Shown here one piece after another: positions 1-64,000 of a stretch of 64,000 bases of DNA. The translations under genes and the position numbers were made by a program. Under the pieces are notes generated by a model. It was not told the DNA's origin. It made no database searches and saw only the letters and a program-made list of their open reading frames with translations. Position 1 is the first letter of the stretch; every line of letters begins with the position of its first letter. The stretch covers positions 10,798,175-10,862,174 of the forward strand of contig NC_087078.1 in assembly GCF_026151205.1 (NCBI RefSeq), written 5' to 3'. The DNA is from Bolinopsis microptera. Lineage: Eukaryota; Ctenophora; Tentaculata; Lobata; Bolinopsidae.

Positions 1-3000
1 GACTGACGTTAACGCTGTCGGAGTAGCCGTAGATGAGTACACGTTCAGCACCGGTTCCTCTGGAGACGGAGTGATAAGTTGTGTGGTGTGGGGTGATTCA
101 CCCCCACACTCTGTCACGTGGTCTAACGAAAGGGGTGATGCTATCACCAACCAACCTGATGAGGTAACTGCCATAGATAGCCGAGAATTAATAGTCTCAA
201 TGTACGATTTTTGAGCATGATTTTGATTATATGTTTTGATGTCTTCCAACTTTTAGTTCCCAAATGACCCAACTTTCAGACAGAAATCGCAGAGAGTATA
301 ACAGAAGGCATTACTTACACCCACACGCTCACTGTTAAGAAGATGACGTTTGGGGATCAAGGAAAGTACACCTGCTCAGTTGTGTTTGTGGAAAACGAAA
401 CCCCCGTTAATGTCGTCACAACTCTTAACAAGCTTTGTAAGTTGATTATCAGTGATATTCAAACATCTATCCATCATGTTGCCAAAATTATATTTACATA
501 TTGGTATTGTTTTATGCATGTAAAACGGATCGTTTGCCCGCCAATTTGATTGTTTTCAATTGTTCGAAATATATATGTATATATATAATATATATATTCA
601 ATAAATTCACTGCTAAGTGATTAATTTTCAGCTGCAAGTTTCGAACCAGCAACACCATATTTCGTCCACGAGAAAACTGTCCAGTTCTCCTGCGTGTACA
701 ACGGTTTGGATGACCCGCAGAAGATCGAATGGTTCAGGGTAAATGAATACGCCGATATTAATTAATAATTAAACCGAAATAAACTGAAAATCTAAAATAT
801 CTTAAAAAGATGTCTTGTGAAAAACTACGTTTTCTTTTGTTTTTGTTTCATTGACTCGTTAAAACCATCACCATAAAGAGCTACGATCTCAGAGTTCAAC
901 AGACGATGCTGAAAACCTAATCAGCAACAGTGATGCTAAGTACACCATTACCACTGGCAACTTCAAAGAGGCCTTCAGTACGAAGACTAGCGTTATCACT
1001 GTAGAGAATGTTGAAGTTACTGACAGTGGCGACTACACCTGCAAATGGACCACCGAAACCTTCAATCCTAAGTCAACAATGGTAGTCTCTGTTCGATGTA
1101 AGTGATTCTGTATTTAGCACGGTGTTCCTCAAGAGTTGTGAGCCTTGTCATGATTTTTTATAATTTCTATATTGTTCCAGAATTTTCTGCTTTACAAAAT
1201 TCAATCATATTACAAACAGAAACAATTTCAGTGCTGACCACTCTCTACAACGGCATACAGCACTCTACAACGGTATACAGCACTGACGGGTCAATAAAGA
1301 TCACGTGCAACTATGAGGGTACAACGAGTGGCACCATGGAGTGGTACTATAATAGCCAGAAACTGGAAGATGCTGCTGATGATGCCATCACCATCAACCC
1401 TGGTTCCCTGCAGAGCAATGCTCAGCAGTACACTTTGACAATTACTGACGTTACTCCTCCTGAAAATACGGGGTCTTACAGCTGTGTTCTCTCGTTCACA
1501 GACGGGGACAGTCTGCGAGCAAGCACGGAGGTTGTGGTGCGAAAATCATCCTCAGTCGACAGAGCGGGCACTGCTGAATCCACCATAGTTGTAACTGGTG
1601 ATGACCTTTCTGCCAGATGCCTTATGGAAGGTGACAAGGTTCCCTCTGGAGTGACATGGACTAAAGGTGGCGATAATATCGTGTTCGATGGATCCGTTAA
1701 GATAGAAAACACGAATACCAAACAACTGGAAAGCAGCATAAAGTTTTTCAGCAACATAACTATAAAAAGCTTCAATTTTGCTGACGAGGATAGTTACATC
1801 TGTAGCTTCATTTTTGAGGACGGTATTAATGTGCAATCAACAATAGAGGTCGTGTCTGCTAAAATTACCAACAATGAATGTGAGTTTGTAGACATCCGAA
1901 CCGACACCAGCAATACCTTAACCTGTGCTTACCATGGTAGTAGTGCTGCCACTGCTGTTTCCTTTACTCTACCAGACGACTCAGTTGTTGCTGGAGTATT
2001 GGCTGAATTCAGCGCTGGAGGGGATGCCAGTACGGCAGGTTCCCAAACGGGTAGTTACGCTGTATCTAGTGTGAGTGAAGCGTCCAGTGGTTCGTACAAG
2101 TGTACCTTCACTTTAACAGGAGGGAAGACTGTGGAGTTCATTCAGAGACTAACTGCAAGGAGTAAGTAAAAACTGAAATGTTTATATAATTTCCATTCGC
2201 TTCTCCGCGAAATGTTGACTCCAGAAATTAAACATAAAGTGTGCTTATTAACCTTGAATGATCTTCGTGCAGTAACAACAAACGTTATTTCAGAGGCTGT
2301 CATCGAATCATCAGCTGGTCTAAATGCAAATCTCATCGTACAGGATTCTATAACTCTGACTTGTACCGTTGCCTCTGGTGCACGGTCCTTAGACTGGTTA
2401 GTGTAGAACTTGTTGCAGAACTATTCAGGTCCTTCGTATAATTTACATTTGATTCAAATTTCAGGTTTCAATATGTTCATCCTCCGATGTGCTATAACAT
2501 TCCATCCATTTTCTTAATTTTAGGTACAAGGGAGCGGTCAAGCTGATCGAGGAGGAAGATTACGAACGAATAAAACTGTCAGAATCAGACGACTTGGTTT
2601 CCAAAATAACTTTTGACATCGCTGACGACAGCGCAGGGTCATACACGTGTCGTGCGGTTCAGTACGACGACTTCTGCCCTACCGAGGAAACGTTTGACTC
2701 GGAACCGGTTGCGGTGTCAATCATAGCGGCCGCTCTGATAACAAACCCTGCTAGTGCCACCGCTTATGGTGGTGCAAGCCACGTGTTTGAATGCGTGTTC
2801 CCTAATCCATTCGGAACTGATAATAACGAAATCACGTGGTCTTTCAAAAGTGCTGGGGATTCTGTTGCTAGGGTAAGTTTTGACATTATGTTTTGGTCCT
2901 ACCAAAAATAAAAATGAAAATATCCAATCTCGTCGTAAATCTGATGTACATTTTTTACCGAAGTACTGATCACATCTAACGAGCAAACTCATGTTTCATG

Positions 3001-6000
3001 TTAGCAGTATATTATAGTGACTGCAACAAATAAAATCCGGTGCCTTCACTAATACTTTTCTCACTCAAATTTATCCCATAATCGCAGCCGATGATAGGAA
3101 ATGGAGATGTGTACAATGACCAAAGTGAGAGAGTAATCGATGGAACAAAGGCATCTGACAGCTCGGTTGCAAATAAAATTTCAACCACCCTCACCATCGG
3201 AAGTGTTAGTCAAATCCTTCAAGTGATATCTGAGATTGCTGTTTAAGTATTTGCCGTTTCAGAGGTTTCTTTGACTAACTTTCGGACGCATTTAAAAGCT
3301 GGATAATCACCAAGCCTTTGCTGATATTTGAATTGTTAACTTTACAGGTAAACTCGGAAGCAGCAGGAGAGTATATCTGTTTCATAAAGTGGGGAAGAAT
3401 ATTCATCAAGTCCGCACCCGCCACACTAACAGTACGAGAAATCTCTTCTCCGCCCGAAACAACCAACGTGGCCAAGGGAGGAGAGGCTAAGTTCACTTGT
3501 AAAACTTCCGGTGACAGCGCAGCGTTAATCACTCTCCACAAGACAAGTAGTGATGAGTCAGTTGGTACAGTTGTTGTGACTGAAGCTACATCTGGTGACA
3601 TTGTGACTACCACTGGAATATTGACCATTGCTGGTGTCACAGCTGTAGATCACGGTATTGAGTATTATTGCAAAGCAGCTTGGGGTGAAAACACAGTGGA
3701 ATCAGGTAACGTGTTCTTATCTGTTTTGGATATAACGAGCTCAACAGAAACTGTGTGGGGCCTCGCTGGTTATGTACCGGTTTTCAAATGTTATTCAGAT
3801 GCTTTGCTCAAAGTAAACGCGAACGGCGATCCGTATTTGGTCAACAAGCAGAAGACATACGCCGATGCTCAAATAAGTTGGGAGTTTTTTGACACTTCAG
3901 ACACATCCTGGAAATCAACTGCTTCAAATTCACGGTGAGTGCATGCTTGAAAATATGACCATTTTAAACTATATTAAATAAGATAGCAGCTGAATACTAG
4001 GGGTATAAACTCCCTGCGTTGTGGCTTGTTTGCTGTACATAATCTAAGCTAAAGCGAGTGGTCGCTGAACTTAAGTTTAAATCTTCCCGAATGGAAATTC
4101 GTGTATTTTATTCAAAAACTAAATCTTAAACTTGCCCCTAGATTCGTGGTTAAGACATCGATGAGAAGCGTTGATGGGGTAAATTTGTCTCCTATGTCTC
4201 TCAATAACCTGGAGGAAGTTGATAACGATCTGAAAGTAAGATGTAACATCGCCTACCAAACAGATGCAGCCAACAACTTCTACGGAGGTACAGTCACCTC
4301 AGGAGAAATGACCATGAAGATCAGTTCCATCACATCCTTCACTTCCTCAAAATCCGACCCACTGGTTGGAGAAACCATCACTCTAACCTGTACTGCAACC
4401 GGAGAAACTGCTCCTACTTTCTCTTTTACAACCCAAGGGAAGAACCATTTCGACACTACTTTCTTTAAGTTGGTGAAGGCTGCAACTGTTACTTCAGTCG
4501 ATTCAGTACACACTGCGGAATACACTACAGAGACTCTCAGGGTTAACACGATGATAAATGGACAAGTTTTCAACTGTCTGGTAAGAAGACAATAAAAAAA
4601 AGATTATTGAATACGTTTCAAACTTTACAGAGTACAGCAATTATAACGTATAAAATAAACTCGAATAAATTATTGCCCCCGTCTGTAAAATTTGACGGGA
4701 GACCAAACATGGTACTGCACAGTACAATGTGCCCGCAATTACATGGCCCCGATATGATTACAAAAATGTGAAACAAAATTGTGAAAAAATAAATGTGTGG
4801 TGAAGAATGTGAAACAGTTCAAATTTCTTCAGACGATGCTGATACACTGTTTTTATCAAAGCTGACAATCTTATTGTTCCTTATTAAATGAACTTTGTTA
4901 GGCTCTGCTTTCCTCTTCTCTTTCAATTCCTCCCAGAGCTTCTTGAAAGCTTTCCTTTCTTCCACTGATCTGTCCGGGCAAATGTAGATACTTCCCTCTT
5001 TTGTGCGTAGAAGTTTATAAGCTTCCCTCAGCACCTAAGCAGCCATATCAGATAGCTTAGTAGGTCGTGATGTGTCAGCTCAGACCAACTTTACAACAGT
5101 CACGAAATGAAGTTTTCTCGTTTATCTCACCAAGAACAGCAACTTTGTTTTCTAACTTCTCACCGTCGGATTCACTTATTCCATAGATTACGACGTTTCT
5201 GCTTCTTTCATCCTTTTGAGCTATTGTTTTAACTGCAGTACATATCTTCTTTGGCGTAAGAGCAGCTGCACAAGTCTTCTTCAGGGCAGATAAATATGAT
5301 TTCATTTCTGTCTGCACTGTTGTTTGGACTGACTTGAGTTCTTCGTCCTTCTTTTCAATGAGCTTCTTTTGCAAATCAATGACAGTTTTCTGCTCCGCGA
5401 TAAATGAAATGTTTTGTTTATATACTCTCTCCGCAACCATTTGCAAATGAGGGGCTGCATAACGATTCAGAATGAAACAAACAGTTTTCAGCCAATCACA
5501 CAGTTTTTCTTTCGAAACTGATCGCTTGTTCAGGTTTTTTTATACAAGATCACCGTATTCTTTAACATCCAGTTCGTGGCACATTTCATTAAAAACACTG
5601 TTTGTAGCTCTCGCTACCTGATCTGCATTCCTAATCCTATATTCCAACGTACAGTTCTTGTATGCAGGATTGTATACAACTACAATATTTTTGTAAATAA
5701 TCAATATTTATTGAAAATGCATAAATCTTGATTGATAGAACAATGCAGTTCAGCACATTTTATCCATTTTTCTTATCGAGATTCGCTATATTATTTCAGG
5801 CTGACTACGGATTAGCTCAGAAAACAGAAAAAGAATTGACAGTCACAACATATTTCAATTGTGCTGATGTCACATGGAAATCATTAAATCCAGGTAAGGC
5901 ATCACTCCTGATCTTAGATCATAGAACTTTTAAAGAAAATATTATATTAACAATCGCCCTGCAAGCATCGGATTTAATAACGCTCTGGTTTTGGTTTCTT

Positions 6001-8314
6001 TGGACCAACTTCTTGCCAAGAGTATATGCAACTTTAATACTTGTACTTGTAAGTAGATCTACGATTGGGGTTAAGTCAAGTTAAGGGTTGAAGAGTTCCA
6101 GGTTCTGATAAACCTATCAACATGCATCTGAGTCAAGATATGCACAACTTTTTAATTCTTACTTCAAAACTCACCTACCCTTCCATACAGATGGAAATGG
6201 AGCGACAATAGCAGAGGAAGATCTTGGTGATGGTTCTCTGAAGCAGACTATAACCTGCCCTGTTAACTCAGACCAAGCTAGATTTGAATTAGTTACCCGT
6301 GAGTATTATTACTAAACGTTTTACACAATCTGTTGAAAATAAGCATAATTACACATCCAATTAACGTTATCTTTAGAACCTTGCCCGTGTTTTATTATTG
6401 TGGTATCACTTTCCCTATTCATAACCAAAACTCAAGCTTTTTATATCATTTTCCAGCACCCGGCTCGGCTGCAGCAATAACTTGCACCAAGGAGACTGGA
6501 AAGTATGACAACTTCCTTGCCCGGTGCAAAGAAACAAACCCATTGTCAACTGGTACGGGAATACAGAAGATGGTTGTTGCAAACAGCGCAGAGCAGGTGC
6601 TTTTTTGTTTATTTGTTAATCTGTTTATATGCTTTATTTAGTATTTATTACATTCCATTTATTTGTAAAGTTTTCACAGGTAAGAAAAAGAGGCTTGTAA
6701 ATAGGCCGCTTTTTCTATATATAACTATAAGCCGCTTTTTCGCCAAAGAAAGTTGTACTCGTTGTAGATGTACCTGTCACAACTTTAACAGTATATATTT
6801 CAGCCAGCGCCTTGCACTGCCGAAGCAACTGGTGAATATTCGATTGCAATAATGAAAGAAAAACTGAACTCACCGGACGATAATGTTTGTGGTTTTAGAC
6901 ATCAAGTTACGTGTTTGGGTGACGGAAGTAAGTGTTTTCTGTAGTTTTACGAGTTGATAAAATCATCGTGGTGACTGTTGACGATGATAATAAAACTGGT
7001 ACATTCGCGTGTTTATGACGCATATATTCTCAAAACTTATTATCTAAAATGCACCATAAACTTGATAAAGTGCCAAGCGAAGGCACTCACGTGACTTTAA
7101 GTGAACATCTATGAACCATCATTGTACCGCTTACTACAAAACACTCCCCTCACAGCGTGCACTCTGGATACAGACAAAACAGATTGTCGTTACGAGGACG
7201 GCAAGGTGATTATAGAGTACTTTGTTAACTTGACACCTGGTGTTTGGACTCCCGCTGAGAGATATCCTCTCATAGTAGTGAAAAATAAAATTCAGTTCTG
7301 GAGCTGTTCAAACAGTTATAATAAAAGGTAGTTATTAAAAAGTTATTATTTATATTAAAATAGTTATTATATTTATATAATATACAGTCATTTTATTCAG
7401 TGAAGGGACCGTATTCTTTCTTAATATTAACCAGAATATTCTACGAGATATATTGAAAGATATTAACTTTAAGAAATATTGAGAGATATTGGGAGATATT
7501 GAGAGATATGGAAGATATGGAAGATATGGAAGATATGGAAGATATGGAAGATATGGAAGATATTGATAAATTATACTCGTAATCGGTAAACAGTAAATTT
7601 ATGATATTTATCAGACGAAGACGAGGTGTTGATGATCCCGACTACGACTTTGAGCAAAGTAATGATAATTCATCCATAGCTACAGGTAATTGGCTGGAAT
7701 TGAGCTGGTAAAATCAAATTGCTTCCTTGCCAAATACAAAGTGAGACTTCTTATTTTACTGATTCCCCAGTCTTCCCCACTAACATATATTTCTAATAAT
7801 AACCATATTTTATGATTAACGTGTATCTGTACAGATGATTCTGAGTCAGTCCACCACCTAGCAGCTACAACCGTGGGGGTGGCGACCGTGGTAGCTATCA
7901 CTGCCTTACTTTCCTTCCTTGTAGTCAGGTGAATTTACATTCTTCTTAATTGCAATGCATCGGTTTTATTTATGATGGGGAGTGGGGACCAATTATTTAT
8001 GATCTATGGCAAACATATTGTTTAGAATTTAACTATTGGATCTACATATTTTAATTGGGTGCACTTCAATATAAGCTAGAGAAACAGTTCACTCTGTGTG
8101 AACATGACAATCACCATGTACACTTGTAGACTGCACTAGCAAAATAATTTCTATCATGATCTGGGCATATTGAGATTCATAGTGTATGTAACCTAATTTA
8201 ATGGCAATTATATAATATTACTACTTTTGGCCCACCCTGTATTAGTAGCTTTATTGATTTTTTCGTTTTTTCAGATTAATAAAACGAAGGTCAGAAGATG
8301 TTTCTACACCCTAG
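1..8314 (+). CDS. Ig-superfamily type I membrane receptor, 3' part (18 exons)
   Basis: Exons read as 1-163, 280-436, 632-738, 893-1097, 1232-2161, 2294-2396, 2524-2872, 3088-3204, 3348-3934, 4142-4580, 5800-5893, 6191-6298, 6457-6596, 6804-6927, 7156-7327, 7615-7685, 7835-7928 and 8275-8314 (TAG). All borders are GT-AG and every phase closes, giving 1,332 residues; the 5' end lies outside the window. About ten Ig-like units are visible from the F-strand signature (DQGKYTC, DSGDYTC, NTGSYSC, DEDSYIC, SSGSYKC, SAGSYTC, AAGEYIC, HGIEYYC). A cysteine-rich membrane-proximal region follows, then NKRRRRGVDD (RRRR near 1265-1268), a TM helix near 1297-1319 and a short tail ending RRSEDVSTP without ITAM or ITIM motifs. 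Likely a cell-surface recognition or adhesion protein; the ligand is unknown. The acceptor at 892 could instead be at 880, also in frame. Confidence 0.85.
4819..5446 (-). mobile_element. Non-LTR retrotransposon ORF1-type fragment inside an intron
   Basis: The minus strand encodes two adjoining reading frames (5446-5075 and 5034-4819). The first has a coiled-coil-like N-terminus rich in K, E and Q followed by RSRNVVIYGISESDGE, which resembles the RRM-like start of LINE ORF1 proteins. The second has the pattern IYICPDRSVEERKAFKKLW followed by an LIRNNKIV motif, typical of the ORF1 C-terminal domain. A break separates the frames, so the copy is dead. It sits antisense in the intron between the Ig receptor exons ending at 4580 and starting at 5800, which explains why that intron is long. 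Confidence 0.7.
7490..7565. repeat. 9-bp tandem array (atatggaag)n
   Basis: About six copies of a 9-mer in an intron of the Ig receptor gene, preceded by a looser 10-bp gagagatatt pattern. It lies between exons 7156-7327 and 7615-7685 and does not touch either splice site. Confidence 0.9.
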
Positions 8315-9050
8315 AAAAATCACAAAATTTGTAAAGTATACGCGTGACGTTTACTAAGTTACTTTGAGAAAGAAGGCTTCGCTCTTTGATTTTTATTTTT
8401 TATTAATGACTGCTTGAAGTTAAAGAAACTTTTTGTTGACTATCTGAGATGTCTATGATTTGATTTTTACAATACTGTATGCTTGTAAATTACCTTTGTA
8501 CTTTTTTCACTGTGTTAGGTTCTTGTTATGAAATTAGTATTAGAATTCCATTAATTAATTTTACATTTTCTCAAGAAAATAGGTGCATAATCCATATTCT
8601 GATCACATGTCAGAACTCAAATTGTTTTTGATCCATTACAAATATCATTGATCGTTTATATATATAATTATATTTATATCGTAATTAGATTGATGTTACG
8701 TTTATATGCTTTGCAGATTGTATTTAAATTTATATGATTGTTTAAAAAAAGAAAGCTAAACTAGAATTTGCATAATTATATAGGTTGGTGTCATAGCTGA
8801 TAGCTGTTATGAAGCTTTGTCATGTTCATTGTTCGAAATAAACCTTGTTGAGATTGAATTTTATGCTGACATCACTGGATTACTGATAAAGAGAGTCTTG
8901 AGTTGGCTGTTGCTCAAGCATAGAGTGCTTGGGTCTGGGACCTGACAGCGCCCTAGATTACAATATTTTAAATTTATGATAATATCTCATGCCCTGAAGT
9001 GTGTTTTTTGTACTAATTTACTAACACTGCAATAACTTTCTGTTTTCAAT
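8315..9050 (+). other. 3' UTR of the Ig receptor and AT-rich spacer
   Basis: No reading frame or repeat is recognised here. A canonical AATAAA lies at 8837-8842, about 520 bases after the stop codon, and is the best candidate polyadenylation signal. The sequence turns into the dispersed repeat family near 9050. Confidence 0.6.
8837..8842 (+). terminator. Candidate polyadenylation signal AATAAA
   Basis: A perfect AATAAA hexamer downstream of the Ig receptor stop codon. No transcript end is available to confirm use. Confidence 0.45.
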
Positions 9051-9451
9051 ATCAGCTGACTGACGCCGAGTAGGGTATTTTGGCCGTTCAAACTCAAGAC
9101 TTTTAAGAATTGAAGCAGCCGTATTGATCCTCCAAACCTACAACTTTCAAGAGTTAGAATTAGCTGCATTTTGCCGTTAAAATACAACTTATACTGTTTT
9201 ACTTCATGATTTGGCCGTAATTCAAAAGCCAATTTGACAAGAAGTGGAGCTCACGGTCTCACTTAACATCACTTATCGCTCAGTTGAGCGATCATGTCTT
9301 GCGACTACTTATAGACAGCAATACAGGCATATGATCCGAATACGAAATATCCTTGTGTTTGGCAATTGGCATGTAGTAGCCCTAATTGGGTACTTCGTCA
9401 TCAGTTATAATATAAGTTTATTTTATAACCTGAACATTATCAATAATTGAC
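9051..9451. repeat. Dispersed repeat, diverged relative of the palindrome arms
   Basis: Bases 9060-9250 match 17790-17990 at low identity (shared segments such as gccgtattgatcct and tttgacaagaagtgg). Bases 9280-9410 are a diverged copy of the inner arm at 10190-10310 (shared words gtcttgcgacta and gggtacttcgtcatcagtta). This places the big palindrome inside a wider local repeat family. Confidence 0.65.
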
Positions 9452-11871
9452 GCGGTTTTTGACATAAAGACCACGTCTACAGGCTTAACCCTAGTGAAAA
9501 ATATTACCAACTTCCTTTATCTTTATACGGCCATGTCAAGTGCAAAATATGTAACAAAGCAAAAACAAAGAAGTGATAAGAGCTTCGCGTAAAGGGAATG
9601 GCGTGCACAATAACAACTGACGGGGCCCTTTTAGAAATATTTTTAAATCAAGTTCTTGTGTAAAATTATTTAGCACGCTTGCAATCGTTTCGAAAAACGT
9701 TAATTAATTTGAAAAATAATGATCTGATCGTTTTGAAAAACGTTCATATTTTTCAAAAGGTTAAAGAAGGTTTTCAAAAAGGCCCAACGGAAATTATATG
9801 CTCGATGCGCTAGGGCCCCAAATACTAATAGTAATAAGCGTATTTTTACCGTAGAATTCATTAAAAGTAGTTCTGAGATGATAACTGATATGGAGTTTGG
9901 CTGTGTCATATCAGGTGTCCACCGAGCGGTTCTGCTTTGTATCACGTTGTGACTCCAACGTCGTTTCACAGTCGTTCTTATGATACATGGGGAGCCGCGC
10001 ACTCATACAACGTATGACAAGGGCTCATCGGGTCACTTATTGACCATTGTTAATGGTCTGGCCCGGCGCGCGCTACTTCTTAGCACTTGCCATGCCATCG
10101 GGCCATAATATTTCGAGAAGAAAGCAGCGCGCGCTACTTCGAAGAAAGTTAGACGAGTAATATCCGTCAAGTCACTGACAATCACTGTAGTTGAGCGACC
10201 CTGTCTTGCGACTAGACAGCAAAAGGCATACGATTTTTATACGACAGATCCTTAAGTGTTTGGCTTGCAATAGCTATAATTGGGTACTTCGTCATCAGTT
10301 ATGCGTTATGATACCCATGCCACCAAACCTTACTGCCTGGCGGGCTTGCTATCACCTAACCATGTGCTTTTGCGCCACTGCGGGCGTGCTTGTTTCACCA
10401 CCGGGAGGCGGTCGTGCGCCATTTCAAGCCGAACGGCTTTGGATAGAGCAAGGGCTTGCTAGAGGTGATTATTTTTCAATAGCATGATCAATGATTGTCG
10501 TCGCGCCTTAAGGCCCTTTAGGCATGAAAATGATCTAGATCGGTGTGTTTTTGGACGTTGATTCCGAATCACCCCCCATGACGTAGGGTTAAAATGCTTC
10601 CCTGGAGAGTTATGGGCAAAAAACCGTTTTGGTCACGTGACAGGCTAGTAAGAGCCTTTCATGGGTGATGGGCCAAATAAAGGGTCGCAGCTTTATAATT
10701 TTGCAATTTAATGTGGTTGTCATGACTCCATTCATGGTGCATGGATGAATTCAGAATTCAAATTATAACAGTCCACTTGCAGATGGAAAAGCAGCAAGCT
10801 CTACGTTCAACGTTACGCGCGACGACAATCATTGATCATGCTATTGAAAAATAATCACCTCTAGCAAGCCCTTGCTCTATCCAAAGCCGTTCGGCTTGAA
10901 ATGGCGCACGACCGCCTCCCGGTGGTGAAACAAGCACGCCCGCAGTGGCGCAAAAGCACATGGTTAGGTGATAGCAAGCCCGCCAGGCAGTAAGATTTGG
11001 TGGCATGGGTATCATAACGCATAACTGATGACGAAGTACCCAATTATAGCTATTGCAAGCCAAACACTTAAGGATCTGTCGTATAAAAATCGTATGCCTT
11101 TTGCTGTCTAGTCGCAAGACAGGGTCGCTCAACTACAGTGATTGTCAGTGACTTGACGGATATTACTCGTCTAACTTTCTTCGAAGTAGCGCGCGCTGCT
11201 TTCTTCTCGAAATATTATGGCCCGATGGCATGGCAAGTACTAAGAAGTAGCGCGCGCCGGGCCAGACCATTAACAATGGTCAATAAGTGACCCGATGAGC
11301 CCTTGTCATACGTTGTATGAGTGCGCGGCTCCCCATGTATCATAAGAACGACTGTGAAACGACGTTGGAGTCACAACGTGATACAAAGCAGAACCGCTCG
11401 GTGGACACCTGATATGACACAGCCAAACTCCATATCAGTTATCATATCAGAACTACTTTTAATGAATTCTACGGTAAAAATACGCTTATTACTATTAGTA
11501 TTTGGGGCCCTAGCGCATCGAGCATATAATTTCCGTTGGGCCTTTTTGAAAACCTTCTTTAACCTTTTGAAAAATATGAACGTTTTTCAAAACGATCAGA
11601 TCATTATTTTTCAAATTAATTAACGTTTTTCGAAACGATTGCAAGCGTGCTAAATAATTTTACACAAGAACTTGATTTAAAAATATTTCTAAAAGGGCCC
11701 CGTCAGTTGTTATTGTGCACGCCATTCCCTTTACGCGAAGCTCTTATCACTTCTTTGTTTTTGCTTTGTTACATATTTTGCACTTGACATGGCCGTATAA
11801 AGATAAAGGAAGTTGGTAATATTTTTCACTAGGGTTAAGCCTGTAGACGTGGTCTTTATGTCAAAAACCGC
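9452..11871. mobile_element. Foldback-like element: 1,055-bp inverted arms around a 310-bp spacer
   Basis: Left arm 9452-10506 and right arm 10817-11871 are reverse complements with no net indel: the coordinate sum is 21323 at both the outer and inner edges. I saw only isolated substitutions, for example c/t at 10063 against 11260 and a Pro/Ser difference in the mirrored ORFs near 10330 and 10993. The spacer is 10507-10816. No transposase is visible, and the ORFs in the arms (98-100 codons) simply mirror each other. A non-autonomous foldback element or a recent palindromic duplication both fit. Confidence 0.8.
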
Positions 11872-12252
11872 CCATGCAAAATTATACTTTTCGGGATAAC
11901 TCTTGACCAGGCGCGAGCGCGCGCTACTTCGTAGCACTTGCTACTAACATTTAGTAAGTTAGACGAGTAACATCCGTCAAGATAACTCAAAATTGACTAC
12001 GACAAACGATGTCCTTGATTGACGATGTCAACCCATCGACGCGACGATGCGAAGCAAGAATGCTAGTTCGCGCGGCGCGTCGAAGCGGCGTAGTCCTCCA
12101 AACGATGTCCCTAAATTTACATTCGGGGAGGGGAACGTTATTTTTACAAGGCAAGGCAATCATTTTGCTAAAAACCAAAATTCGCTATCTCTTTTAATTT
12201 TTAAGTTAGGCCCTACACTCCTGCGCGCAGTGTTGTGACCTCCCTTCGTCGT
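11872..12252. repeat. GC-rich repeat block with inverted partner at 17.6 kb
   Basis: The end of this block, 12215-12252 (core gtgttgtgacctcccttcgt), reappears inverted at 17605-17640. A segment containing gcgcggcgcgt near 12070 also recurs near 17300. These two inverted edges bracket about 5.4 kb holding the RT fragment and the satellite-like array. Confidence 0.6.
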
Positions 12253-13799
12253 AATTAGCTCGTATTCAGATTGAACAATTTTGAAGTCAAATAAATGTTG
12301 TTTCTTTTAGACTTAAATAAACAATATGGATGTAGTCCGAAAGTAATTTGTCTACTAAATAACATTTTGAAACTATGAACAAAATTGGCGAAAATTTGCC
12401 GTAGATGTGACCAAAAAACTACGCGCAGAACTAAATATTTCTTCATAGACGCGTGAAAATTTTTGAGTTTAACATTGAATATTTTAGCTTGGTTATTGTA
12501 ATACTTAATTTTCAAGTCTCTATCCGATAACTAAATATTTTATCTTTACGACAGTATAAAATTTGTTTGTATATTTGCTAAATTAAAAAAACAGTAGGAA
12601 TAGAAACGTCGAAGGTCTTGCGCTTATTTCAGTCCCAAAATATACTCTAATCATAAACTTCATAAAACCCACTGAAAATGATGTCTACAGGCATATTAAG
12701 CCCTTACACCTTCCCAAATCATTTAGCAAGGATTCAGAGCCAGTTTTTAAAATTAGCTTTCGAATATCATTGTTAAGACATAAAACTATAAATAAATGAG
12801 TGCCTTTTTCTCTTTCGTCTCGATAGTTTCTCTTTCATTTTAACATTATACATTAGTAAAAGCAATCAGCGATCTTTATTAATCATTGAAAGAGTAGAGT
12901 AATTGGTCCTCGTCAATGTTTAGTGTCTGATTACAGTTTCGGTCCGACCTCCACAACTGAAAAGATATTGGGGGTATTATCAGTTATGTAAATGGAAAAA
13001 TTATATTTGCATCATAAAACTATGAAAACATTGAAACTAATGTTTTTGAAGGCTCGCCTATTCGTTTAAGCAATCAAATAGTCAGTGCATGCACAGTAAA
13101 GAACAGTTGAAGGCACCGGGAATTTTCAAATATAACCTCTGTCTACTATCAAGTATCAGACCACACACTCCACTATCCACTATGTACTATAATGTACAAT
13201 GGCAATTAAAATGTGTTCCCGCCATTTTAAAATGCGCGCATCTTGCGCCGTGACCATGATGGTCACAGCGCATGCTGGTGAACGGAGGTAGGCTGGTGAA
13301 CGAGTTATTGGGACAAAATTGGAACATTTTGGAACATTGGTTACATCGGTTGTAGACATGCAGTGATTCCCAAACTTGGTTTGAGTGGTCCTAGGACCAA
13401 TCTAAACGCTTTCCGGCCAGTTTTAAACCGTTCTGAGCACTTTTAGTTTTAGGAGAATATTAATTTTTGTTCATTTTCGTGCATTCCATGAACCTGGGTA
13501 ATTTTCATGCTCATTGGAATTTAGAAGGTAAAATAACTCACATAACAGTGCTCCCGACAAGTTTCACGGATATAGTGATTGAGTTTCTAGTCACCTAGCC
13601 TCTTGGCCTGAAAGATTTCTTGTTCGGCAGGGTGACTGCTTGAACGTCAACTTCAACCTTTCCCACTGTGCACTGCATCGAATCGAGGTAGAGTTGTTAA
13701 CTGAAATATTACATTCAGTCTAGCGACCTTTAAATCTGGGTCAAACTTAGTATTTCTGAAAGTTTCGCAAAATTTTATTGATTACAGAGGGTGTGTCAC
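12253..13799. other. AT-rich stretch without recognised genes
   Basis: Both strands were read here without finding a convincing coding exon, RNA gene or structured repeat. A short GC-richer patch near 13220-13330 contains a doubled ctggtgaacg motif. Confidence 0.5.
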
Positions 13800-14150
13800 G
13801 CCACTCTCTCCTTAAGATCTTGCAGATGTTAGCACCATACCGTACCTGTTCATTATAATAGCCCTAGACTATTGCATGAGACAAGCCTTAAGCAAGCACC
13901 CTGAAATAGGATTTACCATTAAGCCTTATAGGAGTAGGAGAGTCAAGGTGGAGAAGATATCGGTCACTGGTTTTGTGGATGACATTGCTCTGATAGCAGA
14001 TACTGAAAAGGAGACAGAGACGCTGATGCAAGAGATAGAAAGGGTTGCTGCCACAGTGGGACTTAGAATGAATGAAGGGAAAAACTAAATTCATTACTCA
14101 GAACATCGAGAACCCTGATACCATCAAGTCTCTGGGTAACCATGCTGAAA
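13800..14150 (+). mobile_element. Non-LTR reverse transcriptase fragment
   Basis: The frame from about 13840 to 14088 reads PYLFIIIALDYCM, then an Arg-rich stretch, then VTGFVDDIALIADTEKETE and VGLRMNEGK. This is the RT active-site region with FVDD in place of the usual FADD or YADD, plus the following LINE motif. The frame then slips and continues weakly (TKFITQNIENPD) into the array. Truncated on both sides, so it is not an active element. Confidence 0.8.
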
Positions 14151-14330
14151 GAAAGCCTGTCTCTGAAGAAGGAGAGACGATAAAAACGTGATACGATACG
14201 GTATGTTGAAATAAAGCCTGTCTCTGAAGAAGGAGAGACGATAAAAACGTGATACGATACGGTATGTTGAAATAAAGCCAGTCTCTGAAGAAGGAGAGAT
14301 GATAAATACGTGATACGAAACGGTATGCGA
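14143..14330. repeat. Three copies of a ~63-bp tandem unit
   Basis: The unit contains cctgtctctgaagaaggaga and gtgatacgatacggtatg, with copies starting near 14150, 14213 and 14276. The third copy runs directly into the ~340-bp array, suggesting one unstable tract. Confidence 0.85.
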
Positions 14331-16190
14331 AAGCTATGTAGTTGATCAGACTTAAAGTTACGTGTTCTTAAGAGGGTGAGAGGTTCTTTAGTAAGGCCGA
14401 CTGATTAAATGAGGCTCTGAAATGAACAGGAATCTAGCAATAATAGCATGGAGAGTGGGGAAAATCAAAACGCGGAATAATAATCTAACTCTAAGTTAAC
14501 GATAAACTGGTACAGAAATCAAAAGTCCGAACACGGAGTCTAGGAGTAGGAAATAGCTGTGAACCAAACAAACAGAATGGCACCCGTGCATGATATATTA
14601 AAATATGTACCGTTCTAGGATGCCTCCGCAAACTTTTGCTCCTCTGTAAATGCATGTGTTAGTGCTGTAGCGAAAGCTATGTAGTCGATCAGACTTCAAG
14701 TTACGTGTTCTTATTAGGGTGAGAGGTTCTTTAGTAAGGCCGACTGATTAAATGAGGCTCTAAAATGAACGGGAATCTAGCAATAATAGCATGGAGAGTG
14801 GGGAAAATCAAAAAGCGGAATAAATAATCTAACTCTATAAGTTAACGATAAACTGGTACAGAAATCAAAAGTCCGAACAAGGAGTCTAGGAGTAGGAAAT
14901 AGCTGTGAACCAAACAAACAGAATGGCACCCGTGCATGATATATTAAAATATGTACCGTTCTAGGATGCCTCCGCAAACTTTTGCTCCTCTGTAAATGCA
15001 CGTGTTAGTGCTGTAGCGAAAGCTATGTAGTCGATCAGACTTCAAGTTACGTGTTCTTATTAGGGTGAGAGGTTCTTTAGTAAGGCCGACTGATTAAATG
15101 AGGCTCTGAAATGAACAGGAATCTAGCAATAATAGCATGGAGAGTGGGGAAAATCAAAACGCGGAATAATAATCTAACTCTAAGTTAACGATAAACTGGT
15201 ACAGAAATCAAAAGTCTAGGAGTAGGAAATAACTGTGAACCAAACAAACAGAATGGCACCCGTGCATGATATGTTAAAATATGTACCGTTCTAGGATGCC
15301 TCCGCAAACTTTTGCTCCTCTGTAAATGCACGTGTTAGTGCTGTAGCGAAAGCTATGTAGTCGATCAGACTTCAAGTTACGTGTTCTTATTAGGGTGAGA
15401 GGTTCTTTAGTAAGGCCGACTGATTAAATGAGGCTCTGAAATGAACGGGAATCTAGCAATAATAGCATGGAGAGTGGGGAAAATCAAAAAGCGGAATAAA
15501 TAATCTAACTCTAAGTTAATGATAAACTGGTACAGAAATCAAAAGTCCGAACACGGAGTTTAGGAGTAGGAAATAGCTGTGAACCTAACAAACAGAATGG
15601 CACCCGTGCATGATATATTAAAATATGTACCGTTCTAGGATGCCTCCGCAAACTTTTGCTCCTCTGTAAATGCACGTGTTAGTGCTGTAGCGAAAGCTAT
15701 GTAGTTGATCAGACTTAAAGTTACGTGTTCTTAAGAGGGTGAGAGGTTCTTTAGTAAGGCCGACTGATTAAATGAGGCTCTAAAATGAACGGGAATCTAG
15801 CATGGAGAGTGGGGAAAATCAAAACGCGGAATAAATAATCTAACTCTAAGTTAACGATAAACTGGTACAGAAATCAAAAGTCCGAACACGGAGTCTAGGA
15901 GTAGGAAATAGCTGTGAACCAAACAAACAGAATGGCACCTGTGCATGATATGTTAAAATATGTACCGTTCTAGGATGCCTCCGCAAACTTTTGCTCCTCT
16001 GTAAATGCACGTGTTAGTGCTGTAGCGAAAGCTATGTAGTCGATCAGACTTCAAGTTACGTGTTCTTATTAGGGTGAGAGGTTCTTTAGTAAGGCCGACT
16101 GATTAAATGAGGCTCTAAAATGAACGGGAATCTAGCATGAAGACTGGGGAAAATCAAAAAGCGGAATAAATAATCTAACTCTAAGTTCTC
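14325..16190. repeat. ~340-bp satellite-like tandem array, about 5.4 copies
   Basis: The landmark gcgaaagctatgtagt recurs near 14325, 14669, 15015, 15348, 15688 and 16023, giving unit lengths of about 332-345 bp. Copies differ by point changes (gatcagacttaaag or gatcagacttcaag) and short indels (for example loss of the aataatagc segment in the last two copies). No conserved reading frame spans the units. Confidence 0.9.
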
Positions 16191-17590
16191 CACTACCTGA
16201 ATATTGATCGGGAACAGGTTAGCCGCGTATGTGGAAAGAGTGAGTTAGATTATAGGTAACAACGGGTAGTCTCAAGCTACCCGTCTTTGCACCGTAACTT
16301 AGCCATCTGATCTAGAAGAGGAAGGGAGGTTATCATCTACACATACTGTATTAGGAAGTTAATCGTGTCCTAGCTACAGATCATACCTTATTAAGAAGTT
16401 TATCGTATCCTGAAAAAAATACCTTATTAGGAAGTTTATCGTGTCCTAGAAACAGGCCATATAACAGAATTATCACTTTCTCCTCCTCCCAATCCACAGT
16501 ATTCCGGAGTTTCTGCAACGTCACTAAAACTGCAAAACATTGTAAGTTCATATGTAGATTCTATAAAAGGTTTGAATTAAAGCAGAGAGGTTAATAAGCA
16601 CTTATCATATTTAGATTATAGTTCAGTCAGTTTTTTTTGAGACGCCTCCATGAACCACCACGGGGCGACCTGCCCAGTAGTAAGAGCTGCCCAGTAGTAA
16701 GAGCTGCAGGAAATCACAAAAGCAATGAGGAATGTTGAAATTAAATGACTTTTGTCATTTATGGGTGCTTGTATAATAATTTTACCGCAAGATTTTGATA
16801 ATCTTTGTAATAAACTAGTGCAATGATTGGACAAGTCACAATCAACAATGATAAAAGTGTTTTATATAAAATAACCTAAAGCGAGAATGTCGTTAGTTAA
16901 CTATAAAATACAGTACCAAGCGATGTATTAAAGTAACACAATTATACTCGTTCTAATTGATATTAGCTTACTTTGATTCAACGAAAACCTACCTTTTATC
17001 TGCTTTCGTGAAATTCAAAAGTGATGTTAAAGTAACACGAGCCCTTTAAAGCTTGCAGGGGTTCCTCCTATTATCGTTGATCAATTATGTACCAAGTACA
17101 CTATGTAATACAGCAAAGTCGTCAGTCGATAACTGCTGTTAAAGCCATGAAAGTTCAAAGCGAGTGCAGAAACAAGAAATGGCGCGAAATCATAATGTTC
17201 AAGCCACACGTACAACGTATGATCTGCATTATGCTCCTTCATCAACTAATTCTAGTTTTAAACGATTTTGACACGCTAAAATGCGCGCGTGGATTTGCGC
17301 GGCGCGTAGAAAAATTTTAAAGCTGTCGGATAGAGGTTAATAAATTTTTCTACTGTCAACACAGCCCAAGTTATTCATGTTTTAATATCAAAAAATGTCC
17401 GATTTTTTTGTATTATTTTTAACTAATTTCCTTTTCAAATCGCTGCCACATCAAAATTATTTTACGAAAGTACATTAAATTTTCACAGAAAGCAAGCTCA
17501 ATCGTTTTAGAACTAAATTAAAAAAGAATTTAATATAAAAATGTTAAAACTTTAAAATTATCGATGGAATAAATTGCCAACGTCCAAATG
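16191..17590. other. Spacer with small local repeats, no gene recognised
   Basis: Three imperfect copies of ttaggaagtttatcgtgtcc lie between 16350 and 16455, and a doubled 15-mer (gcccagtagtaagagct) lies near 16670-16705. The rest is AT-rich with no supported exon. Confidence 0.5.
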
Positions 17591-18005
17591 TGTGTAAAAT
17601 ACGACGAAGGGAGGTCACAACACTGCGCGCAGGAGTGCCCTAGGATGTGACTAACGCGCGTGGAGCTAGTTTGTCATACTTTGTATGACCCGCCGCGCAC
17701 GAGTGCGCGGCTCCCCCTGTATCGTCGAAACTCTACTATAGTGAAGCGACCGTGGGGGTCACCACGTGATACAAAAGCTAATAGGGTATTTTTATGGTCC
17801 AAACTTAAATTTTTAAAGAATTAAAAGTAGCCGTATTGATCCTTCAAACCTACAATTTTAATGAACAATGAACTAAAATGAGCTGTATTCCGCCCTTAAA
17901 CTCAAAACTGCAACTTCAACTGAACTTATACCTTTTATTTCATGATTGGGTCGTAATTCAAAATTTAATTTGACAAGAAGTGGGGCTCATCGGGTCACTG
18001 CTTAA
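17591..18005. repeat. Dispersed repeat copy, inverted to 12.2 kb and direct to 9.1 kb
   Basis: The start (17605-17640) is the reverse complement of 12215-12252. The sequence then includes a gagtgcgcggctcccc block shared with the palindrome arm near 11320, and 17790-17990 is related to 9060-9250. It is a mosaic of the same local repeat family. Confidence 0.65.
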
Positions 18006-19400
18006 AATTACTATTTAAAAAACATATTACTATAAATGATATCAAAAAATTTATAAGACTGAAATTTTGATTCACGATGTCAATCTTTCGCATTTCGCCG
18101 ATTTGCATAAGATCTGGTTGCGAGAAGCATTATTGGATGCGCGCGCGACCCAGTAGTGCATCGCGCTACAAACTGAAATTTAACAGCAAAATAAAACTAC
18201 AAATTTAGGTTTCTGGCGGGCCGTGCATATTTACAATAGTGCACCGTGCATATTTCAACGAATTTTTCCTTACTACGAAAATTTCGAGCGCATTGTCAAA
18301 ATCCGTCGAATTTTCAAGATGGTAATTACGGGCCTGCTAAATCACATTACAGTCGGAGGTGGTGTCTTGTTGACATGAAGAAGAAGAGTATTGGCGGAGA
18401 ATTATTTTACCATAATTTTGATTGTAACGAATGGCATAAAATTGAATTATTGATTGTTTGACTGATTAATAGTAAAACAAAATTTTTTAGTAAAACAAAA
18501 TTTTTATTTACCACAAAACAATCGATACATATTTAATATTATTATACATTTACAAATAAATCTAAATTTAAATTCAGCTATATACACAATACACAGCCCG
18601 CCGCGCAGACAGCCACACATTGCTGAGAGATTCTTAGGTGCAGATGTAAGCGCCGTGCGCGCGAGGTTTTTTATCTTACAATTACACGTTACGTATATTA
18701 TTAATTATCAGAGAATTTTAGAAGCAAAATAATAATTGCATATTGGGAAAATTTCGGTCGTTAACGCAGTACAGGGCGTGGACACTGCAATGCTAATAAC
18801 GGAAAATTCGGAGGCACGAGTTTCATTCAGATACCCAATTTATAAGTGACATGTACTTGTATTAAATTTAGATAAATGTTAGCAATAATCGACGTTAACA
18901 TTGTGCAACTGTAAACTGCAAAATGTTAACGTCGATTATCACCAAATCACATCTAGCAAGTTACTAATTCTTTGCACAATATATGTTACGTCACTATAGC
19001 ATATGTCATTCATATTGTACGTTATATAAGATAAAAATAAACATTTTATAATTGTTTCAATGTTCAACACTGCTAAAAAACAAATGCCTACTAGCTTGCC
19101 CATCGATTAAGCAGTCGCCAAAACAAGGCTCAAAGTTAATTTACCTTCACACCTCGTTTTGGAGACTGAAGGATGTCAATAAATAAATAATGGATAATAT
19201 TAATACTGAATATGATGGATAACAGTGATTTCTCTCCGTGGAGACAGAGGTGCAAGAAAAAACATTGTTGATATAAACAGTCTAGATCTTAACTTGGAGC
19301 CACAAGCCCAAGGGTAATTTTTGATTGTTAAGGGAATTTTTTGAATTCTTAAAGGGTTGATTTTATATAGGGTCATCGCTATATTATGTGTATATTGTTT
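18006..19400. other. AT-rich spacer; one long hairpin only
   Basis: No coding exon was supported. Duplicated short tracts (agtaaaacaaaatttttnn near 18480) and a 22-nt-stem hairpin at 18885-18939 are the only structures noticed. Confidence 0.5.
18885..18939. other. Hairpin, 22-nt stem with one mismatch
   Basis: Left arm 18885-18906 and right arm 18918-18939 pair except at one position around an 11-nt loop. It could be a snapback repeat or a small-RNA precursor; the sequence alone cannot decide. Confidence 0.55.
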
Positions 19401-19436
19401 GAATAATTTTATTAATATGATGGATAATCAGTAATA

Positions 19437-19880
19437 TCAATAAAATCCACTATCACTAATCATGTTTTCGATGGGCAAGCACTCGCAACTGGATGCCGAA
19501 ACAAACGGCGCAAGTCTTGCACCGTTCATGCAGCATACGTCGCAAGATATCATGAGCTCCGTTAATGATCGACTGAAAAATCTAGCTTGCTTTACCAAGA
19601 AATTAGAATGCCATAATGCTCGAAAGCTTTTTTTTATCAAGATGCCGTGACCCGCCATATCGAAAGCTTTACTAAAATCAACGAGCACCGAGAGTAATAT
19701 TTCTCTATTGTTCAGGGAGTTGGTGAACCAGTTTTGTCCATTTAGTTTTGCATGCCTACAAGATTGGCTGGGTCTGAACACGTATTGGCCATCAAAAAGT
19801 GCGTTGATAGATTCAAGAAAATTAAGGATTGAGTTTACAAGTGTACTCCCAACGTTCCTTTGTATTGTTTTTTTAACTCA
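19437..19880 (-). mobile_element. Degenerate LINE reverse transcriptase fragment
   Basis: The minus strand reads FRPSQSCRHAKL, then LLSVLVDFSKAFDMAGHGIL, then QARFFSRSLTE. This is the RT block found in CR1/jockey-type LINEs (normally LLLIDFSKAFD with a YL-SNR motif downstream). The frame extends upstream as FLESINALFDGQYV to about 19860. It lacks the YADD box and is truncated. It sits just upstream of ASAH1 on the opposite strand. Confidence 0.75.
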
Positions 19881-20092
19881 ACCCATTGCATGTTCATTGC
19901 ATGTTCATTGCTTCTTTGAATTAAATTGTTCATACTCTGACGTTAGATCATCACTTTTATTACAGTTCTTTTATTACTGTACAATAGATATTAATTTGGT
20001 GAATAATTTGCCAACTAATGGCAAATTTTAAGTATACTTATTAAATTGTAATCAAGCTGAAAATCAAGCTGACTATCAAATTATTATTCAGG

Positions 20093-22327
20093 ATGAAGGT
20101 TGGAATTGCCCTAGTTCTCACAAGCCTCCTCTGTATTTGCTGCAATGGACAAGTTGTAGAAAAATGTCGCACGGACACATTTCCTCCCCCAGATGACACT
20201 AAACTGTCTACTGTTGTCGTTAATCTCAACAAAGCACCTGAACATCGATGGGATGAAGCTATTACTCCTTACAAAGCTGATATTGTGAGCCTGATTGAGA
20301 CCATCACTGGTAGGAAATTTCATCCATTATTAATGCTTCTATTATATTATCAGAAACACTTTCTATGACCCCTCATATTGTTAAGTTAAGTTCATATTTA
20401 AATTCAAACGTTTTACTAATTTAATAATCATTATGTTTTCTTATTCAGACAATGTGAATAAATATGTTCTTGAAGTAGCTGACATTGCATTTGATCTACT
20501 GCTGCAAACACTTCCAGATCCATATAAATCAGAAATAAAGGTATGTCCCAGTATAGATAGTTGTTTCTTTCGTACAATAGTCTCAAAACGATGTGACCTT
20601 GATCAAATTGTCTTAGACTTCTGTAACAGTGCTCTATAGAAAGGCGAGAAACCAGACCAATGGTCAATTGCCAACTGAAATAACTAAAATGAAGCAAGCT
20701 GGAACATAAAGCTTGTGCAGGAACCATGATTTACTTGATGATTGCTATTGCTCTGGCTAAGCTTGTCTAGAAGTATTAATTTTTGTTTTTCATCAGGGAG
20801 TTGCAAAGATACTTGGACTACCTGAGGGACAAGTTGTACTATACAACATATTCTATGAGCTTTTCACTGTAAGTTTTACATCGTTATTTGATGGTACATA
20901 ATTACAGTGTGCCCAACTGGACGACTTAAGATTTTGTTTCTCATAAACGCATGATCACAGTATCATATATCTAATGCAAGTTTAATAGCCATCTTATCTC
21001 TAGGTTTGTACATCTATTATTGAAGAAGATTCCAATGGACAGCTCTACCACGCCAGGAACTTAGACTTCGGTCTCTTCCTCGGATGGGACAATGCAAATG
21101 ACACCTGGCTTATGAGTGAACGTCTCAGAAAGATTGTTGTCAATATTGACTTCCAGCGAGATGGCAAAACTGTCTATCAGGTCAATTTTATTTCATATAC
21201 AACTACTTATAATATAACGTATAATAACTGCTTTTTTCTCCCATCAATCAGAAAAACAAAATTATGCCATCATAGAATATGGTTTCATGAATATAATTTA
21301 CAACGTTATTTCAGTCTGCATCATTTCTTGGATACGTTGGCCTGCTAACTGCTGTGAAACAGCCACTATTTACTCTAACTATAAACGAAAGATTCAACAA
21401 AGAGGGTGGTTTCGTTGGAATATATCGCTGGATCCTGGGAAACAGGCGAGTTGTTTTATAACACCAAAATCATATAATATAAGTGTACAGAACATGATGA
21501 AGATACGTACTGTATTCCCTATTCAATTATCAAATCAATCCCTACAAAGTAACACATTCATACTTGTTTAGCTGTAAAATATCTGATCTCAGGAACGCTA
21601 AATGGATGGGATTCCTGACCCGGGATGTTATGGAGAGCGCGAACAGTTACAGCGAGGCTAAGCACATGCTGAGTACCCAGGAGCTACTTGCTCCAGCATA
21701 CTATATTCTGGGAGGGAATAGTACTGGGGAGGGTGTTATCATTACAAGGGGACTCAACGGAGTAGAGGATTATCAGGTAAACAATGCAATGTCACATTTC
21801 TGTTTGTGGACTTGATTTCAATCAGATTTTAATTTTGTACTCATTTGTAAGTTTAAAAAAGTTTATTTTGAAATTTTGTTGCATTCTTTTATTGCATTCT
21901 TTTCTTTATTTACCTCAACTGAAGTAGCGTGTGTTGTCAGGAGCTGAACATAACGTCTGGTCGGTGGTTCTTGCTCCAGACAAACTATGACCCTTGGGAT
22001 GAGGCACCTTTCTTTGACGACAGGAGGACCCCTGGTAACATGTGTGTCAAACAGTGGGGTCAAGAGAACGTTGGTACGTAATAAAGTCAATCTAGTCACG
22101 TTACAAAGAAATTGAGGACACAAAAATAAACGAAATTTTGGGTGTACACTGCCACAGCATGTTTTACCACCTAATCTGAACCTTTCCTAGGATACAAGTC
22201 ACTGTTCAATGTGTTGAGCACTAAACCAAACCTGAACAAGCTAACAGTGTACAGCACTGTCATGACTGTCAGAGGTGATATCCAGAGCTGGCTACAGCAG
22301 TGTAAAACACCTTGCACACCCTGGTAA
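20093..22327 (+). CDS. ASAH1: Acid ceramidase (lysosomal, Ntn-hydrolase)
   Basis: Eight exons: 20093-20309, 20449-20540, 20797-20868, 21004-21180, 21315-21445, 21593-21776, 21941-22073 and 22191-22327 (TAA). They total 1,143 nt, or 380 residues, close to the ~395 of human acid ceramidase. The N-terminus is a signal peptide (VGIALVLTSLLCICCNGQ). Exon 4 opens with VCTSII, whose Cys matches the family's autocatalytic cleavage site and nucleophile, followed by ARNLDFGLFLGW. Further hallmarks are LTINERF, WILGN, APAYYILGGN, TNYDPW, FFDDRRTP and LSTKPNLNKLTVYSTVM, with a Cys-x3-Cys C-terminus. It should hydrolyse ceramide to sphingosine and fatty acid in lysosomes. Intron 5 uses a GC donor (21446-21447). 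The C-terminal match favours ASAH1 over the paralogue NAAA. Confidence 0.95.
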
Positions 22328-23178
22328 AACACTTTGGTAAACACCTTGTTCAGTGTACAATGTACAATGTACAGTGTACAGTGTGCACCTTGTGTGTACA
22401 GTCTGGTGATTTGAAAAGTGAAGGTTGGGATAAGCTAGGATCAGCACAGAGCCTGGGCATCTTCTTATCGATTATGGTCCGGATGAAGGCTTTCAATTTG
22501 CGCAACGCACGCTTAGTAACCCTTAGTAACGCTTAGTAACGGGAACTCTTTTGTTATTGAACTGAATGTTTTGTGTGGAGTGACGAAATTTAATATAATG
22601 TGGCCTATCAGAATGATACGTTTGATTTTTTAGAACGTTTTTAGCGGTAAGATTGATTTTTGTAAAGTTCATGATTTCGTAAGTTTTGATGTTTGATAGT
22701 TTTGGATTTTTATGATTTTCTAGCTTGCAAAATTTTTCCAATTTAAGACAGATTTCAGACTGTTTGGACAGATTTCAGTATTTTTATAATTGATTTATTT
22801 GTTTTTCAAAATTGTTGAGTGTTTTACAAAATCTTAGTTAATATAAAGAGTTTAAATGACTATCAATTATCGGTTCAATGATAAAGAACATAGTGCAGAA
22901 AGACAGATTATTATATCAAGATAAATCAAGACTGAGCCTTAACTTTCACGCATGTTTTACTTTTTAACCTTGATACGAAAGTTTGGAATCAAAGTTTAAA
23001 CATTGTAATGTACGTAATCAATTAAAATTGAATAATGATTTCTTTTCAATACGGTTGTTAACTTGAATATTCTCGACGTTTGTTCAAATACAACATCTAA
23101 TCAGTAATTCAGACAGTTCATTGTATCAAGAATAATTTTATGATTGCTTTAATACTAATAACCTACCTTATCAGAAAC
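22328..23178. other. Intergenic: short GTAC-rich repeats then AT-rich DNA
   Basis: A run of near-palindromic 10-mers (gtacaatgta, gtacagtgta) lies at 22345-22400 right after the ASAH1 stop. A doubled cttagtaacg follows near 22510-22540. No exon is supported in the remainder. Confidence 0.5.
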
Positions 23179-25020
23179 ATGGCTCCGAAAGTGACAGTAC
23201 CGTTAGATTTTGGAATAGAGAACCTACACTATGAGTTTCACGGTAACGTGGTCCTAAAGTTACAAGGAGGAGAGGAAAAGAGAGCAAACTCCCTGATCCT
23301 GTCTTACCACAGTTCAGTGTTTGTTCACCTGTTCCTGGAACTGCACCAGACAGAACTAGAGATGGAGGACTTTGCGGGGGAAGCGGTGAAGAGGTTCCTG
23401 GGGGCCCTGTACAGCGGGGAGATCCTGCTGGAGAAACACTTGTTCAGAGATGTTAACAAGCTGTGTCACGTCTTCAAAGTAGAATGGTTAGCAGGGAGGT
23501 GTGGGGACTACTTTACCAGCCTGGTGGGTGGGGTGAGTCCCTCCTCTGATTACCAGACTTTGTTGTTCTTGTTTGAGGAGGCCAGGTTTTGTAGCAGGGT
23601 CATGAAATGTGACAGGTTTCTAGACCTGCTCCTAGAGAAGATTTATAGTCTGGAGAACAGAGCTGAGATATTTGTTGAGCCCTTTATGAGGAATTACTCT
23701 GAAGTAGAAACTAGTCAACTAGATTTAATTTTGCAGATTACAAGGAGTAATCCTGTTATCTTGTTGAAGATAATGCAGAAAAATATAGAGAGTGAGGGAA
23801 AGATGTTTGATGAAGCTTCTCGTTACCTCCTACAGAATGTTGATCTTTGTAAATGTATTTCTGAAGATGAAGCTTCTTTTGAAGAATTGTTTGATGTTTT
23901 AGATAGTGCTACACAATCATCTGACTCTGATGCATTATTTGTGAATAAGTTGTACAAGAAGTCAGTGAAGGAGTTTAAGAAAACGGTGAGTTTGAGTTCC
24001 TCTTCGCCATCAAATACAGTTTTATCTGCACCTGTACTTCCCCAAAGTACAACAGAAGCTTCTTTTGAGGAGGTGCTTGATGTTTTAGATAGTGCTCCAC
24101 AATCATCTGATGCTGATGCATTATTTGTGAATAAGTTGTACTGGCGATCTACGAAAGAGTTTAAGAAAACGATGAGTTTAAATTCCTCCTCGACATCAAA
24201 TAATACCTGGATCCATCCTGAATCTGCATATCCTCAAACAACAACAGAAATTCCCCACATATTTTGCTCATATGAAAGATTTCGTCGAATGAGTACCCAG
24301 GAATATCTTAATGCCGCTAAAGAATCTCCTCTTGTACTAAATTTGTATATGCTGATTGAAGGGCTTCTTCTGTGTGATGAATATCTTACCCCTGACATGG
24401 TACATGAAATAGAGATGGTTCGTCGTAAGAGAGGATGGAGCAGAATATCGCCTGAATTCCTTGATTCGTTGGATGATTCAGTCGCATTAGATCATGCATT
24501 AGAACAAAGCAATGATCTCACATCTATGGAAGAGAGTGTTAGACTAGTTGGAAGAGTAGTTGGGACGAACAAAAAGATGTTAAATTGGAATTCTTGCACA
24601 ATCAAAGATTTGTTCGAGACGTCAAAATGTTATGCCTTTTATTTCGAGCACCCTGACACTACTGATTGTCATCTTCCTGGAAAATGTGGATTTGTTCTTA
24701 AGTTTACCCCAGATATGAAATCAGGGCAACCCGACAAGTTCAAAGTAAACCTTTGTTTAAATCAGGAAGAATATCCTGAGGGACTTCATATTCATCCTGA
24801 GGTTGTGAAAGCTGACAAAATTCATTTGTTGCCTATGTTTTATGAACGATATGATAACGATATACAGCCTGACATGTGCTACTGCTTAGCAACGTTTACG
24901 TGGAATGAGTTGGGTATAAGTGAGGTAACTGGTGAAGGTTACTCGTTAACGTGGAAAATTGGTCTCTCACTTTTAGATCCTTTTAGTAGTTTGAAGATGG
25001 TGGTATTTATAACTTTATAA
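23179..25020 (+). CDS. Intronless BTB/POZ-domain protein with internal tandem repeat
   Basis: A single open frame of 613 residues. I prefer the ATG at 23179 (MAPKVTVPLDF, context AACATGG) over the upstream in-frame ATG at 23140, which adds a hydrophobic stub atypical for this family. Residues ~10-110 form a BTB fold (NVVLKLQGGEEKRANSLIL, SYHSSVF, ALYSGEILL), with a helical BACK-like stretch after it. Residues ~231-292 and ~293-356 are two copies of a ~62-residue unit (EASFEE-DVLDSA-QSSD-DALFVNKLY-KEFKKT). The C-terminal ~200 residues match no domain I can name. BTB proteins often act as dimeric scaffolds or Cullin-3 adaptors; the substrate is unknown. Being intronless among intron-rich genes suggests a retrocopy or a lineage-specific family. 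Confidence 0.85.
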   Translation: MAPKVTVPLDFGIENLHYEFHGNVVLKLQGGEEKRANSLILSYHSSVFVHLFLELHQTELEMEDFAGEAVKRFLGALYSGEILLEKHLFRDVNKLCHVFKVEWLAGRCGDYFTSLVGGVSPSSDYQTLLFLFEEARFCSRVMKCDRFLDLLLEKIYSLENRAEIFVEPFMRNYSEVETSQLDLILQITRSNPVILLKIMQKNIESEGKMFDEASRYLLQNVDLCKCISEDEASFEELFDVLDSATQSSDSDALFVNKLYKKSVKEFKKTVSLSSSSPSNTVLSAPVLPQSTTEASFEEVLDVLDSAPQSSDADALFVNKLYWRSTKEFKKTMSLNSSSTSNNTWIHPESAYPQTTTEIPHIFCSYERFRRMSTQEYLNAAKESPLVLNLYMLIEGLLLCDEYLTPDMVHEIEMVRRKRGWSRISPEFLDSLDDSVALDHALEQSNDLTSMEESVRLVGRVVGTNKKMLNWNSCTIKDLFETSKCYAFYFEHPDTTDCHLPGKCGFVLKFTPDMKSGQPDKFKVNLCLNQEEYPEGLHIHPEVVKADKIHLLPMFYERYDNDIQPDMCYCLATFTWNELGISEVTGEGYSLTWKIGLSLLDPFSSLKMVVFITL

Positions 25021-25214
25021 CAGTCATCGCATAAAAAATAATTCTCACACAAGTTTTTAAAGGTGTAGCTGTTGATGTTAGAATTTCAAGAATAACAAAT
25101 GAAATATAAAAATTGTAATTTTAGTTTTAAATATATAACTTTGTTGTTTTAAAAAATTGAATTTTGTGAATATTTACTCTTTTTTTTCTCAAAGTTTGCT
25201 CTTATTTCCGTTCT

Positions 25215-25425
25215 TGCAAAATATGTATTTCTCAAGATGAAGCTTCTTTCGAAGAACTGTTTGATGTTTTAGATAGTGCACTACACAATCATCTGATTCT
25301 GATGCATTATTTGTAAATACATTGTACAGGCGACCAATGAAAGAGTTTCAGAAAACGATTAGTTTAAATTCCTCTTTACCATCAGATAATGCCGTCCTCC
25401 TGTTTGCGAAACAATTGCCTTAAAA
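25215..25425 (+). pseudogene. Third, broken copy of the BTB gene's internal repeat
   Basis: About 200 bases after the BTB stop codon the repeat unit reappears (gatgaagcttcttt..., ttatttgtaaatac..., aaagagtttcagaaaacgat). A two-base insertion near 25280 (gtgcactaca against gtgctaca) breaks the frame. It looks like a leftover of repeat expansion or of a neighbouring duplicated BTB gene. Confidence 0.7.
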
Positions 25426-25483
25426 TTAGTTAGATATTAACAACTTGTGTAACAAAACACCACAAAACGGCTTTATGGCTATG

Positions 25484-25765
25484 CTATCATAATGAGCCGA
25501 AATCATTGTTATGATATCCGGCCAAGCACCTTCTAAACTACTTACTATTATAGAGTTATATTCGATCAATTTCTAAATTTTATCACTATCAGAGTGGAAT
25601 TTGAATTAAAATATTGTCAAATTGTTATTATTCTGGAGGGTAAAAAAGAAAATGTTGATTACGTAATCAACGACCAAACCCCCCGCCCCCGTAATCAACC
25701 GTAAGCATTTGGAAACCCCTCCCCTCTCGGCTGATTACGTAATAATATGTAAACGACCCCATAGG
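25484..25765. mobile_element. MITE-like remnant, same family as 47605-48081
   Basis: The sequence aligns with 47790-48080 (shared gagccgaaatcattg, gatatccggccaagcacctt, ttttatcactatcagagtg) and ends in the terminal-repeat-like taatatgtaaacgacccc. The left terminus is missing. It ends about 120 bases before the MRPL37 start codon. Confidence 0.7.
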
Positions 25766-25883
25766 AAAATATTGTTATATCAGATATCAAGGAATTAAGA
25801 TTGGACATATTTTGTCTGTAAGACGTTATATAATACCACTCCCAGCAGAACTATATTTAATTTATCATCACTTATAAAGCAGC

Positions 25884-28537
25884 ATGTCAAGAAGCAGTTT
25901 GGCACAACACAGCAAGCGAGCACTGCGCCACTGTTTACCACAGCACAACAAGACACCATTGCGCGCCAACCTCTGCGTAGCAAACAGGAATGCGGGAACT
26001 ATTGCCCAGAAAACAGAGAATGCGTTTCCTTCCACTTCTTTTTATAGGTAATATGAATGAGTTTTATAGGTGTGAGGTTATGATGGGATCTAGCGTAAAT
26101 CAATTGTAATGTTAGTCGAGGTTGTGTATTGGAGATATCATCAATTAAAACTTTTAAAGACTTCACATACTTATTACTTAATTATGTTAATTCATTCATT
26201 AGCTGACTAATTATCCTACTAATTCTCAGGATCTCGCCCACCACCCAGACTCAAATAGTGCCACATGACGTGAAAGCTGCTGCTATCTCTAAAGCTCTCT
26301 ATATCGACTGTCTGCCTCCTGGTAGGTAATAGGGTATAAAGATAGCCACTAGATATAATATATACTATATAATAGTAGTCACTAATAGTGACTACTAAAT
26401 ATATCTAGTGAAAATACTAATAGTAGTCACTATTAGTATTTTTGGGAGGGAGGGCCGAAAATGGCAGAAAACTTGATGCTCGTTCCCCAACCCTGGTCAC
26501 GTTTTTAAGAGTCTTTTAAATAATTATCTCCCGGATGAACAAATGAACAGTGGAGCAAAGAACATAGATATCAAGTAAGTTCTTCGTCTCTGTCTCTTTT
26601 GCTGCAATGATTAGTTATAAATTTACACTTTACAGGTGTGGCAAGTCAGGAATCAGATAAAGATTTTCACAAAACATTCAAAAAGGCAATATTGGAAACA
26701 TTCTCTTTTTCTCCAACACAAAGACACATGCCTCTTGGTAGAACAAGGTAGTGATATTGATTTTATTGTTAATACTAAGTCTTTTTTGGTATGATTTTAA
26801 TATCAAAGCATGTACTAAACTCTGGAATTTAAATATTGTTATTATTTATTTTAATCTTTCTGCTTACTGCTGTAAGCTCAGTTTCAACTAAATAGACAGA
26901 TAGACTAATATAATGTTATATTTAACATTTATCATGATTAGTAATCGAATATTTAATCGATAAATTACAAAGTAGATGAAGTGTTCTAATGATTTCAGAA
27001 AGCCATGTGACGATGTTGTAGAAAGCATCTTCTCGGAGATTCTCAAGTATTTCTACACGAAAGTAGACAGGAAGCAATATAGATACATGGTGGACAGGGA
27101 CGCTTACTTTCAGCACCCTTTCTTCAGGACTCTCCCTGATGAGAGTGTACCTGCTCCCTTTCTTATTGACGGACAACTCACGTTAGTTACTTTATTTTCT
27201 TTTTTCTAGTAGTTGAAACTGCTTGAACTGGGAAGTCCTTTTTTTTGTTTTATATTTTTGTTAATATTTTATTGTGTTCAGCAGAGTAGGGTCCAGTTTG
27301 TTAGATAAGGCCTAGACTGTAGTTCATTACTATAATCGTGCATGATAACTGCATTATCTTAAACCACCATTTTCATTTGACTCAATTCTCTGATTTATTG
27401 AACTGCCCAGCTCAATCCTTACTTCCTTAACATATTATGATCTCTGACATGTGATCCCTCATTTCTGACATGTGATCCCCACACTCCACAGGTACAGTAT
27501 TCTGAGTGACACTCCTGCTGCTCCCCTCTTCTCTGTAGAACAATGTGAACAATCTGCCGACCACGCAATACAATGGCCTGATGTCATAAAGTCTACTTTG
27601 GATATTGAGCAGGCATTCCACCCTGAAAACATCATACCAGGTTACATTCTTTACATTTATATACAGAATTATTCGTTGAGAATATGGTGAAAGTTTATAA
27701 CTGTTAGCACTTCTCAATAATTCTTTTAAGTTAGATAATCTATTGAGATCATGCGCATGTTTGACGTCACACCTTTATCAGATAAAATATCGAATTTATC
27801 TGATAACTGTTATCAGATTATTTGCAGCTACAGCACTACTCGGCTTACAAACATTCTACTATCTTCTCAAATTTCTCTATAAAATATCCATTTATAGAGT
27901 TTTACAGACTGCATCTCGAAATTACATTAGCTGAAGTATTTTATCTACTCTATTCGAAGTGGAACAAACTTTTCGTATCTCTTATTATATGTTTTAAAAC
28001 TAATCCCCTCGAAGTGGTTTTATGTTTCTGTAATAACAGATCTAGAATATCCTGAAATAGAACTAAATATTGTTAACAGTACCCCCTCACACAGGTTCAA
28101 GTGCAGCAAGTTTACCTCACTTCCCCTACACCAGAGTAATCCTGGACTCTGCACCCGGCGCAGAATGGAGTGACACCAGCCGTGCACGTGGTATATACTT
28201 TCTGTTTGCGCGACTAGCTAGCGAGGCCATCCGAGACGGTTACCAACCAGGGGATAGATTAGAAACTCCACGTGTGGGAGTTTACATTAGCAGCTCTGCG
28301 TATAGCTATCATTTTGTGTTTTATCAGCTCAATACTCTCGATCTTATCAGTCCTGACGGGGTGAAGAACTTGGCTTGGGGCCAAACTGTTGAAAATATCA
28401 CTACTAATCTTATGCCCTACATGAAGGTTAATCCTGAGAATTTGTTGGGACCTGCAGTTTTAGAGGAAGTCTGTGATCTTGTTAAATTGACAATGTTATA
28501 TGATTTGCCCCTTAAGAAGGGTGTGACTGTTGAGTGA
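25884..28537 (+). CDS. MRPL37: Mitochondrial large-subunit ribosomal protein mL37
   Basis: Six exons: 25884-26047, 26230-26321, 26636-26747, 26999-27181, 27492-27640 and 28095-28537 (TGA). They total 1,143 nt (380 residues), against 423 in human MRPL37. The N-terminus (MSRSSLAQHSKRALRHC...) is Arg/Ser-rich and lacks acidic residues, as expected for a mitochondrial presequence. The last exon carries HFPYTRVIL and FHFVFYQLNTLDL followed by DGVKNLAW, matching the human blocks FHFLVFQLNTTDL and EGVKNLAW. The protein belongs to the mL37/mL65 (PDCD9) family of the mitoribosome. All splice borders are GT-AG and phases agree. Convergent with the sulfotransferase gene downstream. Confidence 0.9.
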
Positions 28538-29129
28538 TTAACATTTTCTTTTGATAGCTACGATATTTCATCGAGTTTGTTTCAGTTTGCTTGGGCTGAA
28601 TATTATGATGTAGCAAAAACCGATTGTCAAACTTTAAGTTTATTCTATATCGAGTGGATAACTTCATTATGTGAATATTTATGGATTATGGTCAGGAATT
28701 TTTGAGAATGTTTGTCCTATAAATTCCCACCACCCAACAGCTGTTGTTGTAAAAATGTTACTGATCTTCTGCGTCCTTATTTTTAACCAATTTTATTGTG
28801 TCAAAGCCATTTAGACACCACTTAGACAAATATAGGAAACTAAATTAGTAAATGCTTTATTATAAGTATTAAATAAAATAACGATTGATATTTGATATTA
28901 AATAAAAGTAACAAGGAATAGTTAAAAACAACGCACAAGTCTAATCTTTCCAAATGTGGCTGTTCTTAACAACATAATCAACTTAATACGATCTGAAATA
29001 TTATAACATCAATTGGCCCGAATAACATTTAACATGATTCAACTTATAGTGTGATTTATTAACAATCAATTCTTCATTTATAAAATTATCGACCAACCCT
29101 GCTCTATATCTTTAAATCTGCACCTAACA
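28538..29129. other. Shared 3' region between convergent genes
   Basis: AT-rich spacer between the MRPL37 stop and the minus-strand sulfotransferase stop. AATAAA-type signals occur on the plus strand near 28873 and 28908, and on the minus strand near 29053. No other gene was seen. Confidence 0.5.
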
Positions 29130-30192
29130 TTATTCCGGGTAAATTGGTAACGGAAAGTTAGGATCTGTAAAATTAGAATAATTTGCCATTGCAAAGTCCT
29201 CTTTATAAAGCCCATAAATCTTATCAATAATCTCCTGATCGATCTCACTAAGCCACTCCTTGGCTCGTTGTGTAGAAGTCTGTTTCCTTGGGTCACTAGC
29301 ACTATCATATGACCCTGAGAGGTCCACCGTACAGTTTATACGACTCCAAATGTCCTTATCTACAATGTTGGAGTACTCCAGAGGTACAATGTAATCATAC
29401 CGACCCTGAGGAATGCACAACATCTCATGTTGGGTGGTGAAATGATTGTTATCAGTCGTGTTGTATCTTATCAGATACCTCAGGAACTCCTCGAATGTGG
29501 GATACAGATATGACAACCGAAACTGGTCTGTCTCACCACGAATCTCCCTCACTATGTCCATTCCTATGTCTCTCTTTTCGTTCCCAGCTGAGGGTTCGCC
29601 AGAGAGCTTGTCCCTGTATCCAGACACCATCCTCGTCCAAGGGTTTCTTATCACTGCAAAACTGAAATCTTCCTTTATCCCCTTGTTAGAATTTATATAT
29701 TTCATTCTGTGCTTCATGGAGATTGTACCATGAACTTTGAAAAGTTCAGTGTGATCGAATTTTTTGGTTAGCGTACCCTCAGCTATCATCAGAGCTTCTA
29801 TCCAGTTAGAGCACCCTGATTTAGGCACCCCCGTGAAAATAGTCCGGATATTTGTGAAATAATAGGTCTGTGCCAGGTGCTCACACTCAAACCAATCACT
29901 AGGTGCATTATACTGAACCCCTAACATTGTCTGTGCCTTCTCCATTTGAGCGTGCAGCCAGTCCTGAGGAGGTGGGGCTGAGAAATAATCTATTTTCTGG
30001 TTCATCTTCTGTAAAGGGAGCTGGTCTGGTGTGGTCCTGGAGATTGGTGGCCACCAGCTCAATACTTGATTTGATGGTTGTTGAGGTGGTGATGTTGAGT
30101 TGGGGTAGGTTAATGATGATCAGCATGCTGAGGGTTACCAGAGAGATGAGCAGAAAGCATCTGTTACTGGGGAAACTTCCTGAGTTCACCAT
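29130..30192 (-). CDS. HNK-1/chondroitin-type carbohydrate sulfotransferase, frame-broken
   Basis: The catalytic frame (about 30110 to 29130) has the 5'-phosphosulfate loop VPKSGCSNWI, the 3'-phosphate motif VIRNPWTRMVSGYRDKL, then YPTFEEFLRYL and EMLCIPQGRYDYIVPLEY. This is the Sulfotransfer_2 family (CHST8-14/HNK-1ST), Golgi type II enzymes that use PAPS to sulfate glycans. The expected N-terminal signal anchor exists as MVNSGSFPSNRC followed by FLLISLVTLSMLIIINL from 30192, but one frame away. The catalytic frame has no ATG before residue M in QKMNQK near 30005, and its upstream end is a stop codon inside the TM coding stretch. The gene appears intronless. Either a one-base error or a real frameshift near 30085-30125 explains this. 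Confidence 0.85.
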
Positions 30193-30254
30193 TGCACTTC
30201 CTGGGGGAGTGTCACTGTTAGGTGTTATTATATGATATTAGCCTTTAGGTGTTA

Positions 30255-30494
30255 TACAGGGTGTTTCAAAAATAATGTCCTGATTTGTCATGTCAATCGC
30301 CAAAATTGTAGGTTTTGGGCAGGTGAGAACCCCCATGCAACAGTCGAGTCGCCTATCACTAGAGAGAAAGTCACAGCTTGGATGTGAACCCCATTTTTCT
30401 CAAAATTCGACTTTTTGGAACAGAGCAAAAAAATTAACAAAGTTGTATCGCTGGAACAAATGAGCTTAACAAATTAAATTTGAAACACCCTGTA
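30255..30494. mobile_element. MITE with tacagggtgtttca terminal inverted repeats
   Basis: The left end tacagggtgtttcaaa at 30255 is matched by its reverse complement ending at 30494. The 240-bp interior has no ORF. Size and termini fit a non-autonomous Tc1/mariner-like element. It sits just 5' of the sulfotransferase gene. Confidence 0.75.
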
Positions 30495-31156
30495 TTTTAA
30501 ATTGAAAGCAATAGAAACCTGAGCAAATGACTTATGACTTCTTCGCCGAGCTTGGTTTAAAGAGAATTATAGTGTTTAAAAGCTCTAGGTCACACTTTTA
30601 AATAGAATTGAATTAGGTTTAACAAACTAATTGTTAAAGACACAACGGGTACTCCTTTTACATTAACTAATAACTATCGTATCAAATGGAAACGTAACTG
30701 CAAGGATACTTATTGCCGTTTCAGACATCTATTTCTTAACTTAAAACAATAACTCATTAAAACATGCATGCGCGCTAAAAACAAATTCCTTAGTAGACAA
30801 CCACTGGGAGGCGTGTCCAAAGCGGCCCTTCCAAAACAATAAACAGAGCAGCTGCTTAGCCACTAAGCACCACATACTATTATACGACGGTCCCACTACA
30901 TCCACTCTCCGTAATTAAACAATGATCGACACTGATCATTGTGATGATTAATCATACTTATGTTGGGTATAAAACTTAGGGTTATGTTGCACGTTAGTAT
31001 ACCAATAATATGGGTTATAATATGGAATTATTACTAATATTGTTATATTGTCATAGAATTACCCTGAAATGTTGTTCCTATGCGCATGGTTTGTTTTTAC
31101 ATGGACCATTCACTACTAGCACTACAAACTCTTATCATAAGTATTTTAGTAGGGTT
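30495..31156. other. Intergenic region upstream of SF3A1
   Basis: This is the space between the divergent sulfotransferase and SF3A1 genes and presumably holds the SF3A1 promoter. No TATA box or other element could be assigned with confidence. A ctgatcattgtgatgatt partial palindrome lies near 30930. Confidence 0.4.
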
Positions 31157-34100
31157 ATGCCTGAAGCTGTTGCAGTCCGAGATGATAGTGTTGCCAAAAC
31201 TGATACAGGTATGATAATAATAATAAATATACCGCTTATGATACTACTATGATAGATAGTCTATCAGATTAACTGATTGTATACGTACTTCATCGAAAGA
31301 ACAGCAATAGTAATACCAGCTGCTACCAAGTTGTACCACGAAAATTGGAAAAACGATTGAAATTCTAGACCTCCATTAACTTCTAATTTCTATATTACTG
31401 CTACAAGGGTACTACAACAAAAGCCGTCATCACTTCATCAGTGACGTCATCACTTTATCGGTGACGTCATCACTTTATCAGTGACGTCATCACTTTATCA
31501 GTGACAATAGAGACTACCCTCATTATACATCCCAATAAACTGTTTTGACGGTATTCATAATTACTATAGCATAGTACTGTTGTATGAAACTTGATTTTAT
31601 TTACTTATAATTAATTAATTTCTGCCAGGTGTTGATAAGGCAGATATCGGTAAAGCTGTAGTGGGTATAATCTACCCTCCACCGGAATTGAGAAATATTG
31701 TTGATAAGACCGCCTCGTTTGTTGCTAGGAATGGTCCTGACTTTGAGACCCGGTCAGTAGGATTTGATAAATATATTTTAAGTTTCTGATAATAAAACCC
31801 GATTAGATGTACAGTCATTAAAGTCTAAATTTATTGTAGACATTTAAAGAATTTAAAATAACCTTATCTACTAGGACTTATCGCACTATTTCTGTCTATC
31901 GTGCTTAACGCCGCATTTACTTTGTCTCTTTGAAAATCTAAGGAATAACAAATATCATTGCTACCAGAAATGTTTCGAAAAAGTAACTTCAATCCTCCCA
32001 GAATCAAAGACAACGAACGAGGGAACAGAAAATTCAACTTCCTGAAGGAAGGAGACCCCTACCATGCGTACTACCTGCACAAAGTCAAGGACTTTATAGA
32101 GGGTAAAGCTCAGGAACCTGCTGCCCCCCAGCTCCCTGCTGTACCCCAACAGTTACAGGGGAAAATGCCTGTCCCGGTATGTGAGGAGTCGTTAGCAAAC
32201 TTTGCTATTGTTTTCTCGTTTTAATAGTATAATTATCATTTAAATATAGAGAATAAAGATCGTGAAGAGTTAATTTAATGCTTTAAAATATGAATGCAGC
32301 ACCGTTTAACGTTATTTAAGAGAAAACGAACAGGACGTTTGCTAATAAAGAAAAGAAAAAGTACAATAATTGAATTAATGAGAATAATGAACAGTATGGA
32401 GTATAGTATGGACTATGGCGGCTATGGTGTGCATACCTCGCTTAACAATTCACGAAATGTAACTTAAGCCGTAGTTTGGACTTTGAGTGCCCATCCCGAA
32501 TTAATTGCATACATTGCAAAACTTTAAGAGTACTGATAATAAGTGAAAATAAGTGGATTAAAAACATTTCATTTCCGGAGAACTCCAACATTGATAAGCA
32601 CGCACCACAAAAACTTAGATTGGCACCAATCGCAGATAATGGGTTCAAAATCAGATCTCCACCGCATTCTAGCATTATAAAAACCTTTCCAGTGGAATAA
32701 AACGAAAATATCGCAGCTTTAATTCAATATATTAATCTTAAACAAGCTAAGACAAAGGACGTGAAAATGACAAATTGTGCCACTAAAAATGAATTTAAAA
32801 TAACCTTATCTACTAGGACTTATCGCACTATTTCTGTCTATCGTGCTTAACGCCGCATTTACTTTGTCTCTATTTGAAAATCTAAGGAATAACAAATATC
32901 ATTGCTACCAGAAATGTTTCAAACATTATGCCTGAAACTCAGAAAGCAGTGGTTATACATGTTCCCTACATGTTCCCTACTTGTTCCCTACATGTTCCCT
33001 ACTTGACTTGCTTCCTACTTCCCTACTTCCCTACTTCCCTACTTGACTTGCTTCACAATCGGATAAATTAAAAAGTTGTAGAATATTCCAAATCGTGATG
33101 TTAAGTAAGGTTTATAATCCGATTTTAAAGATTCCGAAGGTTTGACAGAAAAACGTTAAGAACCTTAATAAGAGTTGTTGATACATATAACATATTTACA
33201 ATTAGCAAATAGGCTTGCAGATCAATTATTAACGAACTTGCCGACGAAGGTCAACGTTTTATGAGCGTGTGAACGAAAGATGAGATGATGTTGAATTTGT
33301 TGAAAATAATAAAGAATACCGGTAGGGCTACATACAAATGCAGATACGAGGAAGATACCATTTAGGGGTTTAGCTTTTGAGAGTGAATTAAAACATTAAT
33401 TAAAACGACAGCTATTACAAGGAAGGATAGATATCAACATATAATGGACCATGCAATACACCGATATACACTGCAATACACTCATATGAGGTCCCAACGC
33501 AAGATGACCAAGATAAAGCCATGTTCTAGACCTGTTGCAGTTCAAAACAATTCTACCAGCTCCTAGATAATCAAATGATACATCGCTATAACATACGGAA
33601 CACTGCCACCACGGTTTATTATTGGCATGTATCCATGTGTCATTTCATTTTAGGTCAAAGCGGTGGTCCGGACCGGTGGTCATGATTACAGAAGTCAAAG
33701 TACAGCCCCTTAATTAATTATTTTGTTGAATACACGGGTACCTGCACAAAGAAAGGATCGCTAACAGATGTAACAAATCTAGGAAGAATGCCAAGGGAAA
33801 TAACACAGGGGAAACAACACAGGGGAAATAACACACCGGAACAACACTGAATATTGTAAATCCAATGCTACACAGACACTGAACCTCATTGAAATGTACC
33901 GAGTACCTGAACAGTATCGAGAATAGGGAACCAAGCAAACGAGCTTACTAAGGTCTGAACTTGTTATATTTCTTGCTACCCTAAGGGCTAAGGTCATCTT
34001 AGGGTAGCAAGAAATATAATAAAGCGAAATATAATAAAGCAACCTTGATCAAACGACGCTCTGAATAATTATATAACATAACAATCATTACTTGTGTAAG

Positions 34101-37100
34101 CAAATTCAATCCTCTCATGACATTTATCAACATTTACGGGGTCAAATGTAATATTTAACATGATGACGAGAAAGTTGAGTGGCATGAAAATTAAAATGAG
34201 GGCGTAGTCCTGGCTGTGAGTATCATGACTGGGTCCCAATCCTAACGTTATTTCGTCCTGAGAAGCAACTTGGGTGTCCAAAGAGTCACGTGGTGTTTCA
34301 TAGTTTGTGTCAGGTGGGCGGTAGTTTGTGTCAGGTGGGCGGTGGGTCAGGTTGGCGGTGGGTGAGAAGGAACGTTAGGGTCGGCTGGTTTTATAAAGCC
34401 CTAAGTAGAACATGTTACTGAAACAGTTTTTCTTATCGTGGAATGAGGATTTCTTGGCAATTTCTGCTTCCCTTCCTACACCCAGATTCGACCGACTCAC
34501 TTTCGATGTGGTAGCCGGGTAAATTTTAGTGGCTGTGTTTTTATATGACATTAGAATATATTAGTCGACCATGACCTGACAGACAAGTTGAAAATGTACG
34601 AAACACACAACAGGATCAAACAATTATTTATGGCAAGCAGTTATTAATATTATATGCAGTATGCAATGTGAACAAAAAATTAGTCGATCTCGAACAATCT
34701 CGCGTGGCGACCATTTGAAACATAATCACGAATTTAACACGAACATATTACGAATATAACAAGAAAGTGCTGGTTGGAAATCAGTAAGCTGACAGCCTAT
34801 TTTTACGTGATGTACCGATCAAAAGGTAAATTACAACAGTAAAACAGCTTGTTGAAGGATCGATCCTCGACCAAGGAGTTAGGACGAGGTATTTATGAAT
34901 ATTGCTAACAAATGTGGTGCTTATAATATTATACACCCGATTAAGCTGTCAGTGTTGAACAGCGACAGGTGTGACATGTCAGTATAACATCCCCTGAACT
35001 AGGGAGTAGCTAAGGATCCATTGGATCTATGCGATCTCCTCGGTCGACTCAGCCCAATGATAGGAAACTTAATTGAGGGTTAAATGAGGAGGGGTACCTG
35101 TTAAAAGTTCAAGAAACTTCATAGGATACCCCTTCAGTGCATACTGTAAACATAGTACTATTAACTATTATATTAACCATTACTATTTACTGAACTATGG
35201 ACCACCACCCTTGAGGGGGATCCTGACTAATAACTTGTGGCCTAACTATAACGACTTTAATGGAACTGGATCCTGGACGGTAAAGAGATAACAAGGTCTG
35301 ATAAGGTGTGAAGATCAAGATGGTGATCAAGTGTTATCGGGTATCGTATCGTTTATAATAGCCAGTATTTAATAGGTTCGGTTAACAATACCCTGATACA
35401 TGATTGTAAACCCGGTTACCACTGTGTACCATTGTGTACCATTGTGTACCCTTGTGTACCCTTGTGTACCATTGTGTACCATTGTGTACCCTTGTGTACC
35501 CTAGCCTAGGGTATTGTTGTGAATACCATTTAATTATGTTTACAAGAAATTAGCGGCCCAGATTTTCAATAATCGCGTTAAAATCACACTTCAATAAACG
35601 GGCCTGCAAACACAAACAGCCTAATACAACCTGTAATACCATGTCAAAAATAATATGAAGCGTTTTACGGTTTTAGGGGAGTAATCTGATACAAAGAGGA
35701 TAAGCTAAACAACGATAACGGGGACGACACGGTGCTTCCTAGTATTACGTATTATCTTATTCAAATCATACACAAGTAACACCTAAATAAGAGGTTACCT
35801 AGGCCTAATTCTAATAAATTTGCGGAGGGACGTCGAAATTATGGGTCTTCAAGGGCTGGCCGAGAGTTTGCAAAGAGTCTCCTGATATCTGTGGGCTGTG
35901 GCTATTAAACAAATGAACTTGTACCAAAAACGTTGATTGAATTCAAATTAAACTGTCGTCGGTCGTGGCAATCGATTTTACTGGTTTTACATTTGATTTA
36001 CTATAGAAATATAGTAAAAACGTGATCCTTGTGCTGCGTAAACCTAACAAACTGCCGTTGTACTTATAGCATAATATGGCCTTGTGTTTCAGGTTGTTTG
36101 TTAGTTTAAATAACGGATCTTTTTATTGTGTGGTTTAAAAACGAATACAAGACAAATGTGAAAGGTGGTTGAGCTAGCAATGTAAAATGTACGGTGGGCA
36201 GTGAACACAAAATATGCGGTTTCCAAATATGTGGCTTAGATTATCCTTTTTAGTGATGTAATAGTCTAAAAGCATGTCCCGAATCTTAATTAATTAAGAT
36301 TCACAGAAAATATACAATAAGCAACTCAGGAAACACTATCACGCGAGATTTATTTAGCCTGTATTAAGTATTAAACGTAGAGATGTAATATTCAAGAGGC
36401 TGTATTGTTCTCCATGATGTAATGATACTGATTGGTCAGTTTATAATTTTAATATTAGTGTGATGTTCCAACGTGACTACTTTAATTGTTTATCTAAATC
36501 TAGGATTACAAGATTTGTAGTGCAAATGCACTTTAACGCACGGAAAAATCATAACGCACGAACCAACTATGGTACAGTTCTCTAGCTCTATACTAACACA
36601 AGCAAAAAAAAATCGAACAAAACGTGAGAAAAGTGACCAGGTTAACTGGATAAACATACCGGAATATGTAACTGAAAAGGAATGATCTGTGAAATGAAAG
36701 TGAATCTAGGAACTATTAGTGATCCCTCTTTCGACAAAGCTAAATAAACTGTTTAGAGACGGTACTTAAATCTGTGGCTTTCCTTTGTATGAGATTGAAG
36801 AGGTGTGGATAAAATCTAAATTCTACAAGCACACGTACTGCTACAAGCTATCTCAGGAATGTAGAACGGGCTTTTCGAGTTTACAGACATTAGGTAACCC
36901 TTTGAATTAAATTTTAAATTGACACAGTCCAATATTATTATTCTACTGAGATTGGGTAAAGGACAAAAACCGCAACAAGTAGCACACGTACTGCCATGCT
37001 ATAAGCAATAAAAGCATCATTGCATCATCTACATTTTGTAATTACGTTGTTCTACGTCTGGGCAATTATCCTCTTATTATGGTAATCACTCTAAAGTCTA

Positions 37101-40100
37101 ATGGTACCTGAACTGTGTGTGATTATAATTCTAATGTTTCAGGCTGTTCCCAAGAAGAAACTGCCGGTGTATGAGCCCATTATCCTGAAGGACCCCCCAG
37201 CAGAGCCCATTTACATGCTGGATCCCCCCTCTATCTCAGCTTTAGAACTGTGAGATATTTACATTTTATTGCAGACGATGCTACCAAAAGCTAGCGTACC
37301 GGAAAACGGCATTTTTTGTTAATTTACGGGACATTTTTTCGAAAAATTCGGGATCGGCTCGGACAGGCTTGTGGGAAATTTTGGCTATGAGTACCAAGAA
37401 GAAAAATATTTGAGAAATGAAAGAATTAAGATGCTTATATTTTGCAAGTACCTAGTAAGATTTAACATTTCTGGTAATACATTCCAGCTGCATTGTTTAG
37501 CTAAGAAAGATAATAAATCATGGGTACCATTTGTTGTTCACAGGCAAAAAAAGGTAAAATCTACGATGAAAAAAGTAAGTAGCAGGAAGTGGTTTCGATC
37601 CACCGACCTCTGGGTTATGGGCCCAGCACGCTTCCACTGCGCCACCCTGCTTGCTATCATCGGATATGTCGTCCTTGTATTTTATTGCTGCTGATAGGGC
37701 TGATGATTCTAAATTTTAGTCGGGCGTTTCTCTTCATGATAATAGTGATCTATTTTAAAAATGTATACATATCCAGAACGTTAAAGTTTGTTTAAAAGAA
37801 GCTGATGTCAGGTGATCATCCCAGTTTCGTTTCATACAACATGGTTAATACTTTACTGGAATGGAGGCTTTTGTCTTGTTAATGCCACTTTTCACTCTCC
37901 CAGTCTCATTATCTTGGTTTCCATACTCAAAAATACGGGATCCCGTCTATTAAGAGTCTTCTGTCTTAGCTCCTGGCTCCGGCCTGCTCCTGGGTCACTA
38001 GTGCTGGCCGTACTGGCTGCAGGTTGCGGCGTGTAGTGGTGGACTTTACTATACCCGCCAAACAGTGCGCGCAATAAATCGCTTATTACTAGCCAAACTA
38101 CTATGTTCAAAGTGCTTTTGCGATCGTGCGTGCGCAAATTTAACAAGATCAGATAAATTTAATTATAATTAGTATGTGATTTTGGGTTACAATAACTAAA
38201 AAAACTATCATAACTGGTCATTGAGCAGGTTTTGCCGTTCAAGGCATTCTAAATGTACGATCCACAAAATACTTCTTAAACAATTGTTGCGATGTTTAGA
38301 AAGGTCTACATTACATAGTGATCAGCAAGCAGGGTGGCGCAGTGGAAGCGTGCTGGGCCCATAACCCAGAGGTCGGTGGATCGAAACCACTTCCTGCTAC
38401 TTACTTTTTTCATGGCGGTCTTCATTTACAAAAATATATTTGTCTGTGATCGAATAGTGCTCATAATTTGTGCAGTTTTCTCCGCTGGACACAAAATCTT
38501 GAAGGTTTCACCATGAATGCTCATTGCTAATTGATCAAGTATAACGAAACAGATGGTTCGTGAATTGTGTACCTTTTCTGCTACGATCAGCCTGCAATCT
38601 TCATCGTGGATCAGATTTGTTAAGCATCTTTATCGGTCCAGATGATGAATACTTGATTGAATCAGAAAGTTGCCTAAATGTCACCATCCGATTAGAACAG
38701 AAAACAGCCTGCCCCCTCCCCACAGTTAAGTAAGCCGTAATTGGTTATCAATCAAATTTCACGAATGAAATTTAAACTTGTGGACTCCAAGTACATATTG
38801 GATGCTTAAAATTCTTTATTATCGTTAAGGAATGTATGTTTAAGAAATTTGTGATAGTAATAGAAAATTGGTCATAGGTGAGATTCGAACCTACGGGATG
38901 AGTATATATTAACACAAATTAAACCATTTTTGGATACTAAATCCACCACAGATTATGAATCACCTTTTTTAATTTTCTGTAAAAAGAAAAGATATTCAAA
39001 AAGTGTCAGAAGTGGGATTTGAACCCACGCCCACATTCGTGGACCAGAATGCTCATTCGTACGATTGCAAGATAACTCTTGAGTCTGGCGCCTTAGACCA
39101 CTCGGCCATCCTGACATGATGTTAAAGGCATATTAGCTCTCTATATACCGCAAAATTAAGCCTACGTCACTTCACCGTCATTACCAGGTAAATTATAAGC
39201 AGCTCAGTAGCTGCATCATATGTCACATGGTGCATATAACGCGATAAGATCATTTACTGCTACAACTATATATTGTAACGTGGTGAAACTATCGGACTAC
39301 TAAACAACGTGACATATGATGCAGCTACTGAGCTGCTTATAATTTACCTGGTAATGACGATGAAGTGACGTAGGCTTTATTTTGCGGTATATAGAGAGCT
39401 AATATGCCTTTAACATCATGTCAGGATGGCCGAGTGGTCTAAGGCGCCAGACTCAAGAGTTATCTTGCATTCGTACGAATGAGCATTCTGGTCCACGAAT
39501 GTGGGCGTGGGTTCAAATCCCACTTCTGACACTTTTTGAGTTTCCTTTCTTTTTACAGAAAATTAACAAAGATAATTCATAATCTGTGGTGGATTTAGTA
39601 TCCAAAAATGGTTCAATTTGTGTTAATACATACTCATCCCGTAGGTTCGAATCTCACCTGTGACCACTTTTCTGTTACTATCACACATTTCTTGATCATA
39701 CATGTTTAACATACACCTTAACATTGTAGAAGTGTTTATAAACTTGAAAATTAAAAAATACGTGCTACGAAAAATATGCTGCGACCCCCCCCCCTCCTAT
39801 CATACTTTGTGCAGCACAGAGCAATATGCTGCAGAGTGTGATTTATTTCACCTAACCGTGTGTATAACGTTATAAGATCATTTGCTGCTGCAACTATATG
39901 TACGTTCTTCATTGAAGTAGTCAGTAAAACAAGGACATGATACTATGTATATATTGTAACGTTCTGCAGTTCTGCTGTGAGTGCCTATTACATGATAATA
40001 CATAGTTGGCATATTTCCAACAATAAACGTTCAGACACTTTATGAAGATGTAATGTTGACACAAGCCGAGCTGTTGTTAATTGTCGTGATCATTACATGC

Positions 40101-43100
40101 GAGATTACTGATTAGGCTATACACTATACACTATACAGTATACCTTGTGCTGGTCCTTTGTGTTAGGAAGGACTATTAGCCCTCCCGGGTCATAAGGAAA
40201 CCGATTTTCCAATGTATAGCCTAATCAGTAATCTGTAATCTCGCATGAAAAGAGCGGGACGAGTAACAATAGCGCGGCTTGTGTCTACATCTTCATAAAG
40301 TGTCACGTTTATTGTTGGAAATATGCCAACTATGTGTTATCATGTAATACTAATAGGCACTCAGAGCAGAACGTTACAATATATAGTTGTAGCAGTAAAT
40401 GATCTTATCACTTTATATACACCACGTGACATATGATGCAACTACTGAGCTGCTTATAATTTACCTGGTAATGATGGTGAAGTGACGTAGGCTTTATTTT
40501 GCGGTATATAGAGAGCTAATATGCCTTTAATATCATGTCAGGATGGCCGAGTGGTCTAAGGCGCCAGACTCAAGAGTTATCTTGCAATCGTACGAATGAG
40601 CATTCTGGTCCACGAATGTGGGCGTGGGTTCAAATCCCACTTCTGACACTTTTTGAGTTTCCTTTCTTTTTACAGAAAATTAACAAAGATAATTCATAAT
40701 CTGTGGTCGATTTAGTATCCAAAAATGGTTAAATTTGTGTTAATATTATACTCATCCTGTAGGTTCGAATCTCACCTGTGACCACTTTTCTGTTACTATC
40801 ACAAATTTCTTGAGCATAATTTTAAACATACAACTTATAACATTGTAAAGGTATTTATAAACTTGAAAATTAAGAAAAAAGTGTTACGAAAAATATGCTG
40901 CGACCCCCCCCCCCCCCCCCCCATCATACTTTGTGCAGCACAGAGCAATAGGCTGCAGAGTGATTTATTTCACCTTACTGTGTATATAATAATGTTTCTA
41001 TTCGCCCAGGGACGTGGTAAAGCTGACAGCGCAATTTGTTGCTAAGAACGGAAAATCCTTCCTACAGACCCTGATACAGAAGGAACAGAAGAACTACTTG
41101 TTTGATTTCCTGAGACCCCAACACGGACACTTCCAATACTTCACCAAACTTGTTGAACAGTACTCGAAGGTATGGTTGTGAGGTTATACTTATAGTTGAA
41201 ATTGTGGTATGTGCCCCGTCGTACTGCTCTGGTCGAGCTTGGGTGAGTGAAATTAGAAAACCTCGCAAGAAATAAGTCCATAGAACTAAAATAGTCATTC
41301 AAACGAAAATAGTCACTAGAACGGAAAAAGTCACTAAAACGGAAGTTTGTCTCTGCAATGACAGTTAGTGGAGTAACACAGTTAGTGGAGTAACACTGAA
41401 AATACACGTGAACAAGACAAGGTGGGTAGTGTTTAGCAAGTATAGATGTAACAGTGTGTCAATTGTTTAGGATAAAAGTCGGAAAAGCAGTTAACTTGAT
41501 CAATTAGCACATGCTAAGGAGTCTTCCGCAACATTTTACAAAATAATTCATATGCTAGAGATATTCTGCTGAACATTATTCTGCCAATTACGGATAGTCT
41601 GATACTCGACAAAATGTAAAAATCAATAAATGAGGTATGAAAATGGTTGCGGTATCTAAACTTCTAGACCTTAAATGCTTTCATTTCTCAATTTGGTACG
41701 TCTGTACTAAGCTGTAAAATATCGAATTGAGCTCTAAGCTGGACAGCAGCTTGTGGTTTTCTATTGTCCAGTCAAAATTCAGGGAGTAGGGACATAATAA
41801 TCTTCTTGGAGAATTTCCTTGCAAATTGAAATCAGCGCTAACTAAGCGACGAATACCAAATTCGCTGCTTTTAGAGGTTCATATTATTGCGCTTGCCCAA
41901 AAATCACGTGTGACTTGGGTTTTTACGATTTTGCAGCCGAACAAAAAAGTTTTGCATAAACCCCAACCCTAACCCAAGCCATAACCCTGAAGCTAACCCT
42001 TACCGCAACCATAAGGACAACCCTATAACCCTAAAAATTTATTGGGGAGCGGCTTTTTGATGTTTGTTTCCGTCATCTGCATGTCAACAACAATTTAGTA
42101 AAGTCGTGACTCTTAACTCGGTAACTTTCTGAACTTTATGAAACTTAAGTCATTGACTGCGACATAACTCTCTTATTTGTCGTGACGGACGATGTTGAAT
42201 GTATCGTCGTAAGACTCACCTCAATTATTTTATAATTTATAACACTAATACATTATAACTAATTATTGGTATTATGATATTCTACATTTCACCTCTAACC
42301 CGTATTTATGTCAGATTCCCAGTATCTTACCCTGCTCAGCAAGATGGTCAGGTAACAAATAACAACTCTATGAGATGTTCAGGGGAATAAACCACTGGCC
42401 GAGTTGGGATGAGGGATAATCAGTAATATCACACATTAATATCACACATTATCACACATGTCAGGGAACCTTGTTGTTGGCATGTTAAACTCCGAGGCGC
42501 TGGTATTTACCAAAATAAAATATAACATGAGTATCAAAGAGTATCAAAGAGTATATGTATGTATGGGTATCAAAGAGTATGGGAGTGGAATCGAGAGTTT
42601 CGGAGCAAATCGAGGCCATGAGCCGAGCAAGTGGAGGCAATGAGTGGAGTCAAGTGGGGGCAACGAATTAGGCAACCTCACGAACCAGTTGTGAGTCCTG
42701 TGTTTAAACTCCAAGCTATTTTAGTTGGTTCCGCGAAAGTGGGTGACCCTTATTTGGCCTTATCGATATCCTGTCGAATAGCTAGTAGCGTCATGCTTAG
42801 TGTAATAGCCTAGGTCACTAGGTCGATATCCTGTCGAATAGCTAGTAGCGTCATGCTTAGTGTAATAGCCTAGGTCACTTACATATTGTTTAAGTTTGTA
42901 CGCATACTTAGCATAATAGCATAGGTTGGTTAGCCTAAAAATAACATCGAATAACACTAACAGTAAATTGTAAAAGTGTTCAAACAACGGTACTGAGCGA
43001 AGGGTCTGGTTGGATGGAGGTCGCCTCTTGTTTTAGTTAACGTTCAAGTGTTCCTAATTTCAGACAGTTTGAGTCTATAATGAGAGATTAGTGTCCGCAA

Positions 43101-46100
43101 GTTAACGTCATTATCATCATCGACATCAACGTGCCTAATTATATCTAATTAGGCAATTATTTCCTAGAAAGTCTCGAACGTTAAGGTTCCTGAAGTTGGG
43201 GGGACATTATTTTAAATTGCCGATGCACGATTATGGTTTAGGATCTTTAAATAATTAGGAGTCATAATTTTATAAAGAGAGCTTTAAATTGCTGGAAGTA
43301 GACCATTAAGGTAAGAGAGGAAAAGAAGAGGGTTTAAGAATTCTTCAGAAAAGAGTAAAATATCTGAGTTTAGGCATGGGTTTAGGATATTGGAGAGGGT
43401 ATAAAAGAAAAGGGTAAAATATCTGAGTTTAGAATATTGTAGAGGGTATACAAGAAAAGGGTAAAATTTTTGAGGTTATGGGATTTTGTTTTAGAGAGGG
43501 TATAAGAATGAGGTAAAATATCTGAGGTTATGGGATTTTGTTTTAGAGAGTCGAGGGTATAAGAATGAGGTAAAATATCTGAGGTTATGGGGGCTTGGTC
43601 GGTGGTTCGGTACAGATAACAGATACTACACGTCGATGTATCCGCTATATATCTGTTAAAAGAGGAATTGCGCCAGGTTGCAAAAAAAGTTCGAATCTCA
43701 ATCAATCAAACAATTTTTAGATTTTTTGTTTTTTTCAAAGATGCGACTATGCGGATACATCGACTCCAATTTATGTTTGCTTTATTCATATTTACCGTCT
43801 CTGATTGGTGTTATCAAATCTTAAATAGTCTCAATTGTTGCAATTTAATTTTGTACTGGTCGTTTGATTAACGACACTTTAGAGTTAAAACATATGGCAG
43901 CCTATAATACAGCATAATTTAATCCCCAAATGATCCCTACTGTCGAGCATCCCTATTTAGTATTTACATATTATTTGTTGTGAAAACTAAGCCTGGCCCC
44001 AGAGTTGGCTACCTTCACTAGGCTGCCATGTGATGATATGATTACGGGAGAGATCTGCAAGGAGCACATCTCTACCCGACCACCTTGTCTACTAACCCAA
44101 CACTGCGCAGGTTGTTATAGAAACTCTTAGTAACGCGTGACATGACGTCATAGTAACGCGTGAAATGACGTCATGTCATCACGGTCACGTGATTCAGGTA
44201 AATGTGTGAAATTTAGGAGTTTTAATTATGTTGAAGCGGTTTCCTTAGATCTACAAGGTTTCTTCTCAGATCCTGCTGCCGGAGACAAAGATGCTGGAGA
44301 AATTGAAACTGGAAGATAAAAAACCGTCCGCCCTCTTAGACAAGGTACTAAATGAACCGAATGATAAACTAAATATCACTAATATAATGATAAAATACAT
44401 AATTTATGTATTATCAATAAATACTAAAAGTTTTTTCTTTAATTTCTCTGTGGAAAGCTCAAACTGGAACAACTAATGAGTGATTCCGGTTTGTATTTAT
44501 CATACAAAAGGATATTCATTTATAAGGACCCTTTGTTTACTTTGCCGCGGTTTGCGGGTAACCTTGATTTGCCTAGGTTTCTATCTTCCCCCGGAATTTT
44601 ATACTTCAATGCGCTTTGTGTTGATTATTGAAGCCCATTCTTACAGAAAAATGTGTTGTGATTCACATTCTGAACATCCTATAAGGTCATCAATTTTTGA
44701 ACATCCGAACAACCTCTTCTCTTCTTCGGTGATAAGGTTTTATGCGAACAATCTTTTTCAGAACATCCTCAATGAATGATGTCAAATTTAAGGTTAAGAC
44801 TGGATCTGGAGGAGTCATTTTAGGGCCTACGAAATAATTTCTACCGGTATTTTGTTGAGCTGAACATCCTACACCCTTTGAACATCCTTGATTTGCTTGA
44901 ATCTAAAAAAGGCGAGCTGAAGGCCAGTCTTACCGATTCTAATCGGACGTATGAGAGCTACTTCAGCTAGTGAGTTATGTCCGATTTAGGGGTAAGACTG
45001 GATCTGTAGGAGTCATTTTAGGGCCTACGAAATAATTTCCACCGGTATTTTGTTGAGCTGAACATCCTACACCCTTTGAACATCCTAGATTTGCTTGAAT
45101 CTAAAAAAGGCGAGCTGAAGGCCAGTCTTACCGATTCTAATCGGACGTATCAGAGCTACTTCAGCTAATAAGTGATGTCAAATTTAGGGTTAAGACTGGA
45201 TTTGGATGAATCATTTTAGGGCCTAAGAATTAATTTCCACCGATATTTTGTCAAGCTGAACATCCTACACCCTTTGAACATCCTCGATTTGCATGAATCT
45301 CAAAAAGGCGAGCTGAAGGCCAGTCCGTACAGGTTCTATTCGGACATATCAGTTCGGTTTTTCATAATCCCGGTATCCACGGTTTATCTGTTCAAGATTC
45401 AACATGTCTGATCCGTCCCCTCTCAGGCAATGTACAAAGTGGAGTGGTTGAAGTATCAAGAAAGAGTAAAGAAGAAGGAGCAAGATGATAGAGAAAAAGA
45501 GAGAGGTAAGCATCAGAAAACATCAGGGTCTTGCTGTGGAAAATTGTGAATATTCGATTTGTTGGCTCGGCTAGATTACCTGTTGGACAATCGCATGCTC
45601 TTTCAAGAAATAGTGAGTATACGGAACATTGATCCGGTTTTAAACATGTTGATTAATTCCTGGAGGAGTAATCAGCTCTATTTCATTGTATCAATTTTAA
45701 ATAACTCCATTTCAGTTTCGTTTGCGCAGATAGACTGGCACGACTTTGTGGTGGTAGAGACGATTGACTTCCCTGTGGATGAGGCGGGAGACCTTCCTCC
45801 ACCGGTAACCCCCGACGAGTTGGGAGCTAGACTCATTGCTCAGGAGCGATACGAGAGAATGAAGGTATTGACTATTGAGTTAGTACAAGTTCTTAAATTA
45901 ATATAAGGGTAATACTAGAATAATCAGCGTCATCTTCGGTCGATCGTATTGCTGTCAGCTATCTGTCTGTTTAATGACATAACGTTTCCCAGGAGCATCC
46001 AGAGGAGTTCACAGGAGAAGATGATGAAGATGATGAAGAGGAGGAAGAAGAAGAGGGAGAGAAGGAGGAGAATGATACTATGGACGTGGAAATGGAGGTT

Positions 46101-46145
46101 ACAGACGATGAGGCTGAGGATGAAGATGCCTTCAAACCTCCACAG
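31157..46145 (+). CDS. SF3A1: Splicing factor 3A subunit 1, N-terminal 358 residues (nine exons)
   Basis: Exons: 31157-31208, 31629-31752, 32002-32176, 37143-37249, 41010-41169, 44270-44344, 45427-45505, 45716-45864 and 45993-46145. All are GT-AG and phases close (1,074 nt). SURP domain 1 (IIYPPPELRNIVDKTASFVA ... DPYHAYYLHKVKDF) spans ~29-90, and SURP domain 2 (LTAQFVAKNGKSFLQTLIQK ... FQYFTKLVEQY) spans ~152-205. Then come FAQIDWHDFVVVETIDF, PVTPDELGARLIAQERYE and an acidic run (EDDEDDEEEEEEEG). SF3A1 is a U2 snRNP component needed for A-complex assembly in the nucleus. The conserved downstream half (EYLVSPITGEKIP-type segment, proline-rich region, C-terminal ubiquitin-like domain) is not found before the window ends, although exon 9 finishes in a good donor (gtaaac). 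Confidence 0.93.
31424..31506. repeat. Four 20-bp units with three perfect CRE palindromes
   Basis: The unit is tgacgtcatcactttatcag. TGACGTCA, the cAMP-response-element core bound by CREB/ATF bZIP proteins, occurs at 31442, 31462 and 31482 with exact 20-bp spacing. It lies in the first intron of SF3A1. Confidence 0.85.
31852..31974 (+). repeat. ~120-bp intronic direct repeat, copy 1
   Basis: This segment (aataaccttatctactagga ... gctaccagaaatgtttc) is nearly identical to 32799-32922. It lies immediately before SF3A1 exon 3. Confidence 0.85.
32799..32922 (+). repeat. ~120-bp intronic direct repeat, copy 2
   Basis: Near-identical to 31852-31974 but followed by different sequence. The two copies flank SF3A1 exon 3, so recombination between them would delete that exon. 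Confidence 0.85.
32955..33050. repeat. Ttccctac-type short tandem repeats
   Basis: About four copies of an 11-12-mer (tgttccctaca/ct) followed by 9-mers (ttccctact) in the long SF3A1 intron. Confidence 0.85.
33965..34018. other. Perfect 21-bp hairpin with 12-nt loop
   Basis: Arms 33965-33985 and 33998-34018 are exact reverse complements (tatatttcttgctaccctaa plus g). It lies in an SF3A1 intron. Its geometry resembles a small-RNA precursor, but a snapback repeat is equally possible. Confidence 0.6.
34988..35155 (+). mobile_element. SINE-like repeat body (tRNA head missing)
   Basis: This segment is the inverted relative of 58458-58600 (shared ggagtagctaaggatccatt, gtttcctatcatt in complement, and the gcatactgtaaacatagta end). 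No A or B box is seen upstream, so this copy lacks the tRNA-like part present at 58604-58676. Confidence 0.7.
35415..35512. repeat. 11-bp tandem array (cattgtgtacc)n
   Basis: About nine copies alternate between cattgtgtacc and ccttgtgtacc in an SF3A1 intron. Confidence 0.9.
35520..37142. other. SF3A1 intron 3, remainder
   Basis: Apart from the repeats listed separately, the intron 32177-37142 shows no exon, RNA gene or structured element that I can support on either strand. Confidence 0.5.
37275..37450. repeat. Dispersed intronic repeat, relative at 46405-46540
   Basis: Shared words (gaaaaattcgggatc, gctcg, gaagaaaaatat) in the same order near 37335-37410 and 46460-46520 indicate diverged copies of one repeat, both in or just after SF3A1 introns. 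Confidence 0.5.
37580..37651 (-). tRNA. Initiator tRNA-Met (CAT)
   Basis: The 72-nt gene on the minus strand starts AGCAGGGTGGCGCAGTGG (A box), has the initiator anticodon stem GGGCCCATAACCC and the B box GGATCGAAACC, and ends TTCCTGCTA. The A1:U72 pair and three G:C pairs in the anticodon stem mark an initiator. A T-run (cttactttttt) follows as the Pol III terminator. Divergent twin of 38328-38399. Confidence 0.95.
38328..38399 (+). tRNA. Initiator tRNA-Met (CAT)
   Basis: Sequence identical to the minus-strand copy at 37580-37651, in an inverted repeat with arms of about 92 bp (37566-37657 and 38322-38413). The 5' ends face each other. The T-run terminator lies at about 38404. Confidence 0.95.
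38825..39227. repeat. Left arm of ~400-bp inverted repeat carrying tRNA-Leu
   Basis: It mirrors 39308-39725 around a spacer of about 80 bp, with the tRNA-Leu copies at symmetrical positions (coordinate sum 78535). The outer part contains a T-arm-like segment (ggtgagattcgaacctac) resembling a tRNA 3' half. Confidence 0.8.
39004..39115 (-). tRNA. tRNA-Leu (CAA) with intron
   Basis: 112 nt on the minus strand. Acceptor stem GTCAGGA/TTCTGAC, A box TGGCCGAGTGG, anticodon loop CTCAAGA, an intron directly 3' of the anticodon, a long Leu-type variable arm and B box GGGTTCAAATC. Intron-bearing tRNA-Leu(CAA) is usual in animals. A short T-run is expected just downstream, on the complement of aaaaagtgtc. 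Confidence 0.95.
39308..39725. repeat. Right arm of ~400-bp inverted repeat carrying tRNA-Leu
   Basis: Reverse complement of 38825-39227 with scattered differences. A third, direct copy of this arm spans about 40430-40860. The distal part contains gtaggttcgaatctcacc, a tRNA T-arm-like remnant followed by a T-run. Confidence 0.8.
39420..39531 (+). tRNA. tRNA-Leu (CAA) with intron
   Basis: Plus-strand twin of 39004-39115 with the same boxes and intron position. The intron has one base different (gcattcg against gcaatcg). It is followed by cactttttgag, which supplies the terminator. Confidence 0.95.
39900..40420. repeat. Second inverted repeat, arms ~39940-40130 and ~40215-40400
   Basis: The left arm (gcctattacatgataataca, tggcatatttccaacaataaacg, gagattactgattaggctat) reappears reversed in the right arm with small indels. 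The ~85-bp spacer contains cctcccgggtcataagg. No ORF lies inside. Its outer edges merge with the tRNA-Leu repeat units, giving a compound palindromic block. Confidence 0.75.
40537..40648 (+). tRNA. tRNA-Leu (CAA) with intron, third copy
   Basis: Same sequence features as the two neighbours, with the gcaatcg intron variant of the minus copy. Its flanks (about 40430-40860) are a direct duplicate of 39310-39780. Followed by a T-run terminator. Confidence 0.95.
42763..42882. repeat. 60-bp unit duplicated in tandem
   Basis: The segment starting cgatatcctgtcgaatagct is repeated exactly once with a 60-bp period. Confidence 0.9.
43340..43605. repeat. Degenerate ~45-55-bp tandem repeats
   Basis: Five or so copies share gaggtaaaatatctgag and gagagggtataagaa-type words, with more similar copies to the right. 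They lie in SF3A1 intron 5. Confidence 0.8.
44130..44176. promoter_or_regulatory. Two CRE palindromes in a 24-bp direct repeat
   Basis: TGACGTCA occurs at 44143 and 44167 inside a doubled gtaacgcgtga(c/a)atgac word, about 100 bases before SF3A1 exon 6. CREB/ATF binding is possible; function is unproven. Confidence 0.4.
44778..45355. repeat. Three copies of a ~198-bp tandem unit
   Basis: Units starting near 44778, 44975 and 45174 share ggtaagactggatctg, gtcattttagggcctacg, gctgaacatcctacaccctt and aaggcgagctgaaggccagt. They fill most of SF3A1 intron 6 between exons 44270-44344 and 45427-45505. Confidence 0.9.
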
Positions 46146-47086
46146 GTAAACATTTGTTATTGCGAGGGGATGTATCATATTCGTCAGTTTTTGTATGGTT
46201 TATTTGAACTAACTCTTGAAATTTAAAGGTTGCGTTTTTAAAATAAAATAAAAGAAATGAAACTATAGGGAGCCCTGTCCCGGTAGAAATTGGTAGAATT
46301 GGAGTCAAATACCATCAATATTGTGCCTTCTTTTTGTGAGAAATATTCCCTTACGGACTTTCCTTTCAAAAGTGGGAACGATTTGTACGATAGCGTACCT
46401 GGAAAAGGGATTTATTGTTGTTGATTTACCGGCAAGATTTGAGAAATCCAATTTTTTTTGAAAAATTCGGGATCAGCTCGAGCAGCATTTTACCTAGGAG
46501 TACTGGGAAGAAAAATATGTTGAGAGGTAAGCCTACGAATATCCGCTTACTAAATTATCATGAAATGGCTGATTTCATCTTTGATGAGATGTTGGATATC
46601 TGAGTTAAAGAAAGATTTCTTCTTCGAAAGTAAAATAGATAGAAATTCCGGTTTTTTGCAAAATGTTCGCCTTGTAAATATAACGTTTCCTCCCCAGGAG
46701 GAAAATTAGGGACATTGTAGATTTTGAGTTATCCCAAAAGTCTTATTTTTGGCCTAATAAAAGTTCGCCGCTTTAACTTTGCAGATTCTTGTCCTCTGTT
46801 TGGTCGAATTGCATCAGGTGATGATTGCATTCTTGCAATGCGTGAAGCGTACATTAAACTTACGAGCGCGTGCAAGCTTGACCACGCTGTGAAAACACGA
46901 TCACCTCAAGTAATACGCCCAGCCAGTAAGGTTTACTGGGGTCGAATTAAGATCGCCTGCGCCATTCATAGCTTATGATTTGATTTGTGACGAATCCCCC
47001 AGGGATGGAGCGGTGTAGGAATCGTGGATCTTGTATGCTGAGAGTAGGTCGTGTATTTTTTAATTATTAAAAAAACAATTTTAAAT
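46146..47086. other. Post-exon-9 region, no further SF3A1 exon seen
   Basis: Reading on from the exon 9 donor, I found no segment resembling the conserved SF3A1 middle region. A dispersed repeat copy lies at 46405-46540. An open frame at 46724-46978 resembles nothing I recognise. Confidence 0.5.
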
Positions 47087-47589
47087 TTAAAAACCTGGTG
47101 TATCGCATGTAGGGACCTCGCACCAGTCCCACCTTACGTCTGAGGTTGTGTAACACCATGTTTCATGGTACTTCTCTGTTGGGTTCCTGCAGTAGTTGTG
47201 ATCACCTACTCCTTTGTCACCATATTTGTCCGGAGTGTAGTGATGCGTGTGAGGTGATTGTTCAGTCCATTTCTGACAAGTTAAACCACTCTTTGTCACG
47301 GACTGAGTTCCTTTATACCCAGATCCCTTTGCGTCCCTGTCATCTTTGCTCCAACAACCAACACCTACAATTTTACTAGGTATATAACTTTTAAAAAGGC
47401 ACCAATGGAAAACGAAAACTTAGATTATAAATCTTATAAACATATCCCCGAACCGTAACCCACAATTGACATTGATCAAAGCTTGAAATTTGTGATAAAA
47501 TAAGCTTTTTACTCACCGTTTGCTCCCACTGAGTTCAATAAACAAGCAGCGACGCAGAATAAAACCGTCTTGTACATGTTTACCTGCAT
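47087..47589 (-). CDS. Secreted single-kringle protein, truncated paralogue
   Basis: Exon 1 (47589-47517) encodes a signal peptide (MQVNMYKTVLFCVAACLLNS...). Exon 2 (47364-47087, TAA) encodes one complete kringle with six cysteines (CWSKDD, TCQKW, NYCRNP, WCYTT, DWCEVP, TCDTPG) and ends GF-stop; total 116 residues. The phase 1 junction closes. It is a close duplicate of the first two exons of the gene at 56123-59511. Similarity ends within a few bases of the kringle exon end, where sequence changes to AT-rich DNA and gives an immediate stop. It may be expressed as a tiny kringle protein or be a dead fragment. Confidence 0.75.
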
Positions 47590-47604
47590 ACTTTGACTTT
47601 GTAT

Positions 47605-48081
47605 AGGGGTCGTTCACATATTAAACGTAATCAATATTTCAGCAATTTTTAACCCCCTTTCCTTTCCGTAATCAACCGTAATCAAGACCAGCCCCTTCCT
47701 GACAGCAAAATTACGATTAAATCATTGCCTGACCCCCCCCCCCCTTTTTGACTTTTTTCCCTGGAAAACACTTTTCTCTACGTTTCATGCTACCCTGATG
47801 ACTGATCATTATGAGCCGAAATCATTGTTTTCAGTTATGATATCCGGCCAAGCACCTTCCAAACTACTTACTTAAGCAGCCGGATATCCTAAATTTTATC
47901 ACTATCAGAGTGAAATTGAGTGGAATTTCAATTAAAATATTGTCAAATTGTTTAAATTATTCTGAGGGTAAAAAAGAAAATTTTAATTATGTTATCAACA
48001 GCCCCCCTCCCTGTAATTAACCGTAATTATTTGGGAACCCCTTCCCCCCTCGGCTGATTACGTAATATGTGAACGACCCCT
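47605..48081. mobile_element. MITE with ~19-bp TIRs (aggggtcgttcacatatta)
   Basis: The left terminus aggggtcgttcacatatta is exactly mirrored at the right end (taatatgtgaacgacccct). The 477-bp interior has no ORF. The paralogous site at 59511-59525 lacks it (tactttgtctagcatgg), which identifies it as an insertion. It sits right upstream of the single-kringle gene's ATG. Confidence 0.85.
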
Positions 48082-48082
48082 T

Positions 48083-48898
48083 AGCATGGTTCTGAATTAA
48101 TAGATTATAAGCACTGAGGAGGGAGGAAGGAGGTAGACAATGCAGAAACACACGAGAGAAAAAACGGAAAACGTTTTAAAGCAAGTCTGAGGTTTGCTGA
48201 GCGGAAAAAGAACACGTGTCGTTCAACTAACAATTCACTGTATAAAGCTATGACGAGCAGGTCTGTACACAGATTCAAAGCATGTCTGGACTTGTGATCA
48301 TTATACTGCAAAATGCAAATATCTAAATAAAGTAGAGTAGTAACCTTCAGTGTAAGCGCAGAGTTGCTAAATAACAAATCTGAAAAGGGACCTTAACCGA
48401 TTGTTGAAATTCGACATCTAGCGTAATCTAGCGTCATCTAGCGTAATCTAGCGTCATCTAGCGTCATCTAGCGTCATCTACCGTCATCCAGCGTCATCTA
48501 GCGTCATCTAGCGTCATCTAGCGTCATCTAGCGTCATCTAGCGTCATCTAGCGTCATCTAGCATCTAGATGACGCTAGATTTCGAATTTCAACAATTGGT
48601 AAGGGTCCCTTAAAAGCTATTATAATTTATGCTCCTAGCGAAATAACGGCAATTACACAAAGGACTAAACAAAGACCACACCTGCACTGAGCATATAGTC
48701 AAAATATGCTAAGCAAGAGCTCCTGAGTCAAGTTCTTGAGCCAAGTACCACCTGCAGAATCTCGTGGTTATGAATTAGAACGGCAAGACAGTCTCCGAGC
48801 TAAAATTAAGACAGGAAGATGCACCTGCCTCAGTATTCCTGTTGAGGTTGAACAAGGAACCTACTGCTCTGCGGTTTTGGCTGCCGGGCCGGAAAAAA
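48083..48898 (-). repeat. Duplicated upstream block of the kringle genes (copy A)
   Basis: After removing local insertions, this region is similar to 59525-60580 in order (gaggtagacaatgcagaaac, ggaaaaagaacacgtgtcgtt, ctcctagcgaaataacggca, agtctccgagctaaaatta, tttggctgccgggccggaaa). Similarity stops at 48898. It presumably includes the shared promoter region. Confidence 0.8.
48387..48613. repeat. Decamer array (gcgtcatcta)n inside a foldback frame
   Basis: About 14 copies of the 10-mer are enclosed by inverted ends: aagggaccttaaccgattgt on the left and acaattggtaagggtccctt on the right. The tail of the array itself inverts (catctagatgacgctagat). A shorter relative with only three units remains at 60135-60215. 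Confidence 0.85.
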
Positions 48899-50408
48899 AA
48901 TTCTCGGCACTTTTACAACCGAGAAATATTTGGTCAATAAAAGTATATCTGGTATTAAGGAATAAACTGAATTATAGCTTGAAACAGCTATTGGGCGACA
49001 AATATAGGAGAAACAACGACATTCGACACTCGACAATAATCATCACAGTTAAGTAAAAATATAAATGATAAAATAAACGAAGGACCAACATCAAGGAAAT
49101 TTAACGTTACTTTTTGTCAAGTGAAAAGCAAGCGAAAAGTCGCACATTTCGTGGAAATAAATACGGGTATATGCCTCACAGAATGGCCAAAAAAAAAGAA
49201 AGGTCTCTCAAAATCACAAAACACACTTTATTCCAGTTTTTATCTCATAAGAAGCTAAGTTGACACTCATATTTTTCTTCCCGGGGGTTGATTTAATCTC
49301 ATAACTATTTTTTCTTTGAGAAAAATTGGCCGGAAAATCTTCCTCCAAAAAAACATGCCTCACAGAATGGCCAAATCTGAACTTCTATAATTTTTTGATG
49401 GAGATACTTTTTAAATTTCTATCACCACACGTTGTTAGAAAACCTATTAAGGAATGGGGTAAATAACCTAAAACTCACGAAAAAACTGAGCTTTGAAAAA
49501 TTATTTCACAAACAAAAACAAATGCCTCACAAAATGGCCAAAAAAAAATGAAAACGAGAAAATTTTATTTTTCTAAAACCTTTGGCTCTTGTTTCAGGCA
49601 TGCTGCTGGTATAAATATGCCTTGTTAACACCCCCATATAAGTGAAATTTCTTAGAACTGAATAAAAAAGGCATAATTTCCTACACCAAAAATTGCCATT
49701 TTGTTCATATTCCCTGATTTCATGATTTATAACCTTCATTCGGCTGTAAAAACACTCCATCTGAGGTGTTATTGTATGATAAATAGCTTGTGAATACTTT
49801 AGACCATCAAAACTAACATGTCTACATCAATAAAAGGAGTTTTAAATTTTGGCCATTTTTTTAGGCATATTTTGGCCATTTTGTGAGGTGTGTAGCCATT
49901 TTAGCGTTTTTTTCTTCCTATATTGAACAATGTTCGTTTTTTTTTGATGAATACTATTCTTTTTTTTTTGTTGGGGACCGGCCCGAAGTACCAGCCAATG
50001 TTTACTCAAAAAATAATATATATAATAAGTGTTATCAATTCAAACTCAAAACTCATACAAGATTAGATCTCATTAAAACGATTAAAATGTATATAATAGA
50101 GCTTGTCGAAACAAAACATAGCTGAGCACATATAAAGTTGCCTTTAGTTGAAATTATCATATTAATATGCTTTTAGAGTTGTTAGAGTGGAAACAGGCGC
50201 ATAGCTACTGCTAGCTAGCTATTCCAAAATTTTAAAAATTTAACGACTGTCGCATAGCGTCATGCCGTTTTTGCTGGCGAATTGATGGCAGTGTAACTGA
50301 GATGGTATGCAGTGAAATTGATTCTGTGATGGCTTGCTTATGGGACAGAGTTATTATTAGCATTACGGTTGATGTTGCGCTCTGATTTCCTTAGTCCCGT
50401 TATATTGT

Positions 50409-50760
50409 ACTAGCAGGAACCCGTCAAACCTTTAAGACTGGTGTCAAGACTCAAGGCTCTATGGTGGCCGGATCAGTTTCCTACCCTAAAGTCTCCCAGT
50501 AAAAATAATTATTACCTATTTAATTCGCGTTTTTGACACCACTTGGGGGTCTAAATTTTGGGTACTAAAATTCTTATTCCTTGGCCGATTTTCGATTTTT
50601 TCATGCTGATTTGAAGGCCATTAAAGCATTTGAATCAGTTAAAAAAGTTTCAGTTTTATATCTTGTACGGTTTTTGCGGAAACCCGTGTTAAAGTTGATG
50701 CCGTGGTGTCAGTAAAATGGTGCGGATAAATAAATATATATATATATATATATATATATC
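50409..50760. repeat. Dispersed repeat ending in (TA)n, relatives at 57.8 and 62.1 kb
   Basis: The segment from actagcaggaaccc to the (TA)n run is similar to 62095-62380 (shared ggccat-aaagcattcga-type, tttttgcggaa, gtgttaaagttgatg, ggtgtcagtaaaatggt). A part is inverted at 57765-57900. The adjoining minus-strand LINE ORF suggests it is the 3' UTR of that LINE family. Confidence 0.65.
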
Positions 50761-50768
50761 GTCTCGCT

Positions 50769-51467
50769 TTATATATAGTAAGATAACATAAAGTTAGGCC
50801 ATTCGTCTGCAATGCCCTCGTTTTGTTGATCAATGAGCATGTTTTTTATGCACCTTTTGTAGATGTTAAGGTTGAATAGACTTGGCAAGGAAGTTGCTGC
50901 GACACTATATCTGTTTATTGCTAATAGTGGACCTTTGTAGAATACTGAATTATTGTAAGGGTGTTTACCGTATTCATCTGACCATAAAGTTGTAAGACTC
51001 GAATCCGGATCGGCGACGTTAAATATTGGTGCACTGTTAGGTATTGTTTTCTTTATAGAGGGAGGCACTAGACTTGGGAAGTTTTTTAGCTTATGTATAA
51101 AAACTAATGCGTTCTTCACGATGATACTTTGAACTGTTAATATTTTGTGTACATAGAAACCAGACTTGGTACTTGCTGGTGGTGTACCATCTTTGTACCA
51201 GTAATTAACAAAACCTGGTAGTATTGCTCTAAGACCCATTTTCTGTTTAACAAATAGTGTTTCTATATGGGATTTGGCAGCAAAACCCCAGACGAGGGAG
51301 CAGTAATTAAGGTGAGACTGCACAAAGCTGTGATATATTTGTAAACATCTTCTGTCATACTGGTGCCAGAAGTTCTCACCAAAATGCAAACTTAGTTCAA
51401 AAATTTGAAAACAAATTTTGTGAGGCATATTTTGGCCATTTTGTGAGGCGTGTATCCATTTTAGCAT
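50769..51467 (-). mobile_element. LINE ORF2 C-terminal fragment
   Basis: A 232-codon frame with YHSFVQSHLNYCSLVWGFAA followed by KSHIETLFVKQKMGLRAI, the post-RT domain of CR1/L2-like retrotransposons, and the family's C-terminal YNTR-like end region (SLFNLNIYKRCIKNMLI). There is no RT core, so the copy is 5' truncated. A short piece of its upstream part is duplicated at 51524-51598. Confidence 0.75.
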
Positions 51468-51856
51468 TTGTTTCTTCCTACATTGAACAATGTTCGTTTT
51501 GTTTGATGAATACTATTCTTTGAACATCTTCTGTCATACTGGTGCCAGAAGTTCTCACCAAAATGCAAACTTAGTTCAAAAATTTGAAAACAAATTTTCA
51601 GTGCTCAAAATTTCTACATAAACAGTAATATTTATGCCAGAAAATGTGGTCCTAGTTAATGATTTCACCACAGGAAGTGTTGCCAGAAGACTTTTGTTTC
51701 ATATGGTATCCACAAAACCTACCAGTCTTATACAAAAAATTATTTACAAAAACATTTACAAATTTGGCCATTCTGTGAGGCTAGCCATTCTGTGAGGCAT
51801 ATACCCGTACATTTATGTTTTGAAATAGGCGATATGAATGACTAAAACCAAATGAT

Positions 51857-54800
51857 TAGTACAGACAGATCCGTCTGAAAAAATCGATTTGCTGACACAC
51901 GAACTTTTCAGAGGATTTTTGACGTTTTTGAGTGCCATAAGGTGCCCTTTATGGCTGACCAACTTTTCCAAACTTTTCCACTTGTCTTAAGGCCACTTTT
52001 TGCCACTTTACCACTTTTTACCACCTTTCTTGTTTGTCGAATATCTTTAGTTGTGAACATCGTAAAAGGTTGCGGATCAATCGAGTGTGTTCATATTATC
52101 AGGAAGAAAAACTTTTGTTCAAACAATTTTTACGTCAGATAATAAGTTAATTGGATAATTATCAATTAACTAATTAGCAAAATTCTAAAAATTTTTTATT
52201 GGCTCAAAAAGATCGGAATAGCTTAAAACACGGAGAAAAGTAGTTTTTAGAAAAAATTTGAAAATTTTTCACTTACATTTTTTTCGAGACTTTAAAAAAA
52301 ATTTCGAAAATTCAAAATATTTTTTCCGCCAAAAGTGATCAAACCGCATGAAACACGGAGAAAAATGCCTTTCAAAAAAACTTAGTGAATTTTTCGTTTC
52401 AAGAATACTTAAATAGCCAATATTTGTAGTTGGAGTTCAGTAAATCTCGGCAGATTTTAATAGTCAGGAATTACTAAGTGAAGAGGTCTGAAACTGAAAA
52501 ACGTTAACCATACGATCGCGCGGCGATATAAGAGTTTCATAAACTAATTTTCGCAGAAACTGCACCAATGGCACAGTCAAGATCGAAACGATAGCCTGCT
52601 GTACTGTCATTTTATTGATTTCAATGATGAATCAGTGGGGTTAAGATAATCACATTTGTAATAAATAAACATCTCTGTACCGTCAATTGTGCTAATCTAA
52701 ACCAGCCTACTTGTATTACCAGACCTCTTCTTTTCCTCGACAATCAAACCAAGTTGTTCATATCGCATTTGGTGGGTGATGTATGTAGTAATGCGCTTAG
52801 TCAATAAAGACACCGTTATTTTTATTAAAAGGAGATGATGAAGCAAGTATTCATGACACAAAGAAGAATGGTCGGTGGGGATTGGGACCCACTTAAATCA
52901 CCTTAACACAGTGCCCTCAGTAATCCATCCTGTCATTCAAATTATTTGTTATATAGTAGTGTTGAAAGTATTGAAACTAATACATATATCGAGCTGTATT
53001 CAATCAAACTACGACACAATACGTGTATATTATATGGCTCTTAATGACTAATGAGGTTTATGTAACGCTTTATACCGTGAGAAACCCGGTATAGAGACGT
53101 TTTAAAGTTTATCACGAAAATGTATACTTGACCTCATGGCTCATTTACAGTTCGAAGAAGGCAAGAACAGATCAGGGAAACTAAGGAACAGCCAGGTCCA
53201 GGAAGCAAGTGTAAATACACCTTCCAACATCAACTGTGACTTGTTTTGTATTGTAGTGCATACCGCTTCATTTACTATGCTGGATCGGTGGTTACCTCAA
53301 ATCACCCCCATATGTCATCGTCAGGGTCGGCTAAACGTAAAATCAGCAAGAGTAACATACTGGCAAGGGTAAGATGTAGATACGAGTGACGGGCAAGGGG
53401 TAGTAAAGAACCGGTAATAATTAATTCAGTGAAATGCTCCACGAGAGTCAGGATATTTTGGAAATTGCTAATAGAGACAGATTCTGATCAGGAAGGATTG
53501 TTAATGTTATTGAGGGTGTTGATTTGAAATCCGGACGTCGTGAGGTAAAAATACAGGTTCTTCCCGTAGGATATTCGGGGCCATGATGATCATACATACA
53601 TACATACATACATTTTACATGGTAAGGTCTCCTCCTAGTCGTTGGAGTGGCCTGCATCACACACATCGCGTTGGCGGCGTAACATATGTCTCCACTGTAC
53701 TCGGTTGGTAGCCAAAGCTTCTGTTGTGTCGTTGTCGATGTTTTCAACACCTGTAAACTTAGCAGCATCTTCGAGTACGCAGGACTTCCAGTTCTTACGG
53801 GGTCTGCCCCTTGACCTCTTTCCATAGTTTGGCTTCCAGTTCAACAGAAACCTCGGTAGTCTAGAGTCTGGCATTCTAACTACATGTCCATACCAACGTA
53901 GCCTGGCAGCACTGATGAAAGTCTCAACTGACTTGATGCCAGCCCTCCTAAGAACTTCGTCGTTGGTTACATGAAAGAACCATTTAATCCTAAGGATCCT
54001 TCTCAAGGAGGTTTGATGGAAAACCTCGAAACGTTTCATCTGCTTTTTGGTGGTGTTCCAGACTTCAGCTCCATACAACAAGATGGTGAGGACAGCAGCC
54101 CTATAGATCCTGATCTTGGTTGGAGTCTTTATAGTTCTGCTATTCCAAATGTTCCAGAGCTGATGAAAGGCGCCATTAGCCTTCTGGATACGGACATCCA
54201 GGTCTCTGTTGATTGTCCCATCCCCACTAATAGTTGCACCCAGGTAGACAAAGTTGCTAACCTGCTCGACGGGTTCACCCTCAACCGACAGCTCAATACA
54301 ATCATCCTTGATGAAAGGTCGCTGGGAGGCGCACTTGCTTACAGCCATGCATTGGGTCTTCTTTGCATTTATTCTGAGCCCAGCGTAGGAGCTGTAATGA
54401 ACTAATAGATCAGTTGATTCCTGTAGGCCTTCCCCTGAGTTGTCCATAATAGCCATGTCATCAGCATAATCGGTGTCCAGAATGACCTTTTCCTCGACCG
54501 TCTTCATCTCTTTCTGCAGCACTGCGCCTTGACTGATGATCTTGTTGGTCTCAGCCAGAAATGCAGAAAAGTTTAGGCAGAAATTAAAGACAGGAGGTGC
54601 TTGAATGTCACCCTGACCTGTGCCTGAGTTAACATCAAACCAGTCTGTCAGCTCCCCATTAACCCTCACGGCACTCATGGTACCCCAAAAAATGACTGAA
54701 ATATTCTGACATATTTTTCAGGCAGCCCATAGTGTCTCATACTGCACCAAATAAAGTCCCTTCTGATAGAATCGAACGCTGCCTTGAAATCCACAAAATT

Positions 54801-56067
54801 AATGTAAAGAGGAATGTTAAACTCAAGACAGTTATGAATAATAATGATGATCAGCTCAGGGTTAATATGGGACAGATCGAAGAGCATTGAAAAGAGCGAG
54901 TTGAAATTTTAAGCTTTCTGGTCTTTTCTTGCCTTCTTTGAGCTGTCAAAGAGCCATGAGGCCAAGTAGACGTTTTCGTGCTAAACTGTAAAACGTCTCC
55001 ATACTGGGCCTCTCACAGGAGAAACGAGAAGTGTACGGTATAGAACGTTTCATATACCTCATTAAGGGCCATAATATAATATACACGTATTGCATTGTGT
55101 CGTATTGTGATTGAATACAATCACGATATGTATTACTACTTACATCACCCACCAAATGCGATATGAACAACTTGGTTTGATTGTCGAGGAAAAGAAGAGG
55201 TCTGGTAATACAGGTAGGCTGGTTTAGATTAGCACAATTGACGGTACAGAGATGTTTATTTATTACAAATGTGATTATCTTAACCCCACTGATTCATCAT
55301 TGAAATCAATAAAATGACAGTACAGCAGGCTATCGTTTCGATCTTGACTGTGCCATTGGTGCAGTTTCTGCGAAAATTAGTTTATGAAACTCTTATATCG
55401 CCGCGCGATCGTATGGTTAACGTTTTTCAGTTTCAGACCTCTTCACTTAGTAATTCCTGATTACTAAAATCTGCCGAGATTTACTGAACTCCAACTACAA
55501 ATATTGGCTATTTAAGTATTCTTGAAACGAAAAATTCACTAAGTTTTTTTGAAAGGCATTTTTCTCCGTGTTTCATGCGGTTTGATCACTTTTGGCGGAA
55601 AAAATATTTTGAATTTTCGAAATTTTTTTTAAAGTCTCGAAAAAAATGTAAGTGAAAAATTTTCAAATTTTTTCTAAAAACTACTTTTCTCCGTGTTTTA
55701 AGCTATTCCGATCTTTTTGAGCCAATAAAAAATTTTTAGAATTTTGCTAATTAGTTAATTGATAATTATCCAATTAACTTATTATCTGACGTAAAAATTG
55801 TTTGAACAAAAGTTTTTCTTCCTGATAATATGAACACACTCGATTGATCCGCAACCTTTTACGATGTTCACAACTAAAGATATTCGACAAACAAGAAAGG
55901 TGGTAAAAAGTGGTAAAGTGGCAAAAAGTGGCCTTAAGACAAGTGGAAAAGTTTGGAAAAGTTGGTCAGCCATAAAGGGCACCTTATGGGACTCAAAAAC
56001 GTCAAAAATCCTCTGAAAAGTTCGTGTGTCAGCAAATCGATTTTTTCAGACGGATCTGTCTGTACTA
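51857..56067. mobile_element. 4.2-kb element with >1-kb inverted arms around a reverse transcriptase
   Basis: Left arm from 51857 and right arm to 56067 match with a constant coordinate sum of 107924 through about 52795/55129. This includes the mirrored 66-codon ORFs at 51942-52142 and 55782-55982. After a ~180-bp extra segment in the left arm the match resumes and runs to about 53180/54915. The centre carries minus-strand LINE RT sequence. No transposase is visible. Confidence 0.75.
53635..54887 (-). mobile_element. Non-LTR reverse transcriptase, frameshifted
   Basis: Frame 1 (54887-54675) has IPLYINFVDFKAAFDSIRRD. Frame 2 (54678-53635) has NSGTGQGDIQAPPVFNF, the active-site box DYADDMAIMD, GLRINAKKTQCM, NFVYLGATISGDG, LLYGAEVW and RLRWYGHVVRMPDSRLPR near the C-terminus. 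The two frames meet at ggggtaccatgag and are out of register by one base. The catalytic Asp pair is intact but the N-terminal endonuclease is absent. It occupies the centre of the 51857-56067 inverted repeat. Confidence 0.85.
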
Positions 56068-56122
56068 GATATGTAATGCCTAAGAATATCAGATATCATA
56101 AATTTTAATTTAAATAATAAAC

Positions 56123-59100
56123 TCAGCTGCCTTGTATACCTGGGTCAACACACTTAGGTCGTGACAGGTGAGAATAAAGGATCCCATTCTGACAAGTAAC
56201 CGATCTGCTGCCCTGCAGAGTGTACCCAGTAGCACACTCTACTGGTATCACAGTTCCGTAGGTGGTAGGAAATGTTGCGTTAGTTGAAAGGTAGTTCTCT
56301 GTCATTAGCCCCCTGCAGTGATCTAGGGTATCACGATTTAGCGTTTCTTGGTGTTTTTGTATTTTGACATTGATTGCCATAAAAAATTAGCAAAAAATGG
56401 CCATCAAACTCTTTAGAATAATCAATAAACCTATAGCGCATGTGGGACGTATTCCGATAGTGAAGGAAATGTCTCTGATGCAAGTTATTGTATTGTCCCC
56501 GGTGAGAGTGTGGCCAGGCTTGCAGTTTACTTCCACCACTGTTCCTACTATCACGGGGAAGGTGCTGGTTGTTGTCATGTCTGACATAGCTGCTGGTAGT
56601 TCTGTACATGTGTCTGAGAAGGATAAGTGATAATCACGATATTGTGATGATTAACTTTGTCCAGTAATTTAACCACCCACATCCACTTAGTCACCCTCGT
56701 TCCTCTTGGAACTTTCACTCTCCCAGTAGACTTACATTGGTAAATGGTAGTGTTTTTAGGTTACTTCATAGTTCATTGTTCACTATAGAGTAAAACTCTA
56801 GAAAGCTCAATTCTATTGAAGGCCTTAAAACTAACCTAGAATACAGCGTGGAGTGTCCTCATACTCCCAGTTTCTACCCTGGTTACAGGTGATAAGTCTG
56901 CTCCCTGACAGACTGTACCCCGGTATACAGCCCACTTCCACTCTAGTTCCGTGGTCTACAGGTAGTGAGGTGCTGGTCTTCAGGTCGAATACATCTGGCA
57001 GGCCAGTGCATCTGTCTGAAGGTGTATTATGTAGCACAATACGTTTCGTAAATATTTTGTTTTATTACAAGTATTCGATCTAGAGAATCATGGCTAACAG
57101 TGCTTATACTTAAATTCTCATGATGATAAGAACATATTTTATTGTATATTGATAAATATACAATTGTATACACAGATGATTCCTAACCTTTGATACAAGT
57201 GGGGGATTGACCCAATGAGATGTATTCAGCGTCCTGTACGCAGGTTATCATCCTGTCTCCAGACGTGAGGGTGTACCCCTCAACACAGTTCACAAACACC
57301 ATGTCTCCCTTCTTCAACGGGAATACTGAGTCTGTTTCCAGGTTTCCTGATATCGGTAGTTCTGCACAAGTTCCTGACAGTGTTGATAAATGAGCTTTAT
57401 TTCATTCGGTCAAATTTATATAAGTTTAGTAACCAAATCAAATGTATAGTCAATCAGCATAGTGTATAATTTACTATCAAATTAACTAGCAACTTACCAA
57501 CGTCGTTACATTTAGGTTTGTCCTGAAACTGGAAGTGTGTCCCCTGATTACACGTGATCACCTGGTCACCCCTCAGATCTCTGTCGTCTGAACAGCTCAC
57601 TGTCACGCTAGTTCCGTAACTCACAGGGAAGGATGTGTCCGTCTCCAGATGTAAGATCTCTAGTGGTAAACCGGAACAGGACTCTGATATTAAAAGATAT
57701 TGTTAGTGCAGGCTTTTAAAGATCGTTAACCACTCAAAATTGTCCATTGCAGGGGTGTAGGAAGACCCAATAAGAATTTTAGTGCCCAAAATTTGGACTC
57801 CCAAGTGGTGTCAAAAACGCGAATTAAATAGGTAATAATTATTTTAGCCTCTTGAGTCTTGACGCCACTTCGGGGTTATATGGATTCCTGCTAGTGTTAT
57901 TAATACTACTCACTTCTGTAGTCAATGCAGGTATCACACAAGCAGTGTGCTGGTGTCTTCCCGCACCATCCCTTTGGAGAACAGCAAGTTCTGTAACCAG
58001 CTGGGTGGTCAGGATTACACTGAGCTGGTGTTCCATCAGAGAGAGGGTAATCAGGACCACATCGCCCGTCTTCTCTCCACTTCTTTGCTCCTGTTATCAA
58101 AGTTTTAGACAAAGCAAGAAATTGGGTTACACAATGTACCATTAAATCTCCCTGGATCCATTAAGGCATGGTTTGTTGCCATGCTTTGTGCTTAAATATT
58201 GATGCTTCTATCGAAGAGGTTGATGACTGGCTTTCAATATTCGGTGTTTCGACACTCTTTATAGTTTATTGCGACATTGTCTGCAAATTTTTCTAATATA
58301 ATCGCGCATTCATGCTAATTGCTCGACTCGAAAAATTCCCAGATTCCCGAGAATTTCCAGAAATATTTTTCATTGAAAAGTTAGCTTCTACAAAAGGCCA
58401 ATGACCAAGTTAATTGTTAATAATAGTTAATTTAGTCAATAGGTCTATGTTTATTGTTTACAGTATGCACTGACGGGGTATCCTAGGAAGTTTTTGAACT
58501 TTTATCAGGTACCCCTCCTCTAAGTTTCCTATCATTCGGCTGAGTCAACCGGGGAGATCGAATAGATACATAATATTCAATGGATCCTTAGCTACTCCAT
58601 AGACTATGTGGCACTGTGATTCAAACCCTATACCTTCTGTGCAGAGGGCTGGTGCTGTAACCACTAGGCCACATACTCGATTGAAATGAAATCTATAACT
58701 TGCTGAAAAAGCAAACCTTAGGCTCGCGGTAAGACGCGCCTCATCGCGAGTGTGGCGATGAGATTTAAACGATTCTCGCACAAAACTCGCGCGTGTTAAG
58801 TCGAATTTTTTGACAACATAAACAAGTGATAAAATACACGTGATCGCACGCCATGTTAAGTTCCTAATTATTGTGTCCCTCAACTTTTAAGTTAAACTTT
58901 TTCTGTTTTCTTATTTTCTTGTTACATTTTTTCTAGTGTTTATTTACAAATTTTGTGCGATGAGCCTAACTTGCAATCTTGCATGAATCTTGACCTGGGC
59001 TCACGATGCAAACCTGGTGTATCGCATGTAGGGACCTCGCACCAGTCCCACCGGGTGTCCGGTGAGGTTGTGTAACACCATGTTTCATTGTAATTTTCAT

Positions 59101-59511
59101 ATGGGTTCCTGCAGTAGTTGTGATCACCTACTCCTTTGTCACCATATATGTCCGGAGTGTAGGAATGTGTGTGAGGTGATTGTTCAGTCCATTTCTGACA
59201 AGTTACACCACTCTTTGTCACGGACTGAGTTCCTTTATACCCAGATCCCTTTGCCTCCCTGTCATCTTTGCTCCAACAACCAATACCTACAATTTTACTA
59301 GGTATATAACTTTTAAAAAGGCACCAATGGAAAACGAAAACTTAGATTATAAATCTTATAAGCATATCCCTAAACTGTAACCCACAATTGACTTTGCTGA
59401 AAGCTTGAAATTTGTGATACAATAAGCTTTTTACTCACCGTTTGCTCCCACTGAGCTCACTAAATAAGCAGCGACGCAGAATAAAACCGTCTTGTACATG
59501 TTTACCTGCAT
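56123..59511 (-). CDS. Secreted kringle / hevein-like / five-CCP protein
   Basis: Eight exons: 59511-59439, 59286-59014, 58090-57914, 57683-57498, 57373-57188, 57015-56836, 56613-56431 and 56322-56123 (stop). All junctions are phase 1 and total 1,458 nt, giving 485 residues. Domains in order: signal peptide (MQVNMYKTVLFCVAAYL...); kringle with six Cys; a hevein-like cysteine-rich module (WREDGRCG, CCSPKGWCG, CLCDTCIDY); then five CCP/sushi modules, each one exon with four Cys. Such modules bind glycans or proteins outside the cell; a lectin-like or complement-like recognition role is inference. The kringle exon donor (ccag/gtttgc) is weak; reading through gives a short tail ending at 58940 beside an AATAAA. 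The last exon also holds a possible phase-1 donor (ccag/gtatac), so more exons may once have followed. Confidence 0.8.
57765..57900. repeat. Inverted fragment of the 50.4/62.1 kb repeat
   Basis: Located in the intron between the hevein-like and first CCP exons. It matches the reverse complement of parts of 50409-50560 (gacaccacttgggggtc-type and ttcctgctagt words). Confidence 0.6.
58458..58676 (-). mobile_element. tRNA-derived SINE
   Basis: The minus strand starts with a tRNA-like head (58676-58604) with A box GTGGCCTAGTGG and B box GGGTTTGAATC. The body (58603-58458) is shared with 34988-35155. It lies in the intron between the kringle and hevein-like exons. The head does not fold into a clean functional tRNA. 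Confidence 0.75.
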
Positions 59512-59786
59512 ACTTTGTCTAGCATGGTTGAACTGATTATTAATTAATTAATAGATAATTAGCACTGAGTAGGTAGGGAGGAGGTAGACAATGCAGAAAC
59601 ACACGAGAGAAAAAACGGAAAACATTTTAAAGCTAGTCTGAGGTTGGCTGAGCGGAAAAAGAACACGTGTCGTTCCACTTAACGATTCACTGTACGCTAG
59701 ATGGCTACTTTATCCACTTATAACGATTAAGTTAGCAGTGTCGCGTAACTAGCGTCATGTAGCGTTATCTAGCGCTATCTAGCGCA

Positions 59787-60091
59787 AGGGTCGACCGAGT
59801 CCTCGGCCTCGGTTTTACCGAGTAATTGCGATTTTTCCTCGGCCTCGGTCAGGAGGACAATTCCTCGGTTTACCTCGGCCTCGGTTAAAAATTAAGTTGC
59901 TATTCCTCGCCTCGGCGAAATTTTGAAGATTTTAAGGGTCGACCGAGTCCTCGGCCTCGGTTTTACCGAGGAATAGCGATTTTTCCTCGGCCTCGGTCAG
60001 GAGGACAATTCCTCGGTTTGCCTCGGCCTCGGTTTTATCAAAGCAAAATTTACTCGGCCTCGGTCGCAAATCCTGCCCTCGGTCGACCCTT
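59787..60091. mobile_element. CCTCGGCCTCGG-rich insertion with aagggtcgaccgag TIRs
   Basis: The outer ends are aagggtcgaccgag and its exact reverse complement. A second internal aagggtcgaccgagtcctcg at 59934 starts a near-tandem second half. It is absent from the paralogous block at 48.4 kb. GC-rich for this genome, with no ORF. Confidence 0.75.
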
Positions 60092-60304
60092 GATCTATAA
60101 GCGCTAGATCGTGACATTGTAAAGGTGCCACGCAATTGACGCTAGATGACGCTAGATGACGCTAGATGACGCTAGATGTCGAATTTCAACAATCGGTAAA
60201 GGTCCCTTAAAAGCTGTTATGATTTATGCTCCTAGCGAAATAACGGCAACTACACAAATAGGACTAAACATAAACCACACCTGCATTGAGCATATTGTTA
60301 AAAT

Positions 60305-60425
60305 ATACTAAGCAAGAGCTCCTGAGTCAAGAGCTCCTGAGTCAAGAGCTCCTGAGTCAAGAGCTCCTGAGTCAAGAGCTCCTGAGTCAAGAGCTCCTGA
60401 GTCAAGAGCTCCTGAGTCAAGTTCT
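60305..60425. repeat. 15-bp tandem array (gagctcctgagtcaa)n
   Basis: About seven to eight exact copies, where the paralogous site at 48716-48745 has a single unit. The sequence contains overlapping GAGCTC and TGAGTCA words. Confidence 0.95.
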
Positions 60426-60580
60426 TTAGCCAAGTATCACCTGCAGAATCTCGTGGGTATGAATTAGAACGGCACGACAGTCTCCGAGCTAAAATTAATA
60501 CAGGAAGATGCACCTCAGTATTCCTGTTGAGGTTGAACAAGGAACCAACCACTCTGGGGTTTTGGCTGCCGGGCCGGAAA

Positions 60581-63392
60581 CGGCCGGATATCAATCTGTT
60601 TGCCGAATTTTATCAAACCGGAACCGGGTGTTGGAAAATTGAAATTAATCCTTACGTGTTATGTGGGGTTTTTGATCATAATACTAAAATCCATGTGAAC
60701 CTAAACGATAAGAAAGTGTTAGCAGTTCGAGTAACTGTGTTCAATTTCATGCCCTATCTAAATTTTCAACAGTCACTGGTTGATATTGTGTTGTGCTAGC
60801 ATAGGCCCCTGGTTGATCTGCTGTATGAGCTGAGCTAGAAACGCGTTGGAATAAAATCAAAGCCTATATTTCAAGAATTTTATGCACCTTGCGAAGCACA
60901 AATGTAAAGATTGTTCTAGAAATAAAACCGAAACCCGAGCTATCACAAGTATGTGGTGTCGATATAACTACTAATACCACTACTACTAGTGACATAATGG
61001 CCTTCGTCACAATAAAATAGGAACCCTCTGCTTACAATGATCATTAGCAAAGCATCGCATCGTTGTGCCCTAGGCTTTGACTCCTTTCTTCGTGATACAA
61101 AAAAAACTCACATAAACGGGTCCCTCACATAAACGGGTCTCTCACATTCACTGACAGATTACAAGCTACCATGAATTCACTGTTCATTGAGAGTTATCCT
61201 GTCTATCTATTAGCAAAACCTTAGATGAGGATGATCTTACAGTAGTCAGTACCTAAATGTGTGTAGTTCGGTTACAACGCCCAACTTGAAGTTGAATCGA
61301 TAAAATACCGCTAGACAGCGCTAGATGTCGCGGCCTTAGTTCTTAACCAAATTGTGTAGTGATGACTCTGTCCGCATGGCAGTTATAATTTGTCGGGCAT
61401 TGTCCAAGATGATTTGATGCAGGCTTCCTGGCCAAGAACATATGCATATTCAGCTATAATGCTTTTGGACACGAAGGGTACATATTTAGATATGTCTTTA
61501 GGGTACACATACTGTAGTTTGACAATCATAAGTGAGCTAGATGGATCTCAGGTGGTTTACATAATCTCATCGTAATCTGCTGCCTTAGTTCTTAACCAAT
61601 TTCTATGGTGATGACTCTGTCCTTGGACTATGGTTACTATCTGATTTGATGTAGGCTACCTGGCTACGAGCATATTTTTAGTTTAAAATGCTAAGGTAAA
61701 GCCCGTACCCGGTATGTGAGGTTTATGCGCTCATAAATACTCAATAGCAATTACTTGTCTTGATGAGTTTAGGTAAGTTATATGGTTCATGTCGTCCTGC
61801 CCTGAAAATCTTTACCTAGAAATGCCTGTACCACAACTATAACTATAACCCAAATATAACCCCGGTTAGATTTAAACCATATCCCTCAAAACCTCGCCTA
61901 AAAGTCATTTATAATCCAGACCCCTTGAATCTAAGAAATTTTGGGATAAAAGATTCGGGGCAGAACTGCAGCCACGTGGATCTACTAGAATTGACGAACA
62001 ATAAGAGGAATATGTGGGATAAGTGGAGTACAGTAAAACCCCGATTCACTGCGGACTTGTAGGGAAAGCAAAAATGTATTTCTGCAATTTAGTATCACTA
62101 GCAGGAACCCTAAAGTGGTGTCAGGAGACAACAATTTTTATTTATTTAGTGATTTTGGCAATTTAGTCCAATTTCGGAACCCTAAAATTTGTATTTCTTG
62201 GCAAATTTTAAATTTCTTTATATACTGGTCAAAAGGCCATGAAAGCATTCGACCCAATCAAAAAAGTTTAAGTTGTATATCTTTTACAGTTTTTGCGGAA
62301 TGTCGTGTTAAAGTTGATGACGCGGTGTCAGTAAAATGGTACGGATATATAGATAATCATATATGTATATATCGTTCTGCTTTATAAACAGTAAGATTTC
62401 CTTACTATCTAATTGCGAAACCTTCGATGAGGGTGATCTTCCCGCACCTACATGTTGCTTCAGCAGGGCACTCACTTCAGACCCCACATCCATAGACACG
62501 GCGGTCTAGCAGTCTGACTGCGAGGAAATTTTGGATTTGATAGGATATTTTGTGCCAGAGAGGAAATGTTCAGGGCTGCAAGACATTAGACTGCGAGGAA
62601 ATGTTCAGGGGAGATAGACATTGGGCTGCGAGAACATTTGAATCTTTTTGGGCATCTGTCAGAATTTAAACAAACAAATAGCTTTAAATTATCGTTTAAT
62701 CTTTAAATAATCTTTGCGTATAATGCTTTGTGCTGCAAATGATCATTGTCGATCATAGTAGGCTCATTTATCATTTAAGGAATAATTACGAAAAGCTTAA
62801 AACTTATAACACAAACAACTGTTTTTCTTTCTAGTGCAGTGAGCAAATTGTATTATCTTTAGCAAGGAAATTATAATCGACTTAGAGCATAGGGGGAAAA
62901 ACTACAATGAGCACATTTACGTGCGACCAGTGAACCATCAAATTTCGAAATGAAATTAGTCAGAAGTGGTGTTTGTCAGCTGGCGCTAACCTCGACTGCT
63001 GTATAACTTGTATAGAGGTTATTTATAAAGCACACCTTGTTTTTTACTTATGAAATATGGTGGTAGTGGTTGTCACTTTACTATGGCTTGTGACTCCAGC
63101 TATAGTCCAGCTATAGTCATTAGTGACCTTTTTTTGCTGAAACTTATTGAACCTGCACGAAAACCAGATTGAATAGATCGAAGAATGACCCAGCCTAGTT
63201 TTGTTACAGTAAGCACAATTTGTTTTTTTAAATTCTCGACAACAAATTCATATACATACATAATTGGGTTTTCACTTTTCGATTTTTCTTACATTTTGAA
63301 ATCAAATAAAAGTCTTCCATCTAACGATCGCGTCAAAATGACCAAAGTACATTCTGATTCTCAAAGTTCATTCTGATTCTCAGAATAGGTGA
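60581..63392. other. Intergenic region with one dispersed repeat
   Basis: A copy of the 50.4-kb repeat lies at 62095-62380. Two related segments near 61330-61460 and 61575-61690 share gttcttaacca and gtgatgactctgtcc. A doubled 17-mer (cacataaacgggtccct/tct) lies near 61110-61140. No exon could be supported. Confidence 0.5.
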
Positions 63393-64000
63393 CTACAGTT
63401 TCGTTCCAGAGCTTCGTTCCCTTTTGTTACCTTCGACTCTGCTCGTTGGGAGGCTTTGTTTTCTGCTACTTAGTTCCACTGTTCCTGAGATACTGACTAA
63501 ATTAGTCCTTGACAAAGACCCCCTTTTCAATTTCAGCAAAAATCTCCTAAAAGAGGAACTCACGCAGACAAAAGAAACTGAGTTGAAAATGGATTGACTG
63601 AGCGGCAACCCATGCACCACTCCATACGAAATAAAGTTATCAGCTGTTGAGTATCTTTTAACTGGATTTAGGATCAAGTTAACAGCATGAATTGTGATTC
63701 CCAGGGTTACGAAACCACTGAAAGTGTTCATGATAACGATGATATTGATGCTCTTCCTATTTCTAGTGCTTGCTATTTTAGAAGCTGCTGTGGTTTTCTT
63801 GAGGATGTTCAAGTACCTGATGGTCATCACGCTAATCACCATCCCGTAGATCAGTACCAATCCTATCATGATGTATTTAACGTACAGTGTGACTAACGTC
63901 ACGCGAAGAGCGTACTTTTCATTCATCGAGAAGACAAGTTGGCTGTGTCTCACTTTAAATAATGGCCTGAATACCCATTTGGATATTGCTCCAGCCAAGA
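63393..64000 (-). CDS. Rhodopsin-like GPCR, C-terminal part
   Basis: The frame is open to the window edge, so the 5' end lies beyond it. Three hydrophobic segments are visible: YIMIGLVLIYGMVISVMTI, INIIVIMNTFSGFVTLGITI and a last one containing SQSIFNSVSFVC. Their spacing and the basic loops between them (YLNILKKT...TRNRKS) fit TM5-TM7 of a class A receptor, followed by a Ser/Arg-rich tail. The NPxxY motif of TM7 is not intact (FNSVSF in its place). Ligand cannot be inferred. Confidence 0.65.
   Translation of the reverse strand, partial: LAGAISKWVFRPLFKVRHSQLVFSMNEKYALRVTLVTLYVKYIMIGLVLIYGMVISVMTIRYLNILKKTTAASKIASTRNRKSINIIVIMNTFSGFVTLGITIHAVNLILNPVKRYSTADNFISYGVVHGLPLSQSIFNSVSFVCVSSSFRRFLLKLKRGSLSRTNLVSISGTVELSSRKQSLPTSRVEGNKRERSSGTKL

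Follow-up and report, generated by a model that had tools for sequence, protein, structure and literature searches.

The question raised by this locus is what kind of protein a gene of many immunoglobulin (Ig) domains encodes in the ctenophore Bolinopsis microptera, and whether it serves in recognition. The gene lies at the start of a 64,000-nucleotide stretch of contig NC_087078.1 (positions 10,798,175 to 10,862,174, forward strand), referred to here as the window. An earlier sequence-only reading had described a giant Ig receptor, whose irregular intron layout, it suggested, could mark a lineage-specific recognition molecule. The window-gene locus is designated C7, its exon coordinates are window positions, all on the + strand, and the sequence searches covered one assembly of 264.65 Mb in 232 contigs. 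A search with COX1 gave no match, and neither did one, run with no positive control, for the nuclear-receptor DNA-binding domain, a result weakly in keeping with a ctenophore.

Eighteen exons with consensus splice sites rejoin into a single open frame of 1,332 amino acids that ends in a stop codon at 8314, reproducing exactly the exon and residue counts first proposed. The window opens midway through an exon whose frame continues upstream with no stop, so that just the 3' portion of the gene lies within it. The exons are as follows.

Exon 1 (3' part), 1..163, +: first half of Ig unit 1; starts upstream of the window near C7:10797997; donor GAG/gtaact
Exon 2, 280..436, +: second half of Ig unit 1
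Exon 3, 632..738, +: first half of Ig unit 2; conserved in the paralogue C9c
Exon 4, 893..1097, +: second half of Ig unit 2; use of another acceptor that keeps the frame would move the start to 881
Exon 5, 1232..2161, +: 930 bp, three Ig units; found at 11 loci in the genome
Exon 6, 2294..2396, +: Ig
Exon 7, 2524..2872, +: Ig
Exon 8, 3088..3204, +: Ig
Exon 9, 3348..3934, +: Ig
Exon 10, 4142..4580, +: final two Ig-like units; 15 matches in the genome
Exon 11, 5800..5893, +: from the rejoined gene model and comparison with C9c
Exon 12, 6191..6298, +: Cys-rich membrane-proximal domain
Exon 13, 6457..6596, +: Cys-rich domain
Exon 14, 6804..6927, +: Cys-rich domain
Exon 15, 7156..7327, +: Cys-rich domain; 17 matches in the genome
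Exon 16, 7615..7685, +: acidic linker; forms RRRR together with the end of exon 15
Exon 17, 7835..7928, +: transmembrane (TM) helix; C9c counterpart 64% identical
Exon 18, 8275..8314, +: short tail of 13 residues, RLIKRRSEDVSTP, then stop

Pfam detects nine Ig_3 stretches in the 1,332-residue protein (E 6.8e-57), in keeping with the roughly ten Ig units counted previously, and the matches to Ig_3, I-set, and V-set lie well past the cut-off, with the B and F cysteines and the C-strand Trp in place. The cysteine-rich stalk, TM helix, and short tail described before are all present in the rejoined frame, and the 930-bp exon said to hold three Ig units is exon 5. A single-sequence AlphaFold model of this exon was uninformative (mean pLDDT 35.6) and was discarded. 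The Cys-rich segment matched no Pfam family and nothing in the PDB by sequence or profile; no fn3 (FNIII) domain was detected by Pfam in the window protein at E up to 1, and no ZP match was found in the protein or in its Cys-rich segment. The RRRR motif at the junction of exons 15 and 16, a putative furin-like site, is kept in the paralogue C9c, which likewise retains the TM helix and the RSED motif of the tail; the C9c tail ends in KQKRSEDLEAL. The gene model is not a product of chance, because paralogues retain the exon boundaries and the frame, even one that is only ~60% identical. Minus-strand open frames in intron 10 (window 4819-5034 and 5075-5539) probably represent a fragment of a mobile element.

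Just behind the Ig gene, at window 9452-11871, lies a perfect inverted repeat, likely a foldback-type element, with two 1,055-nt arms that are 100% complementary and separated by 310 nt. Tandem repeats follow at window 14142-16225, first a unit of 61 bp in three copies and then one of ~340 bp in five to six, and window 37579-40648 contains tRNA-Met genes as an inverted pair together with three more predicted tRNAs that have introns and recur in both orientations. The neighboring open reading frames are listed below.

Window 23101-25020: BTB protein
Window 29130-30119, -: sulfotransferase
Window 47087-47419 and 58940-59341, -: two very similar single-kringle frames
Window 53635-54717, -: reverse transcriptase

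Searches of the genome with the window exons located the membrane-proximal module at 11 or more loci. It is near-identical at six of these (C7, C9 8.53 and 9.77 Mb, and C11 17.83, 18.71, and 19.02 Mb), ~55–58% identical at C9 10.55 and 8.60 Mb, and more distant at C9 6.47, C8 4.71, and C6 11.03 Mb. Two of the near-identical copies are damaged: that at C11 17.83 Mb (C11a) carries 1-bp indels in exons 4 and 9, and exon 9 of that at C9 8.53 Mb (C9a) is interrupted by ~7 kb. A homologue of stalk exon 15 also occurs in five tandem copies, spaced ~0.8 kb apart, at C11:17958520-17962023 (-). The lineage-specific part of the original proposal gains from this family of paralogues at 11 or more loci and from a Cys-rich segment belonging to no Pfam or PDB family.

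Upstream of the window exons, a tandem array occupies 18.8 kb (C7:10776401-10795175) and consists of 19.7 copies of a 951-bp unit, 98–100% identical including their introns. Each unit contains two exons of phase 1-1, Ig A (327 bp) and Ig B (324 bp), which encode one Ig domain apiece, and it passes the Pfam ig cut-off. Units 6-16 are identical but for one, and the edge units differ. Further Ig exons precede the array, so that the gene has been recovered upstream as far as C7:10765362, although its 5' end was not reached; a LINE adjoins the first Ig exon found, and a scan upstream of that exon revealed neither a leader exon nor a signal peptide candidate. The gene spans at least 41 kb and encodes ~60 Ig domains in all. 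The ~40 contributed by the near-identical array come before the ~ten conserved Ig domains, which are followed by the Cys-rich domain, basic motif, TM helix, and tail. Array and window exons appear to form one transcript, since their strand, order, and open frames agree and the same order recurs at sister loci. The irregular layout stressed by the sequence-only reading therefore describes the membrane-proximal part of the gene but not the upstream array, in which each Ig domain has its own exon.

Related arrays are present at no fewer than 13 loci, with units on C1, C3, C4, C7, C9, and C10, and an array and a window-type tail occur together at four of them (C7, C9a, C9b, and C9c). Among the other Ig series, ~55 kb of diverged Ig exons lie ~0.9 kb apart at C5:15992028-16047252, with a weak exon 10 match downstream at 16058951. 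The units of this long C5 series (15.99-16.05 Mb) are unlike one another and ~42–52% identical to the query, and the series is possibly an ancestral-type member of the family. At C4:3526364-3552356 (-), ~27 nearly identical 950-bp units are followed by transposase-like and reverse transcriptase-like open reading frames.

Repeats this uniform could have been inflated or homogenized by the assembler. A few C7 units do carry 1–2 bp frameshifts, all at one site, and every one of them fails where 951- and 954-bp variants of the unit differ, as polishing errors would. Indeed, ~12 of the 27 variable columns of the C7 array fall with the frameshifts within a ~20-bp stretch that precedes the second Cys in Ig B, and a polishing error between the two variants is the likely source. 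As an account of the arrays themselves, however, an assembly artefact is scarcely credible, given that edge units are unlike core units, that the loci differ in unit number and in period (940–1057 bp), and that the same design occurs on many chromosomes.

A second alternative holds that the array is a satellite derived from coding sequence, amplified as dead or neutral DNA, and that the working gene consists of the window part only. Perfect identity extending into introns would fit this account, as would the broken copies C11a and C9a, the frameshifted C7 units, and the absence of a window-type tail within ~7 kb downstream of the array at C4 3.53 Mb. Against it, all 26 array exons drawn from 13 loci have lengths divisible by 3 (306–327 and 321–342 bp) and conserved splice sites while their introns vary, an in-frame stop occurs in just one of 150 scored matches in each of two array searches, and the order of array then tail is conserved at several loci. 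We therefore regard a satellite as improbable.

The layout of the C7 array also recalls systems in which alternative splicing or alternative promoters over tandem cassettes generate diversity, as in Dscam or the protocadherins. Tandem two-exon Ig cassettes of phase 1-1 resemble the 5' cassettes of chelicerate sDscam, in which cassettes of one or two Ig domains are likewise joined to a constant membrane-proximal part (PMC4835542). Those cassettes are diverse and are chosen by promoter and splicing, whereas the ctenophore cassettes of a locus are identical, so that choosing among them would yield no diversity; they lie just 140–227 bp apart and encode no leader peptide, which leaves scant room for promoters of their own. 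Such a mechanism is accordingly very improbable, and a relative of Dscam was rejected as an identity for the gene on the grounds of these identical cassettes and of a window protein in which no FNIII was found.

The arrays are homogenized within loci and diverged between them. Units inside an array are 93–100% alike, introns included, and between loci they fall into group I (C7, the window gene, with C4a, C4b, and C9a) and group II (C9b, C9c, C9d, C10b, C3a, C3b, C1, and C4c), while C10a stands alone. Across loci, exons outpace introns (amino-acid-changing divergence 10–19%, intron divergence 2–5%). For pairs of group II loci, intron divergence ranges over ~0.5–6%, and amino-acid-changing sites commonly differ by 10–19% (P down to 1e-9). 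Individual pairs illustrate the excess of exon change: 54/636 exon versus 6/391 intron differences for C9c-C3b (P 8e-7), 63/642 versus 13/392 for C9d-C10b, and 77/636 versus 13/391 for C1-C4c. The array introns are not constrained in themselves, because those of groups I and II are unalignable (divergence ~0.8 or more). As a control, window-region exons were more conserved than their introns in 6/6 pairs.

Codon models gave a dN/dS of 1.39 for group II arrays, which is marginal (P 0.047 against 1), and 1.03 for group I arrays. Pairs of loci are not independent, and pairwise values between distant array groups were saturated and were left out. For the window region the ratio was 0.43–0.46 (P 3e-5 and 8e-5), and the Ig domains encoded there are constrained by purifying selection. 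Within a single pair of genes, C7 and C9a, the numbers of amino-acid-changing and silent differences were 30:8 in the array and 12:16 in the window region (P 0.004). Silent sites in array exons also diverge more than the introns do (P 7e-5), so that some of the exon excess may reflect conversion by divergent donors and not selection. In group II the columns that vary, placed by eye, are concentrated in the region from the C-strand Trp to the E strand and around the FG hairpin, places through which Ig domains often bind. The proposal of a recognition function thus draws indirect support from diversifying change in the upstream array. The irregular intron phases are not the mark of such a function, because the part of the gene in which they occur is the conserved end and the array has a textbook layout.

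One type of array is found on two types of tail, the window type (Ig, Cys-rich, RRRR, TM) and a ZP type. At C1, the array is followed by one more Ig exon, by Sushi, ZP-N, and ZP-C exons whose matches all exceed the Pfam cut-offs on a hand-joined translation, and by an RRKR site. This Sushi-ZP-RRKR tail comes after arrays at C1 1.27 Mb, C10 16.83 Mb, and C3 10.55 and 10.76 Mb. C9b has a window-type tail with ~95–97% exon identity, yet its array is of group II, like that of C9c; the C9c tail is only ~61% identical to the window-type tail, though its array too is of group II. Because the same array type sits on window-type and on Sushi-ZP-RRKR tails, these comparisons of sequence show that arrays have been exchanged between genes and between the two tail types.

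The gene might instead encode a giant structural protein, a spring or mesoglea component comparable to titin or hemicentin. Unequal exchange would then homogenize the repeats, and the length of the array would matter rather than its sequence. Huge tandem Ig rods are well established as structural elements, the ZP tail of the sister genes would suit a filament, and a group I dN/dS near 1 would suit relaxed constraint. This explanation is unlikely on several grounds. Amino-acid-changing divergence in group II exceeds intron divergence, with dN/dS above 1, which is unexpected for a spring; the protein has a TM helix and a short tail; and divergent faces occur at 13 or more loci. Titin acts inside the cell, whereas hemicentin is a secreted protein, and neither is known to combine a TM helix with identical units that change fast. 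The ctenophore gene shares dozens of tandem Ig domains with both but differs in pairing a TM helix with near-identical units that change fast.

Known recognition systems offer further parallels. The Alr proteins of Hydractinia are membrane allorecognition receptors of the Ig superfamily (IgSF), encoded by a multi-gene family and having few extracellular domains, the distal Ig domains of which change fast. The ctenophore genes resemble them as an IgSF membrane family with fast-changing distal Ig domains, and differ in that Alr is not known to have a homogenized array. Abalone VERL is the egg-coat receptor for lysin and contains ~22 tandem repeats of Ig-like fold, the internal ones homogenized and the recognition repeats fast-changing (PMC3567151, PMC8830517). 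Both are giant extracellular proteins with homogenized tandem repeats, and the ctenophore sister genes also carry a C-terminal ZP module. However, VERL repeats are ZP-N domains, whereas those of the ctenophore are canonical Ig domains, and in the ctenophore ZP is confined to the sister array genes. By analogy, design and evolution appear most like those of VERL, although the window gene is not filed with the VERL family because no ZP module could be detected in it and it is built of canonical Ig repeats.

On balance, we favor a reading in which the gene encodes a giant Ig protein of the membrane, probably of type I, whose membrane-proximal part lies in the window and which most likely acts as a multivalent receptor for recognition or adhesion. 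The roles judged likeliest involve contact recognition at a surface or coat, whether of gametes, of self and non-self, or of microbes, with no firm choice among them. Each gene would display many copies of one binding face along a rod, so that weak contacts become avid, and exchange between units would spread a new variant along the rod and shift the specificity of the whole locus together. The window-type tail would anchor this rod to the membrane, where a furin-like protease might, as a guess, cut at RRRR, and the products of the ZP-module sister genes could polymerize into a coat or filament.

Ctenophores are often placed as the sister group to all other animals. More tentatively, with the balance tilting somewhat against it, they may have independently evolved recognition by giant Ig rods. 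Every locus would then have a binding face of its own, carried by a homogenized array; arrays would be swapped between membrane-anchored and ZP-polymerizing tails, and selection would drive the faces of different loci apart. No account of such ctenophore arrays was found in the literature searched, in which coverage of subscription papers was thin; a study of the ctenophore immune repertoire treats TIR, NACHT, SRCR, and lectin receptors and contains no Ig arrays (PMC11797021). If this interpretation is correct, the family would be a concrete candidate, at the molecular level, for recognition at the cell surface or between gametes in ctenophores, and it would form a second case, unrelated to VERL, of recognition by means of homogenized repeats. 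It would also offer a testable mechanism in which homogenization within genes and selection between genes jointly alter specificity.
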